From contig NZ_JAGSOV010000022.1 of NCBI RefSeq assembly GCF_023898865.1, forward strand, positions 1 through 64,000: 64,000 nucleotides of DNA, written 5' to 3'. This DNA is from Pseudonocardia humida (GTDB taxonomy: Bacteria; Actinomycetota; Actinomycetes; Mycobacteriales; Pseudonocardiaceae). Of the stretch, positions 1-64,000 are shown one piece after another. How positions within the stretch are numbered: position 1 is the stretch's first letter; each line of letters begins with the position of its first letter. The notes beneath the pieces are model-generated. The model was given only the letters and a program-made list of their open reading frames with translations. It searched no databases and was not told the origin of the DNA. The position numbers were made by a program, and so were the translations under genes.

Positions 1-2
1 GG

Positions 3-875
3 GCGGGAGGCCGTCCCCGCCTGATCAGTGACGACGACATCGCCTTCATCGTCACGACGGCCACCACCCGACCTACCAAGCTCGGGTGCCCCTTCACCCA
101 CTGGAGCCTGCGCAAACTGGTCGACTACCTGGGCCGCTGCCACGAGCGCCGGGTCGTGCTCAGTCGTGAGCGGCTGCGCCAGATCCTGCGCGAGCAGCAC
201 GTGTCGTTCCAGCGCACGCGCACCTGGAAGGAGTCCCGCGACCCGGACAAGGACGCCAAGCTCGACCGCATCGACGAGGTCACCACCCGGTTCCTGGACC
301 GCTGCTTCGCCTTCGACCAGTTCGGGCCGCTGTCCATCCGGCCGTGTCACGGCTCGAGCTGGGCACCCGAGTCGAAGCCGGCTCGGTTGCCGGCGACCTA
401 CACCCGCACGCACGGCATCCGCTACTTCCACGGCTGCTACAGCCTCGGCGATGACCAGCTCTGGGGCGTGACGCGGCGCCGCAAAGGCGCTGACCACAGC
501 CTGGCTGCTCTCAAGAGCATCCGAGCGGCCCGCCTGGACGGCGCCCCGATCTACGTGATCATGGACAACCTGTCGGCGAACAAGACCGCGAAGATCCGGG
601 CCTGGGCCGCAACGAACAACGTTGAGCTGTGTTTGACCCCAACCTATGCGTCCTGGGCCAACCCGATCGAGGCCCAGTTCGGGCCGCTGCGCAGCTTTGT
701 CATGGGCGCCTCGAACCACCCCAACCACCCGGCGCTGGCGCGCCGGTTGCAGGACTACCTGCGCTGGCGCAACGCCAACGCCCGCCATCCCGACGTCCTC
801 GCCGCCCAGCGACGTGAGCGGGCTCGGGTCCGCAGCGAACGCCAACGCCGCTGGGGCCGACCCGCGGCAGCCTGA
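3..875 (+). CDS. IS630-family transposase, 5' end outside window
   Basis: The reading frame is open from the first bases of the window to a TGA at 873-875, so the N-terminus lies upstream. The visible 290 residues begin with the end of a helix-turn-helix region (THWSLRKLVDYL, then SRERLRQIL) and continue into a DDE catalytic domain. The three acidic positions are readable: the first Asp in FDQFGPL, the second in IYVIMDNLSANK, and the Glu in NPIEAQFGPL. This order and spacing are those of IS630/Tc1-type transposases, which cut and paste at TA dinucleotides. The basic C-terminal tail (RVRSERQRRWGR) is usual. The frame is uninterrupted, so the element may be active. I could not define its terminal inverted repeat because the left end is missing. 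Confidence 0.85.
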   Translation, partial: AGGRPRLISDDDIAFIVTTATTRPTKLGCPFTHWSLRKLVDYLGRCHERRVVLSRERLRQILREQHVSFQRTRTWKESRDPDKDAKLDRIDEVTTRFLDRCFAFDQFGPLSIRPCHGSSWAPESKPARLPATYTRTHGIRYFHGCYSLGDDQLWGVTRRRKGADHSLAALKSIRAARLDGAPIYVIMDNLSANKTAKIRAWAATNNVELCLTPTYASWANPIEAQFGPLRSFVMGASNHPNHPALARRLQDYLRWRNANARHPDVLAAQRRERARVRSERQRRWGRPAAA

Positions 876-901
876 CCCGGTGGACCTATGTGGTCACCGC
901 A

Positions 902-2260
902 CTAGCCGTCCCCGCCGGGCAGCGCGAGCAGCAGCCGCCGGTACCACTCGACCCCGTCGAGCAGGTCGGCCACGCGCACGTGCTCGTCGGCGCCGTGGAT
1001 CGACGCGCGCTGCGCGCGGGACATCCGCAGCGGCGCGAACCGGTAGACGCGCTCGCAGATGCGGGTGAAGTGCCGGGCGTCGGCGCTGGCCATCATCACG
1101 TACGGCGTGGTCACGGCGTCCGGGAACACCGCGGCGGTGGTCGACTCCAGCAGCCCGAACGCCTCGTCCCACGGCGAGACCGGGCTCGGCTCGTGCCGCT
1201 CGACGACCTCGATCGAGATCCCGTCGTCGGCGATCGTGCGGCGCACGTGCGCGACGACGCCCGCGACGGTGTCGCCGACCATCACCCGCGCGTTCACCCC
1301 CGCGGTCGCGCCGGCCGCGATGACGTTGAGCGCCGGGCTGCCCGACAGGGTCGTGACCGCCAGCGTCGTGCGCACCATCGCCGCCGCCTCCGGGCCGGCG
1401 GCCAGCAGCAGTCGGGTGAGCAGGCGCGGCAGCCCGGTGAGCCGGGCCAGCAGCGGGCGCGCCGCCCGCGGGACGTGCGGGGTGATCCGGCGGAACAGCT
1501 CCAGGGTGGGCGCGGGGGCCCTGGCCGGCAGCGGGGCGCGTTCGAGCCGCAGGACGGCGCGCGCGATGCGCGCGGTCGGGCCCATCCGGGCGGGTGTCGA
1601 GGCGTGCCCGCCCGCTCCCTCGGCGCGCAGCAGCAGGGTGACGACGCCCTTCTCGGTGACGCCGACGACCGCGAGCGGCACCCGCAGCCCCGGCAGCGCA
1701 CCACCGGCGACGGCGCCGCCCTCGTCGAGCACGAACCACGGGCGCACCCCACGGCGTTCCAGCTCGTCGACGGCGTGCCGCGCCGACGTGCCCGCGACCT
1801 CCTCGTCGCCGCCGAAGCTGAGCCACACGTCGCGCGCCGGGACGCTCCCCCGGGCCAGCAGCGTCTCCACCGCCTCGCAGATCGTGACGAGCGGGCCCTT
1901 GTCGTCGAGCGTGCCGCGGCCCCACACCGCGCCGTCCGCGAGCTCCGCGCCGAACGGCGGGCGGCGCCAGTCGTCGGCGACCACCGGGACGACGTCGAGG
2001 TGGGCGACGAGCACGACGGGGTCGGCGGGCGAGCGGCCCGGCCAGCGGAACAGCAGCCCGTGCCCGGGCAGCGCGGTGAGCTCCAGCCGCTCGTGCAGCA
2101 GCGGGAACTGCGCGCGCAGTTCGGCCAGGAAGGCGTCGAAGACGGCGTGGTCGACCTGCGCGGGATCGCGGTCGCCGACCGTGGGGATGCGCACCAGCGC
2201 CCGCAGCTTGGCCACCGCCGGCGCGGCCTCCCGCCCGCTGCCGACCGACACCGACGCCAT
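902..2260 (-). CDS. M20-family metallopeptidase (ArgE/dipeptidase type)
   Basis: A 452-residue cytosolic zinc peptidase or amidohydrolase of the M20 family, which hydrolyses dipeptides or N-acyl amino acids. Metal-site motifs are in order: VAHLDVVP (His87, Asp89), GRGTLDDKG (bridging Asp119), GGDEEVAG (catalytic Glu153 and metal Glu154), and a late His in DARHFTR. The central dimerisation segment typical of the family lies between about residues 190 and 330. Length fits the carboxypeptidase S/succinyl-diaminopimelate desuccinylase branch. The ATG is followed by a normal soluble N-terminus without a signal peptide. It stands alone between the transposase and the SagB-like gene, so the substrate cannot be inferred. 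The family is sure, the exact reaction is not. Confidence 0.85.
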   Translation of the reverse strand: MASVSVGSGREAAPAVAKLRALVRIPTVGDRDPAQVDHAVFDAFLAELRAQFPLLHERLELTALPGHGLLFRWPGRSPADPVVLVAHLDVVPVVADDWRRPPFGAELADGAVWGRGTLDDKGPLVTICEAVETLLARGSVPARDVWLSFGGDEEVAGTSARHAVDELERRGVRPWFVLDEGGAVAGGALPGLRVPLAVVGVTEKGVVTLLLRAEGAGGHASTPARMGPTARIARAVLRLERAPLPARAPAPTLELFRRITPHVPRAARPLLARLTGLPRLLTRLLLAAGPEAAAMVRTTLAVTTLSGSPALNVIAAGATAGVNARVMVGDTVAGVVAHVRRTIADDGISIEVVERHEPSPVSPWDEAFGLLESTTAAVFPDAVTTPYVMMASADARHFTRICERVYRFAPLRMSRAQRASIHGADEHVRVADLLDGVEWYRRLLLALPGGDG

Positions 2261-2349
2261 CGGGGCACCCTACCCAGGACCCGCGCCCCGGCACCGGCCC
2301 TGGCGAGCCCCGGAGCCGGTCGCACGGGCGACGACGAGGACCCCGGCGG

Positions 2350-3930
2350 CTACCGGCGCTTGCCGAAGACGGTGACGAACATGTAGGCCTTGCCCTCGGC
2401 GTGCGGGGAGAAGAACTCGACCACCTCGTCGTCGAAGGACGTCGAGCCGACCGCGCCCAACCCCAGCGCGTGCGTGCCCAGGTGCAGCTTGCCGGCGTGC
2501 AGGGCGCCCTCGAGCTGGGCGAGGCGGTAGCCCCGGTTGCCGTAGTGGCCCAGGATCGCGGGCAGGTCGGCCAGGTAGTAGAGGTTCACGTGCGCGTCGC
2601 CCGCGTAGCGCTGGGCGGCCGCGATGCGGGTGGCCCGCTCGCGGAACTCCCCCGCGCGGACCAGCTCGACCGCACTCCGCCCCGGGTGGTGCAGGTAGAC
2701 GCCCGGTCTGAGCCCCTCGACGGCGTTGACGATGAGGTAGAGGTCGGTGAGCGGGGCGCCCGGGGTGAGCGCGTCGGAGGCCGTGCCGCGCGTGGACCGC
2801 TCCAGCAGGGTGGAGAACGCCTCGAACCCGATCTCGACGCCGGTGTCGTAGTTCCGGGTCGAGCGCCGCCGGAGGATGATCTCCTCCACGCCGCGCGGGT
2901 CGAGCCGCTCGGCGGGCAGCGGCCGCAGCTCGACCAGCTCACCCGTCGGCTCCGGGTCGGGCCGGCGCCACCGGCGCGAGCGCCACCGCGCGATCTCGGC
3001 GCCGCTGCCCAGCGAGGACGCGCGGTGCAGGTCGGTGATCGCGTGCCAGGTCACCTCGGCGGGTGAGAGCGGCCTGACCGGGAGGTCGAGGGGGCCCGCC
3101 GCGGGCGCGGGCGGCACCGGGGCGTAATCGCGGCCGAGCGCCACGAGCGCCACCGCGGCCTCCCGCTCCCCGTCGACCCCCAGCAGCGCCGCGACCAGCG
3201 GATCGGCGAAGCCGAGCACCAGCGCCGCGGGCACGCGCGCCGACGCCGCGACCGCGAGGACGTGCGAGAGCGACGTGCCGGCGTCCCAGTAGGCGTGCCG
3301 GTAGGCGCGCTCGCGGTAGCGCCACGAGTTGCGCCAGAACGTGCTGGTCACGGCCAGCACGACCGGCGCGGCGGCGATCGAGGGCTCGTCGCCGGTCGCC
3401 GCGGCGAGCGCGGCGCGGTGGTCGCCCGCGCGCAGCAGGCGCAGGCCGTGGTCGAGCGGGCTGTAGTGGTAGACGCCGGCGTCCAGGTCGGGCAGGTCGG
3501 CGCAGACGAAGTACAGCTCGAGGTGGTAGCGGGCCCCGGTGCCGCCCGCCGTGCGGTAGTGGTTCACGCGGCCGTCGCGGGTGGTGTAGGTGCGGTCGAG
3601 CTCGCCGTTGGTCAGCAGGCCGATCCGGCCGAGCAGCGCCCGGTCGGGCACGACGCGCGGCCCGGCCGCCTCCGACCCGACCGCGGCCAGGGCCTCCAGC
3701 GCCGGTGCCCCCGTCGCCGGCAGGTCGCGCGGCGGCTCGACCGAGGGCGGGGTCTCGTAGACCTTGTAGAGGATGGGCTTCATGCTCGCGTCGCGCTGCC
3801 AGATCGCCGGCGTCCGCGCGGCCGGATCGCCGATGCCGATGCGCTCGTCGCCCGGCGCGGCGTCGTCGAGCGCGTAGTACTTCGTCGCGTCGTGGAAGGC
3901 CATGGCCCGCTGGACGTCGTCGTTGGACAC
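2350..3930 (-). CDS. Two-domain SagB-like nitroreductase-fold oxidoreductase
   Basis: A 526-residue protein of the SagB/ThcOx branch of FMN-dependent nitroreductases, enzymes that in some peptide pathways oxidise azolines to azoles. Two tandem nitroreductase-like halves are visible. The first (about residues 1-265) has the N-terminal KYYALDD and PPSVEPPRDLP segments and a TFWRNSWRYRERAYRH stretch. The second starts at RRRSTRNYDTG (about residue 340) and has YAGDAHVNLYYLADL and LGTHALGLGAVGSTSF near the end. I use the GTG of VSNDDVQRAM; an upstream in-frame ATG at 3990 would add 20 residues of low-quality sequence and crowd the divergent gene at 4037. No precursor peptide, cyclodehydratase or lantibiotic gene is adjacent, so an azole-forming role is only a family possibility. 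Confidence 0.75.
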   Translation of the reverse strand: MSNDDVQRAMAFHDATKYYALDDAAPGDERIGIGDPAARTPAIWQRDASMKPILYKVYETPPSVEPPRDLPATGAPALEALAAVGSEAAGPRVVPDRALLGRIGLLTNGELDRTYTTRDGRVNHYRTAGGTGARYHLELYFVCADLPDLDAGVYHYSPLDHGLRLLRAGDHRAALAAATGDEPSIAAAPVVLAVTSTFWRNSWRYRERAYRHAYWDAGTSLSHVLAVAASARVPAALVLGFADPLVAALLGVDGEREAAVALVALGRDYAPVPPAPAAGPLDLPVRPLSPAEVTWHAITDLHRASSLGSGAEIARWRSRRWRRPDPEPTGELVELRPLPAERLDPRGVEEIILRRRSTRNYDTGVEIGFEAFSTLLERSTRGTASDALTPGAPLTDLYLIVNAVEGLRPGVYLHHPGRSAVELVRAGEFRERATRIAAAQRYAGDAHVNLYYLADLPAILGHYGNRGYRLAQLEGALHAGKLHLGTHALGLGAVGSTSFDDEVVEFFSPHAEGKAYMFVTVFGKRR

Positions 3931-4036
3931 CCGGCAAGTCTGCTCCCCGACCGCGCGCCGGAGCGGCGCCGGACCTGAGACCGGCGCCACCGCAGGGGCG
4001 TTCGCGCCGGTGCGGGGCGTGCCGGAGACTGATGCC

Positions 4037-5476
4037 GTGACGCCCCTTTTCGCCCGAATTGTCGTGCTGCTGTCCGGCGCGGCGATCCTGATCGTCGAGA
4101 CGCTCGCGACGCGGCTGGTCGCCCCCTACGTCGGGCTGACGCTCGAGTCCACCACCGCGGTCATCGGCGTGGCGCTGGCCGGTATCGCGGCCGGGGCGGC
4201 GCTGGGCGGGCGCTGGGCCGACGTGGTCGCGCCGACGCGGGTGGCGGCCGGTGCGCTCGCCGTCGGCGGGCTGGGCGTGCTCGCCGTGCAGCCCCTCGTG
4301 CGGGTGCTGGGCCCGGCGGTCGGGGCCGGGCCGGTCGCGGCCGTGCTGCTGGTGGCCGCCTCCACGCTGGCCCCGGTGGCCGCGCTGGCCATGGTGACCC
4401 CGGCCGTCACCCGCGCCCGGCTGCACAGCGTGGACGGCTCCGGCGCGGTGATCGGCCAGCTCTCCGCGGCCGGCACCCTCGGCTCGCTCGCCGGCACCTT
4501 CCTGACCGGCTTCGTGCTGGTCGCGCTGCTGCCGGTGTCGATGATCCTGCTCGTCACCGCGGGCTCCTGCCTGCTGCTGGCCATGGCCACCGCCACGTCG
4601 CGCACCCACGTCGCGCGGGTGGGCGGGGCCGCCGCGCTGCTCGCCGTGGCGCTGGTGGCGGTGCCCGGCCGCTGCGACGCCGACACCGTCCACCACTGCG
4701 CGCGCGTGGAGGCCGAGGGGCCCTCCACGCGGGTGCTCGTCCTCGACGACCTGCGGCACTCCGCGGTCGACCTGACCGACCCGCGGCGCCTGCAGTTCGC
4801 CTACACCCAGCGCTTCGCCGACGCCGTCGACACGGCCTTCCCCACAGACCGCGCCCTGGACGCGGTGCACCTCGGCGGGGGCGGGTTCACCATGCCGCGC
4901 TGGCTCGCCGCCACCCGCCCGGGCTCGACCTCGACCGTCCTGGAGGTCGACCGCGGCGTGGTCGAGCTGGGCCGTCGGGAGCTGGGCGTCGACGAGATCC
5001 CCGGGCTCGACGTCCGGATCGCCGACGCGCGCACGGCCCTCGCCGAGCTGCCCGCCGCGTCCGCCGACGTCGTCGTGGGCGACGCGTTCGGCGCCCGGCA
5101 GGTGCCGTGGCACCTGGCCACCACCGAGTTCGCCGGGCAGGTGCACCGCGTGCTGCGCCCCGACGGCGTCTACGTGCTCAACGTCATCGACGCCGACCCG
5201 ATGGCCCTGGTCGCGGCCGAGGCCGCCACCCTCGCCACCCGGTTCGGGCACCTCGCCCTGCTCGTGCGCCCCGACCAGCTCGCGCCGGGCGGGCGGGGCA
5301 ACGTCGTGCTGGTCGCCTCCGACCGCCCGCTCGACCTCACCGCGCTCGCCGAGCGCGCCGCGGCGCGCGGCGAGCCCGACTCGGTCGTCGGCGACGCCGG
5401 GGTGCGCGCGCTGGCCGCCGGGGCGAGCGTGCTCACCGACGACTACGCGCCGACCGACCAGCTGCTGGGAGGCTAG
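4037..5476 (+). CDS. Membrane-anchored spermidine-synthase-like protein
   Basis: A 479-residue fusion. Residues 1 to about 215 form a polytopic membrane region that starts with VVLLSGAAILIVETLATRLVAPYVG and resembles the transporter-like half of fused spermidine synthases. Residues about 225-479 are a methyltransferase-fold SpeE-like domain with HLGGGGFTMPRWL (nucleotide-binding glycine loop), VLEVDRGVVELGRRELG, and DVVVGDAFGARQVPWHLAT (the GDA segment near the active site). The usual polyamine-synthase GGGDG loop and catalytic Asp environment are modified, so true aminopropyl transfer is doubtful; many such fusions have no assigned reaction. The GTG start follows a GGAG by about 9 bases and clears the divergent SagB-like gene. 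An ATG five bases upstream is out of frame. Confidence 0.75.
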   Translation: MTPLFARIVVLLSGAAILIVETLATRLVAPYVGLTLESTTAVIGVALAGIAAGAALGGRWADVVAPTRVAAGALAVGGLGVLAVQPLVRVLGPAVGAGPVAAVLLVAASTLAPVAALAMVTPAVTRARLHSVDGSGAVIGQLSAAGTLGSLAGTFLTGFVLVALLPVSMILLVTAGSCLLLAMATATSRTHVARVGGAAALLAVALVAVPGRCDADTVHHCARVEAEGPSTRVLVLDDLRHSAVDLTDPRRLQFAYTQRFADAVDTAFPTDRALDAVHLGGGGFTMPRWLAATRPGSTSTVLEVDRGVVELGRRELGVDEIPGLDVRIADARTALAELPAASADVVVGDAFGARQVPWHLATTEFAGQVHRVLRPDGVYVLNVIDADPMALVAAEAATLATRFGHLALLVRPDQLAPGGRGNVVLVASDRPLDLTALAERAAARGEPDSVVGDAGVRALAAGASVLTDDYAPTDQLLGG

Positions 5477-5499
5477 CGGCTGGACACACCCAGCTCCGA

Positions 5500-5715
5500 G
5501 TCGATCGGTCGGCCACCCTGGCCGCGGGCGAGACCGTCATGAGCAGCATGGGCGTGGCCAACCGGGACGCCCGGGCGTTCGACGGCGCCGAGGACATGGA
5601 CCTCACCCGCTCCCCCAACCCGCACTTGAGCTTCGGCGCCGGGGCGCACTCGTGCCTCGGGCAGGCGCTCGCCCGCACCGAGCTGCAGGTGACCCTGGAG
5701 GTGCTGCTGCACCCG
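5500..5715 (+). pseudogene. Cytochrome P450 C-terminal remnant
   Basis: In this frame the translation reads ATLAAGETVMSSMGVANRD, then DLTRSPNPHLSFGAG, AHSCLGQALARTELQ and VTLEVLL. That is the last quarter of a bacterial P450: the ANRD segment before the heme loop, the heme-ligand loop FGAGAHSCLG with its Cys, and the following L-helix. Nothing upstream continues it: the spermidine-synthase-like gene ends at 5476, and no ExxR or I-helix region is present. At about 5712 the P450 sequence stops and, after a frame change, ferredoxin sequence begins. I read this as a deletion remnant of a P450 gene and not a working protein. Confidence 0.75.
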
Positions 5716-5716
5716 C

Positions 5717-5863
5717 GTCATGCTCGCGCCGGACGTCCTCGACCAGCGCGAGGACGACGGCGTCGTCGTGCTGCTGGAGGTCGAGCCCGAGCCGGGCGAC
5801 CACGCGAGCGTCCGCGAGGCCGCGAACGTCTGCCCGGCGGCCGCGATCACCGTCACCGACTGA
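5717..5863 (+). pseudogene. Ferredoxin C-terminal remnant fused to the P450 relic
   Basis: The frame reads VMLAPDVLDQREDDGVVVLL, then EVEPEPGDHASV and REAANVCPAAAITVTD, ending at a TGA. This is the C-terminal two thirds of the small 3Fe-4S/4Fe-4S ferredoxins that sit directly downstream of actinobacterial P450 genes: APDVFDQ-type segment, EDDG, REAA, and the last cluster cysteine in CPAAAI. The N-terminal part with the first two or three cysteines is absent, so a cluster could not form. Its position directly after the P450 tail suggests that one deletion removed the junction of a P450-ferredoxin pair. An ATG at 5720 exists, but translation of a 47-residue product is unlikely to be functional. 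Confidence 0.7.
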
Positions 5864-5880
5864 GCCGGGCCGACCCGCTC

Positions 5881-5921
5881 AGCTGTCCGGGACCTCGCCA
5901 CCCCGGAGGTCCCGGGCAGCT
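5881..5921 (+). terminator. Strong hairpin after the P450/ferredoxin remnant
   Basis: The arms 5881-5896 (AGCTGTCCGGGACCTC) and 5906-5921 (GAGGTCCCGGGCAGCT) pair over 16 positions with one G-U, around a 9-base loop. There is no T-run, which is common for terminators in high-GC actinobacteria. It probably ended the ancestral P450 operon and now insulates the siderophore gene downstream. The rest of 5922-6046 shows no convincing gene. Confidence 0.65.
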
Positions 5922-6046
5922 CGTGCAGAGGTCGAGCACGGCGCGGGCCGCCGGGTCGTCGATCGTCGTGGCGTCCCGGTGGACCTGCCCGGTAGGCGAA
6001 CCTGTCGTCGCGGGTTCCACGGGGACCAGAGGAGGGCTCCTTGCGC

Positions 6047-6065
6047 TGAGCGTAGGCATGCCTAA
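6047..6065 (+). promoter_or_regulatory. IdeR/DtxR-type iron box (moderate match)
   Basis: The 19-mer TGAGCGTAGGCATGCCTAA matches the consensus TTAGGTTAGGCTAACCTAA at 13 of 19 positions and contains the perfect palindrome TAGGCATGCCTA. It ends 9 bases before the ATG of the siderophore-interacting protein, where an iron-loaded repressor would block a short-leader promoter. The gene's function supports the reading. Confidence 0.5.
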
Positions 6066-6074
6066 GCTGAGCCG

Positions 6075-6917
6075 ATGAGCTCACGTCCCGCCGCGATGGC
6101 GGCCCGTGTCCTGCGCACCACCCCCGTCGCGCCGCACATGACCCGGATCACGTTCGGCGGCCCGGAGCTGACCCGGTTCGTCGGCGTCGGCCGCGACCAG
6201 GTCGTGCGCATGTTCTTCCCGCGGCCCGGGCAGCGCGAGCCGGTGATCCCCGACAGCGGCGACTGGTGGGAGACCTACCAGGCGATCCCGGAGGACCACC
6301 GCCCCGCGCTGCGCAACTACACGGTCCGCCGCTTCGACGCCGACGCCCTGGAGCTCGACGTCGACTTCGTGCTGCACGGCGACGAAGGGCCCGCCTCGGC
6401 GTGGGCGCTGCGCGCGGCCCCGGGCGACGTGGTCGGCGTCTGCCACGACGCGGCCAGCGCCGAGCCCCCCGCCGACACCGACTGGCTGCTGCTGGTCGCC
6501 GACGAGACCGGCCTGCCCGCCCTCTCCGTCATCCTCGAGGAACTGCCTGCGGGCCACCGGGCACTGGTCTACGTCGAGGTCGGCGGCCCCGAGGACGAGA
6601 TCGCGCTGGCCACCGGCCCGCACGTCGACCTGGTCTGGCTGCACCGCCAGGGCGTCACCGCGGGCCGCAGCGACATCGTCGTCCGCACCCTGCGCCAGGC
6701 GCGCCTGCCCGAGGGCCAGGTGTACGCCTGGGTGGCGGGCGAGTCCGGGATGGTCAAGGAGGTTCGCCGGCACCTGGTCCGCGACCTCGGCGTCGACAAG
6801 CGGCGCGTCGAGTTCTGCGGCTACTGGCTGCACAAGGTGCACGACGACAAGCGCTTCCTCGACGAGATGCAGGAGATGTACGCCGAGATGGACGAGATCG
6901 AGCAGCCCGCGAGCTAG
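6075..6917 (+). CDS. Siderophore-interacting FAD protein (ferric-siderophore reductase)
   Basis: A 280-residue cytosolic flavoprotein of the SIP/ViuB family, which reduces imported ferric siderophores with NAD(P)H to release iron. The N-terminal FAD-binding barrel runs to about residue 130 and contains the FAD motif RNYTVRRFD (residues 80-88). The C-terminal reductase lobe has LLVADETGLPAL, YAWVAGESGMVKEVRRHL and the diagnostic GYW in EFCGYWLHKVHDD. Length is typical. It is the first gene of a probable unit with the EntS-like exporter at 7005, and an iron-box-like palindrome precedes the ATG, so iron repression is expected. The ferric-siderophore importer that would feed it is about 27 kb away at 34-38 kb. 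Confidence 0.9.
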   Translation: MSSRPAAMAARVLRTTPVAPHMTRITFGGPELTRFVGVGRDQVVRMFFPRPGQREPVIPDSGDWWETYQAIPEDHRPALRNYTVRRFDADALELDVDFVLHGDEGPASAWALRAAPGDVVGVCHDAASAEPPADTDWLLLVADETGLPALSVILEELPAGHRALVYVEVGGPEDEIALATGPHVDLVWLHRQGVTAGRSDIVVRTLRQARLPEGQVYAWVAGESGMVKEVRRHLVRDLGVDKRRVEFCGYWLHKVHDDKRFLDEMQEMYAEMDEIEQPAS

Positions 6918-7004
6918 CGCTCACCCCGAGGTGATCACCGCGCCGGCTCCCGACCCGGTCCCGGCGGGCACCGCGCGGCCCCGGCCGGAGCGGACGGCCG
7001 CCCG

Positions 7005-8228
7005 ATGACCTCCCGGCCGCGGCGCCGCCTCCTGCTGGACCCGGCCCCGCTGCGCCACCGCGGCTTCCGCGCGGTGTTCGTGGCCCGCACCGTCTCGGTC
7101 TTCGGGCTGGGGTTCGTGCTCGTCGCGGTGCCGTTGCAGGTGTTCGCGCTGACCGGCTCGACCGCGGGTGTGGCCGGGGTGACCGCGGCCGTGGGGCTGT
7201 CCGCGCTCGTCGGCACCCTCGGCGGCGGCGTGCTGGCCGACCGCTACGACCGGCGCACCGTCATCCTGCTGGCCCGCGCCGGGGCCGGCCTGGGCTACGC
7301 CGGGCTCGCGGCCGGCGCGCTGGTGCCCGAGCCCGCGCTGTGGGCGATCTACCTGTGCGGCGTCGTCGACGGGCTGTGCGGCGGGATCTCCTCGACCGCG
7401 CTGATGTCGGCCACCCCGCAGCTGGTCCCGAAGGAGCAGCTGGCCGCCGCCGGTGCGCTGATGGCGTTGATGGTCAACATCGGTGCGGTGGCCGCGCCCG
7501 CGCTGGGCGGTGTGCTGGTCGCAGCGGGCGGCTTCGCGGCCAACTACGCGGTCTGCACGGCGACCGCGGTGGTGACCGTGACCAGCCTGCTGCGGCTGCC
7601 GCCGCTGCCGCCGGAAGGCGGCGGCGAGCCCGCGGTGCGGCTGCTCGCCGACGGGGCCCGGTTCGCCGTGCGGGACGCCCGGGTGGGCCCGGTGCTCGCG
7701 CTCGGCCTGGTGGGGATGGCCACCGCGGGCTGGACGGTCCTGCTGCCCGAGTACGCCGCGGACGTCCTGGGCGCCGGGCCGGAGCTGGTCGGGGTGCTCT
7801 ACGCGGCTCCCGCCGTGGGCGCGTTGCTGGGCTCGCTGGTCAGCGGCTGGACCGGCACCGTGCACGGGGTCGGGCGGGCCCTGCTCGGCGCCGCGCTGCT
7901 GGCCGCCCTGGGCATGGCGGCCGCGGGCGCGGTGGGCGCGGCCCTCCCGGCCGCGGTCGCGCTGGCGGCGTTCGGCCTGGGACGGTCCAGCGGCGACATC
8001 CTGCGCTACGCCGCCGTGCTGGAGGCCGCGCCGGACCGGTTGCGCGGACGGGTGTCGGCGGTGTGGACCGCGCAGGTGCTCGGCGCCGCCGCCACCGGCG
8101 CGGCCACGGCGGCCGCGGTCGCCGCCGTGGTGCCGACCCGCTGGGCGCTGGCGGTGTACGGCGTGATGGGGATCGTGCTGACCGCGCTCGTCGCCACCCT
8201 GCCCGGGCTGCGCCGGTTGCGCCGCTGA
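7005..8228 (+). CDS. EntS-like MFS siderophore exporter
   Basis: A 407-residue twelve-helix major facilitator protein. Several segments recall E. coli EntS, the enterobactin exporter: FRAVFVARTVSVFGLG near the start, the loop 2-3 signature GGVLADRYDRRTVILLARA, the LVPEPALWAIYL helix, SATPQLVPKEQLAAAGA, and RLRGRVSAVWTAQ in the loop between helices 10 and 11. It follows the siderophore-interacting protein by 87 bases in the same direction, which supports a siderophore role. No siderophore biosynthesis gene is in the window, so the exported compound is unknown, and general drug export cannot be excluded. The ATG lacks a clear ribosome site, so the start is less certain. Confidence 0.75.
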   Translation: MTSRPRRRLLLDPAPLRHRGFRAVFVARTVSVFGLGFVLVAVPLQVFALTGSTAGVAGVTAAVGLSALVGTLGGGVLADRYDRRTVILLARAGAGLGYAGLAAGALVPEPALWAIYLCGVVDGLCGGISSTALMSATPQLVPKEQLAAAGALMALMVNIGAVAAPALGGVLVAAGGFAANYAVCTATAVVTVTSLLRLPPLPPEGGGEPAVRLLADGARFAVRDARVGPVLALGLVGMATAGWTVLLPEYAADVLGAGPELVGVLYAAPAVGALLGSLVSGWTGTVHGVGRALLGAALLAALGMAAAGAVGAALPAAVALAAFGLGRSSGDILRYAAVLEAAPDRLRGRVSAVWTAQVLGAAATGAATAAAVAAVVPTRWALAVYGVMGIVLTALVATLPGLRRLRR

Positions 8229-8234
8229 CGACGC

Positions 8235-10323
<2,089 letters not shown>

Positions 10324-10327
<4 letters not shown>

Positions 10328-11235
10328 GCCGCCCTCCGTTCCTCGCGGCCCAGCGAGTCGCGCAGGCCGTCGCCGAGCACGTTGAAGGCGAGTACGGTCA
10401 GCGCGATCAGCAGCCCGGGGAACACGGTCAGCCAGGGCGCCGCCGCGGTGTAGCGGAAGCCCCGCTCGATCATCGACCCCCAGCTGGCGTCGGGCGGCTG
10501 CACGCCCAGGCCCAGGAACGACAGGCTCGCCTCGGCGAGCATCGCCATCGCCGCGGCCAGCGAGATCTGCACGATCAGCGGCGAGAGCACGTTGGGCACG
10601 ACGTGGCGGCGGATCACCCGGTGGGTGGGGGTGCCGATCGAGCGGGAGGCCTCGATGAAGGTCTCCTGGCGCACCGAGAGCACGCTGCCCCGCACCAGCC
10701 GGACGAAGCGCGGCGCGAAGATCACCCCGATGACGAACATGGCGTTGGTCAGGCTCGGGCCGAGCACGCCGACGAAGGCGATGGCCAGGATCAGCGGCGG
10801 GAAGCTCATCACCCCGTCGGTGATCCGCATGATCACCGCGTCCACCCGGCGCCCGGCGTAGCCGGCGACGAGCCCGGGGACGACGCCCAGCGCGACGGCC
10901 ACCGCGACGGCCTGGGCCGCCGCGACCAGCGAGATCCGCCCGGCGTAGAGGGCGCGGGTGTAGACGTCGCGGCCCAGGTCGTCGGTGCCCAGCAGGTGAC
11001 CGCCCTGGCCGGGGCGCTGCAGGACCCCGGCGAGGTTCTGCTCCAGCGGGGGGTGGGTGGCCAGCAGCGGCGCGCACAGCGCCGTCAGCACCACGAGCAC
11101 CAGCCAGCCCAGCGCCAGCAGCGCCGGGTACTGGCGGCGGAACCGCCGCCGGAACCGGGCGCCCGCGCTCAGCTCGGGGGTGTCGAGCGCCTCCTGCTCG
11201 TCCGGGCTGACCGGTGCGGCCGACTGCGCGGTCAT
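10324..11235 (-). CDS. ABC transporter permease (DppC class)
   Basis: A 303-residue inner-membrane permease with a cytoplasmic N-terminal tail rich in Arg (RFRRRFRRQYP), then TM1 (ALLALGWLVLVVLTALCAPLLA). The class motif LGTDDLGRDVYTRALY is at about residues 85-100, and the EAA loop that docks the ATPase reads EASRSIGTPTHRVIRRHV. C-terminal motifs include EASLSFLGLGVQPPDASWG, typical of DppC/OppC. The ATG at 11233-11235 overlaps the stop of the DppB-class gene by four bases. It forms the channel heterodimer with that gene's product. Assignment to the family is secure, substrate unknown. Confidence 0.9.
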
Positions 11236-12233
11236 CCCTGCCTCACCTTCGGGTTGAGGTAGCCGTAGCTGAGGTCGACGGCCAGGTTGACCAGCATCAC
11301 CACCAGGGCGGTGACCACGACGATGCCCTGGATCATGGGGATGTCGCGCTGCAGCACCGCGCGGATGGCCAGGTCGCCCAGCCCCGGTATGCCGAACACC
11401 CGCTCGACGATCACCGAGCCGCCGAGCAGGAACCCCACCTGGAAGCCGATCACGGTGACCACCGGCACCGCGGCGTTCTTCAGCCCGTGCTTGGCGATCA
11501 CCACGCCGCCGCGCAGGCCGTTGGCCCTGGCCGTGCGGATGTAGTCCTGCTGCATGACGTCGTGCAGCGAGCCGCGCAGCTGGCGGGTGATCTCGGCGGC
11601 GACCGTGGTGCCGAGGGTGAGCCCGGGCAGCACCAGGTTGTGCGCCCACGCGCCGATCCCCTCCGAGATCGGCGTGTAGCCCACCGCCGGGAAGATCGGG
11701 AACATCAGGGCCAGCACGATGATCAGCAGGATGCCGACCCAGAAGTTGGGCATCGAGATGCCGATCGAGGCGAACAGGGTGGCCAGCCGGTCGGGCCAGC
11801 GCCCGCGGTGCACGGCGGCGATGATCCCGGCCGGGACGGCGATCAGCAGGGCCACGGTCATCGCGGCCGCGGTGACCGCGATGGTCACCGGGAACCTCGC
11901 CGCGATGGCCCCGCTCACCGACTCGTTGCTGAACAGCGAGGTGCCCAGGTCGCCGGTCAGCGCCGAGCCCGCCCAGCCGAGGTACTGCACGATGACGGGG
12001 TCGTTGAGCCCCAGCCGCTCGCGGGTCGCCTCGATCTGGGCCTCGGTGGCGTTCTCGCCGGCGATGGTGATCGCCGGGTCGCCGGGGATCAGCAGCACCA
12101 GCGCGAATACGCCCAGCGAGACCAGGAAGAGCAGCGGGACCATCATCAGGACCCGTTTCAGCGCGTATTGCGGCACGATTCCAGGCACTCTCCCCGCACG
12201 TCGGGCCAGCGGGGTGGCGCGTTCGCTCACCAC
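11232..12233 (-). CDS. ABC transporter permease (DppB class)
   Basis: A 333-residue six-helix permease and the first gene of the minus-strand ABC operon. After TM1 (VLMMVPLLFLVSLGVFALVL) comes the family segment LIPGDPAITIAGENATEAQ, then YLGWAGSALTGDLGTSLF. The EAA loop reads RTARANGLRGGVVIAKHGLKN, and VERVFGIPGLGDLAIRAV is near the C-terminus. All are DppB/OppB hallmarks. Two adjacent GTG codons (12231-12233 and 12228-12230) could both start it. The cognate binding protein is divergent at 12656, with a 422-base gap between, so both arms are probably switched together. Confidence 0.9.
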   Translation of the reverse strand: MVSERATPLARRAGRVPGIVPQYALKRVLMMVPLLFLVSLGVFALVLLIPGDPAITIAGENATEAQIEATRERLGLNDPVIVQYLGWAGSALTGDLGTSLFSNESVSGAIAARFPVTIAVTAAAMTVALLIAVPAGIIAAVHRGRWPDRLATLFASIGISMPNFWVGILLIIVLALMFPIFPAVGYTPISEGIGAWAHNLVLPGLTLGTTVAAEITRQLRGSLHDVMQQDYIRTARANGLRGGVVIAKHGLKNAAVPVVTVIGFQVGFLLGGSVIVERVFGIPGLGDLAIRAVLQRDIPMIQGIVVVTALVVMLVNLAVDLSYGYLNPKVRQG

Positions 12234-12387
12234 TCCGCTGTGGCTGCTGATGGGGAACCGCGGGAAAACGACTCGTGGTCGGACGGTGCGACAACTGATC
12301 GGCCGTTAAGGTAAACCGCCACCGCCCCACCGGTCAACGCTCGGCCGGGATCCCGACGGGGCCGAACCAGCTATCCGCAGGTCAGAC

Positions 12388-12419
12388 GGCTGATATCGAT
12401 CAGCCGCTACCCTCGGGTA
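12388..12419. promoter_or_regulatory. Paired palindromes in the divergent ABC promoter region
   Basis: The 422-base gap 12234-12655 lies between the permease gene and the divergent binding-protein gene. It holds two adjacent palindromes: GGCTGAT-ATCG-ATCAGCC at 12388-12405 and TACCC-TC-GGGTA at 12408-12419. The local base composition is less GC-rich than the genes, and I see no ORF with gene-like character. These are the best candidates for the binding site of an unidentified regulator of the transporter. No regulator gene is adjacent. Nothing else in the gap is assignable. Confidence 0.4.
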
Positions 12420-12655
12420 ACCATCGGCCGCGCCGCCGATCGGCTCATCGATCATGCGCACTCGGCTGCGCCGACGACCGGCGGGAGCCGCCCGGGAATC
12501 GCCGCGGAACGGCGGTCGAATTGCGTCTACTCAATCGTCAGGGCCCGGGGTACGGTGATCGCGGCCGCCCCTGGACGTGCCACTCGTCCGCATTCCCGCC
12601 GCCCCTGCATTCGCCTCGACCGCACCGCCGCGGAACCGGAAGGTGAACCGGAACG

Positions 12656-14230
12656 ATGAAGCTGTCACCCCTCGTCCCCACCCTCGCCGTCGCCATCGCC
12701 GCGCTGCTGGCCGTCGCGGCCTGCGCGCCGATCCAGCCCGCGGGCGGCGGCCAGGCCCCCGCCGAGCAGGCCCCGGTCGCCCCGGAGGACGTCGACCCGG
12801 AGGCGACCATCCGGTTCGCCGACGCCGTCGGCCCCAGCCGGTTCGACCCGCACCGCTCGACCATCGGCCAGGACATCCGGTTCTTCGCCCCCGTCTACGA
12901 CCGGCTCGTGCACCTGTCCCCCGCTGGCGAGCCGATCCCCGGCCTGGCCACCGAGTGGGCCTGGGAGGACGACGGGCTCGCGCTGCGGATGTCGCTGCGC
13001 GAGGGCGTGGAGTTCCACGACGGCGCGCAGTTCGACGCCGAGGCGGTGCGGGCCAACATCGAGCGGGCCAAGACCGTCGAGGGCTCCTCGGTCGCCGCCG
13101 ACCTGGCCATGGTGAGCACGGTCGAGGTGGTCGACCCGCGGACGGTGCGGCTGCGGCTGAGCGAGCGCAACAGCATGCTGCTGGGCCTGCTCTCGCACCG
13201 GGCCGGGGCGATGGTCAGCCCGACCGCGTTCGACAACCCCGACCTCGACCTGGCCCCCGTCGGCACCGGCATGTACCGGGTGCGCGAGTACCGGCCCAAC
13301 GACACGATCTTCTACGAGCGCAACCCCGGCTACTGGGACTCCGAGGTCGTCGGAGCGAAGGAGCTGCAGCTGCGGATCCTGCCCGACGAGGTCACCCGGA
13401 TGAACGCGCTGCGCACCGGCGAGGTCGACATGGCCCTGCTGACCGGCCGGCTGGCCCCCGAGGCCGAGGGGCTGCCCGGCATCGTCGTGCACCGCGACCC
13501 GACGCTGACCTACCTCGTGCTCTACCTCAACCGGGCGCGCTCGGAGTTCGGCAACCCGCTGGTGCGCCAGGCGCTGAACCACGCGATCGACCGCAAGGCC
13601 ATCGTCGACGGCATCTACTTCGGCGCGGGCAGCCCGACCGTGCAGCCGTTCCCGGAGGGCTACTACGCCCACAACCCGGCCTACCCGGGCGACTACTACC
13701 CCTACGACCCGCAGAAGGCGCGCGACCTGCTCGCCCAGGCAGGGCTGGCGGGCGGCTTCTCCTTCGAGATGCTGGTGACCTCGCTGAGCACCTACATCCA
13801 GGCGGGCGAGGCGGTGCAGAACATGCTGGGCGAGGTCGGCATCACCGCGAACATCCGCTCCGTGGAGGCCGCCCAGACCGCCGACGTCTACTACCGCCAG
13901 CAGCAGGGCGACGCGCTGGTGTCGCAGTGGGGCGGGCGGCCCGACCCGTCGATGACCATCGACCTGCAGTTCACCGGCGACGGGTTCTCCAACCCCGGCC
14001 GGCACACCACGCCGCGCCTGGAGGAGCTGCAGCGCCAGGCGCTGGACACCCTCGACCCCGACGCCCGCACGGCCACGATCCACGAGGAGGTCGGCGAGCT
14101 CGTCGAGCAGGCGTTCCAGGTGCCGATCGCCTCCGACCAGTCGGTCATCGCCACCAAGGACACCATCGTCGGGTTCGAGACGCTGGTCACCGGCCAGATC
14201 AACTTCCGCACGCTGGGAGTGCGACGCTGA
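12656..14230 (+). CDS. ABC transporter solute-binding lipoprotein, family 5
   Basis: A 524-residue extracellular binding protein of the peptide/nickel family (SBP_bac_5). It starts with a lipoprotein signal: MKLSPLVP, a hydrophobic core, and a lipobox VAAC with the lipidated Cys at residue 22. The family signature follows at FFAPVYDRLVHL and LATEWAWEDDGLALRMSLREGVEFHDGAQFDAEAV (described by its start and end only as a class match). Further on are GTGMYRVREYRPNDTIFYERNPGYW and VRQALNHAIDRKAIVD. It is the obvious partner of the divergent permease/ATPase operon (12233-8235) and is followed 5 bases later by an F420-type oxidoreductase. Ligand not predictable from sequence. Confidence 0.88.
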   Translation: MKLSPLVPTLAVAIAALLAVAACAPIQPAGGGQAPAEQAPVAPEDVDPEATIRFADAVGPSRFDPHRSTIGQDIRFFAPVYDRLVHLSPAGEPIPGLATEWAWEDDGLALRMSLREGVEFHDGAQFDAEAVRANIERAKTVEGSSVAADLAMVSTVEVVDPRTVRLRLSERNSMLLGLLSHRAGAMVSPTAFDNPDLDLAPVGTGMYRVREYRPNDTIFYERNPGYWDSEVVGAKELQLRILPDEVTRMNALRTGEVDMALLTGRLAPEAEGLPGIVVHRDPTLTYLVLYLNRARSEFGNPLVRQALNHAIDRKAIVDGIYFGAGSPTVQPFPEGYYAHNPAYPGDYYPYDPQKARDLLAQAGLAGGFSFEMLVTSLSTYIQAGEAVQNMLGEVGITANIRSVEAAQTADVYYRQQQGDALVSQWGGRPDPSMTIDLQFTGDGFSNPGRHTTPRLEELQRQALDTLDPDARTATIHEEVGELVEQAFQVPIASDQSVIATKDTIVGFETLVTGQINFRTLGVRR

Positions 14231-14235
14231 GGGCC

Positions 14236-15204
14236 ATGAACGCGCGACCCGATCGCTGGGGCCTGACGATCCCGCTGGCCGGCCTGCCGCTGCGCGAGCA
14301 GCGCGACGTCGTGGCCGCCCTGCCCGACCTCGGCTACACCGACGTCTGGACCGGCGAGGCGGGCGGCAGCGACGGGTTCACCCCGCTGGTGCTGGCCTCG
14401 CAGTGGGCGCCGTCCCTGCGGCTGGGCACGGCGATCATCCCGGCGTTCACCCGGGGCCCGGCCACCGTGGCCATGTCGGCGGCCACGCTGGCCGGGCTGG
14501 CGCCGGGCCGGTTCGCGCTGGGCATCGGCACGTCCTCGGACGTGATCGTGCGCAACTGGAACGGCATCGGGTTCGACGAGCCCTACGCGCGGGTGCGCGA
14601 CCTGCTGCGCTTCCTGCGCCCGGCCCTGGCCGGGGCCAAGGTCGACCACGAGTACCCGTCGTTCGCGATCCGCGGCTTCCGGCTCCCGGAGGCGCCCGAG
14701 CCGGCCCCGCCGATCCTGCTCGCGGCCCTGCGGCCGGGGATGCTCCGGCTGGCCGGGCGCGAGGCCGACGGCGCGATCCTGAACTGGCTGACCGCCGACG
14801 ACGTCCGCACCGTCGCCCCGCACGTGCGCGGGCAGGGCAGGCCCGACGCCGAGCTGGTGGCCCGCATCTTCGTGCTGCCGGACGTGCCCGCGGAGCAGGC
14901 CCGCGAGGTCGGGCGGCGGGCCATCGCGGCCTACCTCAACGTGCCGGTCTACCGCGGGTTCCACGAGTGGCTCGGGCGCACCGAGCTGGGCCCGATGTGG
15001 ACGCTGTGGGCCGGCGGCGACCGGCGCGGCGCGCTCGCCGCCATCCCGGACGCCGTGGTCGACAGCCTGGTCCTGCACGGCCCGGCCGAGTCCGTGCGCG
15101 AGCAGGTGCGGGCCTACGTCGAGGCCGGGGTGAGCACGCCGGTGCTGATGCCGCTCGGGGTCGGCGATCCGGTCGCGACGGTGCGCGCGCTGGCCCCGCG
15201 GTAG
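14236..15204 (+). CDS. Luciferase-like (LLM) F420-dependent oxidoreductase
   Basis: A 322-residue TIM-barrel oxidoreductase of the luciferase-like family, with features of the F420-dependent branch: WGLTIPLAGLPLREQRD at the start, LGYTDVWTGEAGGSDGFTPL, LRLGTAIIPAFTRGP (strand 2-3 segment), LAGLAPGRFALGIGTSS, and GREADGAILNWLTADDV. Such enzymes transfer hydride to or from many substrates in actinobacteria; some FMN-dependent relatives oxygenate organosulfur compounds. The ATG lies only 5 bases after the binding-protein stop, so the two are co-transcribed, suggesting the oxidoreductase acts on what the ABC system imports. F420 use is inferred from family resemblance only. Confidence 0.8.
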   Translation: MNARPDRWGLTIPLAGLPLREQRDVVAALPDLGYTDVWTGEAGGSDGFTPLVLASQWAPSLRLGTAIIPAFTRGPATVAMSAATLAGLAPGRFALGIGTSSDVIVRNWNGIGFDEPYARVRDLLRFLRPALAGAKVDHEYPSFAIRGFRLPEAPEPAPPILLAALRPGMLRLAGREADGAILNWLTADDVRTVAPHVRGQGRPDAELVARIFVLPDVPAEQAREVGRRAIAAYLNVPVYRGFHEWLGRTELGPMWTLWAGGDRRGALAAIPDAVVDSLVLHGPAESVREQVRAYVEAGVSTPVLMPLGVGDPVATVRALAPR

Positions 15205-15224
15205 CGGGAGCCCCCCGGTCGGCG

Positions 15225-16748
15225 TCAGCCGCGGGCCAGCTGCACCACCGCCCACGACAGCGGCGGCAGCTCCAGGTGCGCGCTGCCCTCCTCCACCCGG
15301 ACGCCGTCGAGCGGGCGCAGCCCCACCCGGTCGGGGTGCTGCTCGTCGTTGGTGGTGTGCCGGTCCTGGCCGTCGGCCGCGGCGAGGACGGCGGCGTGCC
15401 GGGGTCGGAGGTCGCCGAAGCCGCGCACCCCGACCTGCACCTGCGCCGGCTCGGCCAGGCCGCGGTTGGCCAGGAACAGCGACAGGACCCCGCTCTCGGC
15501 GTCCCAGGTGGCGGCGGCGTCGACGAGGTCGACGTCGCCGAAGCGGGGGGTCTCGTAGCGGTCGCTGCGCACCCGCACGTCCAGGACGTCGCCCGTCGCG
15601 CGGCGGCGGACCTGCTCGAACGGGTGCGCGATCGACTGCTTCCAGGCCGGGCCGCCCGGCTCGCTGCGCAGCAGCCCGATCACGTTGACCAGCTGGGCCT
15701 GGCACGCGATCGTCACCCGGTCGCCGTGGCGGAGCAGGGAGTTCAGCAGGGTGCCCACGACGACGGCATCGGTGACCGAGTACTCGTCCTCGATCACCCG
15801 CGGCGCCACCTCCCACTCGCTCTCGCCCTTCGCGATCGCCGACTCCCGGTAGCGCGACTGGTACCAGACGTTCCACTCGTCGAAGGAGACGCCGATGTGC
15901 TTGCGGTGCTTGCCGCGGGCCCGCACGGCGTCCGCGGTGGCCACGACGGACTCGATGAAGGCGTCCATGTCGCGGGCGCAGGCCAGGAAGTCGCGCGGGT
16001 CGTCGTGCTCCTGGTAGTAGGCGTGCGCGGAGATGTGGTCGACCTGGTCGTATGCCTCCTCCAGCACCACCCGCTCCCACTCGCCGAAGGTCGGCATGCC
16101 CGAGTGCGAGCTGCCGCAGGCGACCAGCTCGATGCGGGGGTCGACCAGGCGCATGGCCCGCGCCGTCTCCGCGGCCAGCCGGCCGTACTCGGCGGCGGTC
16201 TTGTGCCCGACCTGCCACGGGCCGTCCATCTCGTTGCCCAGGCACCACAGCCGGACGTCGAACGGGTCGGCGCTGCCGTGGCTGCGGCGCAGGTCGGAGT
16301 ACTTGGTGCCGCCCGGGTGGTTGGCGTACTCCAGCAGGTCGCAGGCCTCCTGGATGCCGCGGGTGCCGAGGTTGAGCGCCATCATCGGCTCGGCCCCGGC
16401 CGCGCGCGCCCACCGGGCGAACTCCCCGAGCCCGAACTCGTTGGTCTCGATCGAGCGCCACGCCCGGTCGAGCCGGCGCGGCCGCTGCTCCCGCGGCCCG
16501 ACGCCGTCCTCCCACTCGTAGCCGGAGACGAAGTTGCCGCCCGGGTAGCGCACGACGGTGGGGCCGAGCTCGCGCACCAGGTCGAGCACGTCGGTGCGCA
16601 GGCCGTCGGCGTCGGCCTTCGGGTGCCCCGGCTCGTAGATGCCGGTGTAGACGCAGCGGCCCATGTGCTCGACGAACGAGCCGAACAACCGGCGCGGCAC
16701 CGGGGCGATGGTGAAGTCGGGGTCGATGGTCAGACGAGCGCGGGGCAA
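15225..16748 (-). CDS. abfA: GH51 alpha-L-arabinofuranosidase
   Basis: A 507-residue glycoside hydrolase of family 51, releasing terminal arabinofuranose from oligosaccharides; no signal peptide, so it acts inside the cell on imported sugars. Recognisable blocks are RRLFGSFVEHMGRCVYTGIY at the N-terminus, VVRYPGGNFVSGYEW, the acid/base Glu in WCLGNEMDGPWQ, HAYYQEHDD, and the nucleophile Glu in VSFDEWNVWYQSR. A C-terminal beta domain follows from about residue 370. The start codon is TTG at 16746-16748, chosen because an AGGAGGG lies 8 bases upstream and the family N-terminus begins right there. It is the last gene of the sugar ABC operon, 28 bases after the second permease. Confidence 0.92.
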   Translation of the reverse strand: MPRARLTIDPDFTIAPVPRRLFGSFVEHMGRCVYTGIYEPGHPKADADGLRTDVLDLVRELGPTVVRYPGGNFVSGYEWEDGVGPREQRPRRLDRAWRSIETNEFGLGEFARWARAAGAEPMMALNLGTRGIQEACDLLEYANHPGGTKYSDLRRSHGSADPFDVRLWCLGNEMDGPWQVGHKTAAEYGRLAAETARAMRLVDPRIELVACGSSHSGMPTFGEWERVVLEEAYDQVDHISAHAYYQEHDDPRDFLACARDMDAFIESVVATADAVRARGKHRKHIGVSFDEWNVWYQSRYRESAIAKGESEWEVAPRVIEDEYSVTDAVVVGTLLNSLLRHGDRVTIACQAQLVNVIGLLRSEPGGPAWKQSIAHPFEQVRRRATGDVLDVRVRSDRYETPRFGDVDLVDAAATWDAESGVLSLFLANRGLAEPAQVQVGVRGFGDLRPRHAAVLAAADGQDRHTTNDEQHPDRVGLRPLDGVRVEEGSAHLELPPLSWAVVQLARG

Positions 16749-16776
16749 ACCGGTTCCCTCCTGCAGGCGGTGCTTC

Positions 16777-17691
16777 TCACGTGCCGCCGAGGCCGGTGGT
16801 GGCGACCCCGCGGACGATCTGTCGTTGGAACAGCATGAACGCCACCACCAGCGGCAGCCCTGCCAGGATCGCCGAGGCCATGATCTGGGCGTAGCGGACC
16901 CCGAAGCTGCTCTGCACCTGCACGAGCCCCACCGGCAGCGTCATCAGGGCGGGGTCGGAGGTGATGATGAACGGCCACAGGAAGTTGTTCCAGGCGTGGA
17001 TGAACACGAAGATCGACACGGCGGCCAGGATCGAGCGCGAGAGCGGCAGCACGATCTGCAGGAAGATCCGCAGCTGGCCGGCGCCGTCGATCCGGGCGGC
17101 CTCCTCCAGCTCGTGCGGGATGCCGTCGAAGAACTTCTTGAGGATGAACACCATCGCCGGCACCACCAGCTGGGGCAGGATGATGCCGAGGTAGGTGTCG
17201 GCGAGGCCCCAGGAGACCATCTGGCGGTACAGCGGCACGATCAGGATCTGCGGCGGCACCATGATCCCGGCGACGGTCAGCGCGAACAGCGCGCGGCGTC
17301 CGCGGAAGCGGGTGCGGGAGAACCCGTAGGCCGCCGCCGCGCACAGCGCCACGGTCAGCACGGTGACCACCAGCGTGACCACGGTGCTGTTGACGAACCA
17401 CGTGACCAGGTTGCCGTTGGCCAGCACCGAGGTGTAGGCCTCCAGGGTGAACCCGCGCTCGGGCACCACCTCCAGCGGCACGGTCGTGGTGTCGGCCTCG
17501 TACTTCAGCGAGGTGAGCACGGCCCACACCAGCGGCGCCAGCCACAGCACGGCCAGCACGGCCAGCCCGGTGACCATCCCGGCGCGGGCCAGCGGCGTGT
17601 AGCGCTGCACCGTCGACGGCCCGGCGGTCTCCCGGCCCGCCCCCGGCAGGACCGTGGTGGTGGCGGGGTTGGCGGTCTCGGTGGTCGTCAC
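16777..17691 (-). CDS. Sugar ABC transporter permease (MalG class)
   Basis: A 304-residue permease with six predicted helices; TM1 is GMVTGLAVLAVLWLAPLVWA after a short polar tail. The EAA docking loop reads ELEEAARIDGAGQLRIF, the CUT1-family position and sequence. Other hallmarks are AYGFSRTRFRGR, VPPQILIVPLY and WNNFLWPFII. The GTG start at 17689-17691 overlaps the stop of the MalF-class gene by four bases and has AGGAG 8 bases upstream; the longer open frame is the MalF gene's shadow. It pairs with that gene product for oligosaccharide import. No ATPase gene is in the operon, which is common for CUT1 systems that share an MsiK-type ATPase. Confidence 0.9.
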   Translation of the reverse strand: MTTTETANPATTTVLPGAGRETAGPSTVQRYTPLARAGMVTGLAVLAVLWLAPLVWAVLTSLKYEADTTTVPLEVVPERGFTLEAYTSVLANGNLVTWFVNSTVVTLVVTVLTVALCAAAAYGFSRTRFRGRRALFALTVAGIMVPPQILIVPLYRQMVSWGLADTYLGIILPQLVVPAMVFILKKFFDGIPHELEEAARIDGAGQLRIFLQIVLPLSRSILAAVSIFVFIHAWNNFLWPFIITSDPALMTLPVGLVQVQSSFGVRYAQIMASAILAGLPLVVAFMLFQRQIVRGVATTGLGGT

Positions 17692-18644
17692 GATTCGCTC
17701 CTGCGGCTGAGCCGGGCCTGGACGAGGGCGATCAGGATGATCAGCACGAAGAAGACGTAGGAGATGGCCGAGGCGTAGCCCAGCCGGTAGTCGACGAAGC
17801 CGGTGTCGTAGACGTACTGCAGGATCGGCGTCGCCGACCCGCCCGGTCCGCCGCTGCCCCGGTACAGGATGTAGGCCTGGTCGAACAGCTTCAGCGAGGC
17901 CAGCACCTGCAGCACCACCACCAGCGCGGTGGTGCGGGTCAGCAGGGGCAGTGTGATCGAGAACAGCCGCCGCCACCCGCCGGCCCCGTCGATCTCGGCC
18001 GCCTCGTAGAGCTGGTCCGGGATGCCCTGCAGGGCCGCGAGGTAGAGCAGGAAGTTGAACCCGATGGTCCACCAGACGGTCAGGATGATGACCGACCACA
18101 GGCCCATCTCGGGCTCGGTGAGCCAGCCGACCTCCGGCAGCCCCAGCCCGGTCAGCACGCCGTTGAACAGCCCGAAGTCGCCGGAGAACAGCCACTGCCA
18201 GATCAGCACGACGGTGGCCACCGGCAGCAGGAACGGTGCGAAGTACACGAAGCGCCAGAACCACTGCCCGCGCACCCCGGTCTGCACCAGCAGCGCCATC
18301 ACCAGTGCGATCGCCACCAGGGGGATCGTGCTGCCCGCGGTGAACAGCACGGTGACCCACAGGGTGCGCCAGACCTCGGAGTCGCCGAGCAGCCGGGCGT
18401 AGTTGTCCAGCCCGACGAACTGCGACTCGTCGCTGACCAGGCTGGTGTCGAAGAAGCTCAGGCCCAGGCCGTAGAGCAGCGGCCACAGCACGAACGCGGC
18501 GTAGACCACCATGAACGGCAGGACGAACCAGATCCCGCCGCGACCACCGACGAGGCTGCGGCCCGTGCGGCGGTCGGCCCGCTGCGGGCCGGTGCTGCCC
18601 GGGGCGGTGGCTCCCGGGTCCCGGACCGTGCTCGACGTGCTCAT
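17688..18644 (-). CDS. Sugar ABC transporter permease (MalF class)
   Basis: A 318-residue inner-membrane permease of the CUT1 family. TM1 is WFVLPFMVVYAAFVLWPLLYG after a polar N-terminal tail of about 35 residues. The EAA loop is YEAAEIDGAGGWRRLFSITLP. Helices follow in the usual pattern, ending with AISYVFFVLIILIALVQARLSRR. The ATG has GGGGAGG 8 bases upstream. It lies 46 bases after the binding-protein gene and overlaps the MalG-class gene by four bases, so it is the second gene of a four-gene operon. Context with the GH51 enzyme points to arabino-oligosaccharides as cargo. Confidence 0.9.
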   Translation of the reverse strand: MSTSSTVRDPGATAPGSTGPQRADRRTGRSLVGGRGGIWFVLPFMVVYAAFVLWPLLYGLGLSFFDTSLVSDESQFVGLDNYARLLGDSEVWRTLWVTVLFTAGSTIPLVAIALVMALLVQTGVRGQWFWRFVYFAPFLLPVATVVLIWQWLFSGDFGLFNGVLTGLGLPEVGWLTEPEMGLWSVIILTVWWTIGFNFLLYLAALQGIPDQLYEAAEIDGAGGWRRLFSITLPLLTRTTALVVVLQVLASLKLFDQAYILYRGSGGPGGSATPILQYVYDTGFVDYRLGYASAISYVFFVLIILIALVQARLSRRSES

Positions 18645-18690
18645 CGCTCGACCTCCCCTGACGCGTCCACGGCCCGGTTCACAGCCCCGC

Positions 18691-19998
18691 TCACAGCGGG
18701 GATCCCAGCCTGAGCTGCTGGTCGAGCCAGCCGATCAGGTCGTCGGCGCCCTGCTCGGGCGTCAGCGCCCGGGAGTTGACGCCCTGCAGGGTCTGCCCCG
18801 CACGCGACATCAGCGTCGAGCCGGACCCGCTGAAGTAGCCCTCGGGGTCGAACGCCACCACCTGCGCCGCGTCCCGGTAGTTGGAGATCGGCTTCTCGGC
18901 GAGGTACTCGGGGCTCTCGGCCACCGCGGACAGCGCCGGGATGTGGCCGCCGCCTGCGGCCCAGCCGAGGCTGTTGCGCAGCATCGAGACCGCCATGTCG
19001 TACGCGGCGCTGCGGACCGCCGGGTCCACCGAGACCCTCGAGGGCAGCACGAAGCTGTGGCTGTCCGCCCTGGCGTACGGGGTGTCGCCGTAGAGCAGGG
19101 GGAACTGCGTCATCGAGAACGGGATCTCCGCGGTCCGCGCGGTGGTGACCTCCCAGGGGCCGATGAGCAGGAACCCGGCCTGCTGGCTGGCGAACGCCGC
19201 CGGTGCCGCCGGGCCGTCGAGGGTGCCCGAGGCGATCGTGCCGTCGCACATGTCGTGCATGAAGGTCATCGCCTGGACCATCGCGTCGCGGTCGACCTCG
19301 GCCGGTCCCCCGTCGGGCAGCAGCATCTCCCCGCCCAGTTGGCGGAAGGTCGACCAGAACACCATCCAGCTGGCGAAGTTGTCGGCGGCGCCGAAGGCGA
19401 TGCCGGTGGCCCCGGTGACCTCCGCGGCGCGCCGACCGGCGTCGAGCATCTGCTCGGCGCTGCGGATGGGGGACAGGCTGCCGTCCGCGCCGAGCAGGCC
19501 GGCCCGCTCGCAGATGTCGGTGTTGTAGTAGAGCACCAGCGGGTGGGTGTCCAGCGGCAGCGCCATCAGCCTGCCGTCGATCACCACCCGGTCCTGCACC
19601 GGCTGCGGGAACTCGTCGAGGGTGACGCCGCGGGCGGCCAGCTCGTCGCGGTCCCACTCGTCGAGCAGGTCGCGCCCGAAGGTCGCCAGCCGCGAGGCGT
19701 GCATCGTGGCCAGGTCGGGGGCGCGCCCGCCGGCGCAGGCCATCGCCAGCTTCGTGTAGTAGGGCGAGCCCCACATCAGCGTCGTGTCCGTGAGCCGGAC
19801 GCCGGGCGCCTCGCCGCGGTAGGCCTCGACGAGGTCGACCATCAGCTCGCCGTCGCTGCCGGTGAAGAAGTTCCAGTACGCCAGGTCGACCGCGCCGCCG
19901 CTCGCGCCACCGGCGCACGAGGACAGCAGAGCGGCACCGCCGGCGGCGACCGTGGCGCGCAGCAGCGTGCGGCGCGTCAGGCGGGGGGCAGTCGTCAT
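18691..19998 (-). CDS. Sugar ABC transporter binding lipoprotein (family 1)
   Basis: A 435-residue extracellular sugar-binding protein. The N-terminus carries a twin-arginine-like signal (RLTRRTLLRATVAAGG) ending in a lipobox-like LSSC, so it is probably Tat-exported and lipid anchored. Family-1 features include VDLAYWNFFTGSDGELM at the start of the mature domain, YNTDICERAGLL, IGPWEVTTARTAEIP, and FDPEGYFSGSG near the end. The start is the ATG at 19996-19998; the frame open to 21114 is a shadow of the regulator gene. It is the first gene of the arabinoside operon, and a LacI-type palindrome sits 13 bases upstream of the start codon. Confidence 0.88.
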   Translation of the reverse strand: MTTAPRLTRRTLLRATVAAGGAALLSSCAGGASGGAVDLAYWNFFTGSDGELMVDLVEAYRGEAPGVRLTDTTLMWGSPYYTKLAMACAGGRAPDLATMHASRLATFGRDLLDEWDRDELAARGVTLDEFPQPVQDRVVIDGRLMALPLDTHPLVLYYNTDICERAGLLGADGSLSPIRSAEQMLDAGRRAAEVTGATGIAFGAADNFASWMVFWSTFRQLGGEMLLPDGGPAEVDRDAMVQAMTFMHDMCDGTIASGTLDGPAAPAAFASQQAGFLLIGPWEVTTARTAEIPFSMTQFPLLYGDTPYARADSHSFVLPSRVSVDPAVRSAAYDMAVSMLRNSLGWAAGGGHIPALSAVAESPEYLAEKPISNYRDAAQVVAFDPEGYFSGSGSTLMSRAGQTLQGVNSRALTPEQGADDLIGWLDQQLRLGSPL

Positions 19999-20010
19999 CG
20001 ACCACGCTCC

Positions 20011-20026
20011 TTTACATCGTGGTAAA
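20011..20026. promoter_or_regulatory. LacI-family operator
   Basis: TTTACATC-GTGGTAAA is a 16-base palindrome with one mismatch per half and a central CG, the standard architecture of LacI-family sites. It sits 13 bases from the binding-protein start and 54 bases from the regulator start, so it can repress both directions. Confidence 0.75.
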
Positions 20027-20079
20027 CCCTGGCCGGAAAGTCGGTCCGCTGTCAAGGGACGGCACGGCAGAATGCGGGT

Positions 20080-21090
20080 GTGGGGAGCAGACGGCGGCCG
20101 GTGACGATGCGGGACGTGGCGCGGGCGGCCGGTGTGTCGCCCAAGACCGTGTCCAACGTGGTCAACGAGTACGTCCACGTGCGCCCGGAGATGCGCGCAC
20201 TCGTCCAGCACCACGTCGAGGCCCTGGGCTACCGGCCGCACGCCGTCGGCCGCCAGCTGCGCCACGGCCGCACCGGCGCGATCGCGCTGGCCGTGCCCGG
20301 CGTCGACATGCCCTACTTCGCCGACCTGGCCGCCCTGCTCGTGCGGGCAGCCCGCGACCGAGGGCTGACCGTCGTCGTGGAGCAGACCGACGGCGACGTG
20401 GAGCGCGAGCGCGAGGTGGCGGCCGGATCCCCGGTCCGGTTCGCCGACGCGCTGATCTTCAGCCCGTTGACGATGCCGCCCTCCGAGCTGGCGGCCCGCC
20501 ACGACACGCCGATGGTGCTGCTCGGCGAGCACGGCGCCGCCGTCGCGGGCGCCGACCGCGTCGCCATCGACAGCGTCGCCATCGGCGCCCTCGCCACCGC
20601 CCACCTCGCGGCGACGGGTCGGCGGCGGATCGCCATGGTCGGCCACAAGGAGCTGCCGAAGTCGGCGATGGAGCAGCGCGTCCTGGGCTACACGCGGGGG
20701 CTGGACGAGGCCGGGCTGCCGGTGGACGCGGCCCTCATCCGCACCGTGCCCGGCTGGGACCGCCGGCACGGCGCCGACGCGACGGACGCCCTGCTCGCCC
20801 AGCGCCCGGACGTCGACGCCGTGTTCGCCGCGAACGACGTGCTCGCCATCGGCGTCCTGCGGGCTCTGCACCGCCACGGCCGTCGCGTGCCCGACGACGT
20901 CGCCGTCGTCGGCGTCGACGACGTGCCCGAGAGCCGGTTCACCACGCCCGCCCTCACCACCGTGGCGATCGACCGGGCGTTCGTCGCCGAGGCGGCCCTG
21001 GAGCTGGCCACCTCGCGGCTGGCCGAGCCCGACCTGCCCCCGCGCAGCCGCACGGCCCCGCACCGGCTCGTGGTGCGGGAGAGCACCTGA
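20080..21090 (+). CDS. LacI-family transcriptional regulator
   Basis: A 336-residue repressor. The N-terminal helix-turn-helix is textbook LacI: TMRDVARAAGVSPKTVSNVVN, followed by the hinge segment RPHAVGRQLRHGRTG. A periplasmic-binding-like effector domain follows from about residue 65, with VDAVFAANDVLAIGVLRALHRHGRRVPDDVAVVGVDD near the end (a class hallmark, cited by its landmarks). A GTG at 20080 is used; a second GTG seven codons later would also keep the DNA-binding domain. It is divergent from the arabinoside ABC/GH51 operon, and the palindrome at 20011 lies between. It therefore most likely represses the operon until an arabinoside is present. Confidence 0.9.
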   Translation: MGSRRRPVTMRDVARAAGVSPKTVSNVVNEYVHVRPEMRALVQHHVEALGYRPHAVGRQLRHGRTGAIALAVPGVDMPYFADLAALLVRAARDRGLTVVVEQTDGDVEREREVAAGSPVRFADALIFSPLTMPPSELAARHDTPMVLLGEHGAAVAGADRVAIDSVAIGALATAHLAATGRRRIAMVGHKELPKSAMEQRVLGYTRGLDEAGLPVDAALIRTVPGWDRRHGADATDALLAQRPDVDAVFAANDVLAIGVLRALHRHGRRVPDDVAVVGVDDVPESRFTTPALTTVAIDRAFVAEAALELATSRLAEPDLPPRSRTAPHRLVVREST

Positions 21091-21344
21091 CCCGGTCGAT
21101 CGCGGCCCCCGCACCGCCCGCCACCGCGCCCCCGCACCTGGACGTGCTCGTGGTCGGGCCGGCGGGACCCGGTGGACCCACCGCTACCCCGGCGCCCGCT
21201 CCGACAGCGACCTGGTGATCGGCTCCCGAGCGCGCCGTGAGGTAGGCCACTGCGGCCGACGACGGCCGGGCCCCGACCCAACACTTAGCATCGAGCAAGT
21301 TTCCCGTCCGTCGACGCCCGGGGCCCGGGCGGCTGGAGGCAGCG

Positions 21345-22877
21345 GTGGCGCCCGACCCGACCGATCGGGACCGGATGCGCTACGCGTGGCGCGTGCTCTC
21401 GGTGGTCAGCACGGCCAGCATCGCGTTCGCACTGGGCACCAGCGCGCTCAACGTCGCCCTGCCCGACGTCGTGCGGGCCTTCGACGCGAGCGCCGCGGCC
21501 GCCGGCTGGATGCTGCTGTCGTTCATGTTGGCCAACACCGTGCTGATGGTGGTCTTCGGCCGGCTGGCCGACATGTTCGGCAGGCGCGCGATGTACCTGT
21601 GGGGCCTGGCCACCTACACCGGCTCCAGCCTGGCGCTGGGCTTCGCCCCCGACGAGTGGTGGATCGTCGGGCTGCGGGTCGTGCAGGCGGCGGGCGGGGC
21701 GATGCTGCTGGCCAACAGCGCCGCCCTGCTGACCGACGCCTTCCCCCGCCACCAGCTCGGCCGCGGCATGGGCGTCTACATCGCCTCGTTCTCGGTGGCC
21801 CAGCTGGTCGGGCCGACGCTGGGCGGCTTCCTGTCGCACCGCTTCGGCTGGCAGTGGGTGTTCTGGTTCAGCGTCCCGCTCGGGCTGGCCTGCCTGGTGT
21901 GGGGGGTCTTCGCCCTGCGCCGCGCCCCCGTCGCCCAGCGGGAGCGCGGGCTGGACCTGCCGGGCAACCTGCTGGTGCTGGTGTCGCTGGGCGGGCTGCT
22001 GCTGGGGCTGTCGCAGGTCTCCGACCACGGCTGGACCGCGCCCGTCGTGCTGGTCGGGATCGCCCTGTTCGTGCTGCTGCTGCCGGTGTTCGTGCTGGTG
22101 GAGAGGCGCAGCAGGCAGCCGGTCGTGGACATGGGGCTGTTCGCCGACCGGGTGTTCAGCCTCGGGCTGACCGCGTCGTTCCTGAGCACGGTCGCGCGCA
22201 TGGCGGTGGTGCTGCTGGTCGCGCTGTTCTACCAGGCCGCGCACGGCGAGGACCCGGTCACCGCCGGATTGCGGGTGCTGCCGATGTCGGCGGCCATGAT
22301 GGTCGTCGCGGCGAGCTCGGGGCTGCTGCACCGGTGGCTCGACGCCCACCGCGCCGCCGCGCTGGGCACCGCGGTCAGCACCGCGGGCCTGCTGCTGCTG
22401 ACCGTGAGCGTCTCGGCGTCGGGCGGGTACGCGGCGGTCTGCGTCGCCCTGGTCCTGCTGGGCGTCGGCTCGGGCCTGTTAGTGCCGGCCAACACCACCG
22501 CCCTGCTCGACGAGCTACCGGCCGACCGGGTGGGGATCGTCAACGCCATGCGCCTGATGGTGATCAACACCGCGATCGTGCTGACCACGGCGCTGGCGCT
22601 CACCTCGGTCACCAGCACGCTGCCCGCGGCGCTGCGCCCCGCCGTCTTCGCCGGCACGCTCGCGGACGTGGCACCCGGGGCGGTCGAGCAGCTGGTGGCG
22701 GGCTACCGGATCACCCTCGGCGGGATGGCCGTCGTCTCGGCCCTGTCGATCCTGGCCGTGCTCGGCGCGCGGCGCTCGGCCCGGTCCCGGCGCACCGCCG
22801 CGGCACCCGCCCCGGCTCACCTCGCCGGTTCGGTGCTGAAGTCGTCCCAGTCGACGCGGCGGGTCATCTCCCAGTAG
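21345..22877 (+). CDS. MFS drug-efflux transporter (DHA2, 14 helices)
   Basis: A 510-residue multidrug-type exporter of the EmrB/QacA class. After ALNVALPDVVRAFDASAAAAGWMLLSFMLANTVLM-type opening helices comes the signature GRLADMFGRRAMYLWGL. The motif C region is VAQLVGPTLGGFLSHRFGWQWVFWF, and AMMVVAASSGLLHRW lies in the second half. The GTG start has GGAGG 7 bases upstream. The 3' end runs 61 bases into the convergent Baeyer-Villiger gene, so the last 20 residues are encoded by the antisense of that gene's 3' end. No regulator is adjacent; the 254-base gap before it contains no evident gene. Confidence 0.85.
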   Translation: MAPDPTDRDRMRYAWRVLSVVSTASIAFALGTSALNVALPDVVRAFDASAAAAGWMLLSFMLANTVLMVVFGRLADMFGRRAMYLWGLATYTGSSLALGFAPDEWWIVGLRVVQAAGGAMLLANSAALLTDAFPRHQLGRGMGVYIASFSVAQLVGPTLGGFLSHRFGWQWVFWFSVPLGLACLVWGVFALRRAPVAQRERGLDLPGNLLVLVSLGGLLLGLSQVSDHGWTAPVVLVGIALFVLLLPVFVLVERRSRQPVVDMGLFADRVFSLGLTASFLSTVARMAVVLLVALFYQAAHGEDPVTAGLRVLPMSAAMMVVAASSGLLHRWLDAHRAAALGTAVSTAGLLLLTVSVSASGGYAAVCVALVLLGVGSGLLVPANTTALLDELPADRVGIVNAMRLMVINTAIVLTTALALTSVTSTLPAALRPAVFAGTLADVAPGAVEQLVAGYRITLGGMAVVSALSILAVLGARRSARSRRTAAAPAPAHLAGSVLKSSQSTRRVISQ

Positions 22878-24733
22878 TCCACGATCCGCCAGGGCAGCGT
22901 GCAGACCACCCGCCCGGCGGGGTTGCGGTACCAGTTGCGCATGCCGGGGTGGGTCCAGATCATCCGCTCGTGGGCGGCGTCCTGGCGGGCGGCGTAGTCG
23001 GCGTGCGCCTCCGGGCGGCACTCGACCGCCCCGATCCCCCGCTCGGCCATCGTGACCAGCGCCTCGACGATGTAGCGGACCTGGCACTCGGCGATGGTGA
23101 TGTAGCTGCCGCCGTGCCCGAGCACCGTGCCCGGCCCGCAGGTCAGGAACAGGTTCGGGAAGCCGGCGACGGTGATCCCGAGGTGCGCGTCGGCGTCGTC
23201 GGGGCCCCACAGCTCCCGCAGCGAGGCGCCGCCGCGGCCCCGGACGTCGAGCGGGTGCAGCTGCTTGTGCGTCTCGAAGCCGGTGCAGAGCACCACGACG
23301 TCGGCCTCGACCTCGGTGCCGTCGGCGCCGCGCACGCCGGTGGACGTGATCGCCGCGACGGGCTCGGTGAGCAGGGTGACGTCGTCGCGGCGCAGCGCGG
23401 CGTACCAGCCGTTGTCCAGCAGCATCCGCTTGCCGAAGGGCGGGTAGTCGGGCAGCGCCTTGGCCACCAGGTCGTCGCGGCCGGCCAGCTCGGACTCCAG
23501 GTAGCGGGTGAAGACCCGCCGGTGGGCGTCGTTGACCGCGTTGACCGACCGCTGCGGGTGCTCCCACTCCGGGTCGACCTGCAGGGTGGGGTGCACCCGG
23601 TCGTTGAAGTTCCAGGCCAGCCGGGTGCGGTACCAGCGCCGGTAGAACGGGACGTGCTCCATCAGCAGCCGCACGTGCTCGTCGATCGGGCTGAAGTAGA
23701 CGCTGTTGGGCGCCGCCCACTGCGGCGACCGCTGGAAGATCGTCACCTGGGCGGCGGTGCCGGCCACCGCGGGCACGATCTGCATCGCGCTGGCCCCGGT
23801 GCCGATCACGGCCAGCCGCTTGCCGGTGAGGTCGAGGTCGGCGGGCCAGCGCGCGGAGTGGAAGATCGGGCCGCGGAACCCGGCCATCCCGGGCAGGTCG
23901 GGGACCTTGGGCCGGTTCAGCTGGCCGACCGCGGTGATCACCGCGTGGGCCTCGATCCGCTCGCCGTCGGTGGTGCGCACCGTCCAGCGCTGGCGCGCCG
24001 CGTCGTACTCGGCCCCGGCGGCCTCGACCCCGAACCGGATGCGCCCGCGCAGGTCATGGCGCTCGGCGACGTCGCGCAGGTAGGCCAGCACCTCGTCGCG
24101 CTTGCCGAAGTGGGTCGACCACTGCCGCGGCGCGAACGAGTAGGAGTACAGGTGGCTCGGGGTGTCGACCCCCGCTCCCGGATAGGCGTTCTCCAACCAG
24201 GTGCCGCCCACGTCGTCGTTCTTCTCCAGCACGACGTGCTCGATCCCGGCCTCGTGCAGCCGGATCGCGGCGAGCATGCCCGAGACCCCGGCGCCGATCA
24301 CGACCACCCGCAGGCCCGACCCGGTGACCGGGCGGACCGGCTCGGGCGGGCGGAAGCCCATGTCCTCCGCGGTCATGGCGGCGTACTCGGCGGGCACCGG
24401 CTCGCCAACCGCCAGGCTCATCAGCTCGACCAGCGCCTCGCCGGTCGGGGCGGCGACCGCCGGTTCCCGGCCCGCCGACCAGGCCAGCACCGCCTCGAGC
24501 GCGGCCGCCCGGATCTCGGCGCGGACCCCGTCGGGGAAGCCGCCGTCGTCGTTGTCGTCCATGCCGCGGCTGCGCCCGGGGCGGTAGGGCTCGGCGAGCC
24601 AGCGCCGGTCGCCGGTGAGCTGGTGCAGGACCGGCACCAGCGAGGGCAGGTTGGCGTGCTCCAGCGCCCCGGCGAGCGCGTCGCGGTCCGGCGGCGATCC
24701 GGGGACGGGCTCGGTCAGGGCGTCGGTGCTCAT
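22817..24733 (-). CDS. Baeyer-Villiger flavin monooxygenase, N-terminally extended
   Basis: A 638-residue FAD/NADPH monooxygenase that would insert oxygen next to a ketone. The first Rossmann motif GAGVSG is at residues 147-152, the Baeyer-Villiger fingerprint FRGPIFHSARWP at 286-297 fits FxGxxxHxxxW, and the NADPH Rossmann motif GTGASA is at 311-316. The roughly 135-residue extension before the first Rossmann fold is the pattern of 4-hydroxyacetophenone monooxygenase-like enzymes, so aryl or cyclic ketones are plausible substrates. Near-C-terminal GPGTVLGHGGSY and WRIVDYWEMTRRVDWDDF are intact. It is divergent from the nitroreductase at 24845; two CTAACCG-type repeats lie in the intergenic region. 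Confidence 0.88.
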   Translation of the reverse strand: MSTDALTEPVPGSPPDRDALAGALEHANLPSLVPVLHQLTGDRRWLAEPYRPGRSRGMDDNDDGGFPDGVRAEIRAAALEAVLAWSAGREPAVAAPTGEALVELMSLAVGEPVPAEYAAMTAEDMGFRPPEPVRPVTGSGLRVVVIGAGVSGMLAAIRLHEAGIEHVVLEKNDDVGGTWLENAYPGAGVDTPSHLYSYSFAPRQWSTHFGKRDEVLAYLRDVAERHDLRGRIRFGVEAAGAEYDAARQRWTVRTTDGERIEAHAVITAVGQLNRPKVPDLPGMAGFRGPIFHSARWPADLDLTGKRLAVIGTGASAMQIVPAVAGTAAQVTIFQRSPQWAAPNSVYFSPIDEHVRLLMEHVPFYRRWYRTRLAWNFNDRVHPTLQVDPEWEHPQRSVNAVNDAHRRVFTRYLESELAGRDDLVAKALPDYPPFGKRMLLDNGWYAALRRDDVTLLTEPVAAITSTGVRGADGTEVEADVVVLCTGFETHKQLHPLDVRGRGGASLRELWGPDDADAHLGITVAGFPNLFLTCGPGTVLGHGGSYITIAECQVRYIVEALVTMAERGIGAVECRPEAHADYAARQDAAHERMIWTHPGMRNWYRNPAGRVVCTLPWRIVDYWEMTRRVDWDDFSTEPAR

Positions 24734-24742
24734 CCCCCCAAG

Positions 24743-24832
24743 CTAACCGCCGTTAGGCGACGACGGAAGGAGCGTATTGACGTCCGTCGCGATCACCCCC
24801 ATCCTTCCCAGGCTCGACCTAACCGCGGACAG
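24743..24832. promoter_or_regulatory. Two CTAACCG repeats in the divergent promoter (candidate TetR sites)
   Basis: CTAAC-CGCC-GTTAG at 24743-24756 is an inverted repeat 10 bases from the monooxygenase start. A related CTAACCGCGGACAG lies at 24819-24832, 12 bases from the nitroreductase start (11 of 14 positions alike). One copy for each direction, with a TetR gene at the end of the plus-strand operon, fits local repression. Confidence 0.45.
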
Positions 24833-24844
24833 GGGAGGACAGCG

Positions 24845-25504
24845 ATGGAGCTGACCGAGGCCATGCGCACCACCGGCACCTGCCGGTACTTCCGGCCCGA
24901 CCCCGTGCCCGACGAGGTGCTGCACCGCGCGTTCGACGCGGCCCGGTTCGGCCCGCAGGGCGGCAACCGCCAGCCCGTGCGCTGGGTCGTGGTGCGCGAC
25001 CCCGCGAACAGGAAGGCGCTCGCCGACCTCTACCTCCCGCTGTGGAAGGCCTACTTCGACGGCATCTCCGCGGGAAGCGTCAACGTCGCAACCCTGCCGC
25101 GGACGGTCCGCGACGCCGACCACTTCGCCGAGCACATGGCCGAGGTCCCGGCGATCGTGGTGGCCTGCGCCGAGCTCGACGGGCTGCACCCGACCGACAC
25201 CGAGCTGGGCAGGCTGTCCGTGGTGGGCGGCGGGTCGATCTACCCGACGGTGCAGAACCTCTGCCTCGCACTGCGTGACCAGGGCGTCGGGACGGCGTTC
25301 ACCACGCTGCTCTGCATCACCGAGCCCGCGGTCCGCGAGCTGCTGGCGATCCCGGAGGGCTTCATCACCGCCGGTCACATCGCCGTCGGGTACCCGGAGC
25401 GGCCGTTCCCGCGCAAGCTCAGCCGCTCGCCGGTCGAGGACATCGTCTTCGCCGAGACGTTCGAGCGCCCCTACTTCCCCACCCCCACCCCGACCGGCGG
25501 CTGA
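24845..25504 (+). CDS. Nitroreductase-family FMN oxidoreductase
   Basis: A 219-residue single-domain nitroreductase. The N-terminal FMN-phosphate segment is TTGTCRYFRPDPVPDEVL, followed by AARFGPQGGNRQPVRWVVV; VGGGSIYPTVQNLCLALRDQGVGTAFTT and ITAGHIAVGYPE are the C-terminal FMN contacts. The start follows GGGGAGGAC by 4-5 bases. Homologues reduce nitro groups, quinones or enones, or dehydrogenate. It is the first gene of a plus-strand unit with the acyl-CoA ligase 4 bases downstream. In this context it may act on an intermediate of a ring or ketone degradation route; the specific reaction is unknown. Confidence 0.85.
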   Translation: MELTEAMRTTGTCRYFRPDPVPDEVLHRAFDAARFGPQGGNRQPVRWVVVRDPANRKALADLYLPLWKAYFDGISAGSVNVATLPRTVRDADHFAEHMAEVPAIVVACAELDGLHPTDTELGRLSVVGGGSIYPTVQNLCLALRDQGVGTAFTTLLCITEPAVRELLAIPEGFITAGHIAVGYPERPFPRKLSRSPVEDIVFAETFERPYFPTPTPTGG

Positions 25505-25508
25505 GCCG

Positions 25509-27062
25509 GTGGCGCGCGAGGGATGGGCGGGCACCGGCGGCCAGTACCGGGCCCCGGTCGCCCGGGCGACGATCGGCGACCAGCTCCGCAGGCACGCCCG
25601 CACGCAGCCGGGCAAGCTCGCCGTCGTGGCGTACGCGCCGGACCGCTCGGAGGTCACCTACGGCGAGCTCGACCGGCTCGCCAACCGCTACGCCCACCTG
25701 CTGCGGGCCCGCGGCGTGGGCCGGGGCGACGTCGTCTCGGCGATGGGCCGCAACAGCGTCGCGATGATCGCCGCCTACTACGGCGCGCTGAAGGTCGGCG
25801 CCGCGTTCAGCGCGGTGAACGTGCTGCTCGGGGCGCGCGAGATCGGGGAGCAGCTCGAGCACGCGCAGCCGGAGATCGTGCTCGCCGACGCCGAGTTCGC
25901 CGACCGGCTCGCCCAGGCGGGCGCCACCCCGGTCGCCCTGGGCCCCGAGCTGGACGCGGAGCTGGCCGGGCTGCCCGACACCGAGCCCGACGCCGAGGTC
26001 GACGAGGACGACGTGGCGATGCTGGTCTACACCAGCGGCACCGAGGCCGCGGCCAAGGGCGTGCTGATCCCGCACCGCAACTACCTGATCTCCACCGCGC
26101 CCGCGTGGAGCTGGGGCCTGCAGACCGGCCCGGACGACACGTGGCTGTTCGTGATGCCGTTCTTCACCATCGCCGGTCTCGGGTCGATGACCACGCTGAC
26201 CCTGATGGGCGCCACGATCGTGCTGCCCTCCACGGTCGACCCGGCCACCGCGCTGGGGATCATCGCCCGCGAGCGGGTCACGGTGATCGCCCAGACCCCG
26301 ACGTTCTACCTCGGGCTGGCCGCCCAGCCCGGCTTCGGCGCCGATGCCGTCGGGGCGGTGCGCCGGTGCATGACCTACGGCGGCCAGGTGGCGCCCGCGG
26401 CGGTCGAGGCGTGGGCCGCGGCCGCGCCGGAGGCGCGGTGGGGCACCTACTGGGGGCAGTCCGAGCTGTCCCAGCTCGGCACGGTCGGCTGGTTCGCCAC
26501 GCTCGACGACATCCCCGGCGGCGACCCGTCGTGGATCGGCAAGCCGGTCACCCACCTGGAGGTCCGGGTGGTCGACGACGACGGCCAGGACGCCGAGGTC
26601 GGCGAGCTGATCTGCCGCTCGCCGTCGGTGATGCTGGGCTACCACCGCGCGCCGGAGAAGACCGAGGCGGTGCTGCGCGACGGGTGGCTGCACACCGGCG
26701 ACATCGTGCGCGTCGACGCCGAGGGCAACCTGTTCTTCCACGACCGGCTCACCGACATGATCAAGTCCGGCGGGATGAACGTGTCCTCGCAGGAGGTCGA
26801 GCGGGTCCTGCACAGCCACCCCGAGGTGCTGCGCGCCGCGGTGGTGGGCCGCCGCGACGACTACTGGTCCGAGGCCGTCACCGCGTTCGTGGTCCCCCGC
26901 CCCGGCGCGGACCCGGACCCGGCCGCGGTGATCGCGTTCTGCCGCGAGCACCTCGCCGCGTTCAAGGCGCCCAAGGCGGTGCACGTCGTGGCGGAGCTGC
27001 CGGTCGACGCGCAGGGCAAGGTCCTCAAGCGCGAGCTGCGGGCGGTCGAGCTGCCGGCATGA
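25509..27062 (+). CDS. AMP-forming acyl-CoA ligase
   Basis: A 517-residue ANL-superfamily ligase that activates a carboxylic acid through an acyl-adenylate to a CoA thioester. Motifs are the P-loop-like YTSGTEAAAKGV (residues 174-185), YWGQSELSQLG at the active site, DGWLHTGDIVRVD, DRLTDMIKSGGMNVSSQEVE (hinge), and the catalytic Lys in GKVLKREL near the C-terminus. The loop reads EAAAKG where most members have TTG-x-PKG; E variants are known in related ligases but the Ala before Lys is less common. The GTG start at 25509 clears the upstream stop by 4 bases. The stop overlaps the TetR ATG (ATGA). Confidence 0.88.
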   Translation: MAREGWAGTGGQYRAPVARATIGDQLRRHARTQPGKLAVVAYAPDRSEVTYGELDRLANRYAHLLRARGVGRGDVVSAMGRNSVAMIAAYYGALKVGAAFSAVNVLLGAREIGEQLEHAQPEIVLADAEFADRLAQAGATPVALGPELDAELAGLPDTEPDAEVDEDDVAMLVYTSGTEAAAKGVLIPHRNYLISTAPAWSWGLQTGPDDTWLFVMPFFTIAGLGSMTTLTLMGATIVLPSTVDPATALGIIARERVTVIAQTPTFYLGLAAQPGFGADAVGAVRRCMTYGGQVAPAAVEAWAAAAPEARWGTYWGQSELSQLGTVGWFATLDDIPGGDPSWIGKPVTHLEVRVVDDDGQDAEVGELICRSPSVMLGYHRAPEKTEAVLRDGWLHTGDIVRVDAEGNLFFHDRLTDMIKSGGMNVSSQEVERVLHSHPEVLRAAVVGRRDDYWSEAVTAFVVPRPGADPDPAAVIAFCREHLAAFKAPKAVHVVAELPVDAQGKVLKRELRAVELPA

Positions 27063-27094
27063 GCGAGCCTGCGAGCGAATCATCGGCACAGCGC
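27048..27094 (+). repeat. 47-base repeat copy A across a gene junction
   Basis: This stretch is identical at 43 of 47 positions to 42903-42949. It contains the end of the ligase gene (LPA stop), the ATGA overlap, and the first 11 or 12 codons of the TetR gene (MSEPASESSAQR). The second copy spans the glyA/soxB junction in exactly the same register. Confidence 0.7.
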
Positions 27095-27715
27095 GCCGCC
27101 GAGCCGATCGCCACGCGCCGGATGGGTCGCGGCCGGCGCGAGGAGATCGTGCACGCCGCGGCGCGCACCTTCGCCCGCGACGGCTACGCCGCGGTCGGCA
27201 TGCGCGACGTCGCCGAGGCCGTCGGCATCCGCGGCGCGAGCCTGTACCACCACTTCGGGTCCAAGGAGGAGATCCTCTACGCGATCTGCCTGACCGTCAC
27301 CCAGGAGCCCAACGAGCTGAACCTGCCCCTGCTCGACGCCCCGGGCACGCCCGCGCAGCGGGTGGCCGCGCTGGTGCGCGGGCACCTGGAGCACCTGCAC
27401 CGCAGGCGCGTGGAGCACCTCGTCGGGCTGCACGAGCTGGCCGCGCTGACCCCGGAGCACCGGGCGGTCGTCGACGACCACCGGCGCTACTACCAGCGCC
27501 GGGTCCGCGACGTCGTGGCGGCCGGGGTGCGCGCGGGCGAGTTCGACGTGCCCGACGCCCGGCTGGCCGCGTTCGCGATCTGCGACGCGCTCAACGGCAT
27601 CAGCAACTGGTTCCACGACGACGGCGAGCTCGGCCTGGAGGCCGTGGTGGTCGGCTACGTCGACCTGGTCGTCGGGCGGATGCTCGGCGCGGGCCGCACC
27701 GGCGCCACGGCGTGA
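27059..27715 (+). CDS. TetR-family transcriptional regulator
   Basis: A 218-residue repressor. The helix-turn-helix is RREEIVHAAARTFARDGYAAVG, then MRDVAEAVGIRGASLYHHFGSKEEIL (residues about 25-70), with the tail of recognition helix YHHFGSK typical of TetR. The rest is an all-helical ligand and dimer domain that resembles the fatty-acid/steroid-type TetR C-terminal fold. The ATG overlaps the ligase stop. The first 12 residues (MSEPASESSAQR) are encoded by the dispersed repeat and look like a non-conserved extension; a start further in at MGRGRREE is possible. It probably controls the monooxygenase/nitroreductase promoters at 24743-24832. Confidence 0.9.
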   Translation: MSEPASESSAQRAAEPIATRRMGRGRREEIVHAAARTFARDGYAAVGMRDVAEAVGIRGASLYHHFGSKEEILYAICLTVTQEPNELNLPLLDAPGTPAQRVAALVRGHLEHLHRRRVEHLVGLHELAALTPEHRAVVDDHRRYYQRRVRDVVAAGVRAGEFDVPDARLAAFAICDALNGISNWFHDDGELGLEAVVVGYVDLVVGRMLGAGRTGATA

Positions 27716-27766
27716 CGCCGGCGCCCGGGGACGCGGCGGCGGCGAGATCACGGTAGGTGTGAGGGC

Positions 27767-28720
27767 ATGACGACCACCATGCGCGCGATCGGCGTCCGGA
27801 GCCCGGGCGGTCCGGAGGTCCTGGAGACCGTCGAGCTGCCGGTGCCCGAGCCCGGCCCGGGCGAGGTCCGCATCCGCACCACCGCCGCCGCGGTCAACCC
27901 CACCGACACCGTCTTCCGCCAGGTCGGAGCGCGCCCCGAGGAGGGCCTGGCGCCGCCGTGGGTGCCGGGCATGGAGCTGGCCGGGGTGGTCGACGCGGTC
28001 GGCGCGGGCGTCGAGTGGGGGCTCGGGCGGCGGGTGATGGCCATCGTCACGCCGCGCCGCCCGCTCGGCGGCGCCTACGCCGAGCGGGTGGTCGTCGCGG
28101 CCGACGCGGTCGCCGCGGTGCCCGACGCGATCAGCGACGCCGAGGCCGCGACGCTGCCGATGAACGGGCTCACCGTGGCGTCCGCGCTGCACCACATGGC
28201 CCTGCCGCAGGGCGCCGTGCTGGGCGTCACCGGGGCCGCGGGCGCGGTCGGCGGCTACGCGATCGAGCTGGGCCGGGTCGCCGGGCTGCGGGTCGTCGCC
28301 GACTCCGCCGAGCGCGACCGCGACCTGGTCGCCGGGCTCGGCGCCGACGTGGTCGTGCCCGCCTCCCGCGACGCCGCCGCCGAGGTGGCCGCGTTCCGCG
28401 AGGCCGTACCCGAGGGCGTCGACGGGCTGGTCGACGCCGCGGTACTGGACGCCGCCGCGCTGGGCATCGTCCGCGACGGCGGGGTGCTGGCCACGGTGCG
28501 GTTCTGGTCGGGGCCGACCGAGCGGGACATCCGCGTGCACCCGGTGAAGGTGCGCGACCACCTGCACGACGGCGACGGCATCGCCCGGCTCGCCGAGCTG
28601 GTGCTGGCCGGTCAGCTGACGCTGCGCGTCGCCGACGAGCTGCCCGCCGAGCGGGCCGCCGAGGCGCACCGCAGGCTGGAGGCGGGCGGGGTGCGCGGGC
28701 GGCTCGTGCTCACGTTCTGA
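27767..28720 (+). CDS. Medium-chain quinone-oxidoreductase-like reductase
   Basis: A 317-residue NAD(P)H-dependent oxidoreductase of the medium-chain dehydrogenase superfamily, zinc-free quinone-reductase branch. N-terminal GroES-like half: GPEVLETVELPVPEPGPGEVRIR, AVNPTDTVFRQVG, VPGMELAGVVDAVG. Nucleotide half: GAVLGVTGAAGAVGGYAIELG (GxxGxxG motif). The catalytic and structural zinc cysteines are absent. It lies 52 bases after the TetR gene in the same direction and may be the last gene of the catabolic cluster, or separately transcribed. Substrate not known; alkenal or quinone reduction are family activities. Confidence 0.85.
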   Translation: MTTTMRAIGVRSPGGPEVLETVELPVPEPGPGEVRIRTTAAAVNPTDTVFRQVGARPEEGLAPPWVPGMELAGVVDAVGAGVEWGLGRRVMAIVTPRRPLGGAYAERVVVAADAVAAVPDAISDAEAATLPMNGLTVASALHHMALPQGAVLGVTGAAGAVGGYAIELGRVAGLRVVADSAERDRDLVAGLGADVVVPASRDAAAEVAAFREAVPEGVDGLVDAAVLDAAALGIVRDGGVLATVRFWSGPTERDIRVHPVKVRDHLHDGDGIARLAELVLAGQLTLRVADELPAERAAEAHRRLEAGGVRGRLVLTF

Positions 28721-28744
28721 CCCGTCGTCCTCCGGCAGCGCCGG

Positions 28745-29002
28745 TCAGACCCCCGACGCCCGCCGCTCGTCGACGACGGTGGTCGACCGGCGCCGCGAGG
28801 AGCCCCCGCCGCCGGGGTCGAAGGCGACGGCGAGCCGGACCCGGTAGGCGACCACCACCCCGTCCTCGATCACCAGGTCCTGCTTGACCACCTCCGCGGA
28901 CTGCAGCCCCGCCACCGTGCGGGCCACGTCGGCCACCGCGGCGCGCCCGGCCGCCTCCCACGACTCCGCGCTCGTGCCGACGACCTCGGTGACGCGCACC
29001 AT
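28745..29002 (-). CDS. Dodecin-family flavin-binding protein
   Basis: An 85-residue protein. MVRVTEVVGTSAESWEAAGR opens with the dodecin strand-helix start, followed by the helix AAVADVARTVAGLQ and the strands AEVVKQDLVIEDG and AYRVRLAVAFDP. Dodecins assemble as hollow dodecamers that store flavin or CoA. The start is the ATG at 29000-29002, with AGGTGAGG directly before it; the longer frame to 29086 adds unrelated residues. The C-terminal tail GGGGSSRRRSTTVVDERRASGV is longer and more basic than usual and is probably disordered. It is a single-gene unit. Confidence 0.85.
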   Translation of the reverse strand: MVRVTEVVGTSAESWEAAGRAAVADVARTVAGLQSAEVVKQDLVIEDGVVVAYRVRLAVAFDPGGGGSSRRRSTTVVDERRASGV

Positions 29003-29123
29003 CCTCACCTGAGCTCCACGCCCTTCTCGCCACGTCCCGGGCGCACCCGGGGCCACTCGCCGCACGCCCATCGCCCACTCCCCCACAACGACCCGCCGCT
29101 CGCCGGGGCGCGCCCGCGCCGGC

Positions 29124-29486
29124 TCACGCCGAGCCGGCCCGTCGGGCGGTGCTCCCCCCGCGGTCCTGGAAGCGGCCGACGACCATGCGCACGACCTCGC
29201 CCACGACCGCGTCGTCGACGGCGTAGATCTGGTGCCTGCCCTGGCGCCGCGCCCGCACCAGGCCCCCCAGCTTCAGCTTGGCCAGGTGCTGGCTCACCGC
29301 GGCCACCGGTTGACCGAGATCGGCGGCGAGGGTGCCGACGTCGCGCGGGCCCGCCGAGAGCAGCCACATGATCTGCAGCCGCGCGGTCGCGCTCAGCAGC
29401 CCGAACACCGACGCGACGTCGTGCAGCACGGGGGGCTCCAGCACCGGGACGGGAGCCGGTGCGAGCGCCGGTTCGACTTCGGGCAC
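29124..29486 (-). CDS. ArsR/SmtB-family regulator without cysteine ligands
   Basis: A 120-residue winged-helix repressor: LLSATARLQIMWLLSAG (dimer helix), DVGTLAADLGQPVAAVSQHLAKLKLGGLV (helix-turn-helix), RARRQGRHQIYAVDD (wing). The GTG at 29484-29486 has AGGAG 7 bases upstream. The protein contains no cysteine, and the last helix (AVVGEVVRMVVGRF) lacks the His ligands of zinc or nickel sensors of this family, so it does not read as a canonical arsenic, cadmium or zinc sensor. It is divergent from the P-type ATPase at 29601, with an inverted repeat between them, and probably controls it. Confidence 0.85.
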   Translation of the reverse strand: MPEVEPALAPAPVPVLEPPVLHDVASVFGLLSATARLQIMWLLSAGPRDVGTLAADLGQPVAAVSQHLAKLKLGGLVRARRQGRHQIYAVDDAVVGEVVRMVVGRFQDRGGSTARRAGSA

Positions 29487-29519
29487 GGCTCTCCTTCCGC
29501 GATGGGATGAAGTTTCCAA

Positions 29520-29542
29520 CACTTGCGTCAGTTGCGCAAGTG
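29520..29542. promoter_or_regulatory. Candidate ArsR operator (8-base inverted repeat)
   Basis: CACTTGCG at 29520-29527 and CGCAAGTG at 29535-29542 are perfect inverted arms separated by 7 bases (TCAGTTG). The site is 33 bases from the ArsR start and 58 from the ATPase start, so it can serve both divergent promoters. Confidence 0.6.
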
Positions 29543-29600
29543 ATACCGTCGATTCGCGGGCGCGCACCGGCGGTCCGCTGACGAGCGCGGGAGGGGCCGG

Positions 29601-32327
29601 ATGGGCGACCGGCACGAGTCGACCTCCGCGCACGCCCAGGCGCCCCCGTCACCCCGCCCGGCGGTCGACGCCGAGGACCTGGCCGAGGCCCCACCGCTGG
29701 TGGTCCTGCGCCGAACGCTCAGCTCCCTCAAGGGCCTCGACGAGGCCGACGCGGAGCGGCGGCTGGCCCGCCACGGCGACAACGCCCCGACCCCCACCCG
29801 CGACCCCGGCCTGGGCGCCCACCTGCGCACGGCGGTCGGCAGCCCGTTCGCCGGGATGCTGCTCGTGCTGGGCGCGATCCTGGCGGTGGTCGGCAACGCG
29901 CCCGGCGCGGTGGTCGTCCTGGTCGTCGCGGCGTGCAGCATCGCGCTGCGGCTGGCCGAGCAGCTGCGCTCGCGGCGGGTGCTGCAGACCCTGCGCTCGC
30001 ACACCACCACCACCGCGCTGGTGCGCCGCCGCATCGGCGACGGGCCGACCCGCCGGCGCGAGATCCCGGTGGCCGACCTCGTCCCCGGCGACGTGCTGCA
30101 GCTGGCCGCAGGCGACCTCATCCCCGCCGACGTGCGCCTGCTCACCTGCGCCGACCTGCTGGTCGACCAGTCGGTGCTGACCGGCGAGCTCCTCCCGGTC
30201 GCCAAGCACGCCCCCGGCCACGACGCGCCGGTGCCGTCCCGGCCGGTCGAGCCCACCGGGTCCGGCGACCCCGCCGACCTGCCCACCATCGGCTTCGCCG
30301 GCACCACCGTCGTCCGCGGCACCGCGACCGCGGTCGTCCTGGCCACCGGCGACCGGACCCGGCTGCACGCCCCGGCGCGCGCAGGCGCCCGGACCCGCAG
30401 CGCCGCCGAGTCCGCCGTGCGCGCCACCACCTGGGACCTGCTGCGGTTCATGGTCGTGCTGGTGCCGGTGGTGCTGCTGGTCAACGGCACCCTCACCGGC
30501 GACTGGGCCACCGCGACGACCTTCGCCGTCGCGGTGGCCGTCGGGCTGGCCCCCGAGCTGCTGCCCATCATCGTCACCACGACCCTGGCCCGCGGCGCCC
30601 GCCGGCTGCGCGCGGCGGGCGTGCTGGTCTCCCGGCTCGAGGCCATCCACGACCTCGGCGGCATCGACGTGCTCTGCATGGACAAGACCGGCACCCTCAC
30701 CGAGGGCCGCGTCGTCTACACCCACGCCGTCGACATCGGCTCGCGCCCCGACCCCGGCGTCGCCCGGCACGCCTTCCTGGCCGCGCACTTCCAGACCGTG
30801 CCCGCCGACCCCCTCGACGACGCGCTGGGCGGGCTGCTCGACGACGCCGACACCCTGCTCAGCGACGCCGTGTACGACCTGGTCGACGAGCTGCCCTTCG
30901 ACCACCGGCGCCGACGCAGCACCCTGGTCCTGCACGACGCCCTGACCCGGCCCGACGACCCGCTGCTGCTGGTCACCAAGGGCGACCCGGACACCCTGCT
31001 GCCGCTGTGCACCGAGGTGCTGTCCGAGGGGCGCACCGTCGCGTTCGACGACGACCTGCGCCGGCGGGCCCGGGCCTGCCTGGACGAGCACCGCAGCCAG
31101 GGCATGCGGGTGCTCGCCGTGGCCCGCCGCCGGGTCGATCGGCACGCGGCCCGCGACGGGGTGGCGGGGTTGGAGCGGGAGCTGACGCTGCTGGGCTTCG
31201 TGGGCTTCGTCGACCCGGTCCGCGACGGCGCCGCCGCGGCCGTCGCGCGCGCGGCCGAGCTCGGCGTCGCGGTCAAGGTGCTCACCGGCGACGCGCCGCA
31301 GGTCGCCGCGCGGGTCTGCGCGGCAGCCGGGATCACCCTCCCGTCCCCGCGCACCGCCCCGGGGCGGACGATCCTGGGCCGCGACATCGACGAGCTGGAC
31401 GACGACGAGCTCGGCGCGGTCGTCGAGGGGGCCGCCCTGTTCGCGGCCCTGCGCCCGCACCACAAGGCCCGGCTGGTCGCCGCGCTGCACGGGCGGGGCC
31501 GCTCGGTCGGGTTCGTCGGCGACGGCGTCAACGACGTCGACGCGCTGCGCGCCGCCGACGTCGGCATCGGGCTCGCCGACGGCGCCGAGGCCGCCCGGGC
31601 CGCGGCCGACCTCGTCGTCCTGCGCGGCGACCTCGGCGTCGTCGCCACCGGGATCGAGGAGGGCAGGCGCACCCTCACCGCCGCCACCCGCTACAGCACC
31701 ATCACCGCCGGGCTCAACCTCGGCAACGCCGCGTCGATGACGCTGGCCGGCACGTTCCTGCCGTTCCTGCCGCTGCTGCCGGTGCAGCTCATCCTGCAGA
31801 ACCTGCTCTACAACGCCGTCGCGCTGGCCATCCCCCACGACCGGGTCGACCCGGCGCAGCTGCGCCGCCCGCACCGCTGGCGCCACCGCGGCCTGCTGCG
31901 GTTCATGCTCCTGCTCGGCGCCCTGAGCACCGCGTTCGACCTGCTCACCTTCCTCGTGGTGTGGACCGTCCTCGGCATGGACACCCCCGCCGAGCAGCAG
32001 GTGTTCCAGGCGGTCTGGTTCCTCGAGGGCATCCTGTCCCAGGTGCTGGTGCTGCTGGTCCTGCGCCCGCGCGGCGCGCGCCCGTCGGCGGCGCTCTGGG
32101 GGGTCGCGGCGGTCGTCGCCGCGGTGGCGCTGGCCCTGCCCGCCACCCCGTTCGCGGCCGCGGTCGACATGACCGCGATCCCCCCGGCCGCGCTGGCCTG
32201 GCTCGCGCTCATCGTGGCCGGGTACCTGGTCGCGGTCCGCGCGCTCGTGCCCGCCTACGTGCGGTGCACGTCGCCCTCCACCCCACCGGAGCCGCACGGG
32301 GCGGTCCGGGGAACGACAAGGGAGTAG
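29601..32327 (+). CDS. P-type cation-transporting ATPase, MgtA/MgtB-like
   Basis: A 908-residue ion pump. The actuator TGE is in SVLTGELLPVAK, the phosphorylated Asp in MDKTGTLTEG (Asp361), nucleotide-domain KGDPDTLLP, and the hinge GDGVNDVDALRAADVGI (about residue 640). The fourth-helix segment VGLAPELLPIIVTTTLARGA resembles the VGLTPEMLPMIVT of type IIIB magnesium pumps, and C-terminal helices fit that class. The N-terminus is a soluble tail and no CxxC metal-binding domain exists, which argues against a copper or zinc type IB pump. The ATG has GGGAGGGG close upstream. An ArsR-type gene is divergent, so transport of magnesium is the family guess but the regulator is unusual for it. Confidence 0.85.
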   Translation: MGDRHESTSAHAQAPPSPRPAVDAEDLAEAPPLVVLRRTLSSLKGLDEADAERRLARHGDNAPTPTRDPGLGAHLRTAVGSPFAGMLLVLGAILAVVGNAPGAVVVLVVAACSIALRLAEQLRSRRVLQTLRSHTTTTALVRRRIGDGPTRRREIPVADLVPGDVLQLAAGDLIPADVRLLTCADLLVDQSVLTGELLPVAKHAPGHDAPVPSRPVEPTGSGDPADLPTIGFAGTTVVRGTATAVVLATGDRTRLHAPARAGARTRSAAESAVRATTWDLLRFMVVLVPVVLLVNGTLTGDWATATTFAVAVAVGLAPELLPIIVTTTLARGARRLRAAGVLVSRLEAIHDLGGIDVLCMDKTGTLTEGRVVYTHAVDIGSRPDPGVARHAFLAAHFQTVPADPLDDALGGLLDDADTLLSDAVYDLVDELPFDHRRRRSTLVLHDALTRPDDPLLLVTKGDPDTLLPLCTEVLSEGRTVAFDDDLRRRARACLDEHRSQGMRVLAVARRRVDRHAARDGVAGLERELTLLGFVGFVDPVRDGAAAAVARAAELGVAVKVLTGDAPQVAARVCAAAGITLPSPRTAPGRTILGRDIDELDDDELGAVVEGAALFAALRPHHKARLVAALHGRGRSVGFVGDGVNDVDALRAADVGIGLADGAEAARAAADLVVLRGDLGVVATGIEEGRRTLTAATRYSTITAGLNLGNAASMTLAGTFLPFLPLLPVQLILQNLLYNAVALAIPHDRVDPAQLRRPHRWRHRGLLRFMLLLGALSTAFDLLTFLVVWTVLGMDTPAEQQVFQAVWFLEGILSQVLVLLVLRPRGARPSAALWGVAAVVAAVALALPATPFAAAVDMTAIPPAALAWLALIVAGYLVAVRALVPAYVRCTSPSTPPEPHGAVRGTTRE

Positions 32328-32330
32328 ACA

Positions 32331-32597
32331 ATGCTGCTGACCATCCTGGGCTGGATCCTCTTCGGCCTGATCGCCGGCTTCATCGCCCGCGCGATCGTGC
32401 CGGGCAAGGACGACATCGGCCTCCTTCGCACCATCGTGCTCGGCGTCGTCGGCTCGGTCGTGGGCGGTTTCCTGTTCGGCCTGCTGACCGGCGGCCTGCG
32501 CGGCTTCGAGCCGGCCGGTTGGATCGGCTCGATCATCGGCGCGGTCATCGTGCTGGTGATCTACAACCGGGTCACCGGGCGCAAGTCCCGCGCCTAG
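32331..32597 (+). CDS. GlsB/YeaQ/YmgE-family stress membrane protein
   Basis: An 88-residue integral membrane protein with three predicted helices: LLTILGWILFGLIAGFIA, TIVLGVVGSVVGGFLFGL, and WIGSIIGAVIVLVIY. The spaced glycines and the GFIARAIVPGKD loop are diagnostic of the transglycosylase-associated (GlsB) family, induced by stress in many bacteria but without a defined activity. The ATG is 3 bases after the stop of the P-type ATPase, with AAGGGAG before it, so the two form an operon. It overlaps the 3' end of the convergent MerR-HEAT gene by four bases. Confidence 0.9.
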   Translation: MLLTILGWILFGLIAGFIARAIVPGKDDIGLLRTIVLGVVGSVVGGFLFGLLTGGLRGFEPAGWIGSIIGAVIVLVIYNRVTGRKSRA

Positions 32598-33607
32598 TCC
32601 GGAGGCGGTGGCCGCCCGGCGCGCAGGTCGAGGAGGTACGCGGCGGTGAGCGCGACGGCGCGGTCCTCGTCGTCCACCAGGGCGGCGAGGGCGCGTGACG
32701 TCGTGGCCCCCGGGATGTCGGCGAGCGCCTGGGTCAGCCGTCGACGCGCGGACGGCGCGGTGGTGGCGTCGGCCAGGAGGTCGACCAGGCCGGTGGCGAT
32801 CCGGTCGGCCAGCGCGGGATCCCCGGCCAGCGCGGCCAGCGCGTCGGCCGCGTCGACGTCGTTGGCCTCCTCGACGACCATGTCGACGAGCGTCGGGACC
32901 GCGTCGGCCACGCCGCGCGTCCCGAGCGCCAGGGCCGCGCACCGGCGGACCACGACGTCGGGGTTCGCGAGGGCGTCGCGCAGCACGGCGGTCGCCTCGG
33001 CGCCCGGGATCTCCACGATGGTCTGGACGGCGCGCCGGCGCACGTCGGCCGCCGCGGCGTCGAGGCCCTCGGCCAGCAGCGCCAGCCCGCCGTCGCCGGA
33101 GCGCGCCAGGGCCCACCGCAGGGCTCCGGCGACGTTCGGGTCCGCCTCGCTCAGCGCCGCCTCGACCAGGGCCTCCACCGGGGCGTGCGGACCGGAGGAC
33201 AGGGCCGCGCGCTGGCGCTTCCCGGCGCTCTCCGACCCCAGCGCGTGCAGGAGCGCGACGACGTCGAGGACGTCCTCCCACCCCTCGGGCTCGGCGGCGC
33301 CGATCCGGCTCAGCCGCGTGAGCAGCTCGGTCTCCCGCGCGATGCGCTCGCGCGTGCGGCGCACGAGGTCGTCGACGAGGTCCGAGGGCGTGAAGCCGGG
33401 ATCGTCCAGCGCGCTGCCGACCTCGCGCAGCGACAGCCCCAGCGACCGCAGGCTCTCGATGTGGAAGATCCGCCGGATGTCCTCGGGGGAGTACTCGCGG
33501 TAGCCGGCCCCGGTCCGGCCCGTCGGCCGGACCAGGCCCAGCGACTCGTAGTGGCGGAGCATGCGGGCGCTGACCCCGGAGCGCCGAGCCACGTCACCGA
33601 TCAGCAC
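32594..33607 (-). CDS. MerR-family regulator with C-terminal HEAT repeats
   Basis: A 337-residue fusion. Residues 1-70 are a MerR DNA-binding domain: VLIGDVARRSGVSARMLRHYESLGLV, then RTGAGYREYSPEDIRRIFHIESLRSLG. A dimerisation helix (about 85-115) follows. From about residue 130 come HEAT/armadillo-like helical pairs (VEALVEAALSEADPNVAGALRWAL, VRRRAVQTIVEIPGAEATAVLRDAL, VVRRCAALALG). The GTG at 33605-33607 has GGGAGGGG upstream, so I reject the in-frame ATG at 33649, which overlaps the preceding gene by 38 bases. It follows the HEAT gene by 4 bases, and the unit is preceded by a MerR-type promoter, suggesting autoregulation with the HEAT part as sensor or partner platform. Confidence 0.88.
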   Translation of the reverse strand: MLIGDVARRSGVSARMLRHYESLGLVRPTGRTGAGYREYSPEDIRRIFHIESLRSLGLSLREVGSALDDPGFTPSDLVDDLVRRTRERIARETELLTRLSRIGAAEPEGWEDVLDVVALLHALGSESAGKRQRAALSSGPHAPVEALVEAALSEADPNVAGALRWALARSGDGGLALLAEGLDAAAADVRRRAVQTIVEIPGAEATAVLRDALANPDVVVRRCAALALGTRGVADAVPTLVDMVVEEANDVDAADALAALAGDPALADRIATGLVDLLADATTAPSARRRLTQALADIPGATTSRALAALVDDEDRAVALTAAYLLDLRAGRPPPPD

Positions 33608-33611
33608 GGCA

Positions 33612-34280
33612 TCACCCCTCCCGGCCCGGCGGGCCGAGGGCGACGGCACGCTTCGCCTCCTCGACCGCGAGCTCGAACCCGGAGTCCGGGTCGCGCAGCA
33701 GTCGCTCGGTGGCCGCCGCGTGCCGGCGCACGCGGGGGTCGGGATCGGCCGCCGCGGCGCACAGGATCGGCACGATCGCGTCCCCGAGCGCGATCAGCGC
33801 CCGGCTCAGGCTCAGCTGCACCTCGCGCCCGCCGCGCCCGAACTGCGTCGCCAGCACCGCGGCCAGTCCGGGTTCGGCGCCGTCGGGCACGAGCACGACC
33901 GCGGCCCGCCAGGCGCTGCGCGCCACCTCGTCGTCGGCGTCGGTCAGCAGCTCCCGGGTGATCGCCGGCCATGCCCGCCGGTCCGCGATCTTGGACAGCG
34001 TGTGCAGCGCCTGGCTGCGGGCCTGCGCACGCCGCGAGCCGAGCTCGTCGACCAGCTTCGGGACCGTCGACGCCGGCGGGTGGCGGGTGAGCGCCCAGGT
34101 GAGCACCTCGCGCACGGAGAACTCGGGCTCGACCGCGCACCGCTCGACGAGCCCGTCGACCGTCCGCGGGTCCGGGCTCGTGCCGATCGCCATCGCCGCC
34201 CGCAGCCGCACCGACGAGCTCTCGCTCCGCAGGCCCTCGAGGGCCCGCAGCGTGTTCTGGTCCGCTTCCGTCGCGGTCAT
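33612..34280 (-). CDS. HEAT-repeat protein
   Basis: A 222-residue soluble protein made almost wholly of helical repeats: LEGLRSESSSVRLRAAMAIG, VDGLVERCAVEPEFSVREVLTWAL, VPKLVDELGSRRAQARSQALHTL, ELLTDADDEVARSAWRAAVVL, LGDAIVPILCAAAADPDPRVRRHA. No catalytic motif is visible; such proteins act as scaffolds. The start is the ATG at 34278-34280, with GAGGAGG 9 bases upstream; the longer frame to 34466 runs over the promoter. It is the first gene of a two-gene unit with the MerR-HEAT regulator, whose own C-terminal half is built from similar repeats, so a functional pair is likely. Confidence 0.85.
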   Translation of the reverse strand: MTATEADQNTLRALEGLRSESSSVRLRAAMAIGTSPDPRTVDGLVERCAVEPEFSVREVLTWALTRHPPASTVPKLVDELGSRRAQARSQALHTLSKIADRRAWPAITRELLTDADDEVARSAWRAAVVLVPDGAEPGLAAVLATQFGRGGREVQLSLSRALIALGDAIVPILCAAAADPDPRVRRHAAATERLLRDPDSGFELAVEEAKRAVALGPPGREG

Positions 34281-34300
34281 CGCCGACCACCTCCTCGGCC

Positions 34301-34335
34301 ACAGTGAAGGCCTTGCCACTGTGTCAAGGTCAAGC
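34301..34335 (-). promoter_or_regulatory. MerR-type promoter with palindromic operator
   Basis: On the minus strand a -35 TTGACC (34328-34333) and a -10-like TTCACT (34303-34308) are 19 bases apart, the over-long spacing that MerR proteins correct by bending. Within the spacer lies the near-palindrome CCTTGACACAGTGGCAAGG (34311-34329; 8 of 9 arm positions pair). It drives the HEAT and MerR-HEAT genes 23 bases downstream. Confidence 0.75.
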
Positions 34336-34368
34336 GAGGCCCGCGTGCCGCGCGATTCGTCCCACTCG

Positions 34369-35142
34369 CTAGGCCGGCACGACCATCGGCGTCCCGGCGA
34401 CCGGGTCGGGCACGACGACGCAGGCCATGCCGAAGACCTTCGCGACCAGCTCCGCCGTGACGACATCCCCCGGCGCCCCCTCGGCGACGATCGCGCCGTC
34501 GGCCATCGCGATGACGTGGTCGCAGAAGCGGCAGGCGAGGTTGAGGTCGTGCATGACGACGACGATGGTCTTGTCGGCGTCGGTGTTGAGCCTGCGCAGC
34601 AGCCGCAGCAGCTCGACCTGGTGGTTGATGTCGAGGTAGGTGGTGGGTTCGTCGAGCAGCAGCAGGTCGGTGTCCTGGGCCAGGGCCATGGCGACCCACA
34701 CGCGCTGGCGCTGGCCGCCGGAGAGCTCGCGGATGGGGCGGTCGACGAGGTCGGTGGTGCCGGTGGCGTCCAGGGCGCGGGCCACCGCGTCCTGGTCGTC
34801 GTCGGTCCACCGGCGGAACCAGCCCTGGTGCGGGTAGCGACCGCGGGAGACGAGGTCGGCGACGGTGATGCCGTCGGGGGCGACCGGGGTCTGCGGGAGC
34901 AGGCCGAGGACCTTGGCGATGTCGAGGGTGCGCAGGTCGGCCAGCGCGGTGCCGTCGAGGTGCACGGCGCCCGCGCGGGGCAGCAGCAGCCGGGCCAGGC
35001 CGCGCAGCAGCGTCGACTTGCCGCAGGCGTTGGCGCCCACGATCGCGGTGACCTTCCCGTCGAGGATGTCGACGTCGAGGCCGCTGACGACCGCCCGGTC
35101 GTCGTAGCCCAGGGTCAGGTCCTGTGCGCGCAGCCGGGTCAT
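34369..35142 (-). CDS. Iron-siderophore ABC transporter ATPase (FecE/FepC class)
   Basis: A 257-residue ATPase that energises ferric-siderophore import. Walker A is GANACGKST (residues 36-44), Q-loop LGLLPQTPVAPDG, signature ELSGGQRQRVWVAMALAQ, Walker B LLLLDEPTTYLD, and H-loop MHDLNLACRFCDHV. The phrases GRYPHQGW and VWVAMALAQDTDLLLLDEPTTYLD are strongly FepC-like. The ATG overlaps the stop of the upstream permease by four bases. It is the last gene of the operon 38276-34369 that begins with the binding lipoprotein under an IdeR-type box. Confidence 0.92.
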   Translation of the reverse strand: MTRLRAQDLTLGYDDRAVVSGLDVDILDGKVTAIVGANACGKSTLLRGLARLLLPRAGAVHLDGTALADLRTLDIAKVLGLLPQTPVAPDGITVADLVSRGRYPHQGWFRRWTDDDQDAVARALDATGTTDLVDRPIRELSGGQRQRVWVAMALAQDTDLLLLDEPTTYLDINHQVELLRLLRRLNTDADKTIVVVMHDLNLACRFCDHVIAMADGAIVAEGAPGDVVTAELVAKVFGMACVVVPDPVAGTPMVVPA

Positions 35143-36218
35143 CCGCCCGCTCCTCGCCGGTTCGTGGTGGCCAGCAGCCACAGCAGGTACGGGGCGCCGA
35201 CGGCACCGGTGACGACGCCGGTCGGCAAGGGGGACGCCAGCAGGTGCACGGCGACGAGGTCGGCCGTGAGCAGCAGGGCCGCGCCGACGAGCGCGGCCGC
35301 CGGGATGCCGCCGGCCGCCGGTCCGAGCAGCCGGTCGGCCACCGGGCCGGCGACGAGCGCGACGAAGATGATCGGACCGGCCGCCGCGACGGCCAGGGCC
35401 ACCAGCACCACGGCCGTGGCGAGCAGGGCGGCCCGGCTGAGCTCGGTGCGGTTGCCCAGCGCGCGGGCCGCGTCGTCGCCGAGCTCGAGCGCCCGCAGCT
35501 GTCGCTGCAGCAGCAGCGCGGTGGGCAGCAGGAGCACCAGCGCGCCCAGCAGCAGGCGCAGCTCCTCGGGGCCGGCCTGCCCGACCGACCCCGTCAGCCA
35601 GTGCATCGCCTGGCGGGCCTCGAACAGCTGGGCCCGGCTGAGCACGTAGCCGGTGAGGCCGTCGAAGAAGATCAGCACGCCGATGCCGATCAGGATGAAG
35701 CGGTAGCCGCTGACGCCGTCGCGCCAGGCCAGCACGTACATCAGCAGGGCCGCGAGCAGGGCGCCGCCGAGCGCGAACCCGCTGACGGCGAGCCCGCCCG
35801 CCTGCAGGAACACGATCCCGCTGACGGCGGCCAGCCCGGCGCCGGAGGTGACGCCGACGAAGTCGGGCGAGGCGAGTGGGTTGCGCAGCAGCTGCTGGAA
35901 GATCGTCCCGGAGGCGCCGAGGGCCAGCCCGACCGCGAGTGCGGTGGTCGCCGTGGGCAGCCGCAGGTCGCGGACGATGAAGTCGACGGCGGGGTCCTCG
36001 CGCAGGTGCAGCACCGACACGACGACCTCGACGGCGGTGAGCCCGAAGCTGCCGACCATCATGGTGACCACGAACAGGGCCGCCGCGACGGCGGCCAGCG
36101 CGGTGGTCACCACCGCCGCGCGCCTGGTGCGGCGCCGCCGGGTGGCGCGCAGCGCGGCCTGCGCCCCGACCGTCGGCGACGGGGCGGAGAACGTCGTGGT
36201 GGGCATCGTGGCGCTCAC
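35139..36218 (-). CDS. Iron-siderophore ABC transporter permease (FecD/FepG class)
   Basis: A 359-residue multi-helix permease of the FecCD family. Landmarks are VRDLRLPTATTALAVGLALGASGTIFQQLLRNPLASPD (the RLP...LAGA.Q...NPLA.P motif, cited by its ends), GVSGYRFILIGIGV, RALGNRTELSRAALL, GPIIFVALVAGPVADRL, and TGVVTGAVGAPYLLWLL at the C-terminus. The GTG at 36216-36218 overlaps the preceding stop (GTGA); an ATG four codons further in is an alternative start. Together with the gene at 36215 it forms the heterodimeric channel for ferric siderophore. Confidence 0.9.
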   Translation of the reverse strand: MSATMPTTTFSAPSPTVGAQAALRATRRRRTRRAAVVTTALAAVAAALFVVTMMVGSFGLTAVEVVVSVLHLREDPAVDFIVRDLRLPTATTALAVGLALGASGTIFQQLLRNPLASPDFVGVTSGAGLAAVSGIVFLQAGGLAVSGFALGGALLAALLMYVLAWRDGVSGYRFILIGIGVLIFFDGLTGYVLSRAQLFEARQAMHWLTGSVGQAGPEELRLLLGALVLLLPTALLLQRQLRALELGDDAARALGNRTELSRAALLATAVVLVALAVAAAGPIIFVALVAGPVADRLLGPAAGGIPAAALVGAALLLTADLVAVHLLASPLPTGVVTGAVGAPYLLWLLATTNRRGAGG

Positions 36219-37261
36219 ACCTCCGCCAGCCGCGCGTAGCGGACGATCCCGACGAACACCGGGGCCCCGAGGACCCCCAGCACCACACCGACCTGCAGCT
36301 CCCCGGGAGCCCCGACGACCCGGCCGAGCACGTCGGCCAGCAGCAGCACCAGCGGGGCGAGCAGCATGGAGTAGGGCAGGATCCACCGGTAGTCGGGGCC
36401 GCACAGGAACCGGGCGACGTGCGGCACGACGAGCCCGACGAACACGATCGGGCCGCAGGCCGCGGTGGCCGCCCCGGCCAGCACCGCGACCACGGCGAAC
36501 GCGGCGGCCCGGGTGCGCCCGACGCGCTGGCCGAGGCCGCGGGCGGTGTCGTCGCCGAGCGCGAGCCCGTTCAACACGCGCCCGAAGGCCAGCGACGCGA
36601 CCAGCCCGACGATCAGGAACGGCGCGACGCCGACCAGGATCGGCGCGTAGCGCCCGGCGAGCGATCCGACCTGCCAGAACCGCAGCTCGTTGAGCGCGTC
36701 GACGTTCGTCATGACGATCCCGGTGGTGACCGAGCCGAAGCCGGCGGTGGCCGCCGCGCCGGCCAGCGCCAGCTTGACCGGGGTGGCGCCCTCGCGACCC
36801 AGCGACGCGGTCGCGTAGACCAGCACGATCGCCAGGATCGCGCCGGCGAAGGCGAACCACACGTACACGCCCACGCCCCGCACGCCCAGCACGGTGATGG
36901 CGAAGACGACGAAGGCGGCCGCGGCCTGGTTGACGCCCATGATCCCGGCGTCGGCGAGGGGGTTGCGGGTGACGCCCTGCAGGACGGCCCCCGCGACGCC
37001 GAGCGCCGCGCCGGCCAGGATGCCGAGCAGCGTGCGGGGCACGCGCAGGTCGAGGGTCACCGTGCTGGTGATGGTGCCGTCGCTCTGCAGGCTGCCCAGC
37101 GCGGCGAGCACCTCCGCGAGGCCGATCGAGCGCGAGCCCAACGTGACGCTGAGGAAGGCGACGAACGCGAGCGCGGCGCACAGCACGACGAGCCCCGGCG
37201 CGAGCGCCGTCGCCCGCCGTGCGGTGCGGTCCGCGGTGGCGCGGGTGGCGGTGGTCCTCAC
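36215..37261 (-). CDS. Iron-siderophore ABC transporter permease (FecC/FepD class)
   Basis: A 348-residue FecCD permease with about ten helices. Motifs are LDLRVPRTLLGILAGAALGVAGAVLQGVTRNPLADAG (RxPR...G..Q...NPLA), TNVDALNELRFWQVGSL, LGDDTARGLGQRVGRTR, GPIVFVGLVVPHVARFL, and the C-terminal GVVLGVLGAPVFVGIV. The GTG start lies 7 bases after the stop of the binding-protein gene. It pairs with the FecD-class gene, with which it shares the GTGA overlap. Confidence 0.92.
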   Translation of the reverse strand: MRTTATRATADRTARRATALAPGLVVLCAALAFVAFLSVTLGSRSIGLAEVLAALGSLQSDGTITSTVTLDLRVPRTLLGILAGAALGVAGAVLQGVTRNPLADAGIMGVNQAAAAFVVFAITVLGVRGVGVYVWFAFAGAILAIVLVYATASLGREGATPVKLALAGAAATAGFGSVTTGIVMTNVDALNELRFWQVGSLAGRYAPILVGVAPFLIVGLVASLAFGRVLNGLALGDDTARGLGQRVGRTRAAAFAVVAVLAGAATAACGPIVFVGLVVPHVARFLCGPDYRWILPYSMLLAPLVLLLADVLGRVVGAPGELQVGVVLGVLGAPVFVGIVRYARLAEV

Positions 37262-37268
37262 CCGGGGA

Positions 37269-38276
37269 TCAGGCGCCGATGTTCGCGTCCGCGGCCTCCA
37301 CGGCCGCGGTCAGCAGGTCCAGCTCGGTGGCGAAGTCGCCGTAGGTGTGCAGCCAGTACGCCGGCCAGGCCACCACGGACCCGGCCCGGGCCGCCTGGAT
37401 CTGGAACCAGGTGGGCTGCTTGGCGCCCCACTCGGCGTTGGCGGTGGGGGTGAACGAGCGCCCGTCCCACAGGATCACGTCGGGCTGGTACTTGTCGGCG
37501 TTCTCCCAGCTGAGGTTCTCCCAGTAGGGGAAGGCGGGGTCGGGGCTGTCCGGGTTGATCACCTGCAGCCCCCAGCTCTGCAGGTCCAGCAGCTCGGGCG
37601 CGTACTCGGGGTTGGCCACGTACACCTGGTCGTCGGCGGGCGACATCGCCAGTACGGTCAGGCCGGGCTTGGCCGCGACGGCCGCCTTGAACCGGGCGAC
37701 GGCCTCGTCGAAGCGCTGCTTGTTCGCCGCGATCCGCGGGTCGTCGACCTTCGCCCCCAGGCTCACGGCCAGGTCCTCGTAGCCCTCGGCCAGCTCGACG
37801 ATCGACTTGCCCTGCGAGACGCCGACGACGGGAGCCAGCTCGGCGAGCTTCTTGCTCTTCTCGTCGACGCCCTCCTCCAGGCCGGAGTGCGCCTTCTCGG
37901 CGGGCCACCAGTCGCCGACGATCAGGTCCGGCCGCAGCGAGGCCGCCTTCTCCACGTCGATCTTGCCCCACTCCTCGCCCAGGATCTCGATGCCGTCGAG
38001 GTCGAGGTCCTTGAGGTTCGGGTCGGTGGCGACCGGCTCGTCGGCGTAGATGCCGACCGGCCGGATGCCGAACGACATCAGCGCGTTCGCCTCGCCGGCG
38101 TGCGCGATGATCCGCGTCGGCGTCCTCTCCGCCGTCACCACCTGGCCGGAGCCGTCGGTGAACGACCAGGGCCCGGACGACCCGGCGGGGGTACCGGAGG
38201 AGGGGGCCTCGGCACCGCAGCCGGCGAGCACCGCGCTCAGAGCCGCAGCAGCCAGGAGCGAACGCCACACGCGCAT
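37269..38276 (-). CDS. Iron-siderophore ABC transporter binding lipoprotein
   Basis: A 335-residue periplasmic-binding-type lipoprotein of the FepB/FecB class. The signal peptide MRVWRSLLAAAALSAVLAGC ends in a lipobox LAGC with Cys20. The mature part begins after a Ser/Gly/Pro linker with FTDGSGQVVTAERTPTRII, then IRPVGIYADEPVA, GKIDVEKAASLRPDLIVGD (the typical E..AAL.PDLIV element), and PDVILWDGRSF. First gene of the four-gene importer operon. The upstream IdeR-type box at 38327 predicts repression in iron-replete cells. The siderophore is unknown; the SIP reductase at 6075 is a plausible partner. Confidence 0.92.
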   Translation of the reverse strand: MRVWRSLLAAAALSAVLAGCGAEAPSSGTPAGSSGPWSFTDGSGQVVTAERTPTRIIAHAGEANALMSFGIRPVGIYADEPVATDPNLKDLDLDGIEILGEEWGKIDVEKAASLRPDLIVGDWWPAEKAHSGLEEGVDEKSKKLAELAPVVGVSQGKSIVELAEGYEDLAVSLGAKVDDPRIAANKQRFDEAVARFKAAVAAKPGLTVLAMSPADDQVYVANPEYAPELLDLQSWGLQVINPDSPDPAFPYWENLSWENADKYQPDVILWDGRSFTPTANAEWGAKQPTWFQIQAARAGSVVAWPAYWLHTYGDFATELDLLTAAVEAADANIGA

Positions 38277-38326
38277 GGTGGGTTTCCGTTCTCACGTCAG
38301 GTGGGGGTGAGCCGAGGACTCAGCAG

Positions 38327-38345
38327 TTAGGGCAGGCTAACCAGA
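38327..38345. promoter_or_regulatory. IdeR/DtxR-type iron box (strong match)
   Basis: TTAGGGCAGGCTAACCAGA matches the consensus TTAGGTTAGGCTAACCTAA at 15 of 19 positions. It lies 50 bases upstream of the siderophore-binding lipoprotein gene, where it would overlap the promoter. Confidence 0.8.
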
Positions 38346-38428
38346 GCTGACGGTCTTGGCTAGGGGCCGTGATCCGGCGCACTCGATCTCCGTCCCCCGC
38401 ACCGCCCCGGCGACGGTAGGTTCCGGCG

Positions 38429-39694
38429 GTGAGCAGCAGCACCGGGCCGGGCGCGCTGTGGGAGCGGGCGCTCGCCGACGTCATCGACGCGGGCCACCTC
38501 GTCGTCGCCGAGCGGCTCTCGGCGGTGCTCGACGACGCGGTCGGGCCGCTGGGGCTCGACGCCGAGCTGCTCGTGGCCGACACCGCGCAGCGCGTCCTGA
38601 TCCCGCTGCACCCCGAGCCCCGGGAGCCCGTCGACATCGGCGCCACCGTCCCCGGGCGGGCCTACCAGTACGGCGACATCCTGGAGGGCACCGCCGAGGA
38701 CGGCGGGTGCACGGTGTGGATCCCGGTGCTCGACGGCATGGACCGCCTCGGCGTGCTGCGCATCGGCCTCGACGCGCGCCCGGTCCCGCGGATCGACGGC
38801 GTGCGCGACGACCCGCTCCTGCACCGGCGGCTCTGGACGCTGGCCGGGCTGGCCGGGCACGTCCTCGCGGCGAAGTCCGTCTACAGCGACCGGGTGCGGC
38901 GCAGGCGCAGCCGCGGCCCGATCTCCGCGCCGTCGGAGCTGCTCTGGCAGATGATGCTGCCGCGGACCGCGGCGACCGAGCGCCTCGTCGTGTCCGCGGT
39001 GCTCGAACCCCACCGCGACGTCGCGGGCGACGCCTACGACTACAGCGTCGAGGGCGACCGCGTCGACCTCGCGGTGTTCGACGCCGCGGGGCACGACCTG
39101 CGCGCAGGCACCACCGCCGCCCTCGCGGTCACCGGCACCCGCAACGCGCGCCGCGACGGCGAGCGCGACCTGCGCGCCGTGGCCGACCGGGCGCACGCCC
39201 TCATCGCCACCCAGCCCGGTCCCCCGCGGTTCGCCACCGCGGTGCTGGCCGCGCTGGACACCGCCTCCGGGGTGCTGGAGTACCTCAACGCGGGCCACGT
39301 GCCCCCGCTGCTGGTCCGCCGGGGCAAGGTCGTCAAGGAGCTGTCGGGGCCGCACCGCGTGCCGCTCGGGGTCGCCACGCGCGCGTCGGACGGGCTGCCC
39401 CCGGTGCGCGTGGCCCGCGAGCAGCTCGAACCCGGCGACCAGCTGCTGATGTACTCCGACGGCGTCACCGAGGCCCGCGACGCGCACGGCGCGTTCTTCG
39501 GCGAGGACCGCCTCGTCGAGCTGACCGAGCGCGCCGCCGCCGACCGCCTGCCCGCCCCCGAGACGCTGCGCAGGCTCGCGATCGCCGTGCTCGACCACCA
39601 GGACGGCAGGCTGCAGGACGACGCCACGCTGCTGCTGGTGGAGTGGTCGCACACCGCCCACCTGCGCATGATCCCGAGCTTCACCGACGGCTGA
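38429..39694 (+). CDS. SpoIIE-type PP2C serine/threonine phosphatase
   Basis: A 421-residue signalling protein. Residues 1 to about 180 have no family I can name with confidence; the end of this part (LAGLAGHVLAAKSVYSDRVRRRRS) is a helix leading into the catalytic domain. The phosphatase domain (about 190-405) has the metal-site blocks EPHRDVAGDAYDYS, DLAVFDAAGHDLRAG, YLNAGHVPPLLVRRG, LLMYSDGVTEARD and QDDATLLLVEW. These enzymes usually dephosphorylate anti-anti-sigma factors. No STAS or anti-sigma gene is adjacent. The GTG start has a TAGGTT -10-like box 7 bases upstream, so the transcript may be leaderless. Confidence 0.85.
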   Translation: MSSSTGPGALWERALADVIDAGHLVVAERLSAVLDDAVGPLGLDAELLVADTAQRVLIPLHPEPREPVDIGATVPGRAYQYGDILEGTAEDGGCTVWIPVLDGMDRLGVLRIGLDARPVPRIDGVRDDPLLHRRLWTLAGLAGHVLAAKSVYSDRVRRRRSRGPISAPSELLWQMMLPRTAATERLVVSAVLEPHRDVAGDAYDYSVEGDRVDLAVFDAAGHDLRAGTTAALAVTGTRNARRDGERDLRAVADRAHALIATQPGPPRFATAVLAALDTASGVLEYLNAGHVPPLLVRRGKVVKELSGPHRVPLGVATRASDGLPPVRVAREQLEPGDQLLMYSDGVTEARDAHGAFFGEDRLVELTERAAADRLPAPETLRRLAIAVLDHQDGRLQDDATLLLVEWSHTAHLRMIPSFTDG

Positions 39695-39778
39695 GGCCCC
39701 CACCCGGCCCGCGGCGCGTGATCGGGTGAGGATCGATCCCGGACCGGCGCATCGGACGCCGGCCGGGAGGGGACGGGC

Positions 39779-39964
39779 ATGGACATGATCCCGCAGGGCT
39801 ACCCGCTGATCGTGACGATCGAGGAGGCCCAGCACCTCGTCATCGGGTGGACCGAGGTCACCGCGAACACCTTGGCGCCGGTCACGGTGCCCCTGCGCGG
39901 GCCGGGGACGCCGCGGGTGCACGACGACGAGTTCGAGTACACGCTGCCCCCGGTGGTCCACTGA
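39779..39964 (+). CDS. Small hypothetical protein, 61 aa
   Basis: The frame MDMIPQGYPLIVTIEEAQHL, then VIGWTEVTANTLAPVTVPLRG, ends at FEYTLPPVVH. GGGAGGGG lies 8 bases before the ATG, and the composition is protein-like (mixed hydrophobic strand pattern, acidic C-terminal DDEFEY), unlike shadow frames, which are Arg/Pro-rich. No domain is recognised and there is no signal or membrane segment. It stands alone between the phosphatase and the convergent hydrolase. I do not know its function. Confidence 0.6.
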   Translation: MDMIPQGYPLIVTIEEAQHLVIGWTEVTANTLAPVTVPLRGPGTPRVHDDEFEYTLPPVVH

Positions 39965-39983
39965 GCCGGCGGGCGTCCGCCGC

Positions 39984-40877
39984 TCAGGCCGCCCGGTAGG
40001 TCAGCGGCGCGACCTCGACGACCGACCCGGCGCGCACCAGCCGGGCGATGTGCTGCTCGGCCGTGCGCGCCTCCACCGTGTCGACGAAGGCCGTGTCGAC
40101 GTGCGGGCGGTACACCAGCCGGTGCGCCACGACGTCGGCCAGCGAGCGGGGTTCGGCGAGGAACTCGGTCAGCGCCGCGTCGCGGCGCGCGATCACGGTG
40201 CGGTAGGCCGTCAACCGCGCCCGGAACTCCTCGGCCCCCTCGACCACGCCCTTCTGGTGGAAGGTCCCGTACCAGCGGGCGTCGACCTCGGCGCAGGCCC
40301 GGATGGAGCGCTCGAAGTCCTCCAGGTCGCTGCCCACGTCGCCGTAGTACGGGCCGAACGAGGTGAGGTCGATGTCGGCGACGTAGAAGAAGCCGTCCGG
40401 CTCGACCAGCAGGCCGCTGTGCCCGGCCGTGTGCCCGGGCAGGTGCACCACCGTGGCCGTGCGGTCGCCGAGGTCGAACACGTGGCCGTCGGCGACGCCG
40501 GTGGCGTCGGGCCGGGCCGCGACCCGGAAGTCGGTGGGCAGGCTGCGCCCCAGGTCCTCGGTGAGCGCGGGCGGCAGCCCGTAGCCCTCGACCAGCGCCC
40601 GGGTCGAGCGGATCCCGGCGAGGTCTGCCTCGTGCACGTGGACCGGCCGGTCGATCTCGCCGAGGCCGACGACGTGGTCCTCGTGGGCGTGGCTGACCAC
40701 CACGGCGTCCACCGCGGGCAGCTCGTCGGGCCCGCCCAGCGCCAGCGACGGGTCGACCAGCAGCGTCCCGCCCGACCCGCGCACCACGAGGGAGTTCCCG
40801 TACGGGTAGGTGCCGCCGTTGGCCGCGCGCAGCACCGCGACCGCGCCGTGCTCGACCTGTTCCCAGCCCTGCGCCAT
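39984..40877 (-). CDS. Metallo-beta-lactamase-fold hydrolase
   Basis: A 297-residue cytosolic metal hydrolase. The two-metal motif SHAHEDHVVG (His63, His65, Asp67, His68) is complete; the later metal ligands are in VVHLPGHTAGHSGLLVE (His) and FFYVADIDLTSFGPYY (Asp), and a terminal His lies in GTFHQKG. The N-terminal ANGGTYPYGNSLVVRGSGGTLLVD is the normal substrate-loop strand. The start is the ATG at 40875-40877 with GGGAGCGGG upstream; the frame open to 41138 has no gene character. Glyoxalase-II-like or lactonase-like activity is possible. The gap 40878-41168 shows nothing I can assign. Confidence 0.85.
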   Translation of the reverse strand: MAQGWEQVEHGAVAVLRAANGGTYPYGNSLVVRGSGGTLLVDPSLALGGPDELPAVDAVVVSHAHEDHVVGLGEIDRPVHVHEADLAGIRSTRALVEGYGLPPALTEDLGRSLPTDFRVAARPDATGVADGHVFDLGDRTATVVHLPGHTAGHSGLLVEPDGFFYVADIDLTSFGPYYGDVGSDLEDFERSIRACAEVDARWYGTFHQKGVVEGAEEFRARLTAYRTVIARRDAALTEFLAEPRSLADVVAHRLVYRPHVDTAFVDTVEARTAEQHIARLVRAGSVVEVAPLTYRAA

Positions 40878-41168
40878 CGCCCGCTCCCGGTTCGACGTCG
40901 GTGTCCCGGAAGATCCTTGCCTCTCGGCCGGCGCGCGGGAAGGGGCGCGCTCAGCCCGGGGGCGGCCGCCGGGTAGGGCCGGGGGTCGGCGGTGGGCTCG
41001 ATGCACATGCGCGCCGACCCAGCGCGGTCGCCTCGTCCAGCACGGTGTTCTCCGGGTCCTGAGCGCCTGGGGGCGACGTCCTCGGTGTGGGCAAGTCGGC
41101 CGGGCTGCGAGGCGTCGCGGCGCCCCCCGCGGGTACATCCCTCCAAGATCACATGGAGGAGGGCGACG

Positions 41169-41414
41169 ATGTTCGACCGAATGCGCCAGAAGCTCGGCCT
41201 GCTACCGACGGCCGAGGACGTCAGCGCGGACGACCACACCGCCCGCACGCGCGAGACCGGCGGCGCCGACCACGACGACGCCGACAGCGCCACGACCACC
41301 GGGACCGGCACGAACGAGGAGTTCGTCGGGCGGGTCGCCGGCCAGACCGAGGGGGACGCCGGCTGGTCCGGTGCCGAAGCCCGCGCCGAGGGAACCGCGG
41401 AGCGCAACCCCTGA
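41169..41414 (+). CDS. Small acidic hypothetical protein, 81 aa
   Basis: MFDRMRQKLGLLPTAEDVSA is followed by a very acidic, low-complexity part (DDHTARTRETGGADHDDADSA, TTTGTGTNEEFVGRVAGQTE, GDAGWSGAEARAEGTAERNP). A GGAGGAGGG lies 6 bases before the ATG. The N-terminal ten residues could form an amphipathic helix; the rest is probably disordered. No family is recognised. The stop codon TGA is the first base pair region of a large inverted repeat, which may serve as its terminator. Confidence 0.6.
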   Translation: MFDRMRQKLGLLPTAEDVSADDHTARTRETGGADHDDADSATTTGTGTNEEFVGRVAGQTEGDAGWSGAEARAEGTAERNP

Positions 41415-41482
41415 CCCGTCGAGAACGAACCTGTCGTCGTTTTGGACCGGTCCAATCGACGACAGCTTCGTTCTCGACGGGT
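41414..41482. repeat. 69-base near-perfect palindrome
   Basis: Arms 41414-41448 and 41449-41482 are nearly exact reverse complements, centred on GGACC|GGTCC. Pairing holds from ACCCGTCGAGAACGAA outward to the centre with one mismatch (C opposite C at about 41430) and one bulge (TT against A near 41440). There is no T-run. It may be a terminator cruciform or a relic of a small mobile palindrome. Confidence 0.75.
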
Positions 41483-41535
41483 GAGGGCGGGGTGGTGGTG
41501 GCGCCCAGGCGGGAGGAGACCAGAGCGAGACACCC

Positions 41536-41586
41536 TTGACGCCCCCGAACCCACCCGCCTACCGTGACCGGCAGTTGATATATCAG
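41536..41586 (+). promoter_or_regulatory. glyA-sox promoter with downstream operator
   Basis: A -35 TTGACG (41536-41541) and -10 TACCGT (41560-41565) are 18 bases apart. Just downstream of the expected start point lies TTGATATATCAG (41575-41586), containing the perfect palindrome TGATATATCA, which resembles two sites at the sdaA promoter (49242 and 49265). A GntR repressor bound here would block clearance. Confidence 0.6.
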
Positions 41587-41618
41587 TCTTCATCAACAGC
41601 TGTTCCGGAGGTCACGTC

Positions 41619-42917
41619 ATGGCGGTCGATGTGGGGCAGGGCCTGCGCAGCCCCGGCCGGATCCTCGGTGCGGACCTGGCGGAGCTCGATCCCGAGGTGC
41701 ACCGGGCGGTGAGCGCCGAGCTCACCCGCCAGCGCCGCACCCTGGAGATGATCGCCAGCGAGAACTTCGCGCCGCTGGCCGTCCTGCAGGCGCAGGGATC
41801 GGTGCTGACCAACAAGTACGCCGAGGGCTACCCCGGCCGCCGCTACTACGGCGGCTGCGAGCACGTCGACGTCATCGAGCAGCTGGCGATCGACCGGATC
41901 GCGGCGCTGTTCGGGGCCGAGTTCGCCAACGTGCAGCCGCACTCCGGCGCGCAGGCCAACGCCGCGGTGATGGCCGCCCTGCTCGCCCCCGGCGACACGA
42001 TCCTGGGCCTGGACCTCGCCCACGGCGGCCACCTCACGCACGGCATGAAGCTCAACTTCTCCGGCCGGCTCTACGACGTGGCCGCGTACCACGTCCGCGA
42101 GGACGACCACCGCGTCGACATGGCCGAGGTCGAGCGCCTGGCCCATGAGCGCAGGCCGAAGCTGATCGTCGCCGGCTGGTCGGCCTACCCCCGCCACCTC
42201 GACTTCGCCGAGTTCCGGCGCATCGCCGACTCCGTCGGCGCCTACCTGATGGTCGACATGGCCCACTTCGCCGGGCTGGTCGCCGCCGGGCTGCACCCGT
42301 CGCCGGTCCCGCACGCCCACGTGGTCACCTCCACCACCCACAAGACGCTCGGCGGCCCGCGCGGCGGGTTCATCCTGGCCGGGCGGGAGCTGGCCAAGAA
42401 GCTCAACTCGGCCGTGTTCCCCGGCCAGCAGGGCGGGCCGCTGGAGCACGTGATCGCGGCCAAGGCCGTGGCGTTCAAGGTCGCCGCCGGGCCCGAGTTC
42501 CGCGAGCGCCAGGAGCGCACCCTGCGCGGCGCGCGGATCCTGGCCGAGCGGCTGCTGGCCGAGAAGGACGTCGGCGTCGTGTCCGGGGGCACCGACGTGC
42601 ACCTGGTCCTGGTCGACCTGCGCGACAGCGAGCTCGACGGCAAGCAGGCCGAGGACCGCCTGCACCGCGTGGGCATCACGGTCAACCGCAACGCCGTCCC
42701 GTTCGACCCGCGCCCGCCGATGGTCAGCTCCGGTGTCCGGATCGGCACCCCGGCGCTGGCCGCGCGCGGCTTCGACACCGACGACTTCACCGAGGTCGCC
42801 GACATCGTGGCCAGGGCGCTGCGACCGGCCGCCCCCGAGTCCGAGCTCGACGCCCTGGCCGACCGGGTCGCCGCGCTCGCCGACCGCCACCCCCTCTACC
42901 CGGAGCTGCCGGCATGA
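41619..42917 (+). CDS. glyA: Serine hydroxymethyltransferase
   Basis: A 432-residue PLP enzyme that interconverts glycine plus methylene-tetrahydrofolate and serine. Landmarks are [80 protein letters not shown], and the PLP-lysine motif [14 protein letters not shown]. Length is normal. GGAGGT lies 8 bases before the ATG. It heads the sarcosine oxidase operon and overlaps soxB (ATGA), so here it serves to capture the formaldehyde-level carbon that sarcosine oxidase loads on folate, making serine. The operator at 41575 precedes it. A housekeeping copy is expected elsewhere. Confidence 0.95.
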
Positions 42918-42949
42918 GCGAGCTCGCGAGCGGATCATCGGCGCAGCGC
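42903..42949 (+). repeat. 47-base repeat copy B across a gene junction
   Basis: Identical at 43 of 47 positions to 27048-27094. It spans the last codons of glyA (ELPA stop), the ATGA overlap and the first 12 codons of soxB ([12 protein letters not shown]), in the same register as copy A. Confidence 0.7.
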
Positions 42950-44173
42950 ACGCCACCGGGCGCGCACCTGCCCGAGCACCCCGACTTCCTCTGGCGCACG
43001 CCCGAGCCGAGGAGGACCTACGACGTCGTGATCGTCGGCGGCGGCGGGCACGGCCTGGCCACGGCGCACTACCTGGCCAAGAACCACGGCATCACGAACG
43101 TCGCGGTGCTGGAGAAGGGCTGGCTCGCCGGCGGCAACATGGCCCGAAACACCACCATCATCCGCTCGAACTACCTGTGGGACGAGTCCGCGGCGATCTA
43201 CGAGCACGCGCTGAAGCTGTGGGAGGGGCTGGAGGACGACCTCGGCTACCCGATCCTGTTCTCCCAGCGCGGCGTGCTCAACCTGGCCCACAGCGAGCAG
43301 GACGTGCGCGACTCGGTGCGTCGGGTCGAGGCCAACCGGCTCAACGGCGTCGACGCCGAGTGGCTGGGTCCCGACGAGGTCGCCAAGCTCTGCCCGATCG
43401 TCAACGTCTCCGCCGACATCCGCTACCCCGTGCAGGGCGCGACCTACCAGCCGCGCGCCGGGATCGCCAAGCACGACTACGTGGCCTGGGGCTTCGCCCG
43501 CCGCGCCGACGCGGCCGGCATCGACCTCATCCAGGACTGCGAGGTCACCGGCTTCACCACCGACGGCGACCGGGTCACCGGGGTCCGCACGACCCGCGGC
43601 GACATCGCCTGCGGCCGGGTCGCGCTGTGCGCGGCCGGGCACACGTCGGTGCTGCTGGACATGCTCGGCGTCGCCGCGCCGCTGCAGTCGCACCCGCTGC
43701 AGGCGCTGGTCTCCGAGCTGCTCGAACCCGTGCACCCGACGGTGGTGATGTCCAACGCCGTGCACGTGTACGTGTCGCAGGCGCACAAGGGCGAGCTGGT
43801 CATGGGGGCGGGCGTGGACTCCTACAACGGCTACGGCCAGCGCGGGGCGTTCCACGTCATCGAGCGCCAGATGGCCGCGGCGGTGGAGCTGTTCCCGGTG
43901 TTCGCCCGCGCGCACCTGCTGCGCACCTGGGGCGGGATCGTCGACGTCACCCCGGACGCCTCCCCCATCGTCGGGCGCACGCCCTACGAGAACGTCTACC
44001 TCAACTGCGGCTGGGGCACCGGCGGGTTCAAGGCCACCCCCGGCATCGGCTGGTGCATGGCCGACACGATCGCCCACGACGAGCCGCACCCGCACGTCGC
44101 CCCGTTCAGCCTCGACCGCTTCACCACCGGAGCGCTGGTCGACGAGCACGGCGCCGCCGCCGTGGCCCACTAG
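42914..44173 (+). CDS. soxB: Sarcosine oxidase beta subunit
   Basis: A 419-residue flavin subunit of heterotetrameric sarcosine oxidase, which demethylates sarcosine to glycine. The FAD Rossmann motif is [18 protein letters not shown], followed by the beta-subunit signature [20 protein letters not shown]. Further family blocks: [19 protein letters not shown]-like [37 protein letters not shown], and [14 protein letters not shown] near the C-terminus. The first 12 residues come from the dispersed repeat and precede the conserved start; the oxidase-like part begins about residue 20. It overlaps glyA and is followed by soxD after 9 bases. Confidence 0.95.
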
Positions 44174-44182
44174 GAGACCACC

Positions 44183-44464
44183 GTGCAACTCATCCGCTGC
44201 CCCTGGTGCGGCCCCCGCGAGGAGGTCGAGTTCCACTACGGCGGGCAGGCCCACGTCGCCTACCCGGACGATCCCGCCGCGCTCACCGACGAGCAGTGGG
44301 CCCGGTACGTCTTCTTCCGCGACAACCCCAAGGGCGCCTTCGCCGAGCGGTGGAGCCACAGCGCGGGCTGCCGGCGCTGGTTCAACGCGGTGCGCGACAC
44401 GCGGACCTACCGGTTCCTCGCCGTCTACAAGCCGGGCGAGGCCCGCCCGGAGGTGGCGTCGTGA
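44183..44464 (+). CDS. soxD: Sarcosine oxidase delta subunit
   Basis: A 93-residue zinc-binding subunit of the heterotetramer. The N-terminal knuckle IRCPWCGPREEVEFHYGGQAH has the CxxC pair and His, and the C-terminal SAGCRRWFNAVRDTRTY supplies the other ligand and contacts. The sequence pattern WARYVFFRDNPKGAFAERWSHSAGC is diagnostic. GTG start after TAGGAGACCACC. Its stop overlaps the soxA GTG (GTGA), as usual for coupled subunits. Confidence 0.93.
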   Translation: MQLIRCPWCGPREEVEFHYGGQAHVAYPDDPAALTDEQWARYVFFRDNPKGAFAERWSHSAGCRRWFNAVRDTRTYRFLAVYKPGEARPEVAS

Positions 44465-47253
44465 GGGTCGACGGATACGGGCGGATCGACCGTTCGCGCA
44501 CCCTGGGCTTCACCTTCGACGGCCGCAGCTACACCGGGCACCCGGGCGACACCCTGGCCTCGGCGCTGCTGGCCAACGGCGTGCACCGGATCGGGTCGAG
44601 CGTCACGCTCGGGCGGCCCCGCGGCATCAGCGCCGCCTGGTCCGAGGACGCCACCGGCCTGGTCCAGGTCGAGGAGCCCTTCCCGGAGCCGATGCTGCTG
44701 GCCACCACGGTCGAGCTGGTCGACGGGCTGGTCGCCCGCGGGCTGGGCGGGCAGGGCCGCCTCGCCGAGGTCGCCGACACCGCCCGCTACGACCGCATGC
44801 ACCACCACGTCGACACCCTGGTCGTCGGGGCCGGGCCGGCCGGGCTGCTGGCCGCGCGGGCCGCGGCCCGCCGGGGCGAGCGCGTGGCGCTGCTGGACGA
44901 CCGGCCCGAGCCCGGTGGCTCGCTCACCGGCACCGAACGCATCGACGGCCGCCCGTCGCGGGAGTTCGTCGCCGATGTCGTCGCCGAGCTCGCCACCCAC
45001 CCCGAGGTGGCGCACCTGCAGCGGACCACCGCCTTCGGCCGCTACGACGACGGGTTCGTGCTCGCCCTGCAGCACCGCACCGACCACCTCGGCGCCGACG
45101 CCCCGCGCACCCTGTCCCGCCAGCGGGTGCACCGGATCCGGGCCGGGCGCACCGTCATCGCCACCGGCGCGCACGAGCGCCCGATCGTCTTCGCCGACAA
45201 CGACCGGCCCGGGATCCTGCTCGCCGCCTCCGCGCGCGATCTCCTGCACCGCTACGGCGTGCTGGCCGGCCGCGAGGTCGTGGTGTTCACCGGCGACGAC
45301 GCCGCCTACGCTGCCGCGGTCGACCTGGCCGACGCCGGCGCCGCGGTGACGGTCGTGGAGGCCCGCCCGCAGGCGCCTGCGCACTGGGCGGGCGCGGCCG
45401 CCGACCGCGGCATCCCGGTGCTGACCGGTTCGCTGGTCGCCGGCACCGAGGGCGCGCCGGGCGACGGGCGCGTCAGCGCCGCGGTCGTCACCGGCGCCGA
45501 CGGCGCCCGGACGGTGCTCGGCTGCGACCTGCTGGCCGTCTCGGGCGGCTGGAACCCCACCGCGCACCTGTTCAGCCACGTGCGCGGCACCCTGGCCTAC
45601 GACCCGGCGCTGGGCGCGTTCCGGCCGGGCGAGGACCTCGACGGGGTCGCGGTCGTCGGGGCCGCGAACGGCACCCTCGACCTGGCCGGCTGCCTGCGCG
45701 AGGGCGCGAGCGGCGAGCGGCCGCCGTCGGCGGACGGGGAGCCCGAGCGCACCCCCGGCGCGATCGTCTGGCGGGTCGAGGGCCCGCACGACCGCCAGTT
45801 CGTCGACGTCCAGCGCGACGCCACCGTCGCCGACATCGCCCGCGCCGTGGGCGCGGGCATGCGCTCCGCCGAGCACGTCAAGCGCTACACGACCATCGGC
45901 ACCGCGCACGACCAGGGCAAGACCTCGGGCGTGCTGGCCTCGGCGATCACCGCGGAGCTGCTGGGCGTGCCGATCGAGGACCTCGGCACCACCACCTTCC
46001 GCCCGCCGTACACGCCGGTCGCGTTCGCCGCGCTGGCCGGGCGCGAGCGCGGGCAGCTGTTCGACCCCGTCCGGACGACCGCGCTGCACGCCTGGCACGT
46101 CGGGGCGGGCGCGGTGTTCGAGGACGTCGGCCAGTGGAAGCGCCCGCGCTACTACCCGCGCCCCGGCGAGGACATGGAGGCCGCGGTGCTGCGCGAGTGC
46201 GCGGCCGTGCGCGACGGCGTCGGCATCCTCGACGGCTCCACCCTCGGCAAGATCGACGTGCAGGGCCGCGACGCCGCGGTGCTGCTCGACCGCGTCTACA
46301 CGAACATGATGAGCAACCTGGCCGTCGGGCGCGTGCGCTACGGCGTGATGTGCGGCCCCGACGGCATGGTCATCGACGACGGCACCGTGCTGCGCCTGGC
46401 CGAGGACCGCTTCACGGTCATCACCACCACCGGTGGCGCGGCCAAGATCCTCGACTGGCTCGAGGAGTGGGTGCAGACCGAGTGGCCGGACCTGCGCGTG
46501 CACCTGGCCTCGGTCACCGAGCAGTGGGCGGTCTTCCCCGTCGTCGGGCCGCGCTCGCGCCATGTGATCAGCCGGCTCTTCGCCGACCTCGACGTCTCCA
46601 ACGACGCCTTCGGGTTCATGTGCTGGCGCGACACCGAGCTGGACGGGGTGCCGGTCCGGGTCGCCCGGATCAGCTTCTCCGGCGAGCTGGCCTACGAGGT
46701 CAACGTCAACGCCTGGTACGCGCCCGCCGTGTGGGAGCGGCTGCTCGCCGCCGGCGAGAAGCACGGCATCACCCCCTACGGCACCGAGACCATGCACGTC
46801 CTGCGGGCCGAGAAGGGCTACCCGATCATCGGGCAGGACACCGACGGCACCGTCACCCCGCACGACCTGGGGATGGCCTGGGCGGTGTCGAAGAAGAAGT
46901 CCGACTTCATCGGCAAGCGCTCCTTCAGCCGGGCCGAGAACACCGACCCGCTGCGCAAGCAGCTGGTCGGGCTGCTGCCCACCGACGCGCGCACCAAGAT
47001 CCCGGAGGGCTCGCAGGTGGTGGAGTTCTGCCCGGACGGCGCGCTGCCCGCGCCGCCGGTGCCGATGCTCGGGCACGTCACCTCCAGCTACCGCAGCGCC
47101 GCGCTCGGGCGCCCGTTCGCGCTGGCCCTGGTCAAGGGCGGGCGGCAGCGGGTCGGTGACGTCGTGCACGTGCCGGTCGGCGACGCCCTCGTCCCCGCCG
47201 AGATCACCTCCTCGGTCCTGGTCGACCCGGAAGGGAACCGTCGCGATGGCTGA
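44461..47253 (+). CDS. soxA: Sarcosine oxidase alpha subunit
   Basis: A 930-residue subunit. The N-terminal ferredoxin-like fold includes FTFDGRSYTGHPGDTLASALLANG. A Rossmann domain starts at TLVVGAGPAGLLAARAAARRGERVALLDD, with a second nucleotide segment ATGAHERPIVFADNDRPG. The C-terminal third is a GcvT-like folate-binding domain (RYYPRPGEDMEAAVLREC, GILDGSTLGKIDVQGRDAA, EVNVNAWYAPAVWERL, and PYGTETMHVLRAEKGYPIIGQDTDGTVTPHDLG cited by its ends). That domain passes the methyl-derived carbon to tetrahydrofolate. The GTG start overlaps soxD. The 3' end overlaps soxG by 8 bases. Confidence 0.95.
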   Translation: MRVDGYGRIDRSRTLGFTFDGRSYTGHPGDTLASALLANGVHRIGSSVTLGRPRGISAAWSEDATGLVQVEEPFPEPMLLATTVELVDGLVARGLGGQGRLAEVADTARYDRMHHHVDTLVVGAGPAGLLAARAAARRGERVALLDDRPEPGGSLTGTERIDGRPSREFVADVVAELATHPEVAHLQRTTAFGRYDDGFVLALQHRTDHLGADAPRTLSRQRVHRIRAGRTVIATGAHERPIVFADNDRPGILLAASARDLLHRYGVLAGREVVVFTGDDAAYAAAVDLADAGAAVTVVEARPQAPAHWAGAAADRGIPVLTGSLVAGTEGAPGDGRVSAAVVTGADGARTVLGCDLLAVSGGWNPTAHLFSHVRGTLAYDPALGAFRPGEDLDGVAVVGAANGTLDLAGCLREGASGERPPSADGEPERTPGAIVWRVEGPHDRQFVDVQRDATVADIARAVGAGMRSAEHVKRYTTIGTAHDQGKTSGVLASAITAELLGVPIEDLGTTTFRPPYTPVAFAALAGRERGQLFDPVRTTALHAWHVGAGAVFEDVGQWKRPRYYPRPGEDMEAAVLRECAAVRDGVGILDGSTLGKIDVQGRDAAVLLDRVYTNMMSNLAVGRVRYGVMCGPDGMVIDDGTVLRLAEDRFTVITTTGGAAKILDWLEEWVQTEWPDLRVHLASVTEQWAVFPVVGPRSRHVISRLFADLDVSNDAFGFMCWRDTELDGVPVRVARISFSGELAYEVNVNAWYAPAVWERLLAAGEKHGITPYGTETMHVLRAEKGYPIIGQDTDGTVTPHDLGMAWAVSKKKSDFIGKRSFSRAENTDPLRKQLVGLLPTDARTKIPEGSQVVEFCPDGALPAPPVPMLGHVTSSYRSAALGRPFALALVKGGRQRVGDVVHVPVGDALVPAEITSSVLVDPEGNRRDG

Positions 47254-47845
47254 CACGCTGCACCGCAGCCCCGTGCTGCGGCACCGGGAGGACGCGTTCG
47301 CCCGGCTGCCCGAGGGGCTGGAGATCGTCGCGGAGCCGGACGTCGCGCTGGCCGACCTGCGGGTGCCCGAGGGCGCCGTCGCGAGTGCGACCGGGGTCGT
47401 CGGCGTCGCGCTGCCGCTGGAGCCGAACACCTGGGTGGCCCGCCCCGGCGGCCAGGTCGTCTGGCTCGGGCCGGACGAGTGGCTGGTCAGCGACGCGGAC
47501 GAGCGCCCGGAGGCGCTGGAGGCGGCGTTGCGCGCGGCGGTCGCACCGCACGACGGCGCCGCCGTGGACGTCTCGGCCCAGCGCACCGCCGTGCGGCTGC
47601 GCGGGCGCCACGCCCGCGCCCTGCTCGCCACCGGCTGCGCCCTGGACCTGCACCCGTCGGTGTTCGGGGCGGGCCGCAGCGCGCAGACCACGCTCGGGCT
47701 GGTCGGGGTCGTGCTGCTGGCCCTCGACGACCGCGGCGAGGACTACCGGATCCTGGTGCGGCCCTCCTTCGCCGGCTACCTGGCCGACTGGCTGCTCGAC
47801 GCCGCCGTCGAGTTCGAGCCGCCCGGCCCCGCCGCGGCGCTCTGA
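47246..47845 (+). CDS. soxG: Sarcosine oxidase gamma subunit
   Basis: A 199-residue subunit of the heterotetramer. Conserved elements are LHRSPVLRHREDAFARL at the start, LPLEPNTWVARPGGQVVWLGPDEWLV, VDVSAQRTAVRLRGRHARALLATGCALDLHP (cited by its ends), and RPSFAGYLADWLLDAA near the C-terminus. The ATG at 47246 has AAGGGAA upstream and overlaps soxA. It completes the soxBDAG set, so the operon encodes a full tetrameric oxidase. The last residues EFEPPGPAAAL are a normal loose tail. Confidence 0.93.
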   Translation: MADTLHRSPVLRHREDAFARLPEGLEIVAEPDVALADLRVPEGAVASATGVVGVALPLEPNTWVARPGGQVVWLGPDEWLVSDADERPEALEAALRAAVAPHDGAAVDVSAQRTAVRLRGRHARALLATGCALDLHPSVFGAGRSAQTTLGLVGVVLLALDDRGEDYRILVRPSFAGYLADWLLDAAVEFEPPGPAAAL

Positions 47846-47879
47846 TGGCGCCCGGCGCCGAGCTCGGGCGGCACCACCC

Positions 47880-48497
47880 ATGCTCCTGACGGTCCTCGAC
47901 CTCGCCGGCATCGCCGTGTTCGCCGCCTCCGGCGCGCTGGCCGGGGTCGCGGCACGGTTGGACCTGTTCGGCGTGGTCACCGTGGCCGTGCTGACCGGGC
48001 TGGGCGGCGGCGTCATCCGCGACGTCCTGCTCGGGCTCACTCCCCCGACCAGCCTGCGCCGCTGGCCCTACCTGCTCGCCCCCGTCGTCGTCGGGCTGCT
48101 GGTGTTCGCCTTCCACACCTGGGTGACCCGGCTGCGGCGGGCCATCGAGTGGGCCGACGCCTTCGGGCTGGCCCTGTTCGCCACGGCCGGGTCCGGCGCG
48201 GCGCTGGCGGCGGGCGCCCCTGGCGTCACCGCCGTCGTGGTCGGGCTGATCACCGCGATCGGTGGCGGCGTCATCCGCGACGTCCTGGTCGGGGAGGTGC
48301 CGCAGGTGCTGCGGCGCGAGGTCTACGCGGTCCCGGCCCTGCTCGGCGCGGCCGTGGTGGTGGTCGGGCACGACATGGGGCTGCCGCCCGTCCCGGTGGC
48401 GATCGGCGCCGCGGGTCTCGTGCTCGCCGTGCGGATCGTGGCGATGCTGCGGGGTTGGAACGCCCCGCTGCCCCCGGCGCCGCGGGACCGGCCGTGA
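47880..48497 (+). CDS. TRIC/UPF0126-family membrane protein, probable glycine transporter
   Basis: A 205-residue protein of about seven helices with a two-fold internal repeat; each half has the hallmark GGGVIRDVL (at TGLGGGVIRDVLLGLTPP and TAIGGGVIRDVLVGEVPQ). This is the PF03458 (UPF0126/TRIC-like) family. Members were first compared to intracellular cation channels; fitness studies later tied several to glycine transport, as I recall. Here it lies 34 bases after soxG in an operon that makes and uses glycine, which favours glycine uptake or export. The ATG at 47880 is the family start. Confidence 0.85.
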   Translation: MLLTVLDLAGIAVFAASGALAGVAARLDLFGVVTVAVLTGLGGGVIRDVLLGLTPPTSLRRWPYLLAPVVVGLLVFAFHTWVTRLRRAIEWADAFGLALFATAGSGAALAAGAPGVTAVVVGLITAIGGGVIRDVLVGEVPQVLRREVYAVPALLGAAVVVVGHDMGLPPVPVAIGAAGLVLAVRIVAMLRGWNAPLPPAPRDRP

Positions 48498-48517
48498 TGG
48501 GGCCGGTCGGGGCGGGC

Positions 48518-49219
48518 TCAGATCACCGCGCGGATGGCCCGCTCGAACCCGGTCACGTGGTCGCGGCTGATCGTCTCCGCGGTGTCGGCCTCGCCGGCGG
48601 CGATCGCGCGCAGCAGCCCGGCGTGCTCCCCCACGTGCCGGTCGACGTGGGCGAGGCGGTCGAGGAACAGGCAGTGGATGCGCGTGGCCAGGTTGTGGTA
48701 GCGCACGAGGGTGTCCTGCAGGTGCGGGTTGCCCGCCGCGCGGTAGATCGCCCGGTGCACGCGCAGGTCCCAGCGCATCAGCTCGGTGCGGTCGACCGCC
48801 CCGGCGTCGAGCCCGCCGGTGGCCTCGGCCAGCTCGGCCAGCTCGGTGCGCATGCCGGACCCGGCCACCTCGGCCGCCCGGCGCGCGGCCAGTGGTTCGA
48901 GCTGCACCCGGATCTCGGAGATGTAGGCCAGGTCGGTGATGTCGACCCCGGTGGCGAACGTGCCCCGACGGGGGTAGGCGACCACGAGCCGGTCGACCTC
49001 CAGGCGCTTGAGCGCCTCGCGGACCGGCGTGCGCCCCACCCCCAGGGAGCTGCTCAGCGCGGCGTCGTCGATCGGGGCCATCGGCGGGATGTCCAGCATG
49101 ATCAGCCGGTCCTGGATGGCGGTGTAGGCCTGGTCGGCCAGCGATGTCGGCGCCGGCGGCGCCGTCGCGTGCTCCTGCGGGGCGGCGGTCACCCCGGCAT
49201 CGTAGTACGTGCGAACCAT
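48518..49219 (-). CDS. GntR-family regulator (FCD subfamily)
   Basis: A repressor of about 233 residues. The winged helix-turn-helix is SLADQAYTAIQDRLIMLDIPPMAPIDDAALSSSLGVGRTPVREALKRLEVDRLVVAYPRRGTFATGVD (cited by its ends), and an all-helical FCD ligand domain follows from about residue 100 (YISEIRVQLEPLAARRAAE, RWDLRVHRAIYRAAGNPHL, HVGEHAGLLRAIAAGEAD with metal-type histidines). The ATG at 49217-49219 is taken; in-frame starts at 49237 (ATG) and 49192 (GTG) are alternatives. It sits between the sarcosine operon and divergent sdaA. Palindromes at 49242-49274 are probably its own operators. Confidence 0.88.
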   Translation of the reverse strand: MVRTYYDAGVTAAPQEHATAPPAPTSLADQAYTAIQDRLIMLDIPPMAPIDDAALSSSLGVGRTPVREALKRLEVDRLVVAYPRRGTFATGVDITDLAYISEIRVQLEPLAARRAAEVAGSGMRTELAELAEATGGLDAGAVDRTELMRWDLRVHRAIYRAAGNPHLQDTLVRYHNLATRIHCLFLDRLAHVDRHVGEHAGLLRAIAAGEADTAETISRDHVTGFERAIRAVI

Positions 49220-49241
49220 CCGTAGCGACAGCGACATCCAG

Positions 49242-49274
49242 TTGATGTACCAATCGGAATGACCTGACATATCA
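49242..49274. promoter_or_regulatory. sdaA promoter with two GntR-type sites
   Basis: TTGATGTACCAA (49242-49253) and CTGACATATCAC (49265-49276) resemble TTGATATATCAG of the glyA promoter; the shared core is TGA[TC][AG]TA[TC]CA. TTGATG (-35 like) and TGACAT (-10 like) are 17 bases apart, so a bound repressor would cover both elements. Confidence 0.55.
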
Positions 49275-49297
49275 CCGGCGCACGGCAGAGGAGCGAC

Positions 49298-50671
49298 ATG
49301 ACCGTCTCGGTGTTCGACCTGTTCAAGGTCGGTGTCGGCCCGTCGAGCTCGCACACGGTCGGGCCGATGCGCGCGGCCTTCCTGTTCGCCACGAGGCTGC
49401 GGGAGTCCGGCCTGCTCGCGCGCACCGCGGCGGTCCGCTGCGAGCTGTTCGGGTCGCTCGGGGCCACCGGGCACGGCCACGGCTCGGTGAAGGCCGTGGT
49501 GCTGGGCCTGTCCGGCGAGCAGCCCCACCTCGTCGACCCCGCCGCGGCCGGCCCGGCCGTCGAGGCGGTGCGCACCGACCGGCGGCTGCGGCTCGTCGGC
49601 ACCCACGAGATCGACTTCTCGGTCGACGACGACGTCGTGCTGCACCGCCGCAAGCGGCTCGACTTCCACTCCAACGGCATGGTCTTCACCGCCGCCGACG
49701 CCGAGGGCACCGAGATCGAGCGCCGCGAGTACTACTCGGTCGGCGGCGGGTTCGTGCTCGACGAGGACGAGGCCGGCCGCCCGGTCCTGGTCGCGGACGA
49801 CACCCCGGTGCGCTACCCGTTCACCACCGGCGACGGGCTGCTCGCGCTGACCCGCGAGTCCGGGCTGCGCATCAGCGACGTCATGCTGGCCAACGAGCTG
49901 GCCCGGCGCGATGAGGACGAGATCCGTGAAGGCCTGCTGCGCATCTGGGCGGTCATGCGCGAGTGCATCGAGCGCGGCACCCGCACCGGCGGTGTGCTCC
50001 CCGGCGGGCTGAAGGTCCGCCGCCGCGCCGCGGGGCTGCGCGAGCGCCTGGAGGCCGACGCCGACCGCACCGACCCGCTGCACGCCATGGAGTGGGTCAC
50101 CCTCTCCGCGCTCGCGGTCAACGAGGAGAACGCCGCGGGCGGGCGCGTGGTCACCGCGCCGACCAACGGCGCGGCCGGGATCGTGCCCGCGGTCCTGCAC
50201 TACGCGGCGACGTTCCTGCCCTCCTTCGACGACGACGCGGTGGTGCGGTTCCTGCTCACCGCGGGCGCGATCGGGCTGCTGTTCAAGGAGAACGCCTCGA
50301 TCTCCGGGGCCGAGGTCGGCTGCCAGGGCGAGGTCGGCTCCGCCTGCTCGATGGCCGCCGGCGCGCTCGCCGAGGTCCTGGGCGGCACCCCCGAGCAGGT
50401 CGAGAACGCCGCCGAGATCGGCATCGAGCACAACCTGGGCCTGACCTGCGACCCGGTCGGCGGCCTGGTGCAGATCCCGTGCATCGAGCGCAACGCCGTC
50501 GCCTCGGTCAAGGCCATCACCGCCGCCCGGATGGCGGTGCGCGGCGACGGCACCCACCACGTGTCGCTGGACAAGGCGATCAAGACCATGCGCGAGACCG
50601 GCGCGGACATGAAGGACAAGTACAAGGAGACCGCTCGCGGCGGGCTCGCGCTCAACATCGTGGAGTGCTGA
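49298..50671 (+). CDS. sdaA: L-serine ammonia-lyase, iron-sulfur type
   Basis: A 457-residue single-chain L-serine dehydratase giving pyruvate and ammonia. N-terminal half: [45 protein letters not shown], and the ACT-like segment. C-terminal catalytic half: [41 protein letters not shown], and [21 protein letters not shown], whose cysteines hold the 4Fe-4S cluster. Length is normal. Divergent from the GntR regulator across the candidate operators. It completes the sarcosine to glycine to serine to pyruvate chain. Confidence 0.95.
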
Positions 50672-50681
50672 GCCCGCCGGC

Positions 50682-51176
50682 TCAGCCCAGCACGGCGCTG
50701 ACGAACTCCTGGGCGCGTTCGCGCAGACCGGCCCGGCGCTGCTCGACGTCCGTGCCCGGCGTGGGCTTCCGCGCCGCGGTCGCCTTCTCGACCCGCACGT
50801 GCTCCGCGCACGCGAGGTCGCCGCACACGTAGGTGCCCGCGGTGTCGCCGTTGCGACCGGCGGGGCCGGGTCGCCGGGCCACGAACAGCTCCACCCGCCC
50901 GGGGGCGTGGGTGGTGCGGCACAGCGCGCACATCGCGGTCGTGCGCGCGCCCCGCTCCCCCGCCCGCAGCATGATCCCCACCGGCCCGTCGGCGCCGGGG
51001 ACGAGCAGGACGCCGCGCTCGGGCGCCTTCGGGTCGCGCCAGCCCAGCACGTCGTCGACGGAGTCGAGGTCGAGGTCGCGCACCCAGGCCGGCAGGGTCA
51101 TCCGGGCCGCCTCGCCCTTGGTCGAGTTCGCCATGGCGCCGCGGATGCGGGCTTCGGTGCTGGTCGTCCGGGTCAT
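50682..51176 (-). CDS. FBP-domain treble-clef zinc-finger protein
   Basis: A 164-residue protein. The C-terminal half has two cysteine pairs, TAMCALCRTTHAPG and GTYVCGDLACAEHVRV, in the treble-clef arrangement of FBP-type proteins, which bind translation elongation factor G or the ribosome (family knowledge). The N-terminal segment LPAWVRDLDLDSVDDVLGWRDPK and IMLRAGERGAR is typical. The ATG at 51174-51176 is used. It converges with sdaA (10 bases apart) and lies 90 bases downstream of mtnK on the same strand, so it may be a tail gene of that operon or independent. Confidence 0.8.
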   Translation of the reverse strand: MTRTTSTEARIRGAMANSTKGEAARMTLPAWVRDLDLDSVDDVLGWRDPKAPERGVLLVPGADGPVGIMLRAGERGARTTAMCALCRTTHAPGRVELFVARRPGPAGRNGDTAGTYVCGDLACAEHVRVEKATAARKPTPGTDVEQRRAGLRERAQEFVSAVLG

Positions 51177-51266
51177 CGTCCGTCCGTCGTCGGGGTCGCC
51201 TCCACCCTAGGCAGCGCGGCGACCACCCGCCTCCGGATTGCGCTGCGCATCAGCGCCGCCACGGGG

Positions 51267-52526
51267 TCAGCCGCGGGTCGCCGCCTCCCCCAGCAGCTCC
51301 CCCGCGACCTCCTCCGCCCGCCGCGGCGCGCTGTCGACCTCCCGCTCGCGCACCCACCGCCGCGCGGTCCGCAGCACCCCCCGCGCGGCGCCTTCGCGCA
51401 GCTCGGGCGGGAGCGTCTCGATGTCGGTGGTCTTGGCCAGCCCGACGATGCGCCGGGTCATCTTGGCCGCGCCGAACAGCCACGCCTCCGAGCGCCACGT
51501 GCCGAGCAGGTGCTCGCGCAGGTCGTCGCCGAACATGCGGGGGTCGACGCGCCCGTCGGTCCAGAGCCGGCGGAACTCGGCCTCGAACGCGTCCCAGGTG
51601 CGCGCGCACAGCCCCAGCGCCCACGCGGCGCGCTCGTCGTCGCCGAGCGCGGTGGCCCGGGCCGCGGCGATCACGTAGTTGCCCCACAGGGCGCCGAGGT
51701 CGAACGCCACCGGGCCGTAGAAGGCGAACTCGGGGTCGAAGGCCTTCGCCGAGTCGACCGGGCCCTGCTCGCCGTCGGCGGCGCGCACCATCACCGAGCC
51801 GGTGTGCAGGTCGCCGTGCACGAGCGCCTCGGCCCGCGTCATGAACGTCCACTTCGCCCGGCCCATGGCATCGACCATCGTGCGGTCGGCGGCCAGCTCG
51901 GCCGCGTCGCCCTCGTTGGCCGGCAGCACGCTGTTGCGCCCCGCGTCGACGTAGGGCTCGGTGAACACCAGGTCCTCGGTGATCAGGCACAGCTCGGGGT
52001 TGACGCTGCTGGCCAGGGTGGCCGCGCGCGCGGCCGCGTCCATGCCCAGCACCGAGGTGCCGAAGGCGACGGCGGCGACGTAGCGGCCCATCGCCTCGGC
52101 CGCGCCGTCGTGGCGCAGGCCGTCGTTGAGCGCCGTGCGCCAGACGCGGTGGTCGGAGAGGTCCTCGATGGCCAGGACGTAGCGGTCGGGGTCGTAGTCG
52201 TGCAGCCGGGCCACGAGCCCGGGGGCGAGCCTGCCGTGCAGCCGCAGCGACTCGGCCTCGTGGCGGGCCCGGTCGGGCCCCAGCGGCCAGCTCGGGCCGA
52301 CCAGGCGCACGTAGGGCAGGGCCTGCTTCAGCACGAGCCCGCGCCCGGCGCCGTCGGCCAGGATGAACACCAGGTTGAGGTTGCCGTCGCCGATCTCGCG
52401 CACCGAGCGGATGTCGCCGCCGTCGATGTGCTCGTGCAGCGCGGGCCGGGAGCGCACGTAGGCGGGCGCGGTCTCCGGGGTGAGCAGCTCGTAGGGCGCG
52501 TCGAGCGCCGTCTGCGTGGTCGTCAT
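51267..52526 (-). CDS. mtnK: S-methyl-5-thioribose kinase
   Basis: A 419-residue kinase of the MtnK/ChoK fold that phosphorylates 5-methylthioribose at C1. Landmarks are YELLTPETAPAYVRSRPAL, EIGDGNLNLVFIL (nucleotide loop), GLVLKQALPYVRLVGPSWPL, the catalytic loop EALVHGDLHTGSVMV (HGDxHxG), and the metal Asp in AFDPEFAFYGPVAFDLGALWGN. It ends the five-gene operon that starts with mtnA at 57421; GAGGAG is 5 bases before the ATG, and the gap after the permease gene is 22 bases. A 5-deoxyribose kinase role (DrdK-like) is also possible. Confidence 0.92.
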   Translation of the reverse strand: MTTTQTALDAPYELLTPETAPAYVRSRPALHEHIDGGDIRSVREIGDGNLNLVFILADGAGRGLVLKQALPYVRLVGPSWPLGPDRARHEAESLRLHGRLAPGLVARLHDYDPDRYVLAIEDLSDHRVWRTALNDGLRHDGAAEAMGRYVAAVAFGTSVLGMDAAARAATLASSVNPELCLITEDLVFTEPYVDAGRNSVLPANEGDAAELAADRTMVDAMGRAKWTFMTRAEALVHGDLHTGSVMVRAADGEQGPVDSAKAFDPEFAFYGPVAFDLGALWGNYVIAAARATALGDDERAAWALGLCARTWDAFEAEFRRLWTDGRVDPRMFGDDLREHLLGTWRSEAWLFGAAKMTRRIVGLAKTTDIETLPPELREGAARGVLRTARRWVREREVDSAPRRAEEVAGELLGEAATRG

Positions 52527-52548
52527 CGTCGCTCCTCGGATGGCTGGT

Positions 52549-53643
52549 TCAGATGACGGCGGCGGGCGCGTACCGGGAGCGGCGCCGCGACAGCGTGAAC
52601 GAGAACAGCAGGGCCAGCAGCAGCACGATCCCCTTGACGATGTCCTGGCCGTAGTAGGGGAAGCCGGTGATCGTCAGGCCGGTGATCAGGATGCCGATCA
52701 GGACCGCGCCCAGGATCGTGCCCCAGGCGTTGGGCCGGCCCAGGCCGAGCACCGAGGTGCCTACCAGCGCCACGGCGACGGCGTCGAGCAGCAGGGAGTT
52801 GCCCGCGCTGATGTCGCCCTGGCCGATCCGCGAGGACAGGATGAGCCCGCCGATGGCGGCGAACACCCCGGACAGCACGTAGGCCAGCGCGCGGTAGCGA
52901 CCGACCCGCACCCCGGCCAGCCGCGCGGCCTCGGGGTTGGCGCCCACCGCGTACATCAGCCGGCCCCAGCGGGTGCGGTTGAGGAAGAACCAGGTGCCCA
53001 CGGCGAGCAGGCCGACGATGACGACCGGCAGCGGCACCGGACCGAGGAACGCCCGGTCGATGGCCAGGAAGTCGGGGGTGAAGCGGCCGGGGGCCACGCT
53101 GCCGTCGCGCAGCACCATGCCCGAGGACACCGACTGGCCGTCCACCGGCACCAGCTTCAGCCCCATGATCACGAACATCGAGGCCAGCGTGGCGAGCAGG
53201 TCGGGTATCCGCAGCACCACGATGAGCAGCGCGTTCAGCGCCCCGACCAGCGCGCCCGCGAGCAGCACGACCGCGATGGCCACGCCGCCGACCTGCGCGT
53301 AGAACACCATGGCCATCGCCGAGATGGTCACCGACATGCCGGCGACCGAGCCGACCGACAGGTCGAGCCCGCCCACCACCATCGTCAGGGTCACCCCGAG
53401 CCCGACGACGGCCACCACCGAGGCGAACTTCAGCATCGAGAACAGCGTGCTCGGCTGCCGGAAGCTCTCCTCGGAGACGGCGAAGAAGACGAACAGCCCC
53501 ACCGTGATCGCGATGAACCCGTAGCGGACGGCGAACTCGCGCACGCCCGCTCCCGTTGACGGCCGTGCCACCGCCACGGCCTGCTTGTCGGGCCCGGGCG
53601 CGGTCTGCTTCGCCCCGCTCCCGTCCACCTCCGGCAGCGCCAC
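52549..53643 (-). CDS. Sugar-type ABC transporter permease (RbsC class)
   Basis: A 364-residue permease with about ten helices. Family features include VAVVGLGVTLTMVVGGLDLSVGSVAGMSVTISAMAM (the G.DLSVG motif, cited by its ends), VDGQSVSSGMVLRDGS, GRLMYAVGANPEAARLAGVRVGRYRALAYVLSGVFA (cited by its ends), LLDAVAVALVGTSVLGLGRPN and GTILGAVLIGILITGLTITG. The GTG start at 53641-53643 directly abuts the stop of the ABC ATPase gene. It forms the homodimeric channel of the operon's importer. Substrate is inferred from mtnA and mtnK in the same operon. Confidence 0.9.
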   Translation of the reverse strand: MALPEVDGSGAKQTAPGPDKQAVAVARPSTGAGVREFAVRYGFIAITVGLFVFFAVSEESFRQPSTLFSMLKFASVVAVVGLGVTLTMVVGGLDLSVGSVAGMSVTISAMAMVFYAQVGGVAIAVVLLAGALVGALNALLIVVLRIPDLLATLASMFVIMGLKLVPVDGQSVSSGMVLRDGSVAPGRFTPDFLAIDRAFLGPVPLPVVIVGLLAVGTWFFLNRTRWGRLMYAVGANPEAARLAGVRVGRYRALAYVLSGVFAAIGGLILSSRIGQGDISAGNSLLLDAVAVALVGTSVLGLGRPNAWGTILGAVLIGILITGLTITGFPYYGQDIVKGIVLLLALLFSFTLSRRRSRYAPAAVI

Positions 53644-55164
53644 TCAGGCCACGTCCTCTCCGTCGAGCGCCGCCATCCGGGCGACGATCAGATCCCGGCT
53701 GACCCCGGCGGTGCGCGCATCCAGCCGGGGAACGCCCTCGGCCAGCACGACCACCCGGTCGGCCACTTCCAGCACCTCGTCCACGTCCGCGGCCAGCACG
53801 ACCACCGCCGAACCGCCCGCGGCCAGCTCGCGCACCCGGCGCGACAGGTCGTGGCGGGCCCCGATGTCGATGCCGCGGAACGGCTCGTCGAGCAGCATCA
53901 CCCTCGGTTGCCCGCGGAGCCAGCGCCCCACGACGACCTTCTGCTGGTTGCCGCCCGACAGCGCGTCGACGCCCTGGTCCTCCGAGGACGCGACCACGTC
54001 GAAGCGGTCGATGACGTCGCGCCCGTCGGCGCGCTCCTCCCCGCGCCGCAGGACCCCGCGCGGCGAGAGCGCCCGCAGGAACGGCAGCGACGCGGTGCGC
54101 GCGATCGACCAGCCGGGCAGCATCGCCTGCGCGGCCCGGTCCTCGGGCACCAGGTAGACCTCGCGCGCCACCGCCGCGGCCGGTGACGTCGGCGCGTAGG
54201 GCTCGTCGCCCAGGCGCATCGTGCCCGCCGCGAAGGGCTCGGCGCCGAACACGCCCATCGCGAGCTCGCTCTTGCCCGCGCCGAGCAGCCCGACGACGCC
54301 GGTGACCTCGCCGCGGCGCAGCTCCAGGTCGAACGGGGCGGCGCCGGCGAACAGCCGCACCCCCCGCAGCTCCAGCGCGACCTCGTCGCCGCGCCGGTCG
54401 TGGACCTCGGCGAGCTCGCGGGCGCCCCGCTCGCCGAGCATGTCGCGCACCGCGGCCTGCCAGTCGTATGGCCGGGTCTGCTCGGAGCGGATGCTGCCGT
54501 CGCGCAGCACCGCGATCCGGTCGGCCAGCCGCTCGATCTCCCCGATGCGGTGCGAGACGTAGAGCACGGCGACCCCGCCGCGGCGCATGTCGTCGATGAC
54601 GCCGAAGAGCCGTTCGGTCTCCGCTCCCGACAGCGCCGAGGTCGGCTCGTCGAGCACCAGCAGCTTCGGGCGCCGCGAGAGCGCCCTGGCCAGCAGCACG
54701 AGCTGCTGGTCGGCGATGCCGAGCTCGTGGACGTCACCGCGCAGGACCGCGTCGCTCCAGTCCAGCCCGAGGCCCGCCGCGACCTCGCGGGCGGCGGGCA
54801 GCAGCCGGCGCAGCGAGCCGACGGCGGGCAGGTCGCCCTGCGCGATGCGTTCGAAGAGCAGGTTCTCGGCCACCGACAGGCCGGGGACCACGCCCTCGTC
54901 GATCCGCTGGTGGACCGTCTCGATGCCGAGGCGGCGGGCGGCCTGCGGGCCGTCGGCCGGGTCGGGCGACGCGCCGTCCACGCTGATCCGGCCGTGCTGC
55001 AGGGGGTGCACCCCGGCCAGCACCTTGATCAGCGTGGACTTGCCCGCGCCGTTGGCGCCCATCAGCGCGAGCACCTCGCCGGCGTCCCACTCGATGCTCA
55101 CCCCTCGCAGCACCGGGTTGCCGCCGAACGCGTGCCGCACGTCGTGCAGCTCGATCGTCGCCAC
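53644..55164 (-). CDS. Sugar-type ABC transporter ATPase, two ABC domains (RbsA class)
   Basis: A 506-residue tandem ATPase. N-terminal domain: Walker A GANGAGKST, Q-loop IETVHQRIDEGVVPGLSVAENLL, Walker B LLVLDEPTSALS. C-terminal domain: degenerate Walker A GLLGAGKSE, signature ALSGGNQQKVVVGRWL, and Walker B VMLLDEPFRGIDIGA, as in RbsA/MglA. The GTG at 55162-55164 is used, with GAAGG about 10 bases upstream; the frame open to 56559 is a shadow. It follows the binding-protein gene by 53 bases and abuts the permease gene. Confidence 0.9.
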   Translation of the reverse strand: MATIELHDVRHAFGGNPVLRGVSIEWDAGEVLALMGANGAGKSTLIKVLAGVHPLQHGRISVDGASPDPADGPQAARRLGIETVHQRIDEGVVPGLSVAENLLFERIAQGDLPAVGSLRRLLPAAREVAAGLGLDWSDAVLRGDVHELGIADQQLVLLARALSRRPKLLVLDEPTSALSGAETERLFGVIDDMRRGGVAVLYVSHRIGEIERLADRIAVLRDGSIRSEQTRPYDWQAAVRDMLGERGARELAEVHDRRGDEVALELRGVRLFAGAAPFDLELRRGEVTGVVGLLGAGKSELAMGVFGAEPFAAGTMRLGDEPYAPTSPAAAVAREVYLVPEDRAAQAMLPGWSIARTASLPFLRALSPRGVLRRGEERADGRDVIDRFDVVASSEDQGVDALSGGNQQKVVVGRWLRGQPRVMLLDEPFRGIDIGARHDLSRRVRELAAGGSAVVVLAADVDEVLEVADRVVVLAEGVPRLDARTAGVSRDLIVARMAALDGEDVA

Positions 55165-55217
55165 TAGACCATCGCCTTCAGATCCGCCCGCCGCTCGGTC
55201 CGTCCGGACGCCGCCCG

Positions 55218-56348
55218 TCAGAAGGAGACGACCGGGATCCAGTCGGCCGTGGCGACCCCGGTCATGTTCAGCTCCGGCAGCTTGGCCCGCAGCTGGTCGA
55301 GGTTCTGGATGCCGTTCTGCTTGAGCAGGTCCTGGGTCACCAGCGTCCCCGGGAAGACGACCTCGCGGGAGTCGAGCTGCTCGGCCAGCTCCAGCGCGGT
55401 CACCCGGACCACGGCGGCGCCGATGGCGTTGGGGTCGGTGGTCGCGGTGGCGACCCACGGGCTGCCCTCGGCCGTCATGACCTCGATGTCGGCGGTGGAG
55501 ATGTCCACGCCGTAGACCTTGATCTGGGACTGCAGGTTGTTCTGCTGCACCGCCGAGACCGTGCCCTTGGTCAGCTCGTCGTAGGGCGCGAAGATGCCGG
55601 CGACCCCCGGGTTCGCCTTCAGCGCCGCGTCGACCAGCTGGGCGTTGTCGGTGGCGACGGAGTTGGTGAACTCGCCGACGAAGAACTTCTGGTCCCAGGC
55701 GTTCTGCGCGCGCACCTGCTCCCAGACCGCGTTGCGGCGGTCGAGCGGGGCGATGCCCAGGACGTTGACGTAGCCGACCGGCTGGTTCGGCCCGATGTCC
55801 TCGCTCATCTTGTCCAGGATCAGGCTCGCCAGGTTCGCGTCGTCCTGGGCCGTCTCCACGGCCTCCGGGGCGCAGGCGCTGATCTCGACGTCGTAGATGA
55901 CGACCGGCAGCCCCGCGGTGAGCCCGTCGTTGATCAGCGGGCACATCGTGTCGGACTGCCCGTGGTCGACGATGATCGCGTCGACGCCGGAGCCGATCGC
56001 GGTCTGCATGTCGGTGGCCTGGCGGGCGTTGTCGGCCTGGGCGTCGTAGACCTGGATCTCCATGCCCAGCGCCTGCGCCTGCTGGCGGGCGCCGTTGGTC
56101 CACTGCTGGAAGTAGTCGCCGGCGCCGCTGTTCTGCACGATCGCGATCTTGACCGGCTCGGCCCCGTCGAACGGGGCGGGCTTCTGCCCGGTGGCCTCGC
56201 CGACCGCGGCCGTCTCCGGGGGCGGGGCCGCGGACCCGCTCGGGCCGAGGTCCTGCGAGCAGGCGGCGAGCAGCAGGGCGGAGCCCAGCAGGGCGGCCAC
56301 GGCCCGGGCCGTGGCCCGACCGCGCGTCACGAGTGTCGTCTTTGACAT
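55218..56348 (-). CDS. Sugar-type ABC transporter binding lipoprotein (RbsB class)
   Basis: A 376-residue periplasmic-binding-type protein. The signal peptide ends in a lipobox LAAC with Cys30. The mature part has VKIAIVQNSGAGDYFQQWTNGARQQAQALG (cited by its ends), YDAQADNARQATDMQTAIGSGVDAIIVDHG, VVIYDVEISACAPE, GYVNVLGIAPLDRRNAVWE and IFAPYDELTKGTVSAVQQNNL. Two cysteines in the mature domain (DTMCPLI and SACAPE) could form a disulfide. It is second in the operon, 35 bases after mtnA. Probable ligand: 5-methylthioribose or another 5-deoxy pentose, inferred from neighbours only. Confidence 0.9.
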   Translation of the reverse strand: MSKTTLVTRGRATARAVAALLGSALLLAACSQDLGPSGSAAPPPETAAVGEATGQKPAPFDGAEPVKIAIVQNSGAGDYFQQWTNGARQQAQALGMEIQVYDAQADNARQATDMQTAIGSGVDAIIVDHGQSDTMCPLINDGLTAGLPVVIYDVEISACAPEAVETAQDDANLASLILDKMSEDIGPNQPVGYVNVLGIAPLDRRNAVWEQVRAQNAWDQKFFVGEFTNSVATDNAQLVDAALKANPGVAGIFAPYDELTKGTVSAVQQNNLQSQIKVYGVDISTADIEVMTAEGSPWVATATTDPNAIGAAVVRVTALELAEQLDSREVVFPGTLVTQDLLKQNGIQNLDQLRAKLPELNMTGVATADWIPVVSF

Positions 56349-56383
56349 CTTTTCGACATCTTCCTTCGGGGGTGGGCGCCTTC

Positions 56384-57421
<1,038 letters not shown>

Positions 57422-57439
57422 GTCGCCTCCCGGATCTGT

Positions 57440-57493
57440 CAGTCGTCCTACAACTTCCGCGGACCCGCACGCTAGGGAGATGTAGGACGACTG
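57440..57493. promoter_or_regulatory. Paired GntR operator sites
   Basis: Perfect 13-base inverted arms CAGTCGTCCTACA (57440-57452) and TGTAGGACGACTG (57481-57493) are 28 bases apart. The left copy contains the GntR-like dyad GTCGTCCTACAAC. One copy lies near the mtnA start and one 20 bases before the regulator start, which fits control of both directions. A TACGCT -10-like box at 57501-57506 may give a leaderless regulator transcript. Confidence 0.75.
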
Positions 57494-57513
57494 TCAACCG
57501 TTACGCTGGGCCC

Positions 57514-58242
57514 GTGTCGACGTCGTTGGGTGCCCGCACCTCGCTGGCCCGCAGGCTGGCCGAGGACGTGCGGTCCCGGATCATGTCCGGGGAGTACGCG
57601 CCGGGAGAGCGCTTGCCCAGCGAGGCGGAGCTGGTCCGCCACTACGAGGTCTCCCGGGTCACGGTGCGCACCGCGTTGCGCACGCTGGAGGCCCAGGGCC
57701 TGGTCGACGTCCGGCACGGCTCCGGCTCGTTCGTCAGCGACTTCGGCGCCGGCATCCGCGCCGGCCTGCAGGAGCTGCGCTCGATCAGCGACACCATCCG
57801 GGAGATGGGCCACGAGCCGCGCATGGAGCGCCACGCGCGGCAGCGGCGCCCGGCGACCCCGGGCGAGGCCGCCAAGCTCGGCATCGCCGCGGGCGAGGAC
57901 GTGCTCGCCGTGGAGCGGATGATCCTCGCCGACGAGCGGGCGGTGGCCTACTCCTACGACGTGGTCCCGCTGGCCGGCTTCCCCGACGAGCTGGTCGAGC
58001 AGCTCGGCGCGGGGAGCCTGTTCGGCACCCTGGACGCGGCCGGGCTGATGCCCGCCCGCGCCCTCGCCGAGGTGCACGCCATCAGCGACGAGACGATCGG
58101 CTGGGGCCCGCAGAAGCCGGTGCCCGGGCTCTACGTCCTGCTCGACCAGGTGCACTTCAGCCGGCGCGGCAGCGCCGTGGCCCACAGCCGCACCTACTTC
58201 GTCGAGGGCCGGTTCCAGTTCGTGGTGCTGCGGACCAACTGA
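57514..58242 (+). CDS. GntR-family regulator (HutC/UTRA subfamily)
   Basis: A 242-residue repressor. The winged helix-turn-helix includes LARRLAEDVRSRIMSGEYAPGERLPSEAELVRHYEVSRVTVRTALRTLEAQGLVDVRHGSGSFV (cited by its ends). A UTRA effector domain follows, with HEPRMERHARQRRPATPGEAAKLGI, VLAVERMILADERAVAYSYDVVPL and the C-terminal SRTYFVEGRFQFVVLR. The GTG at 57514 is leaderless-like. It is divergent from the mtnA-mtnK operon and upstream of an MFS gene, and is the likely regulator of both, responding to a phosphosugar or sugar. Confidence 0.9.
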   Translation: MSTSLGARTSLARRLAEDVRSRIMSGEYAPGERLPSEAELVRHYEVSRVTVRTALRTLEAQGLVDVRHGSGSFVSDFGAGIRAGLQELRSISDTIREMGHEPRMERHARQRRPATPGEAAKLGIAAGEDVLAVERMILADERAVAYSYDVVPLAGFPDELVEQLGAGSLFGTLDAAGLMPARALAEVHAISDETIGWGPQKPVPGLYVLLDQVHFSRRGSAVAHSRTYFVEGRFQFVVLRTN

Positions 58243-58252
58243 TCCCGCGACC

Positions 58253-59458
58253 GTGGACGTCGAACCCCAGGCCGGCCCCGGGCTCGCCGACCGGCGGGCC
58301 CGGGCGGCCGTCGCGGCGCTGTTCTTCACCAACGGCGCCCTGTTCGCCAACCTCATCCCGCGCTACCCGCAGATCAAGGACGACCTCGGCCTCGGCAACG
58401 CCGCCTACGGGCTGTCGGTGGCGGCCTTCCCCACCGGCGCGATCGTGGCCGGGCTGGCGGCCGGGGTGCTCGTGCGCCGCTTCGGGTCGGCCCGGGTGGC
58501 CACCGCGGGCACGTTCCTCACCGGGGCGGGCGCGCTGGCCGCCGGGGTCGCGCCCGCGGTCTGGGTGTTCGCGGGCGCGCTGTTCCTCGCCGGCGCGATG
58601 GACGCCGTCACCGACGTCGCGCAGAACGCCCACGGCCTGCGGGTGCAGCGCCGCTACCGGCGCTCGATCATCAACTCGTTCCACGCGATCTGGTCGATCG
58701 GCGCGGTGACCGGCGGCGTGATGGCCGCCGCGGCGATCGCCGCCGGGCTGCCGCGCGGCGTGCACCTCACGATCTCCGCGGCCCTGTTCGCGGTCGTCGC
58801 GCTGGTGGCGCTGCGGTTCTGCCTGCCCGGCCCGGAGGTGGAGCCGACCCCGGACGCGACCGGCGACCCGCGCGCGCGGACCGGGACCCTCGGCACCCGC
58901 ACCGTCCTGGTCGTCGCGGCGCTGGTGGTGATCGCGACGGCGGGCACGGTCGTGGAGGACGCGGGCAACTCGTGGGCCGCGCTCTACCTGGCCGACTCGC
59001 TCTCCGCCCCGGCCGCGGTGGCGGCCTGGGGCTACATCGCGCTGGTCGGCGCCCAGTTCGTCGGGCGCCTGGGCGGCGACCGGCTGGTCGACCGGTTCGG
59101 GCAGCGCGCGGTCGCCCGCGCGGGCGGGCTGGTGGCCGCGGCCGGCATGGGCCTGGCCCTCGCGGTGCCCACCGTCCCCGGCACGATCCTCGGCTTCGCC
59201 GCCGCCGGGCTGGGCGTGGCGACGCTGGTGCCCGCGGCCATGCACGAGGCCGACGAGCTCCCCGGGCTCAAGCCCGGCACCGGGCTCACCGTCGTGTCGT
59301 GGCTGATGCGGCTGGGCTTCCTGCTGTCCCCGCCCGTGGTGGGCGCGGTCGCCGACGCGAGCAGCCTGCGGCTGGGCCTTCTCGTGGTCCCGGCCGCGGG
59401 GCTGCTCGTCGTGGTCACCGCGGGGGTGCTGTCCCGCCGCGCGTCCGCGCCGCGCTGA
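58253..59458 (+). CDS. MFS transporter, FucP-like/YbjJ-like
   Basis: A 401-residue twelve-helix transporter. N-terminal half: ALFFTNGALFANLIPRYPQIKDDLGLGNAAYGLSVAAFPTGAIVAG (cited by its ends), VRRFGSARVATAGTFLTGAG. Central: AMDAVTDVAQNAHGLRVQRRYRRSIINSFHAIWSIGAVTGG (cited by its ends), with the motif typical of YbjJ/fucose-permease-like branches; YIALVGAQFVGRLGGDRLVDRFGQRAV in the second half. The GTG start is 10 bases after the GntR stop, so they are co-transcribed. It may export a toxic excess of the pathway's sugar or import a second substrate. Confidence 0.8.
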   Translation: MDVEPQAGPGLADRRARAAVAALFFTNGALFANLIPRYPQIKDDLGLGNAAYGLSVAAFPTGAIVAGLAAGVLVRRFGSARVATAGTFLTGAGALAAGVAPAVWVFAGALFLAGAMDAVTDVAQNAHGLRVQRRYRRSIINSFHAIWSIGAVTGGVMAAAAIAAGLPRGVHLTISAALFAVVALVALRFCLPGPEVEPTPDATGDPRARTGTLGTRTVLVVAALVVIATAGTVVEDAGNSWAALYLADSLSAPAAVAAWGYIALVGAQFVGRLGGDRLVDRFGQRAVARAGGLVAAAGMGLALAVPTVPGTILGFAAAGLGVATLVPAAMHEADELPGLKPGTGLTVVSWLMRLGFLLSPPVVGAVADASSLRLGLLVVPAAGLLVVVTAGVLSRRASAPR

Positions 59459-59498
59459 CCCCGTCGGACCGGGCCGGTCGGCGTCGCGATCCGCGGCG

Positions 59499-60401
59499 TC
59501 AGAGGTCGAGCACGTCCGTGCAGGCGAAGGTCCGCTCCGGGTCGCGGTCGGCGAAGTAGGCGCCGAGCCCGGCGTCGAGGTCGGCTGTGGTCCACACGTC
59601 GCCGGTGGCGTCGAAGCGGCGCTCGACGGTCGGCGGGGCCATCAGCGCGACCATGCCGCTGTGCACGACGAAGACCTGGCCGCTGATCCCCCGGGCCGCC
59701 GGTGTCGCGAGGTAGGCGACCAGCGGGGCGACCTGGTCGGGCGAGAGCGGGTCGGGGCCCTCGGTCGGGGCGGGGCCGAACACCTGCGCGGTCATCGCCG
59801 TGCGGGCGCGGGGGCAGATCGCGTTGACCGTGACGCCGTAGCGGCGCAGGGCGCGGGAGGAGGAGACGGTCAGGGCGGCGATGCCGGCCTTGGCCGCGGC
59901 GTAGTTGGGCTGGCCGACGGAGCCGAGCAGGAACGCCTCGGAGGTGCTGTTCACGATGCGCCCGTGGGCCGGCGCGCCGGTCTGCTTGAACTGCGCCCGC
60001 CAGTGCGCGGCGGCGTTGCGCGAGAGCAGGAAGTGCCCGCGCAGGTGCACCCGCACCACGAGGTCCCACTCCTCGTCGGACATGCTGAACAGCATCCGGT
60101 CGCGCAGCACGCCGGCGTTGTTCACCACGACGTGCAGGCCGCCGAACCGGTCGAGGGCCGTGGCGACCAGCGCGTCGGCGGTGGCCCGCTCGCCGACGTC
60201 GCCCGCCACGAGGACGGCCTTCGCGCCGATCCGCTCGATCTCCTCGACCACCGCCGCGGCGGCGGGGTCGACGTCGTTGACGACGACGTCGGCGCCCGCG
60301 CCGGCCAGCGCGAGCGCCTCGGCCCGGCCCAGCCCGGCGCCCGCCCCGGTGACGACCGCGACCTTGCCGCTCAGGCTCAACGCCCCCGGTGTGCGGTCCA
60401 C
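59499..60401 (-). CDS. hsd4A: Short-chain dehydrogenase, Hsd4A-like (steroid side-chain)
   Basis: A 300-residue SDR. Coenzyme motif VVTGAGAGLGRAEALAL, with VVNDVDPAAAAVVEE after strand 2; NNAGVLRDRMLFSMSDEEWDLVVRVHLRGHF; catalytic Ser in IVNSTSEAFLLG and YAAAKAGI (Tyr-x-x-x-Lys); ICPRARTAM. This long form with the RDRMLF segment resembles the dehydrogenase part of multifunctional enzyme type 2. In M. tuberculosis Hsd4A (Rv3502c) is divergent from fadE26-fadE27, and that layout is repeated here with KstR-type boxes between. I use the GTG at 60399-60401, six bases after GAGGGAG; an upstream GTG at 60422 would add seven residues. Confidence 0.75.
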   Translation of the reverse strand: MDRTPGALSLSGKVAVVTGAGAGLGRAEALALAGAGADVVVNDVDPAAAAVVEEIERIGAKAVLVAGDVGERATADALVATALDRFGGLHVVVNNAGVLRDRMLFSMSDEEWDLVVRVHLRGHFLLSRNAAAHWRAQFKQTGAPAHGRIVNSTSEAFLLGSVGQPNYAAAKAGIAALTVSSSRALRRYGVTVNAICPRARTAMTAQVFGPAPTEGPDPLSPDQVAPLVAYLATPAARGISGQVFVVHSGMVALMAPPTVERRFDATGDVWTTADLDAGLGAYFADRDPERTFACTDVLDL

Positions 60402-60432
60402 GCGCGCTCCCTCGTCCGGCACCGGCCCACAC

Positions 60433-60446
60433 TAGAACGCGTTCTC
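60433..60446. promoter_or_regulatory. KstR-type box, Hsd4A side
   Basis: TAGAACGCGTTCTC matches TnnAACnnGTTnnA at every defined position except the last base and contains the perfect palindrome AGAACGCGTTCT. It is 31 bases upstream of the SDR start. Confidence 0.7.
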
Positions 60447-60499
60447 GACCGCGTCCAGGATTGACCATCGACCGCCGACGGCTTCCCACCTAAGGTTTG

Positions 60500-60513
60500 T
60501 AGAACCTGTTCCA
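60500..60513. promoter_or_regulatory. KstR-type box, FadE side
   Basis: TAGAACCTGTTCCA matches TnnAACnnGTTnnA, the published mycobacterial KstR motif, at all eight defined positions. It lies 18 bases before the ATG of the first acyl-CoA dehydrogenase gene. Confidence 0.8.
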
Positions 60514-60531
60514 CTTCATCCGGGAGGTCAG

Positions 60532-61689
<1,158 letters not shown>

Positions 61690-61714
61690 CCCCGACCGGA
61701 ACGGACGGACCGCG

Positions 61715-62824
61715 ATGGACTTCTCCCCCACCGAGGCGCAGACCGACCTCGCCGCGCTGACCCGCGAGATCCTGGCCGACCGCGTCACCCCCGAGCGGCT
61801 GCGCGAGCTCGACGCCGCACCGCAGCGGTTCGACCGGGAGCTGTGGTCGGCCCTGGCCGGGGCGGGCGTGCTCGCCGCCGCCCTGCCCGCCGCCGCGGGC
61901 GGCGACGACCTGGGCGTCCTGGAGCAGTGCAGCGTGGCCGTCGAGCTCGGCCGCGCCGTCGCGCCGGTGCCCTACCTCGCCTCGATCGTGATGGGTGCCG
62001 CGGCGGTCGCCCGTTTCGGCGACGACGCCCAGCGCGCCCGGTGGGCGGCACCGGCCGGCGCCGGGCGGCTGGTGCTCACCGCCGCGCTCGACGGCGCCCC
62101 GCACGGCGCGCAGCCGGCCGCGGCGACCAGGGGCCCGGACGGGCGCTGGACCCTCACCGGCACCGTGGCCACGGTGCCGGCCGGCCCCGTCGCCGACGCC
62201 GTGCTCGTCCCGGCCGCGACCGACGAGGGCGCGACCGTCTTCGTCGTGGAGACCGGCGACGCCGGGGTGGCGGTGGCGACGCAGTCCATGGTGGACGGCG
62301 ACGACGCGGGCTGGATCGAGCTGACCGGCGTCGAGCTGGACGCCGACCGCGTGCTCGGCGGGGTCGGCGCCGCCGCGGCCGTGACGGCCTGGCTGACCGC
62401 CCGCGCCACGGTGGCGCTGTGCGCGGCCCAGCTCGGCGTCACCGAGCGGGCGCTGGAGCTCACCGCCTCCTACGCCCGCACGCGGGTGCAGTTCGACCGG
62501 CCGATCGGGGCGTTCCAGGCCGTCGCGCAGCGCCTGGCCGACGCCTACGTCGACGTGCAGGCGATCCGGCTCACCCTGTGGCAGGCCGCGTGGCAGCTCG
62601 ACGCCGGCCGGCCCGCCGACGCCGCCGTGGCCACCGCCAAGTTCTGGGCCGCCGACGGCGGGCACCGCGTGGCGCACGCCGCGGTGCACGTCCACGGCGG
62701 CGTCGGCCTGGACCTCGACCACCACGTGCACCGCTACTTCACCGCGGCGAAGCGCAACGAGTTCACCCTCGGCGGTGCGACGGCCCAGCTGCGCACCCTC
62801 GGCGACCTCCTCGCCCGGGCGTGA
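61715..62824 (+). CDS. fadE27: Acyl-CoA dehydrogenase, FadE27-like steroid side-chain subunit
   Basis: A 369-residue partner subunit. FSPTEAQTDLAALTREILAD opens the N-terminal helical domain. The middle beta-domain is Ala/Gly-rich with VATVPAGPVADAVLVPA. The C-terminal part ARTRVQFDRPIGAFQAVAQRLADAYVDVQAIRLTL (cited by its ends) and HVHGGVGLDLDHHVHRYFTAAKRNEFT carries the HxHGGxG block of this subunit type. The start is 25 bases after the FadE26-like stop. It forms a heterotetramer with that subunit; alone neither has a full active site in the family studied. Confidence 0.75.
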   Translation: MDFSPTEAQTDLAALTREILADRVTPERLRELDAAPQRFDRELWSALAGAGVLAAALPAAAGGDDLGVLEQCSVAVELGRAVAPVPYLASIVMGAAAVARFGDDAQRARWAAPAGAGRLVLTAALDGAPHGAQPAAATRGPDGRWTLTGTVATVPAGPVADAVLVPAATDEGATVFVVETGDAGVAVATQSMVDGDDAGWIELTGVELDADRVLGGVGAAAAVTAWLTARATVALCAAQLGVTERALELTASYARTRVQFDRPIGAFQAVAQRLADAYVDVQAIRLTLWQAAWQLDAGRPADAAVATAKFWAADGGHRVAHAAVHVHGGVGLDLDHHVHRYFTAAKRNEFTLGGATAQLRTLGDLLARA

Positions 62825-62830
62825 CCGAAG

Positions 62831-62853
62831 TTCAGGAAGGCCACCTTCATGAA
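62831..62853. terminator. Hairpin between convergent genes
   Basis: The arms TTCAGGAAGG (62831-62840) and CCTTCATGAA (62844-62853) pair with one unpaired base around the loop CCA. It lies 7 bases after the FadE27-like stop and before the convergent gene end at 62902, so it can act as a bidirectional terminator. No gene is seen in 62825-62901. Confidence 0.5.
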
Positions 62854-62901
62854 CCCGGGCCGGCGGGGAGGGGGCCGCCGGACGGGCTCGGCGCAGGGTG
62901 C

Positions 62902-64000
62902 TCAGCGCAGCGCGTGCAGGCGGTCGAGGGTGCGGTCGAACTCGGCGAGCAGGTCGGCCACGACCTCGGCGACCGGGCGGACCTCGTTCAGCCGCCCGAC
63001 GATCTGCCCGACCGGCATCGCGACGACCTCCGGGTCGGCTGAGCGCTGGATGCGCTCGTGCGCCTCGCTGACCAGGATGTTCTGCAGCGGCATGGGCAGC
63101 GGCTCCGGCGCGTCCGGCGCGGCCCAGGCCTGCGTCCAGCGCGTCTTGAGCAGCCGGGCCGGCTTGCCGGAGTAGATCCGCGAGCGCACCGTGTCGGCCG
63201 AGGTGGCGGCGAGCAGCGCCTGCTGGGTGGCCGATGCGGCCAGGCCCTGGGTGTACTCGGCGGTGGTCAGCCAGGCCGACCCCATCCACACGCCCTGCGC
63301 GCCCAGCGCCAGCGCCGCCGCGATCTGGCGCCCGCTGCCGATCCCGCCGGCCGCGAGCACCGGCACCCGCTCCCCCACCGCGTCGACCACCTCGGGCAGC
63401 AGCACCATCGAGGCGATCTCTCCGGTGTGCCCGCCCGCCTCGTAGCCCTGGGCCACCACCACGTCGACGCCCTTGGCCACGTGGCGGCGGGCGTGCTCGG
63501 CGGTGCCGGCCAGCGCGGCCACCGGCACCCCGCACGCGCGGGCCTGCTCGATCACGTCCGGCGGCGGCGAGCCCAGCGCGTTGGCGATCAGCCGCACCGG
63601 GTGCTTGAGGGCCACGTCGACGTGTGAGCGCGCGACCGAGTGCAACCAGCCCAGCACGCCGCCACCGGCCCGCTCGTCGTCGGGCAGGGGCGGCACGCCG
63701 AGGTCGGCCAGCGTGCGCTCGACGAAGGCGCGGTGCTCGGCGGGGATGAACTCGGACAGGTCGAGCTGGGTGCCCTCGGTCGGGACGGTCGAGGGCATCA
63801 CCACGTCCACGCCGTAGGGCCGGCCGTCGGTGTTGGCGTCCATCCAGCTCAGCGCGGCTTCCAGGTCGGCGGCGTCGTTGTAGCGCACGCACCCCAGCAC
63901 GCCCAGCCCGCCGGCCCGGCTGATCGCCGCGGCCACGTGCTCGGACGGGGTGAACCCGACGATCGGGTGCTCGACGCCGAAGCGGTCGCACAGCTCGGTC
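62902..64000 (-). CDS. Nitronate-monooxygenase-family flavin oxidoreductase, 5' end beyond window
   Basis: A TIM-barrel FMN enzyme of the nitronate monooxygenase/2-nitropropane dioxygenase family. The frame is open past 64000 (TELCDRFGVEHPIVGFTPSE is read at the edge), so only the first few residues are missing. Landmarks are AAAISRAGGLGVLGCVRYND, VDVVVAQGYEAGGHTGEIASM, VPVLAAGGIGSGRQIAAALALGAQGVWMGSAWL (cited by its ends), and PVGQIVGRLNEVRPV. In actinobacterial steroid clusters a relative (IpdC) reduces ring-degradation thioesters, but my recollection of that sequence differs at the N-terminus, so the specific role is open. Confidence 0.8.
   Translation of the reverse strand, partial: TELCDRFGVEHPIVGFTPSEHVAAAISRAGGLGVLGCVRYNDAADLEAALSWMDANTDGRPYGVDVVMPSTVPTEGTQLDLSEFIPAEHRAFVERTLADLGVPPLPDDERAGGGVLGWLHSVARSHVDVALKHPVRLIANALGSPPPDVIEQARACGVPVAALAGTAEHARRHVAKGVDVVVAQGYEAGGHTGEIASMVLLPEVVDAVGERVPVLAAGGIGSGRQIAAALALGAQGVWMGSAWLTTAEYTQGLAASATQQALLAATSADTVRSRIYSGKPARLLKTRWTQAWAAPDAPEPLPMPLQNILVSEAHERIQRSADPEVVAMPVGQIVGRLNEVRPVAEVVADLLAEFDRTLDRLHALR

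Follow-up and report, generated by a model that had tools for sequence, protein, structure and literature searches.

A candidate GntR-linked operon for uptake and activation of 5-methylthioribose and, probably, 5-deoxyribose in Pseudonocardia humida

Reactions of S-adenosylmethionine leave behind 5-methylthioribose (MTR) and 5-deoxyribose as waste products, which some cells excrete; E. coli, for example, releases MTR (PMC3228920). For gammaproteobacteria and Bacillus, importers of the sugar type have been predicted to carry MTR, their genes being linked to those for MtnK and MtnA; these mtrACB/mtn clusters (B. cereus for the latter genus) are under metbox or S-box (SAM riboswitch) control and are accompanied by further mtn genes (PMC3228920). 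The Drd or dihydroxyacetone phosphate (DHAP)-shunt clusters encode a kinase and an isomerase for MTR and 5-deoxyribose together with a class II aldolase (PMC6079011, PMC10986504, PMC12632272), and may include sugar transporters (PMC6079011). E. coli carrying the DHAP shunt (ATCC 25922) grows on added 5-deoxyribose (PMC10986504). In E. coli a single putative permease gene occurs together with the repressor MtnR, and the main text of the paper concerned never mentions GntR.

We analyzed a window (the whole stretch of DNA, 64,000 nucleotides) from Pseudonocardia humida, contig NZ_JAGSOV010000022.1, in which five minus-strand genes separated by gaps of 35, 53, 0, and 22 bases face a divergent GntR gene (Table 1). 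Like the mtrACB/mtn clusters as described, this operon links a predicted sugar-type ABC importer to the MtnK and MtnA genes, but it has a local GntR gene, zero Rfam matches across 50000-60000, and no downstream genes; like the Drd/DHAP-shunt clusters, some of which include a putative sugar transporter, it combines the kinase and isomerase, but lacks their class II aldolase. Streptomyces loci such as L087 share with it the binding protein family and the genes for ATPase, permease, MtnK, and MtnA, but in L087 mtnB, mtnC, and mtnD are interposed between mtnA and the gene for the binding protein, on the opposite strand. The coordinates, protein families, and inverted operator arms bear out the original prediction of an mtnA/RbsABC-type/mtnK gene order with short gaps, a divergent GntR gene, and a paired operator, and the claim that neither mtnB/mtnC/mtnD nor a class II aldolase is adjacent also held, all PF00596 (class II aldolase) matches being on other contigs. 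A consensus scan revealed no sigma-70-type promoter, and a single terminator-like site, located within the permease gene, is what chance would predict.

Table 1. Positions of the operon, its operator copies, and the divergent genes in the window.
Feature	Position	Strand	Family or model
mtnA, methylthioribose-1-phosphate isomerase	56384..57421	-	TIGR00512
Lipoprotein sugar-binding protein, RbsB/CUT2 type, predicted 5-methylthioribose / 5-deoxyribose binder	55218..56348	-	Peripla_BP_4
RbsA-type ATPase, two ABC domains	53644..55164	-	two PF00005 stretches (ABC_tran)
RbsC-type permease	52549..53643	-	PF02653 (BPD_transp_2), 132 bits
mtnK, methylthioribose kinase	51267..52526	-	TIGR01767
HutC-type GntR regulator gene	57514..58242	+	PF00392 (GntR) + PF07702 (UTRA)
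MFS transporter gene, 10 bases 3' of GntR gene	58253..59458	+	PF07690 (MFS_1)
Operator copy 1, AGTCGTCCTACAACT	57441..57455	.	
Operator copy 2, inverted, one mismatch vs pattern AGTYGTCCTACRACT	57478..57492	.	

We consider it quite likely that the operon is inducible and serves to scavenge MTR, and probably also 5-deoxyribose, with a course of events as follows: (i) GntR would repress both promoters through the two GTYGT-N3-ACRAC-like sites in the intergenic gap, and the sugar or a sugar phosphate would release it from the DNA; (ii) the lipoprotein, judging from its homology to an MTR-binding protein, would bind the free sugar outside the cell for import by the RbsA/RbsC-type transporter; (iii) MtnK would phosphorylate the sugar at C1 and MtnA would isomerize the product to a 5-substituted ribulose 1-phosphate; and (iv) an unlinked FucA-like class II aldolase would, with about an even chance, cleave the latter in the manner of the DHAP shunt, giving DHAP and either methylthioacetaldehyde or acetaldehyde. 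A dedicated importer and local regulator in Actinobacteria would mean that cells import such wastes and feed on them, beyond recycling them internally, and the operon offers a defined regulator, operator, and transporter for testing.

Both enzymes score above the curated cut-offs of their families (MtnK, 358 bits against TIGR01767, cut-off 275; MtnA, 389 bits against TIGR00512, cut-off 279). MtnA residues C155 and D235, which we take to be the catalytic Cys and Asp, are invariant in all eight aligned sequences and align with the B. subtilis enzyme. Likewise, MtnK retains every element of the MTR kinase motif set, i.e., G-loop GXGNXN, W-loop, HGD loop, DXE, and RR (PMC2194712), as GDGNLN (46-51), W80, HGD (237-239), DPE (264-266), and RR (358-359). 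From family membership and intact active sites, the two enzymes are predicted to act on MTR and probably on 5-deoxyribose.

To gauge how widely the operon is distributed within the genus, we searched 60 sampled Pseudonocardia genomes for MtnK. Matches at E <= 0.001 were obtained in 12 genomes, and dropping two weak partial matches (37% and 33% identity) left 10 with full-length MtnK, P. humida included. By tblastn, the five genes and a divergent GntR gene were present in all nine others, with protein identities of 76-97% at five loci and about 39-55% at four; in the draft locus L021, GntR, mtnA, the ATPase, and the permease appear as split matches, reflecting either sequencing error or decay. 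No aldolase or mtnBCD match lies near the locus in any of the nine. The close and the distant groups do not form one clade in midpoint-rooted FastTree trees of the binding protein, MtnK, or MtnA, so that two or more acquisitions of the operon by the genus are probable; which groups are sisters varies by protein, and support at the base of the distant group is 0.31 in the MtnK tree.

MtnK- and MtnA-type enzymes play a housekeeping role in other bacteria (PMC6079011), and the operon could in principle detoxify MTR or 5-deoxyribose derived from MTA or 5'-deoxyadenosine, with the importer only recovering leakage. Since the genome contains one gene of the nucleoside-hydrolase (inosine-uridine hydrolase) family, MTR or 5-deoxyribose could be made inside the cell. 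However, the sole protein of the MtnN/MtnP superfamily (PF01048) is a purine-nucleoside phosphorylase (TIGR01698, 325 bits, cut-off 303) that scores only 67 bits against the MTAP model (cut-off 275), and the restriction of full-length MtnK to 10 of 60 genomes would be odd for such a role, so we regard this explanation as unlikely. Just one PF01048 protein was likewise found in 7 of the 10 mtnK-bearing Pseudonocardia.

Even less probable is full methionine salvage, with mtnB, mtnC, and mtnD elsewhere in the genome and sulfur as the purpose, as might be expected from the many related loci that carry these genes (see below). Against it, the genome search yielded six MtnB matches, none over the cut-off of 137 bits (best, 67.5 bits; one aldolase, C28, reached 82.8 bits when scanned whole), and a single MtnD (acireductone dioxygenase, ARD) match of 22.4 bits, under the cut-off of 27, though in a draft genome that is 98.8% complete such absences are not absolute. 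ARD exceeded its cut-off in 0 of 10 mtnK-bearing Pseudonocardia, and the RuBisCO family had no match in the P. humida genome; matches to it, at family level only, occur in 3 of those 10. Because MtnB and MtnD were not found, the gain from the scavenging operon is likely to be carbon rather than methionine. The lack of MtnB and MtnD over cut-off, together with a sole PF01048 protein that is a purine-nucleoside phosphorylase, also supports the earlier suggestion of a scavenging route and not only internal salvage.

By Pfam profiles, the importer has CUT2 (RbsABC) architecture, comprising a binding protein, an ATPase with two ABC domains, and a permease. None of the three proteins exceeds the cut-off of a substrate-specific model among the NCBIfam models listed, and the ATPase falls below the cut-offs of the AraG/RbsA-type models. 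The best solved relative of the binding protein is 4ry8, titled a 5-methylthioribose transporter binding protein, which ranks ahead of ribose binders and has pocket residues in common with it. These features lend support to the original proposal that the importer carries the free sugar, predicted here to be of the MTR type. An importer for ribose or another pentose, with a kinase and an isomerase of changed specificity, would fit the RbsABC-type architecture and the weak RbsB match (43 bits), but we give it very little chance, given that the RbsB cut-off is 337 bits, several ribose-contact positions are altered as in 4ry8, and the kinase motifs and cap are unchanged relative to MTR kinases. 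The nearest named record of the binding protein, in Pseudonocardia lacus H11425, is 92% identical, and one scan revealed no viral relatives.

Turning to regulation of the candidate scavenging operon, the GntR protein combines a GntR helix-turn-helix with a UTRA domain and is of HutC type, yet it is not HutC itself (105 bits versus 220). The mtnA-GntR gap measures 92 bases and holds both inverted operator copies, whose arms (57437-57458 and 57475-57496) are 86% complementary; both copies are kept in all five close relatives. Across six whole genomes (P. humida and these five), the exact 14-mer GTCGTCCTACRACT occurs nine times, always in the mtnA-GntR gap, which supports a role for GntR as a local regulator in this group; with zero exact sites outside the gap, a wider GntR regulon was rejected. 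Operator-like sites with at most one mismatch were rarer than a reversed-pattern control in the six genomes, as were sites with two mismatches in the P. humida genome. In four more distant Pseudonocardia loci, the exact site is in the gap in three, and five further exact sites lie outside it.

We scanned named genomes for relatives of the binding protein and kept the best 80 of 144. This sample is weighted to Streptomyces and to the pair of peptide patterns behind the scan, and three of its loci (L065-L067) coincide with members of the nine-locus Pseudonocardia set. All five core genes were matched within the fetched stretch at 67 of the 80 loci, several of the other 13 being cut by contig ends. 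A GntR match divergent from mtnA and within 700 bases of it defined 14 gaps, 12 of which contain GTYGT-N3-ACRAC, though with some redundancy, since three of the loci are those of Pseudonocardia and several others are mutually close. The two gaps without it belong to Streptomyces, with regulators just 36-39% similar. Over the 240,916 bases of the 14 loci there are 15 occurrences of the pattern, 13 in the gap and two outside it. One of these two, a second operator copy in Arsenicicoccus (L141:6980-6992), precedes the start of a class II aldolase gene by 12 bases, a position that suggests control of the aldolase by the same GntR regulator.

Counting back ends by tblastn in the best 80 of 144 loci, we found mtnB, mtnC, and mtnD at 48 (46 titled Streptomyces), a fusion of a RhaD-type aldolase and a dehydrogenase at 16, the fusion plus a separate aldolase at 3, and a separate aldolase alone at 1 (Arsenicicoccus, L141). 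The remaining 12 gave no back-end match: three loci from Pseudonocardia, four from Nocardia, L072, and four stretches that are short or cut, among them L074, where a fusion gene begins at the cut end. In L087, MtnC and ARD are over their cut-offs, and the protein in the MtnB place is assigned to PF00596 at family level only.

In the fusions (L068:6944-8935, L085:6534-8504, L088:6664-8679, L073:5317-7287, and L077:16859-18841), the RhaD-type class II aldolase is joined to a short-chain dehydrogenase; these genes sit inside MTR uptake clusters of uncultured Actinobacteria, Acidimicrobiia, and Chloroflexi, and form two sub-lineages about 30% identical. The L068 fusion scores 524 bits against RhaD_aldol-ADH, below the cut-off of 568, and is therefore related to the rhamnose enzyme but not scored as such. 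Near mtnK and mtnA, two fusion-type clusters also hold a DeoC/LacD-family aldolase (L073:7338-8222; L077:13996-14793, the latter by eye), and L077 an RbsD/FucU-family gene (16416-16862).

It is an evenly balanced possibility that the GntR-controlled cassette, marked by GTYGT-N3-ACRAC, is a fixed front end travelling among Actinobacteria and Chloroflexi with exchangeable back ends: mtnBCD for sulfur, the fused RhaD-type aldolase/dehydrogenase (one polypeptide that would convert MTR or 5-deoxyribose phosphates to DHAP and an oxidized C2 product), or a separate aldolase. In this view, Pseudonocardia either lost its back end or started without one and relies on promiscuous sugar-phosphate aldolases. 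The fusion may be another way in which the DHAP shunt can end. In the open-licence PMC literature, we found no description of a GntR-controlled MTR importer in Actinobacteria or of a fused aldolase/dehydrogenase in an MTR cluster; judged by that literature, three features are new, namely the GntR gene and its operator, the exchange of back ends, and the presence of the fusion in such clusters, and the operon in the window is a good but ordinary-looking instance of the module.

As for the ending in P. humida, the downstream enzymes named in the original prediction fared differently: MtnB and MtnD did not exceed their cut-offs, but class II aldolases are present, with seven PF00596 matches, none tied to the operon. 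More specifically, C61 is an L-ribulose-5-phosphate 4-epimerase (over cut-off), C24 is a RhaD-type fusion whose surroundings, judged by eye, look like a rhamnose cluster, C63 and C128 were given no class, and C6, C28, and C107 are FucA-like, with ribulose-1-phosphate aldolase as top model but all under equivalog cut-offs. Cleavage by an unlinked FucA-like enzyme would be the most economical guess, because fuculose- and rhamnulose-phosphate aldolases and DrdA take various aldehydes (PMC6079011) and DHAP-shunt E. coli grows on 5-deoxyribose. C6 was rejected as a dedicated partner, C28 and C107 being about equally close to the Arsenicicoccus aldolase (53% for C6, 51% for each of the others). In the 60-genome search, C6 had no close ortholog in the five close mtnK-bearing relatives (best, 54%; one relative is only 83% complete), and C28 and C107 are each in only some of the relatives with aldolase regions fetched. 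As no single aldolase is common to all close relatives, different strains may use different ones. By eye, C28 and C107 adjoin PfkB-like kinase genes; in L030:9441-11026 and L031:9167-10815 of this genome, a FucA-like aldolase is followed in each case by such a kinase gene, with ABC transporter genes preceding one of the two and P450- and ferredoxin-like genes the other.

The MFS transporter gene, listed in the original prediction alongside the GntR gene, had no match in the nine same-genus loci (L021 spans only 1.1 kb past its GntR match) or in the best 80 of 144 named loci; it was thus rejected as a member of the system and is probably a passenger. On the other side, a gene for an FBP C-terminal treble-clef zinc-finger protein (PF16571) lies just 3' of mtnK at 50682-51176, and inspection by eye of positions 42733-50671 suggests genes for sarcosine oxidase subunits, an L-serine dehydratase, and a regulator of the FadR/GntR type.
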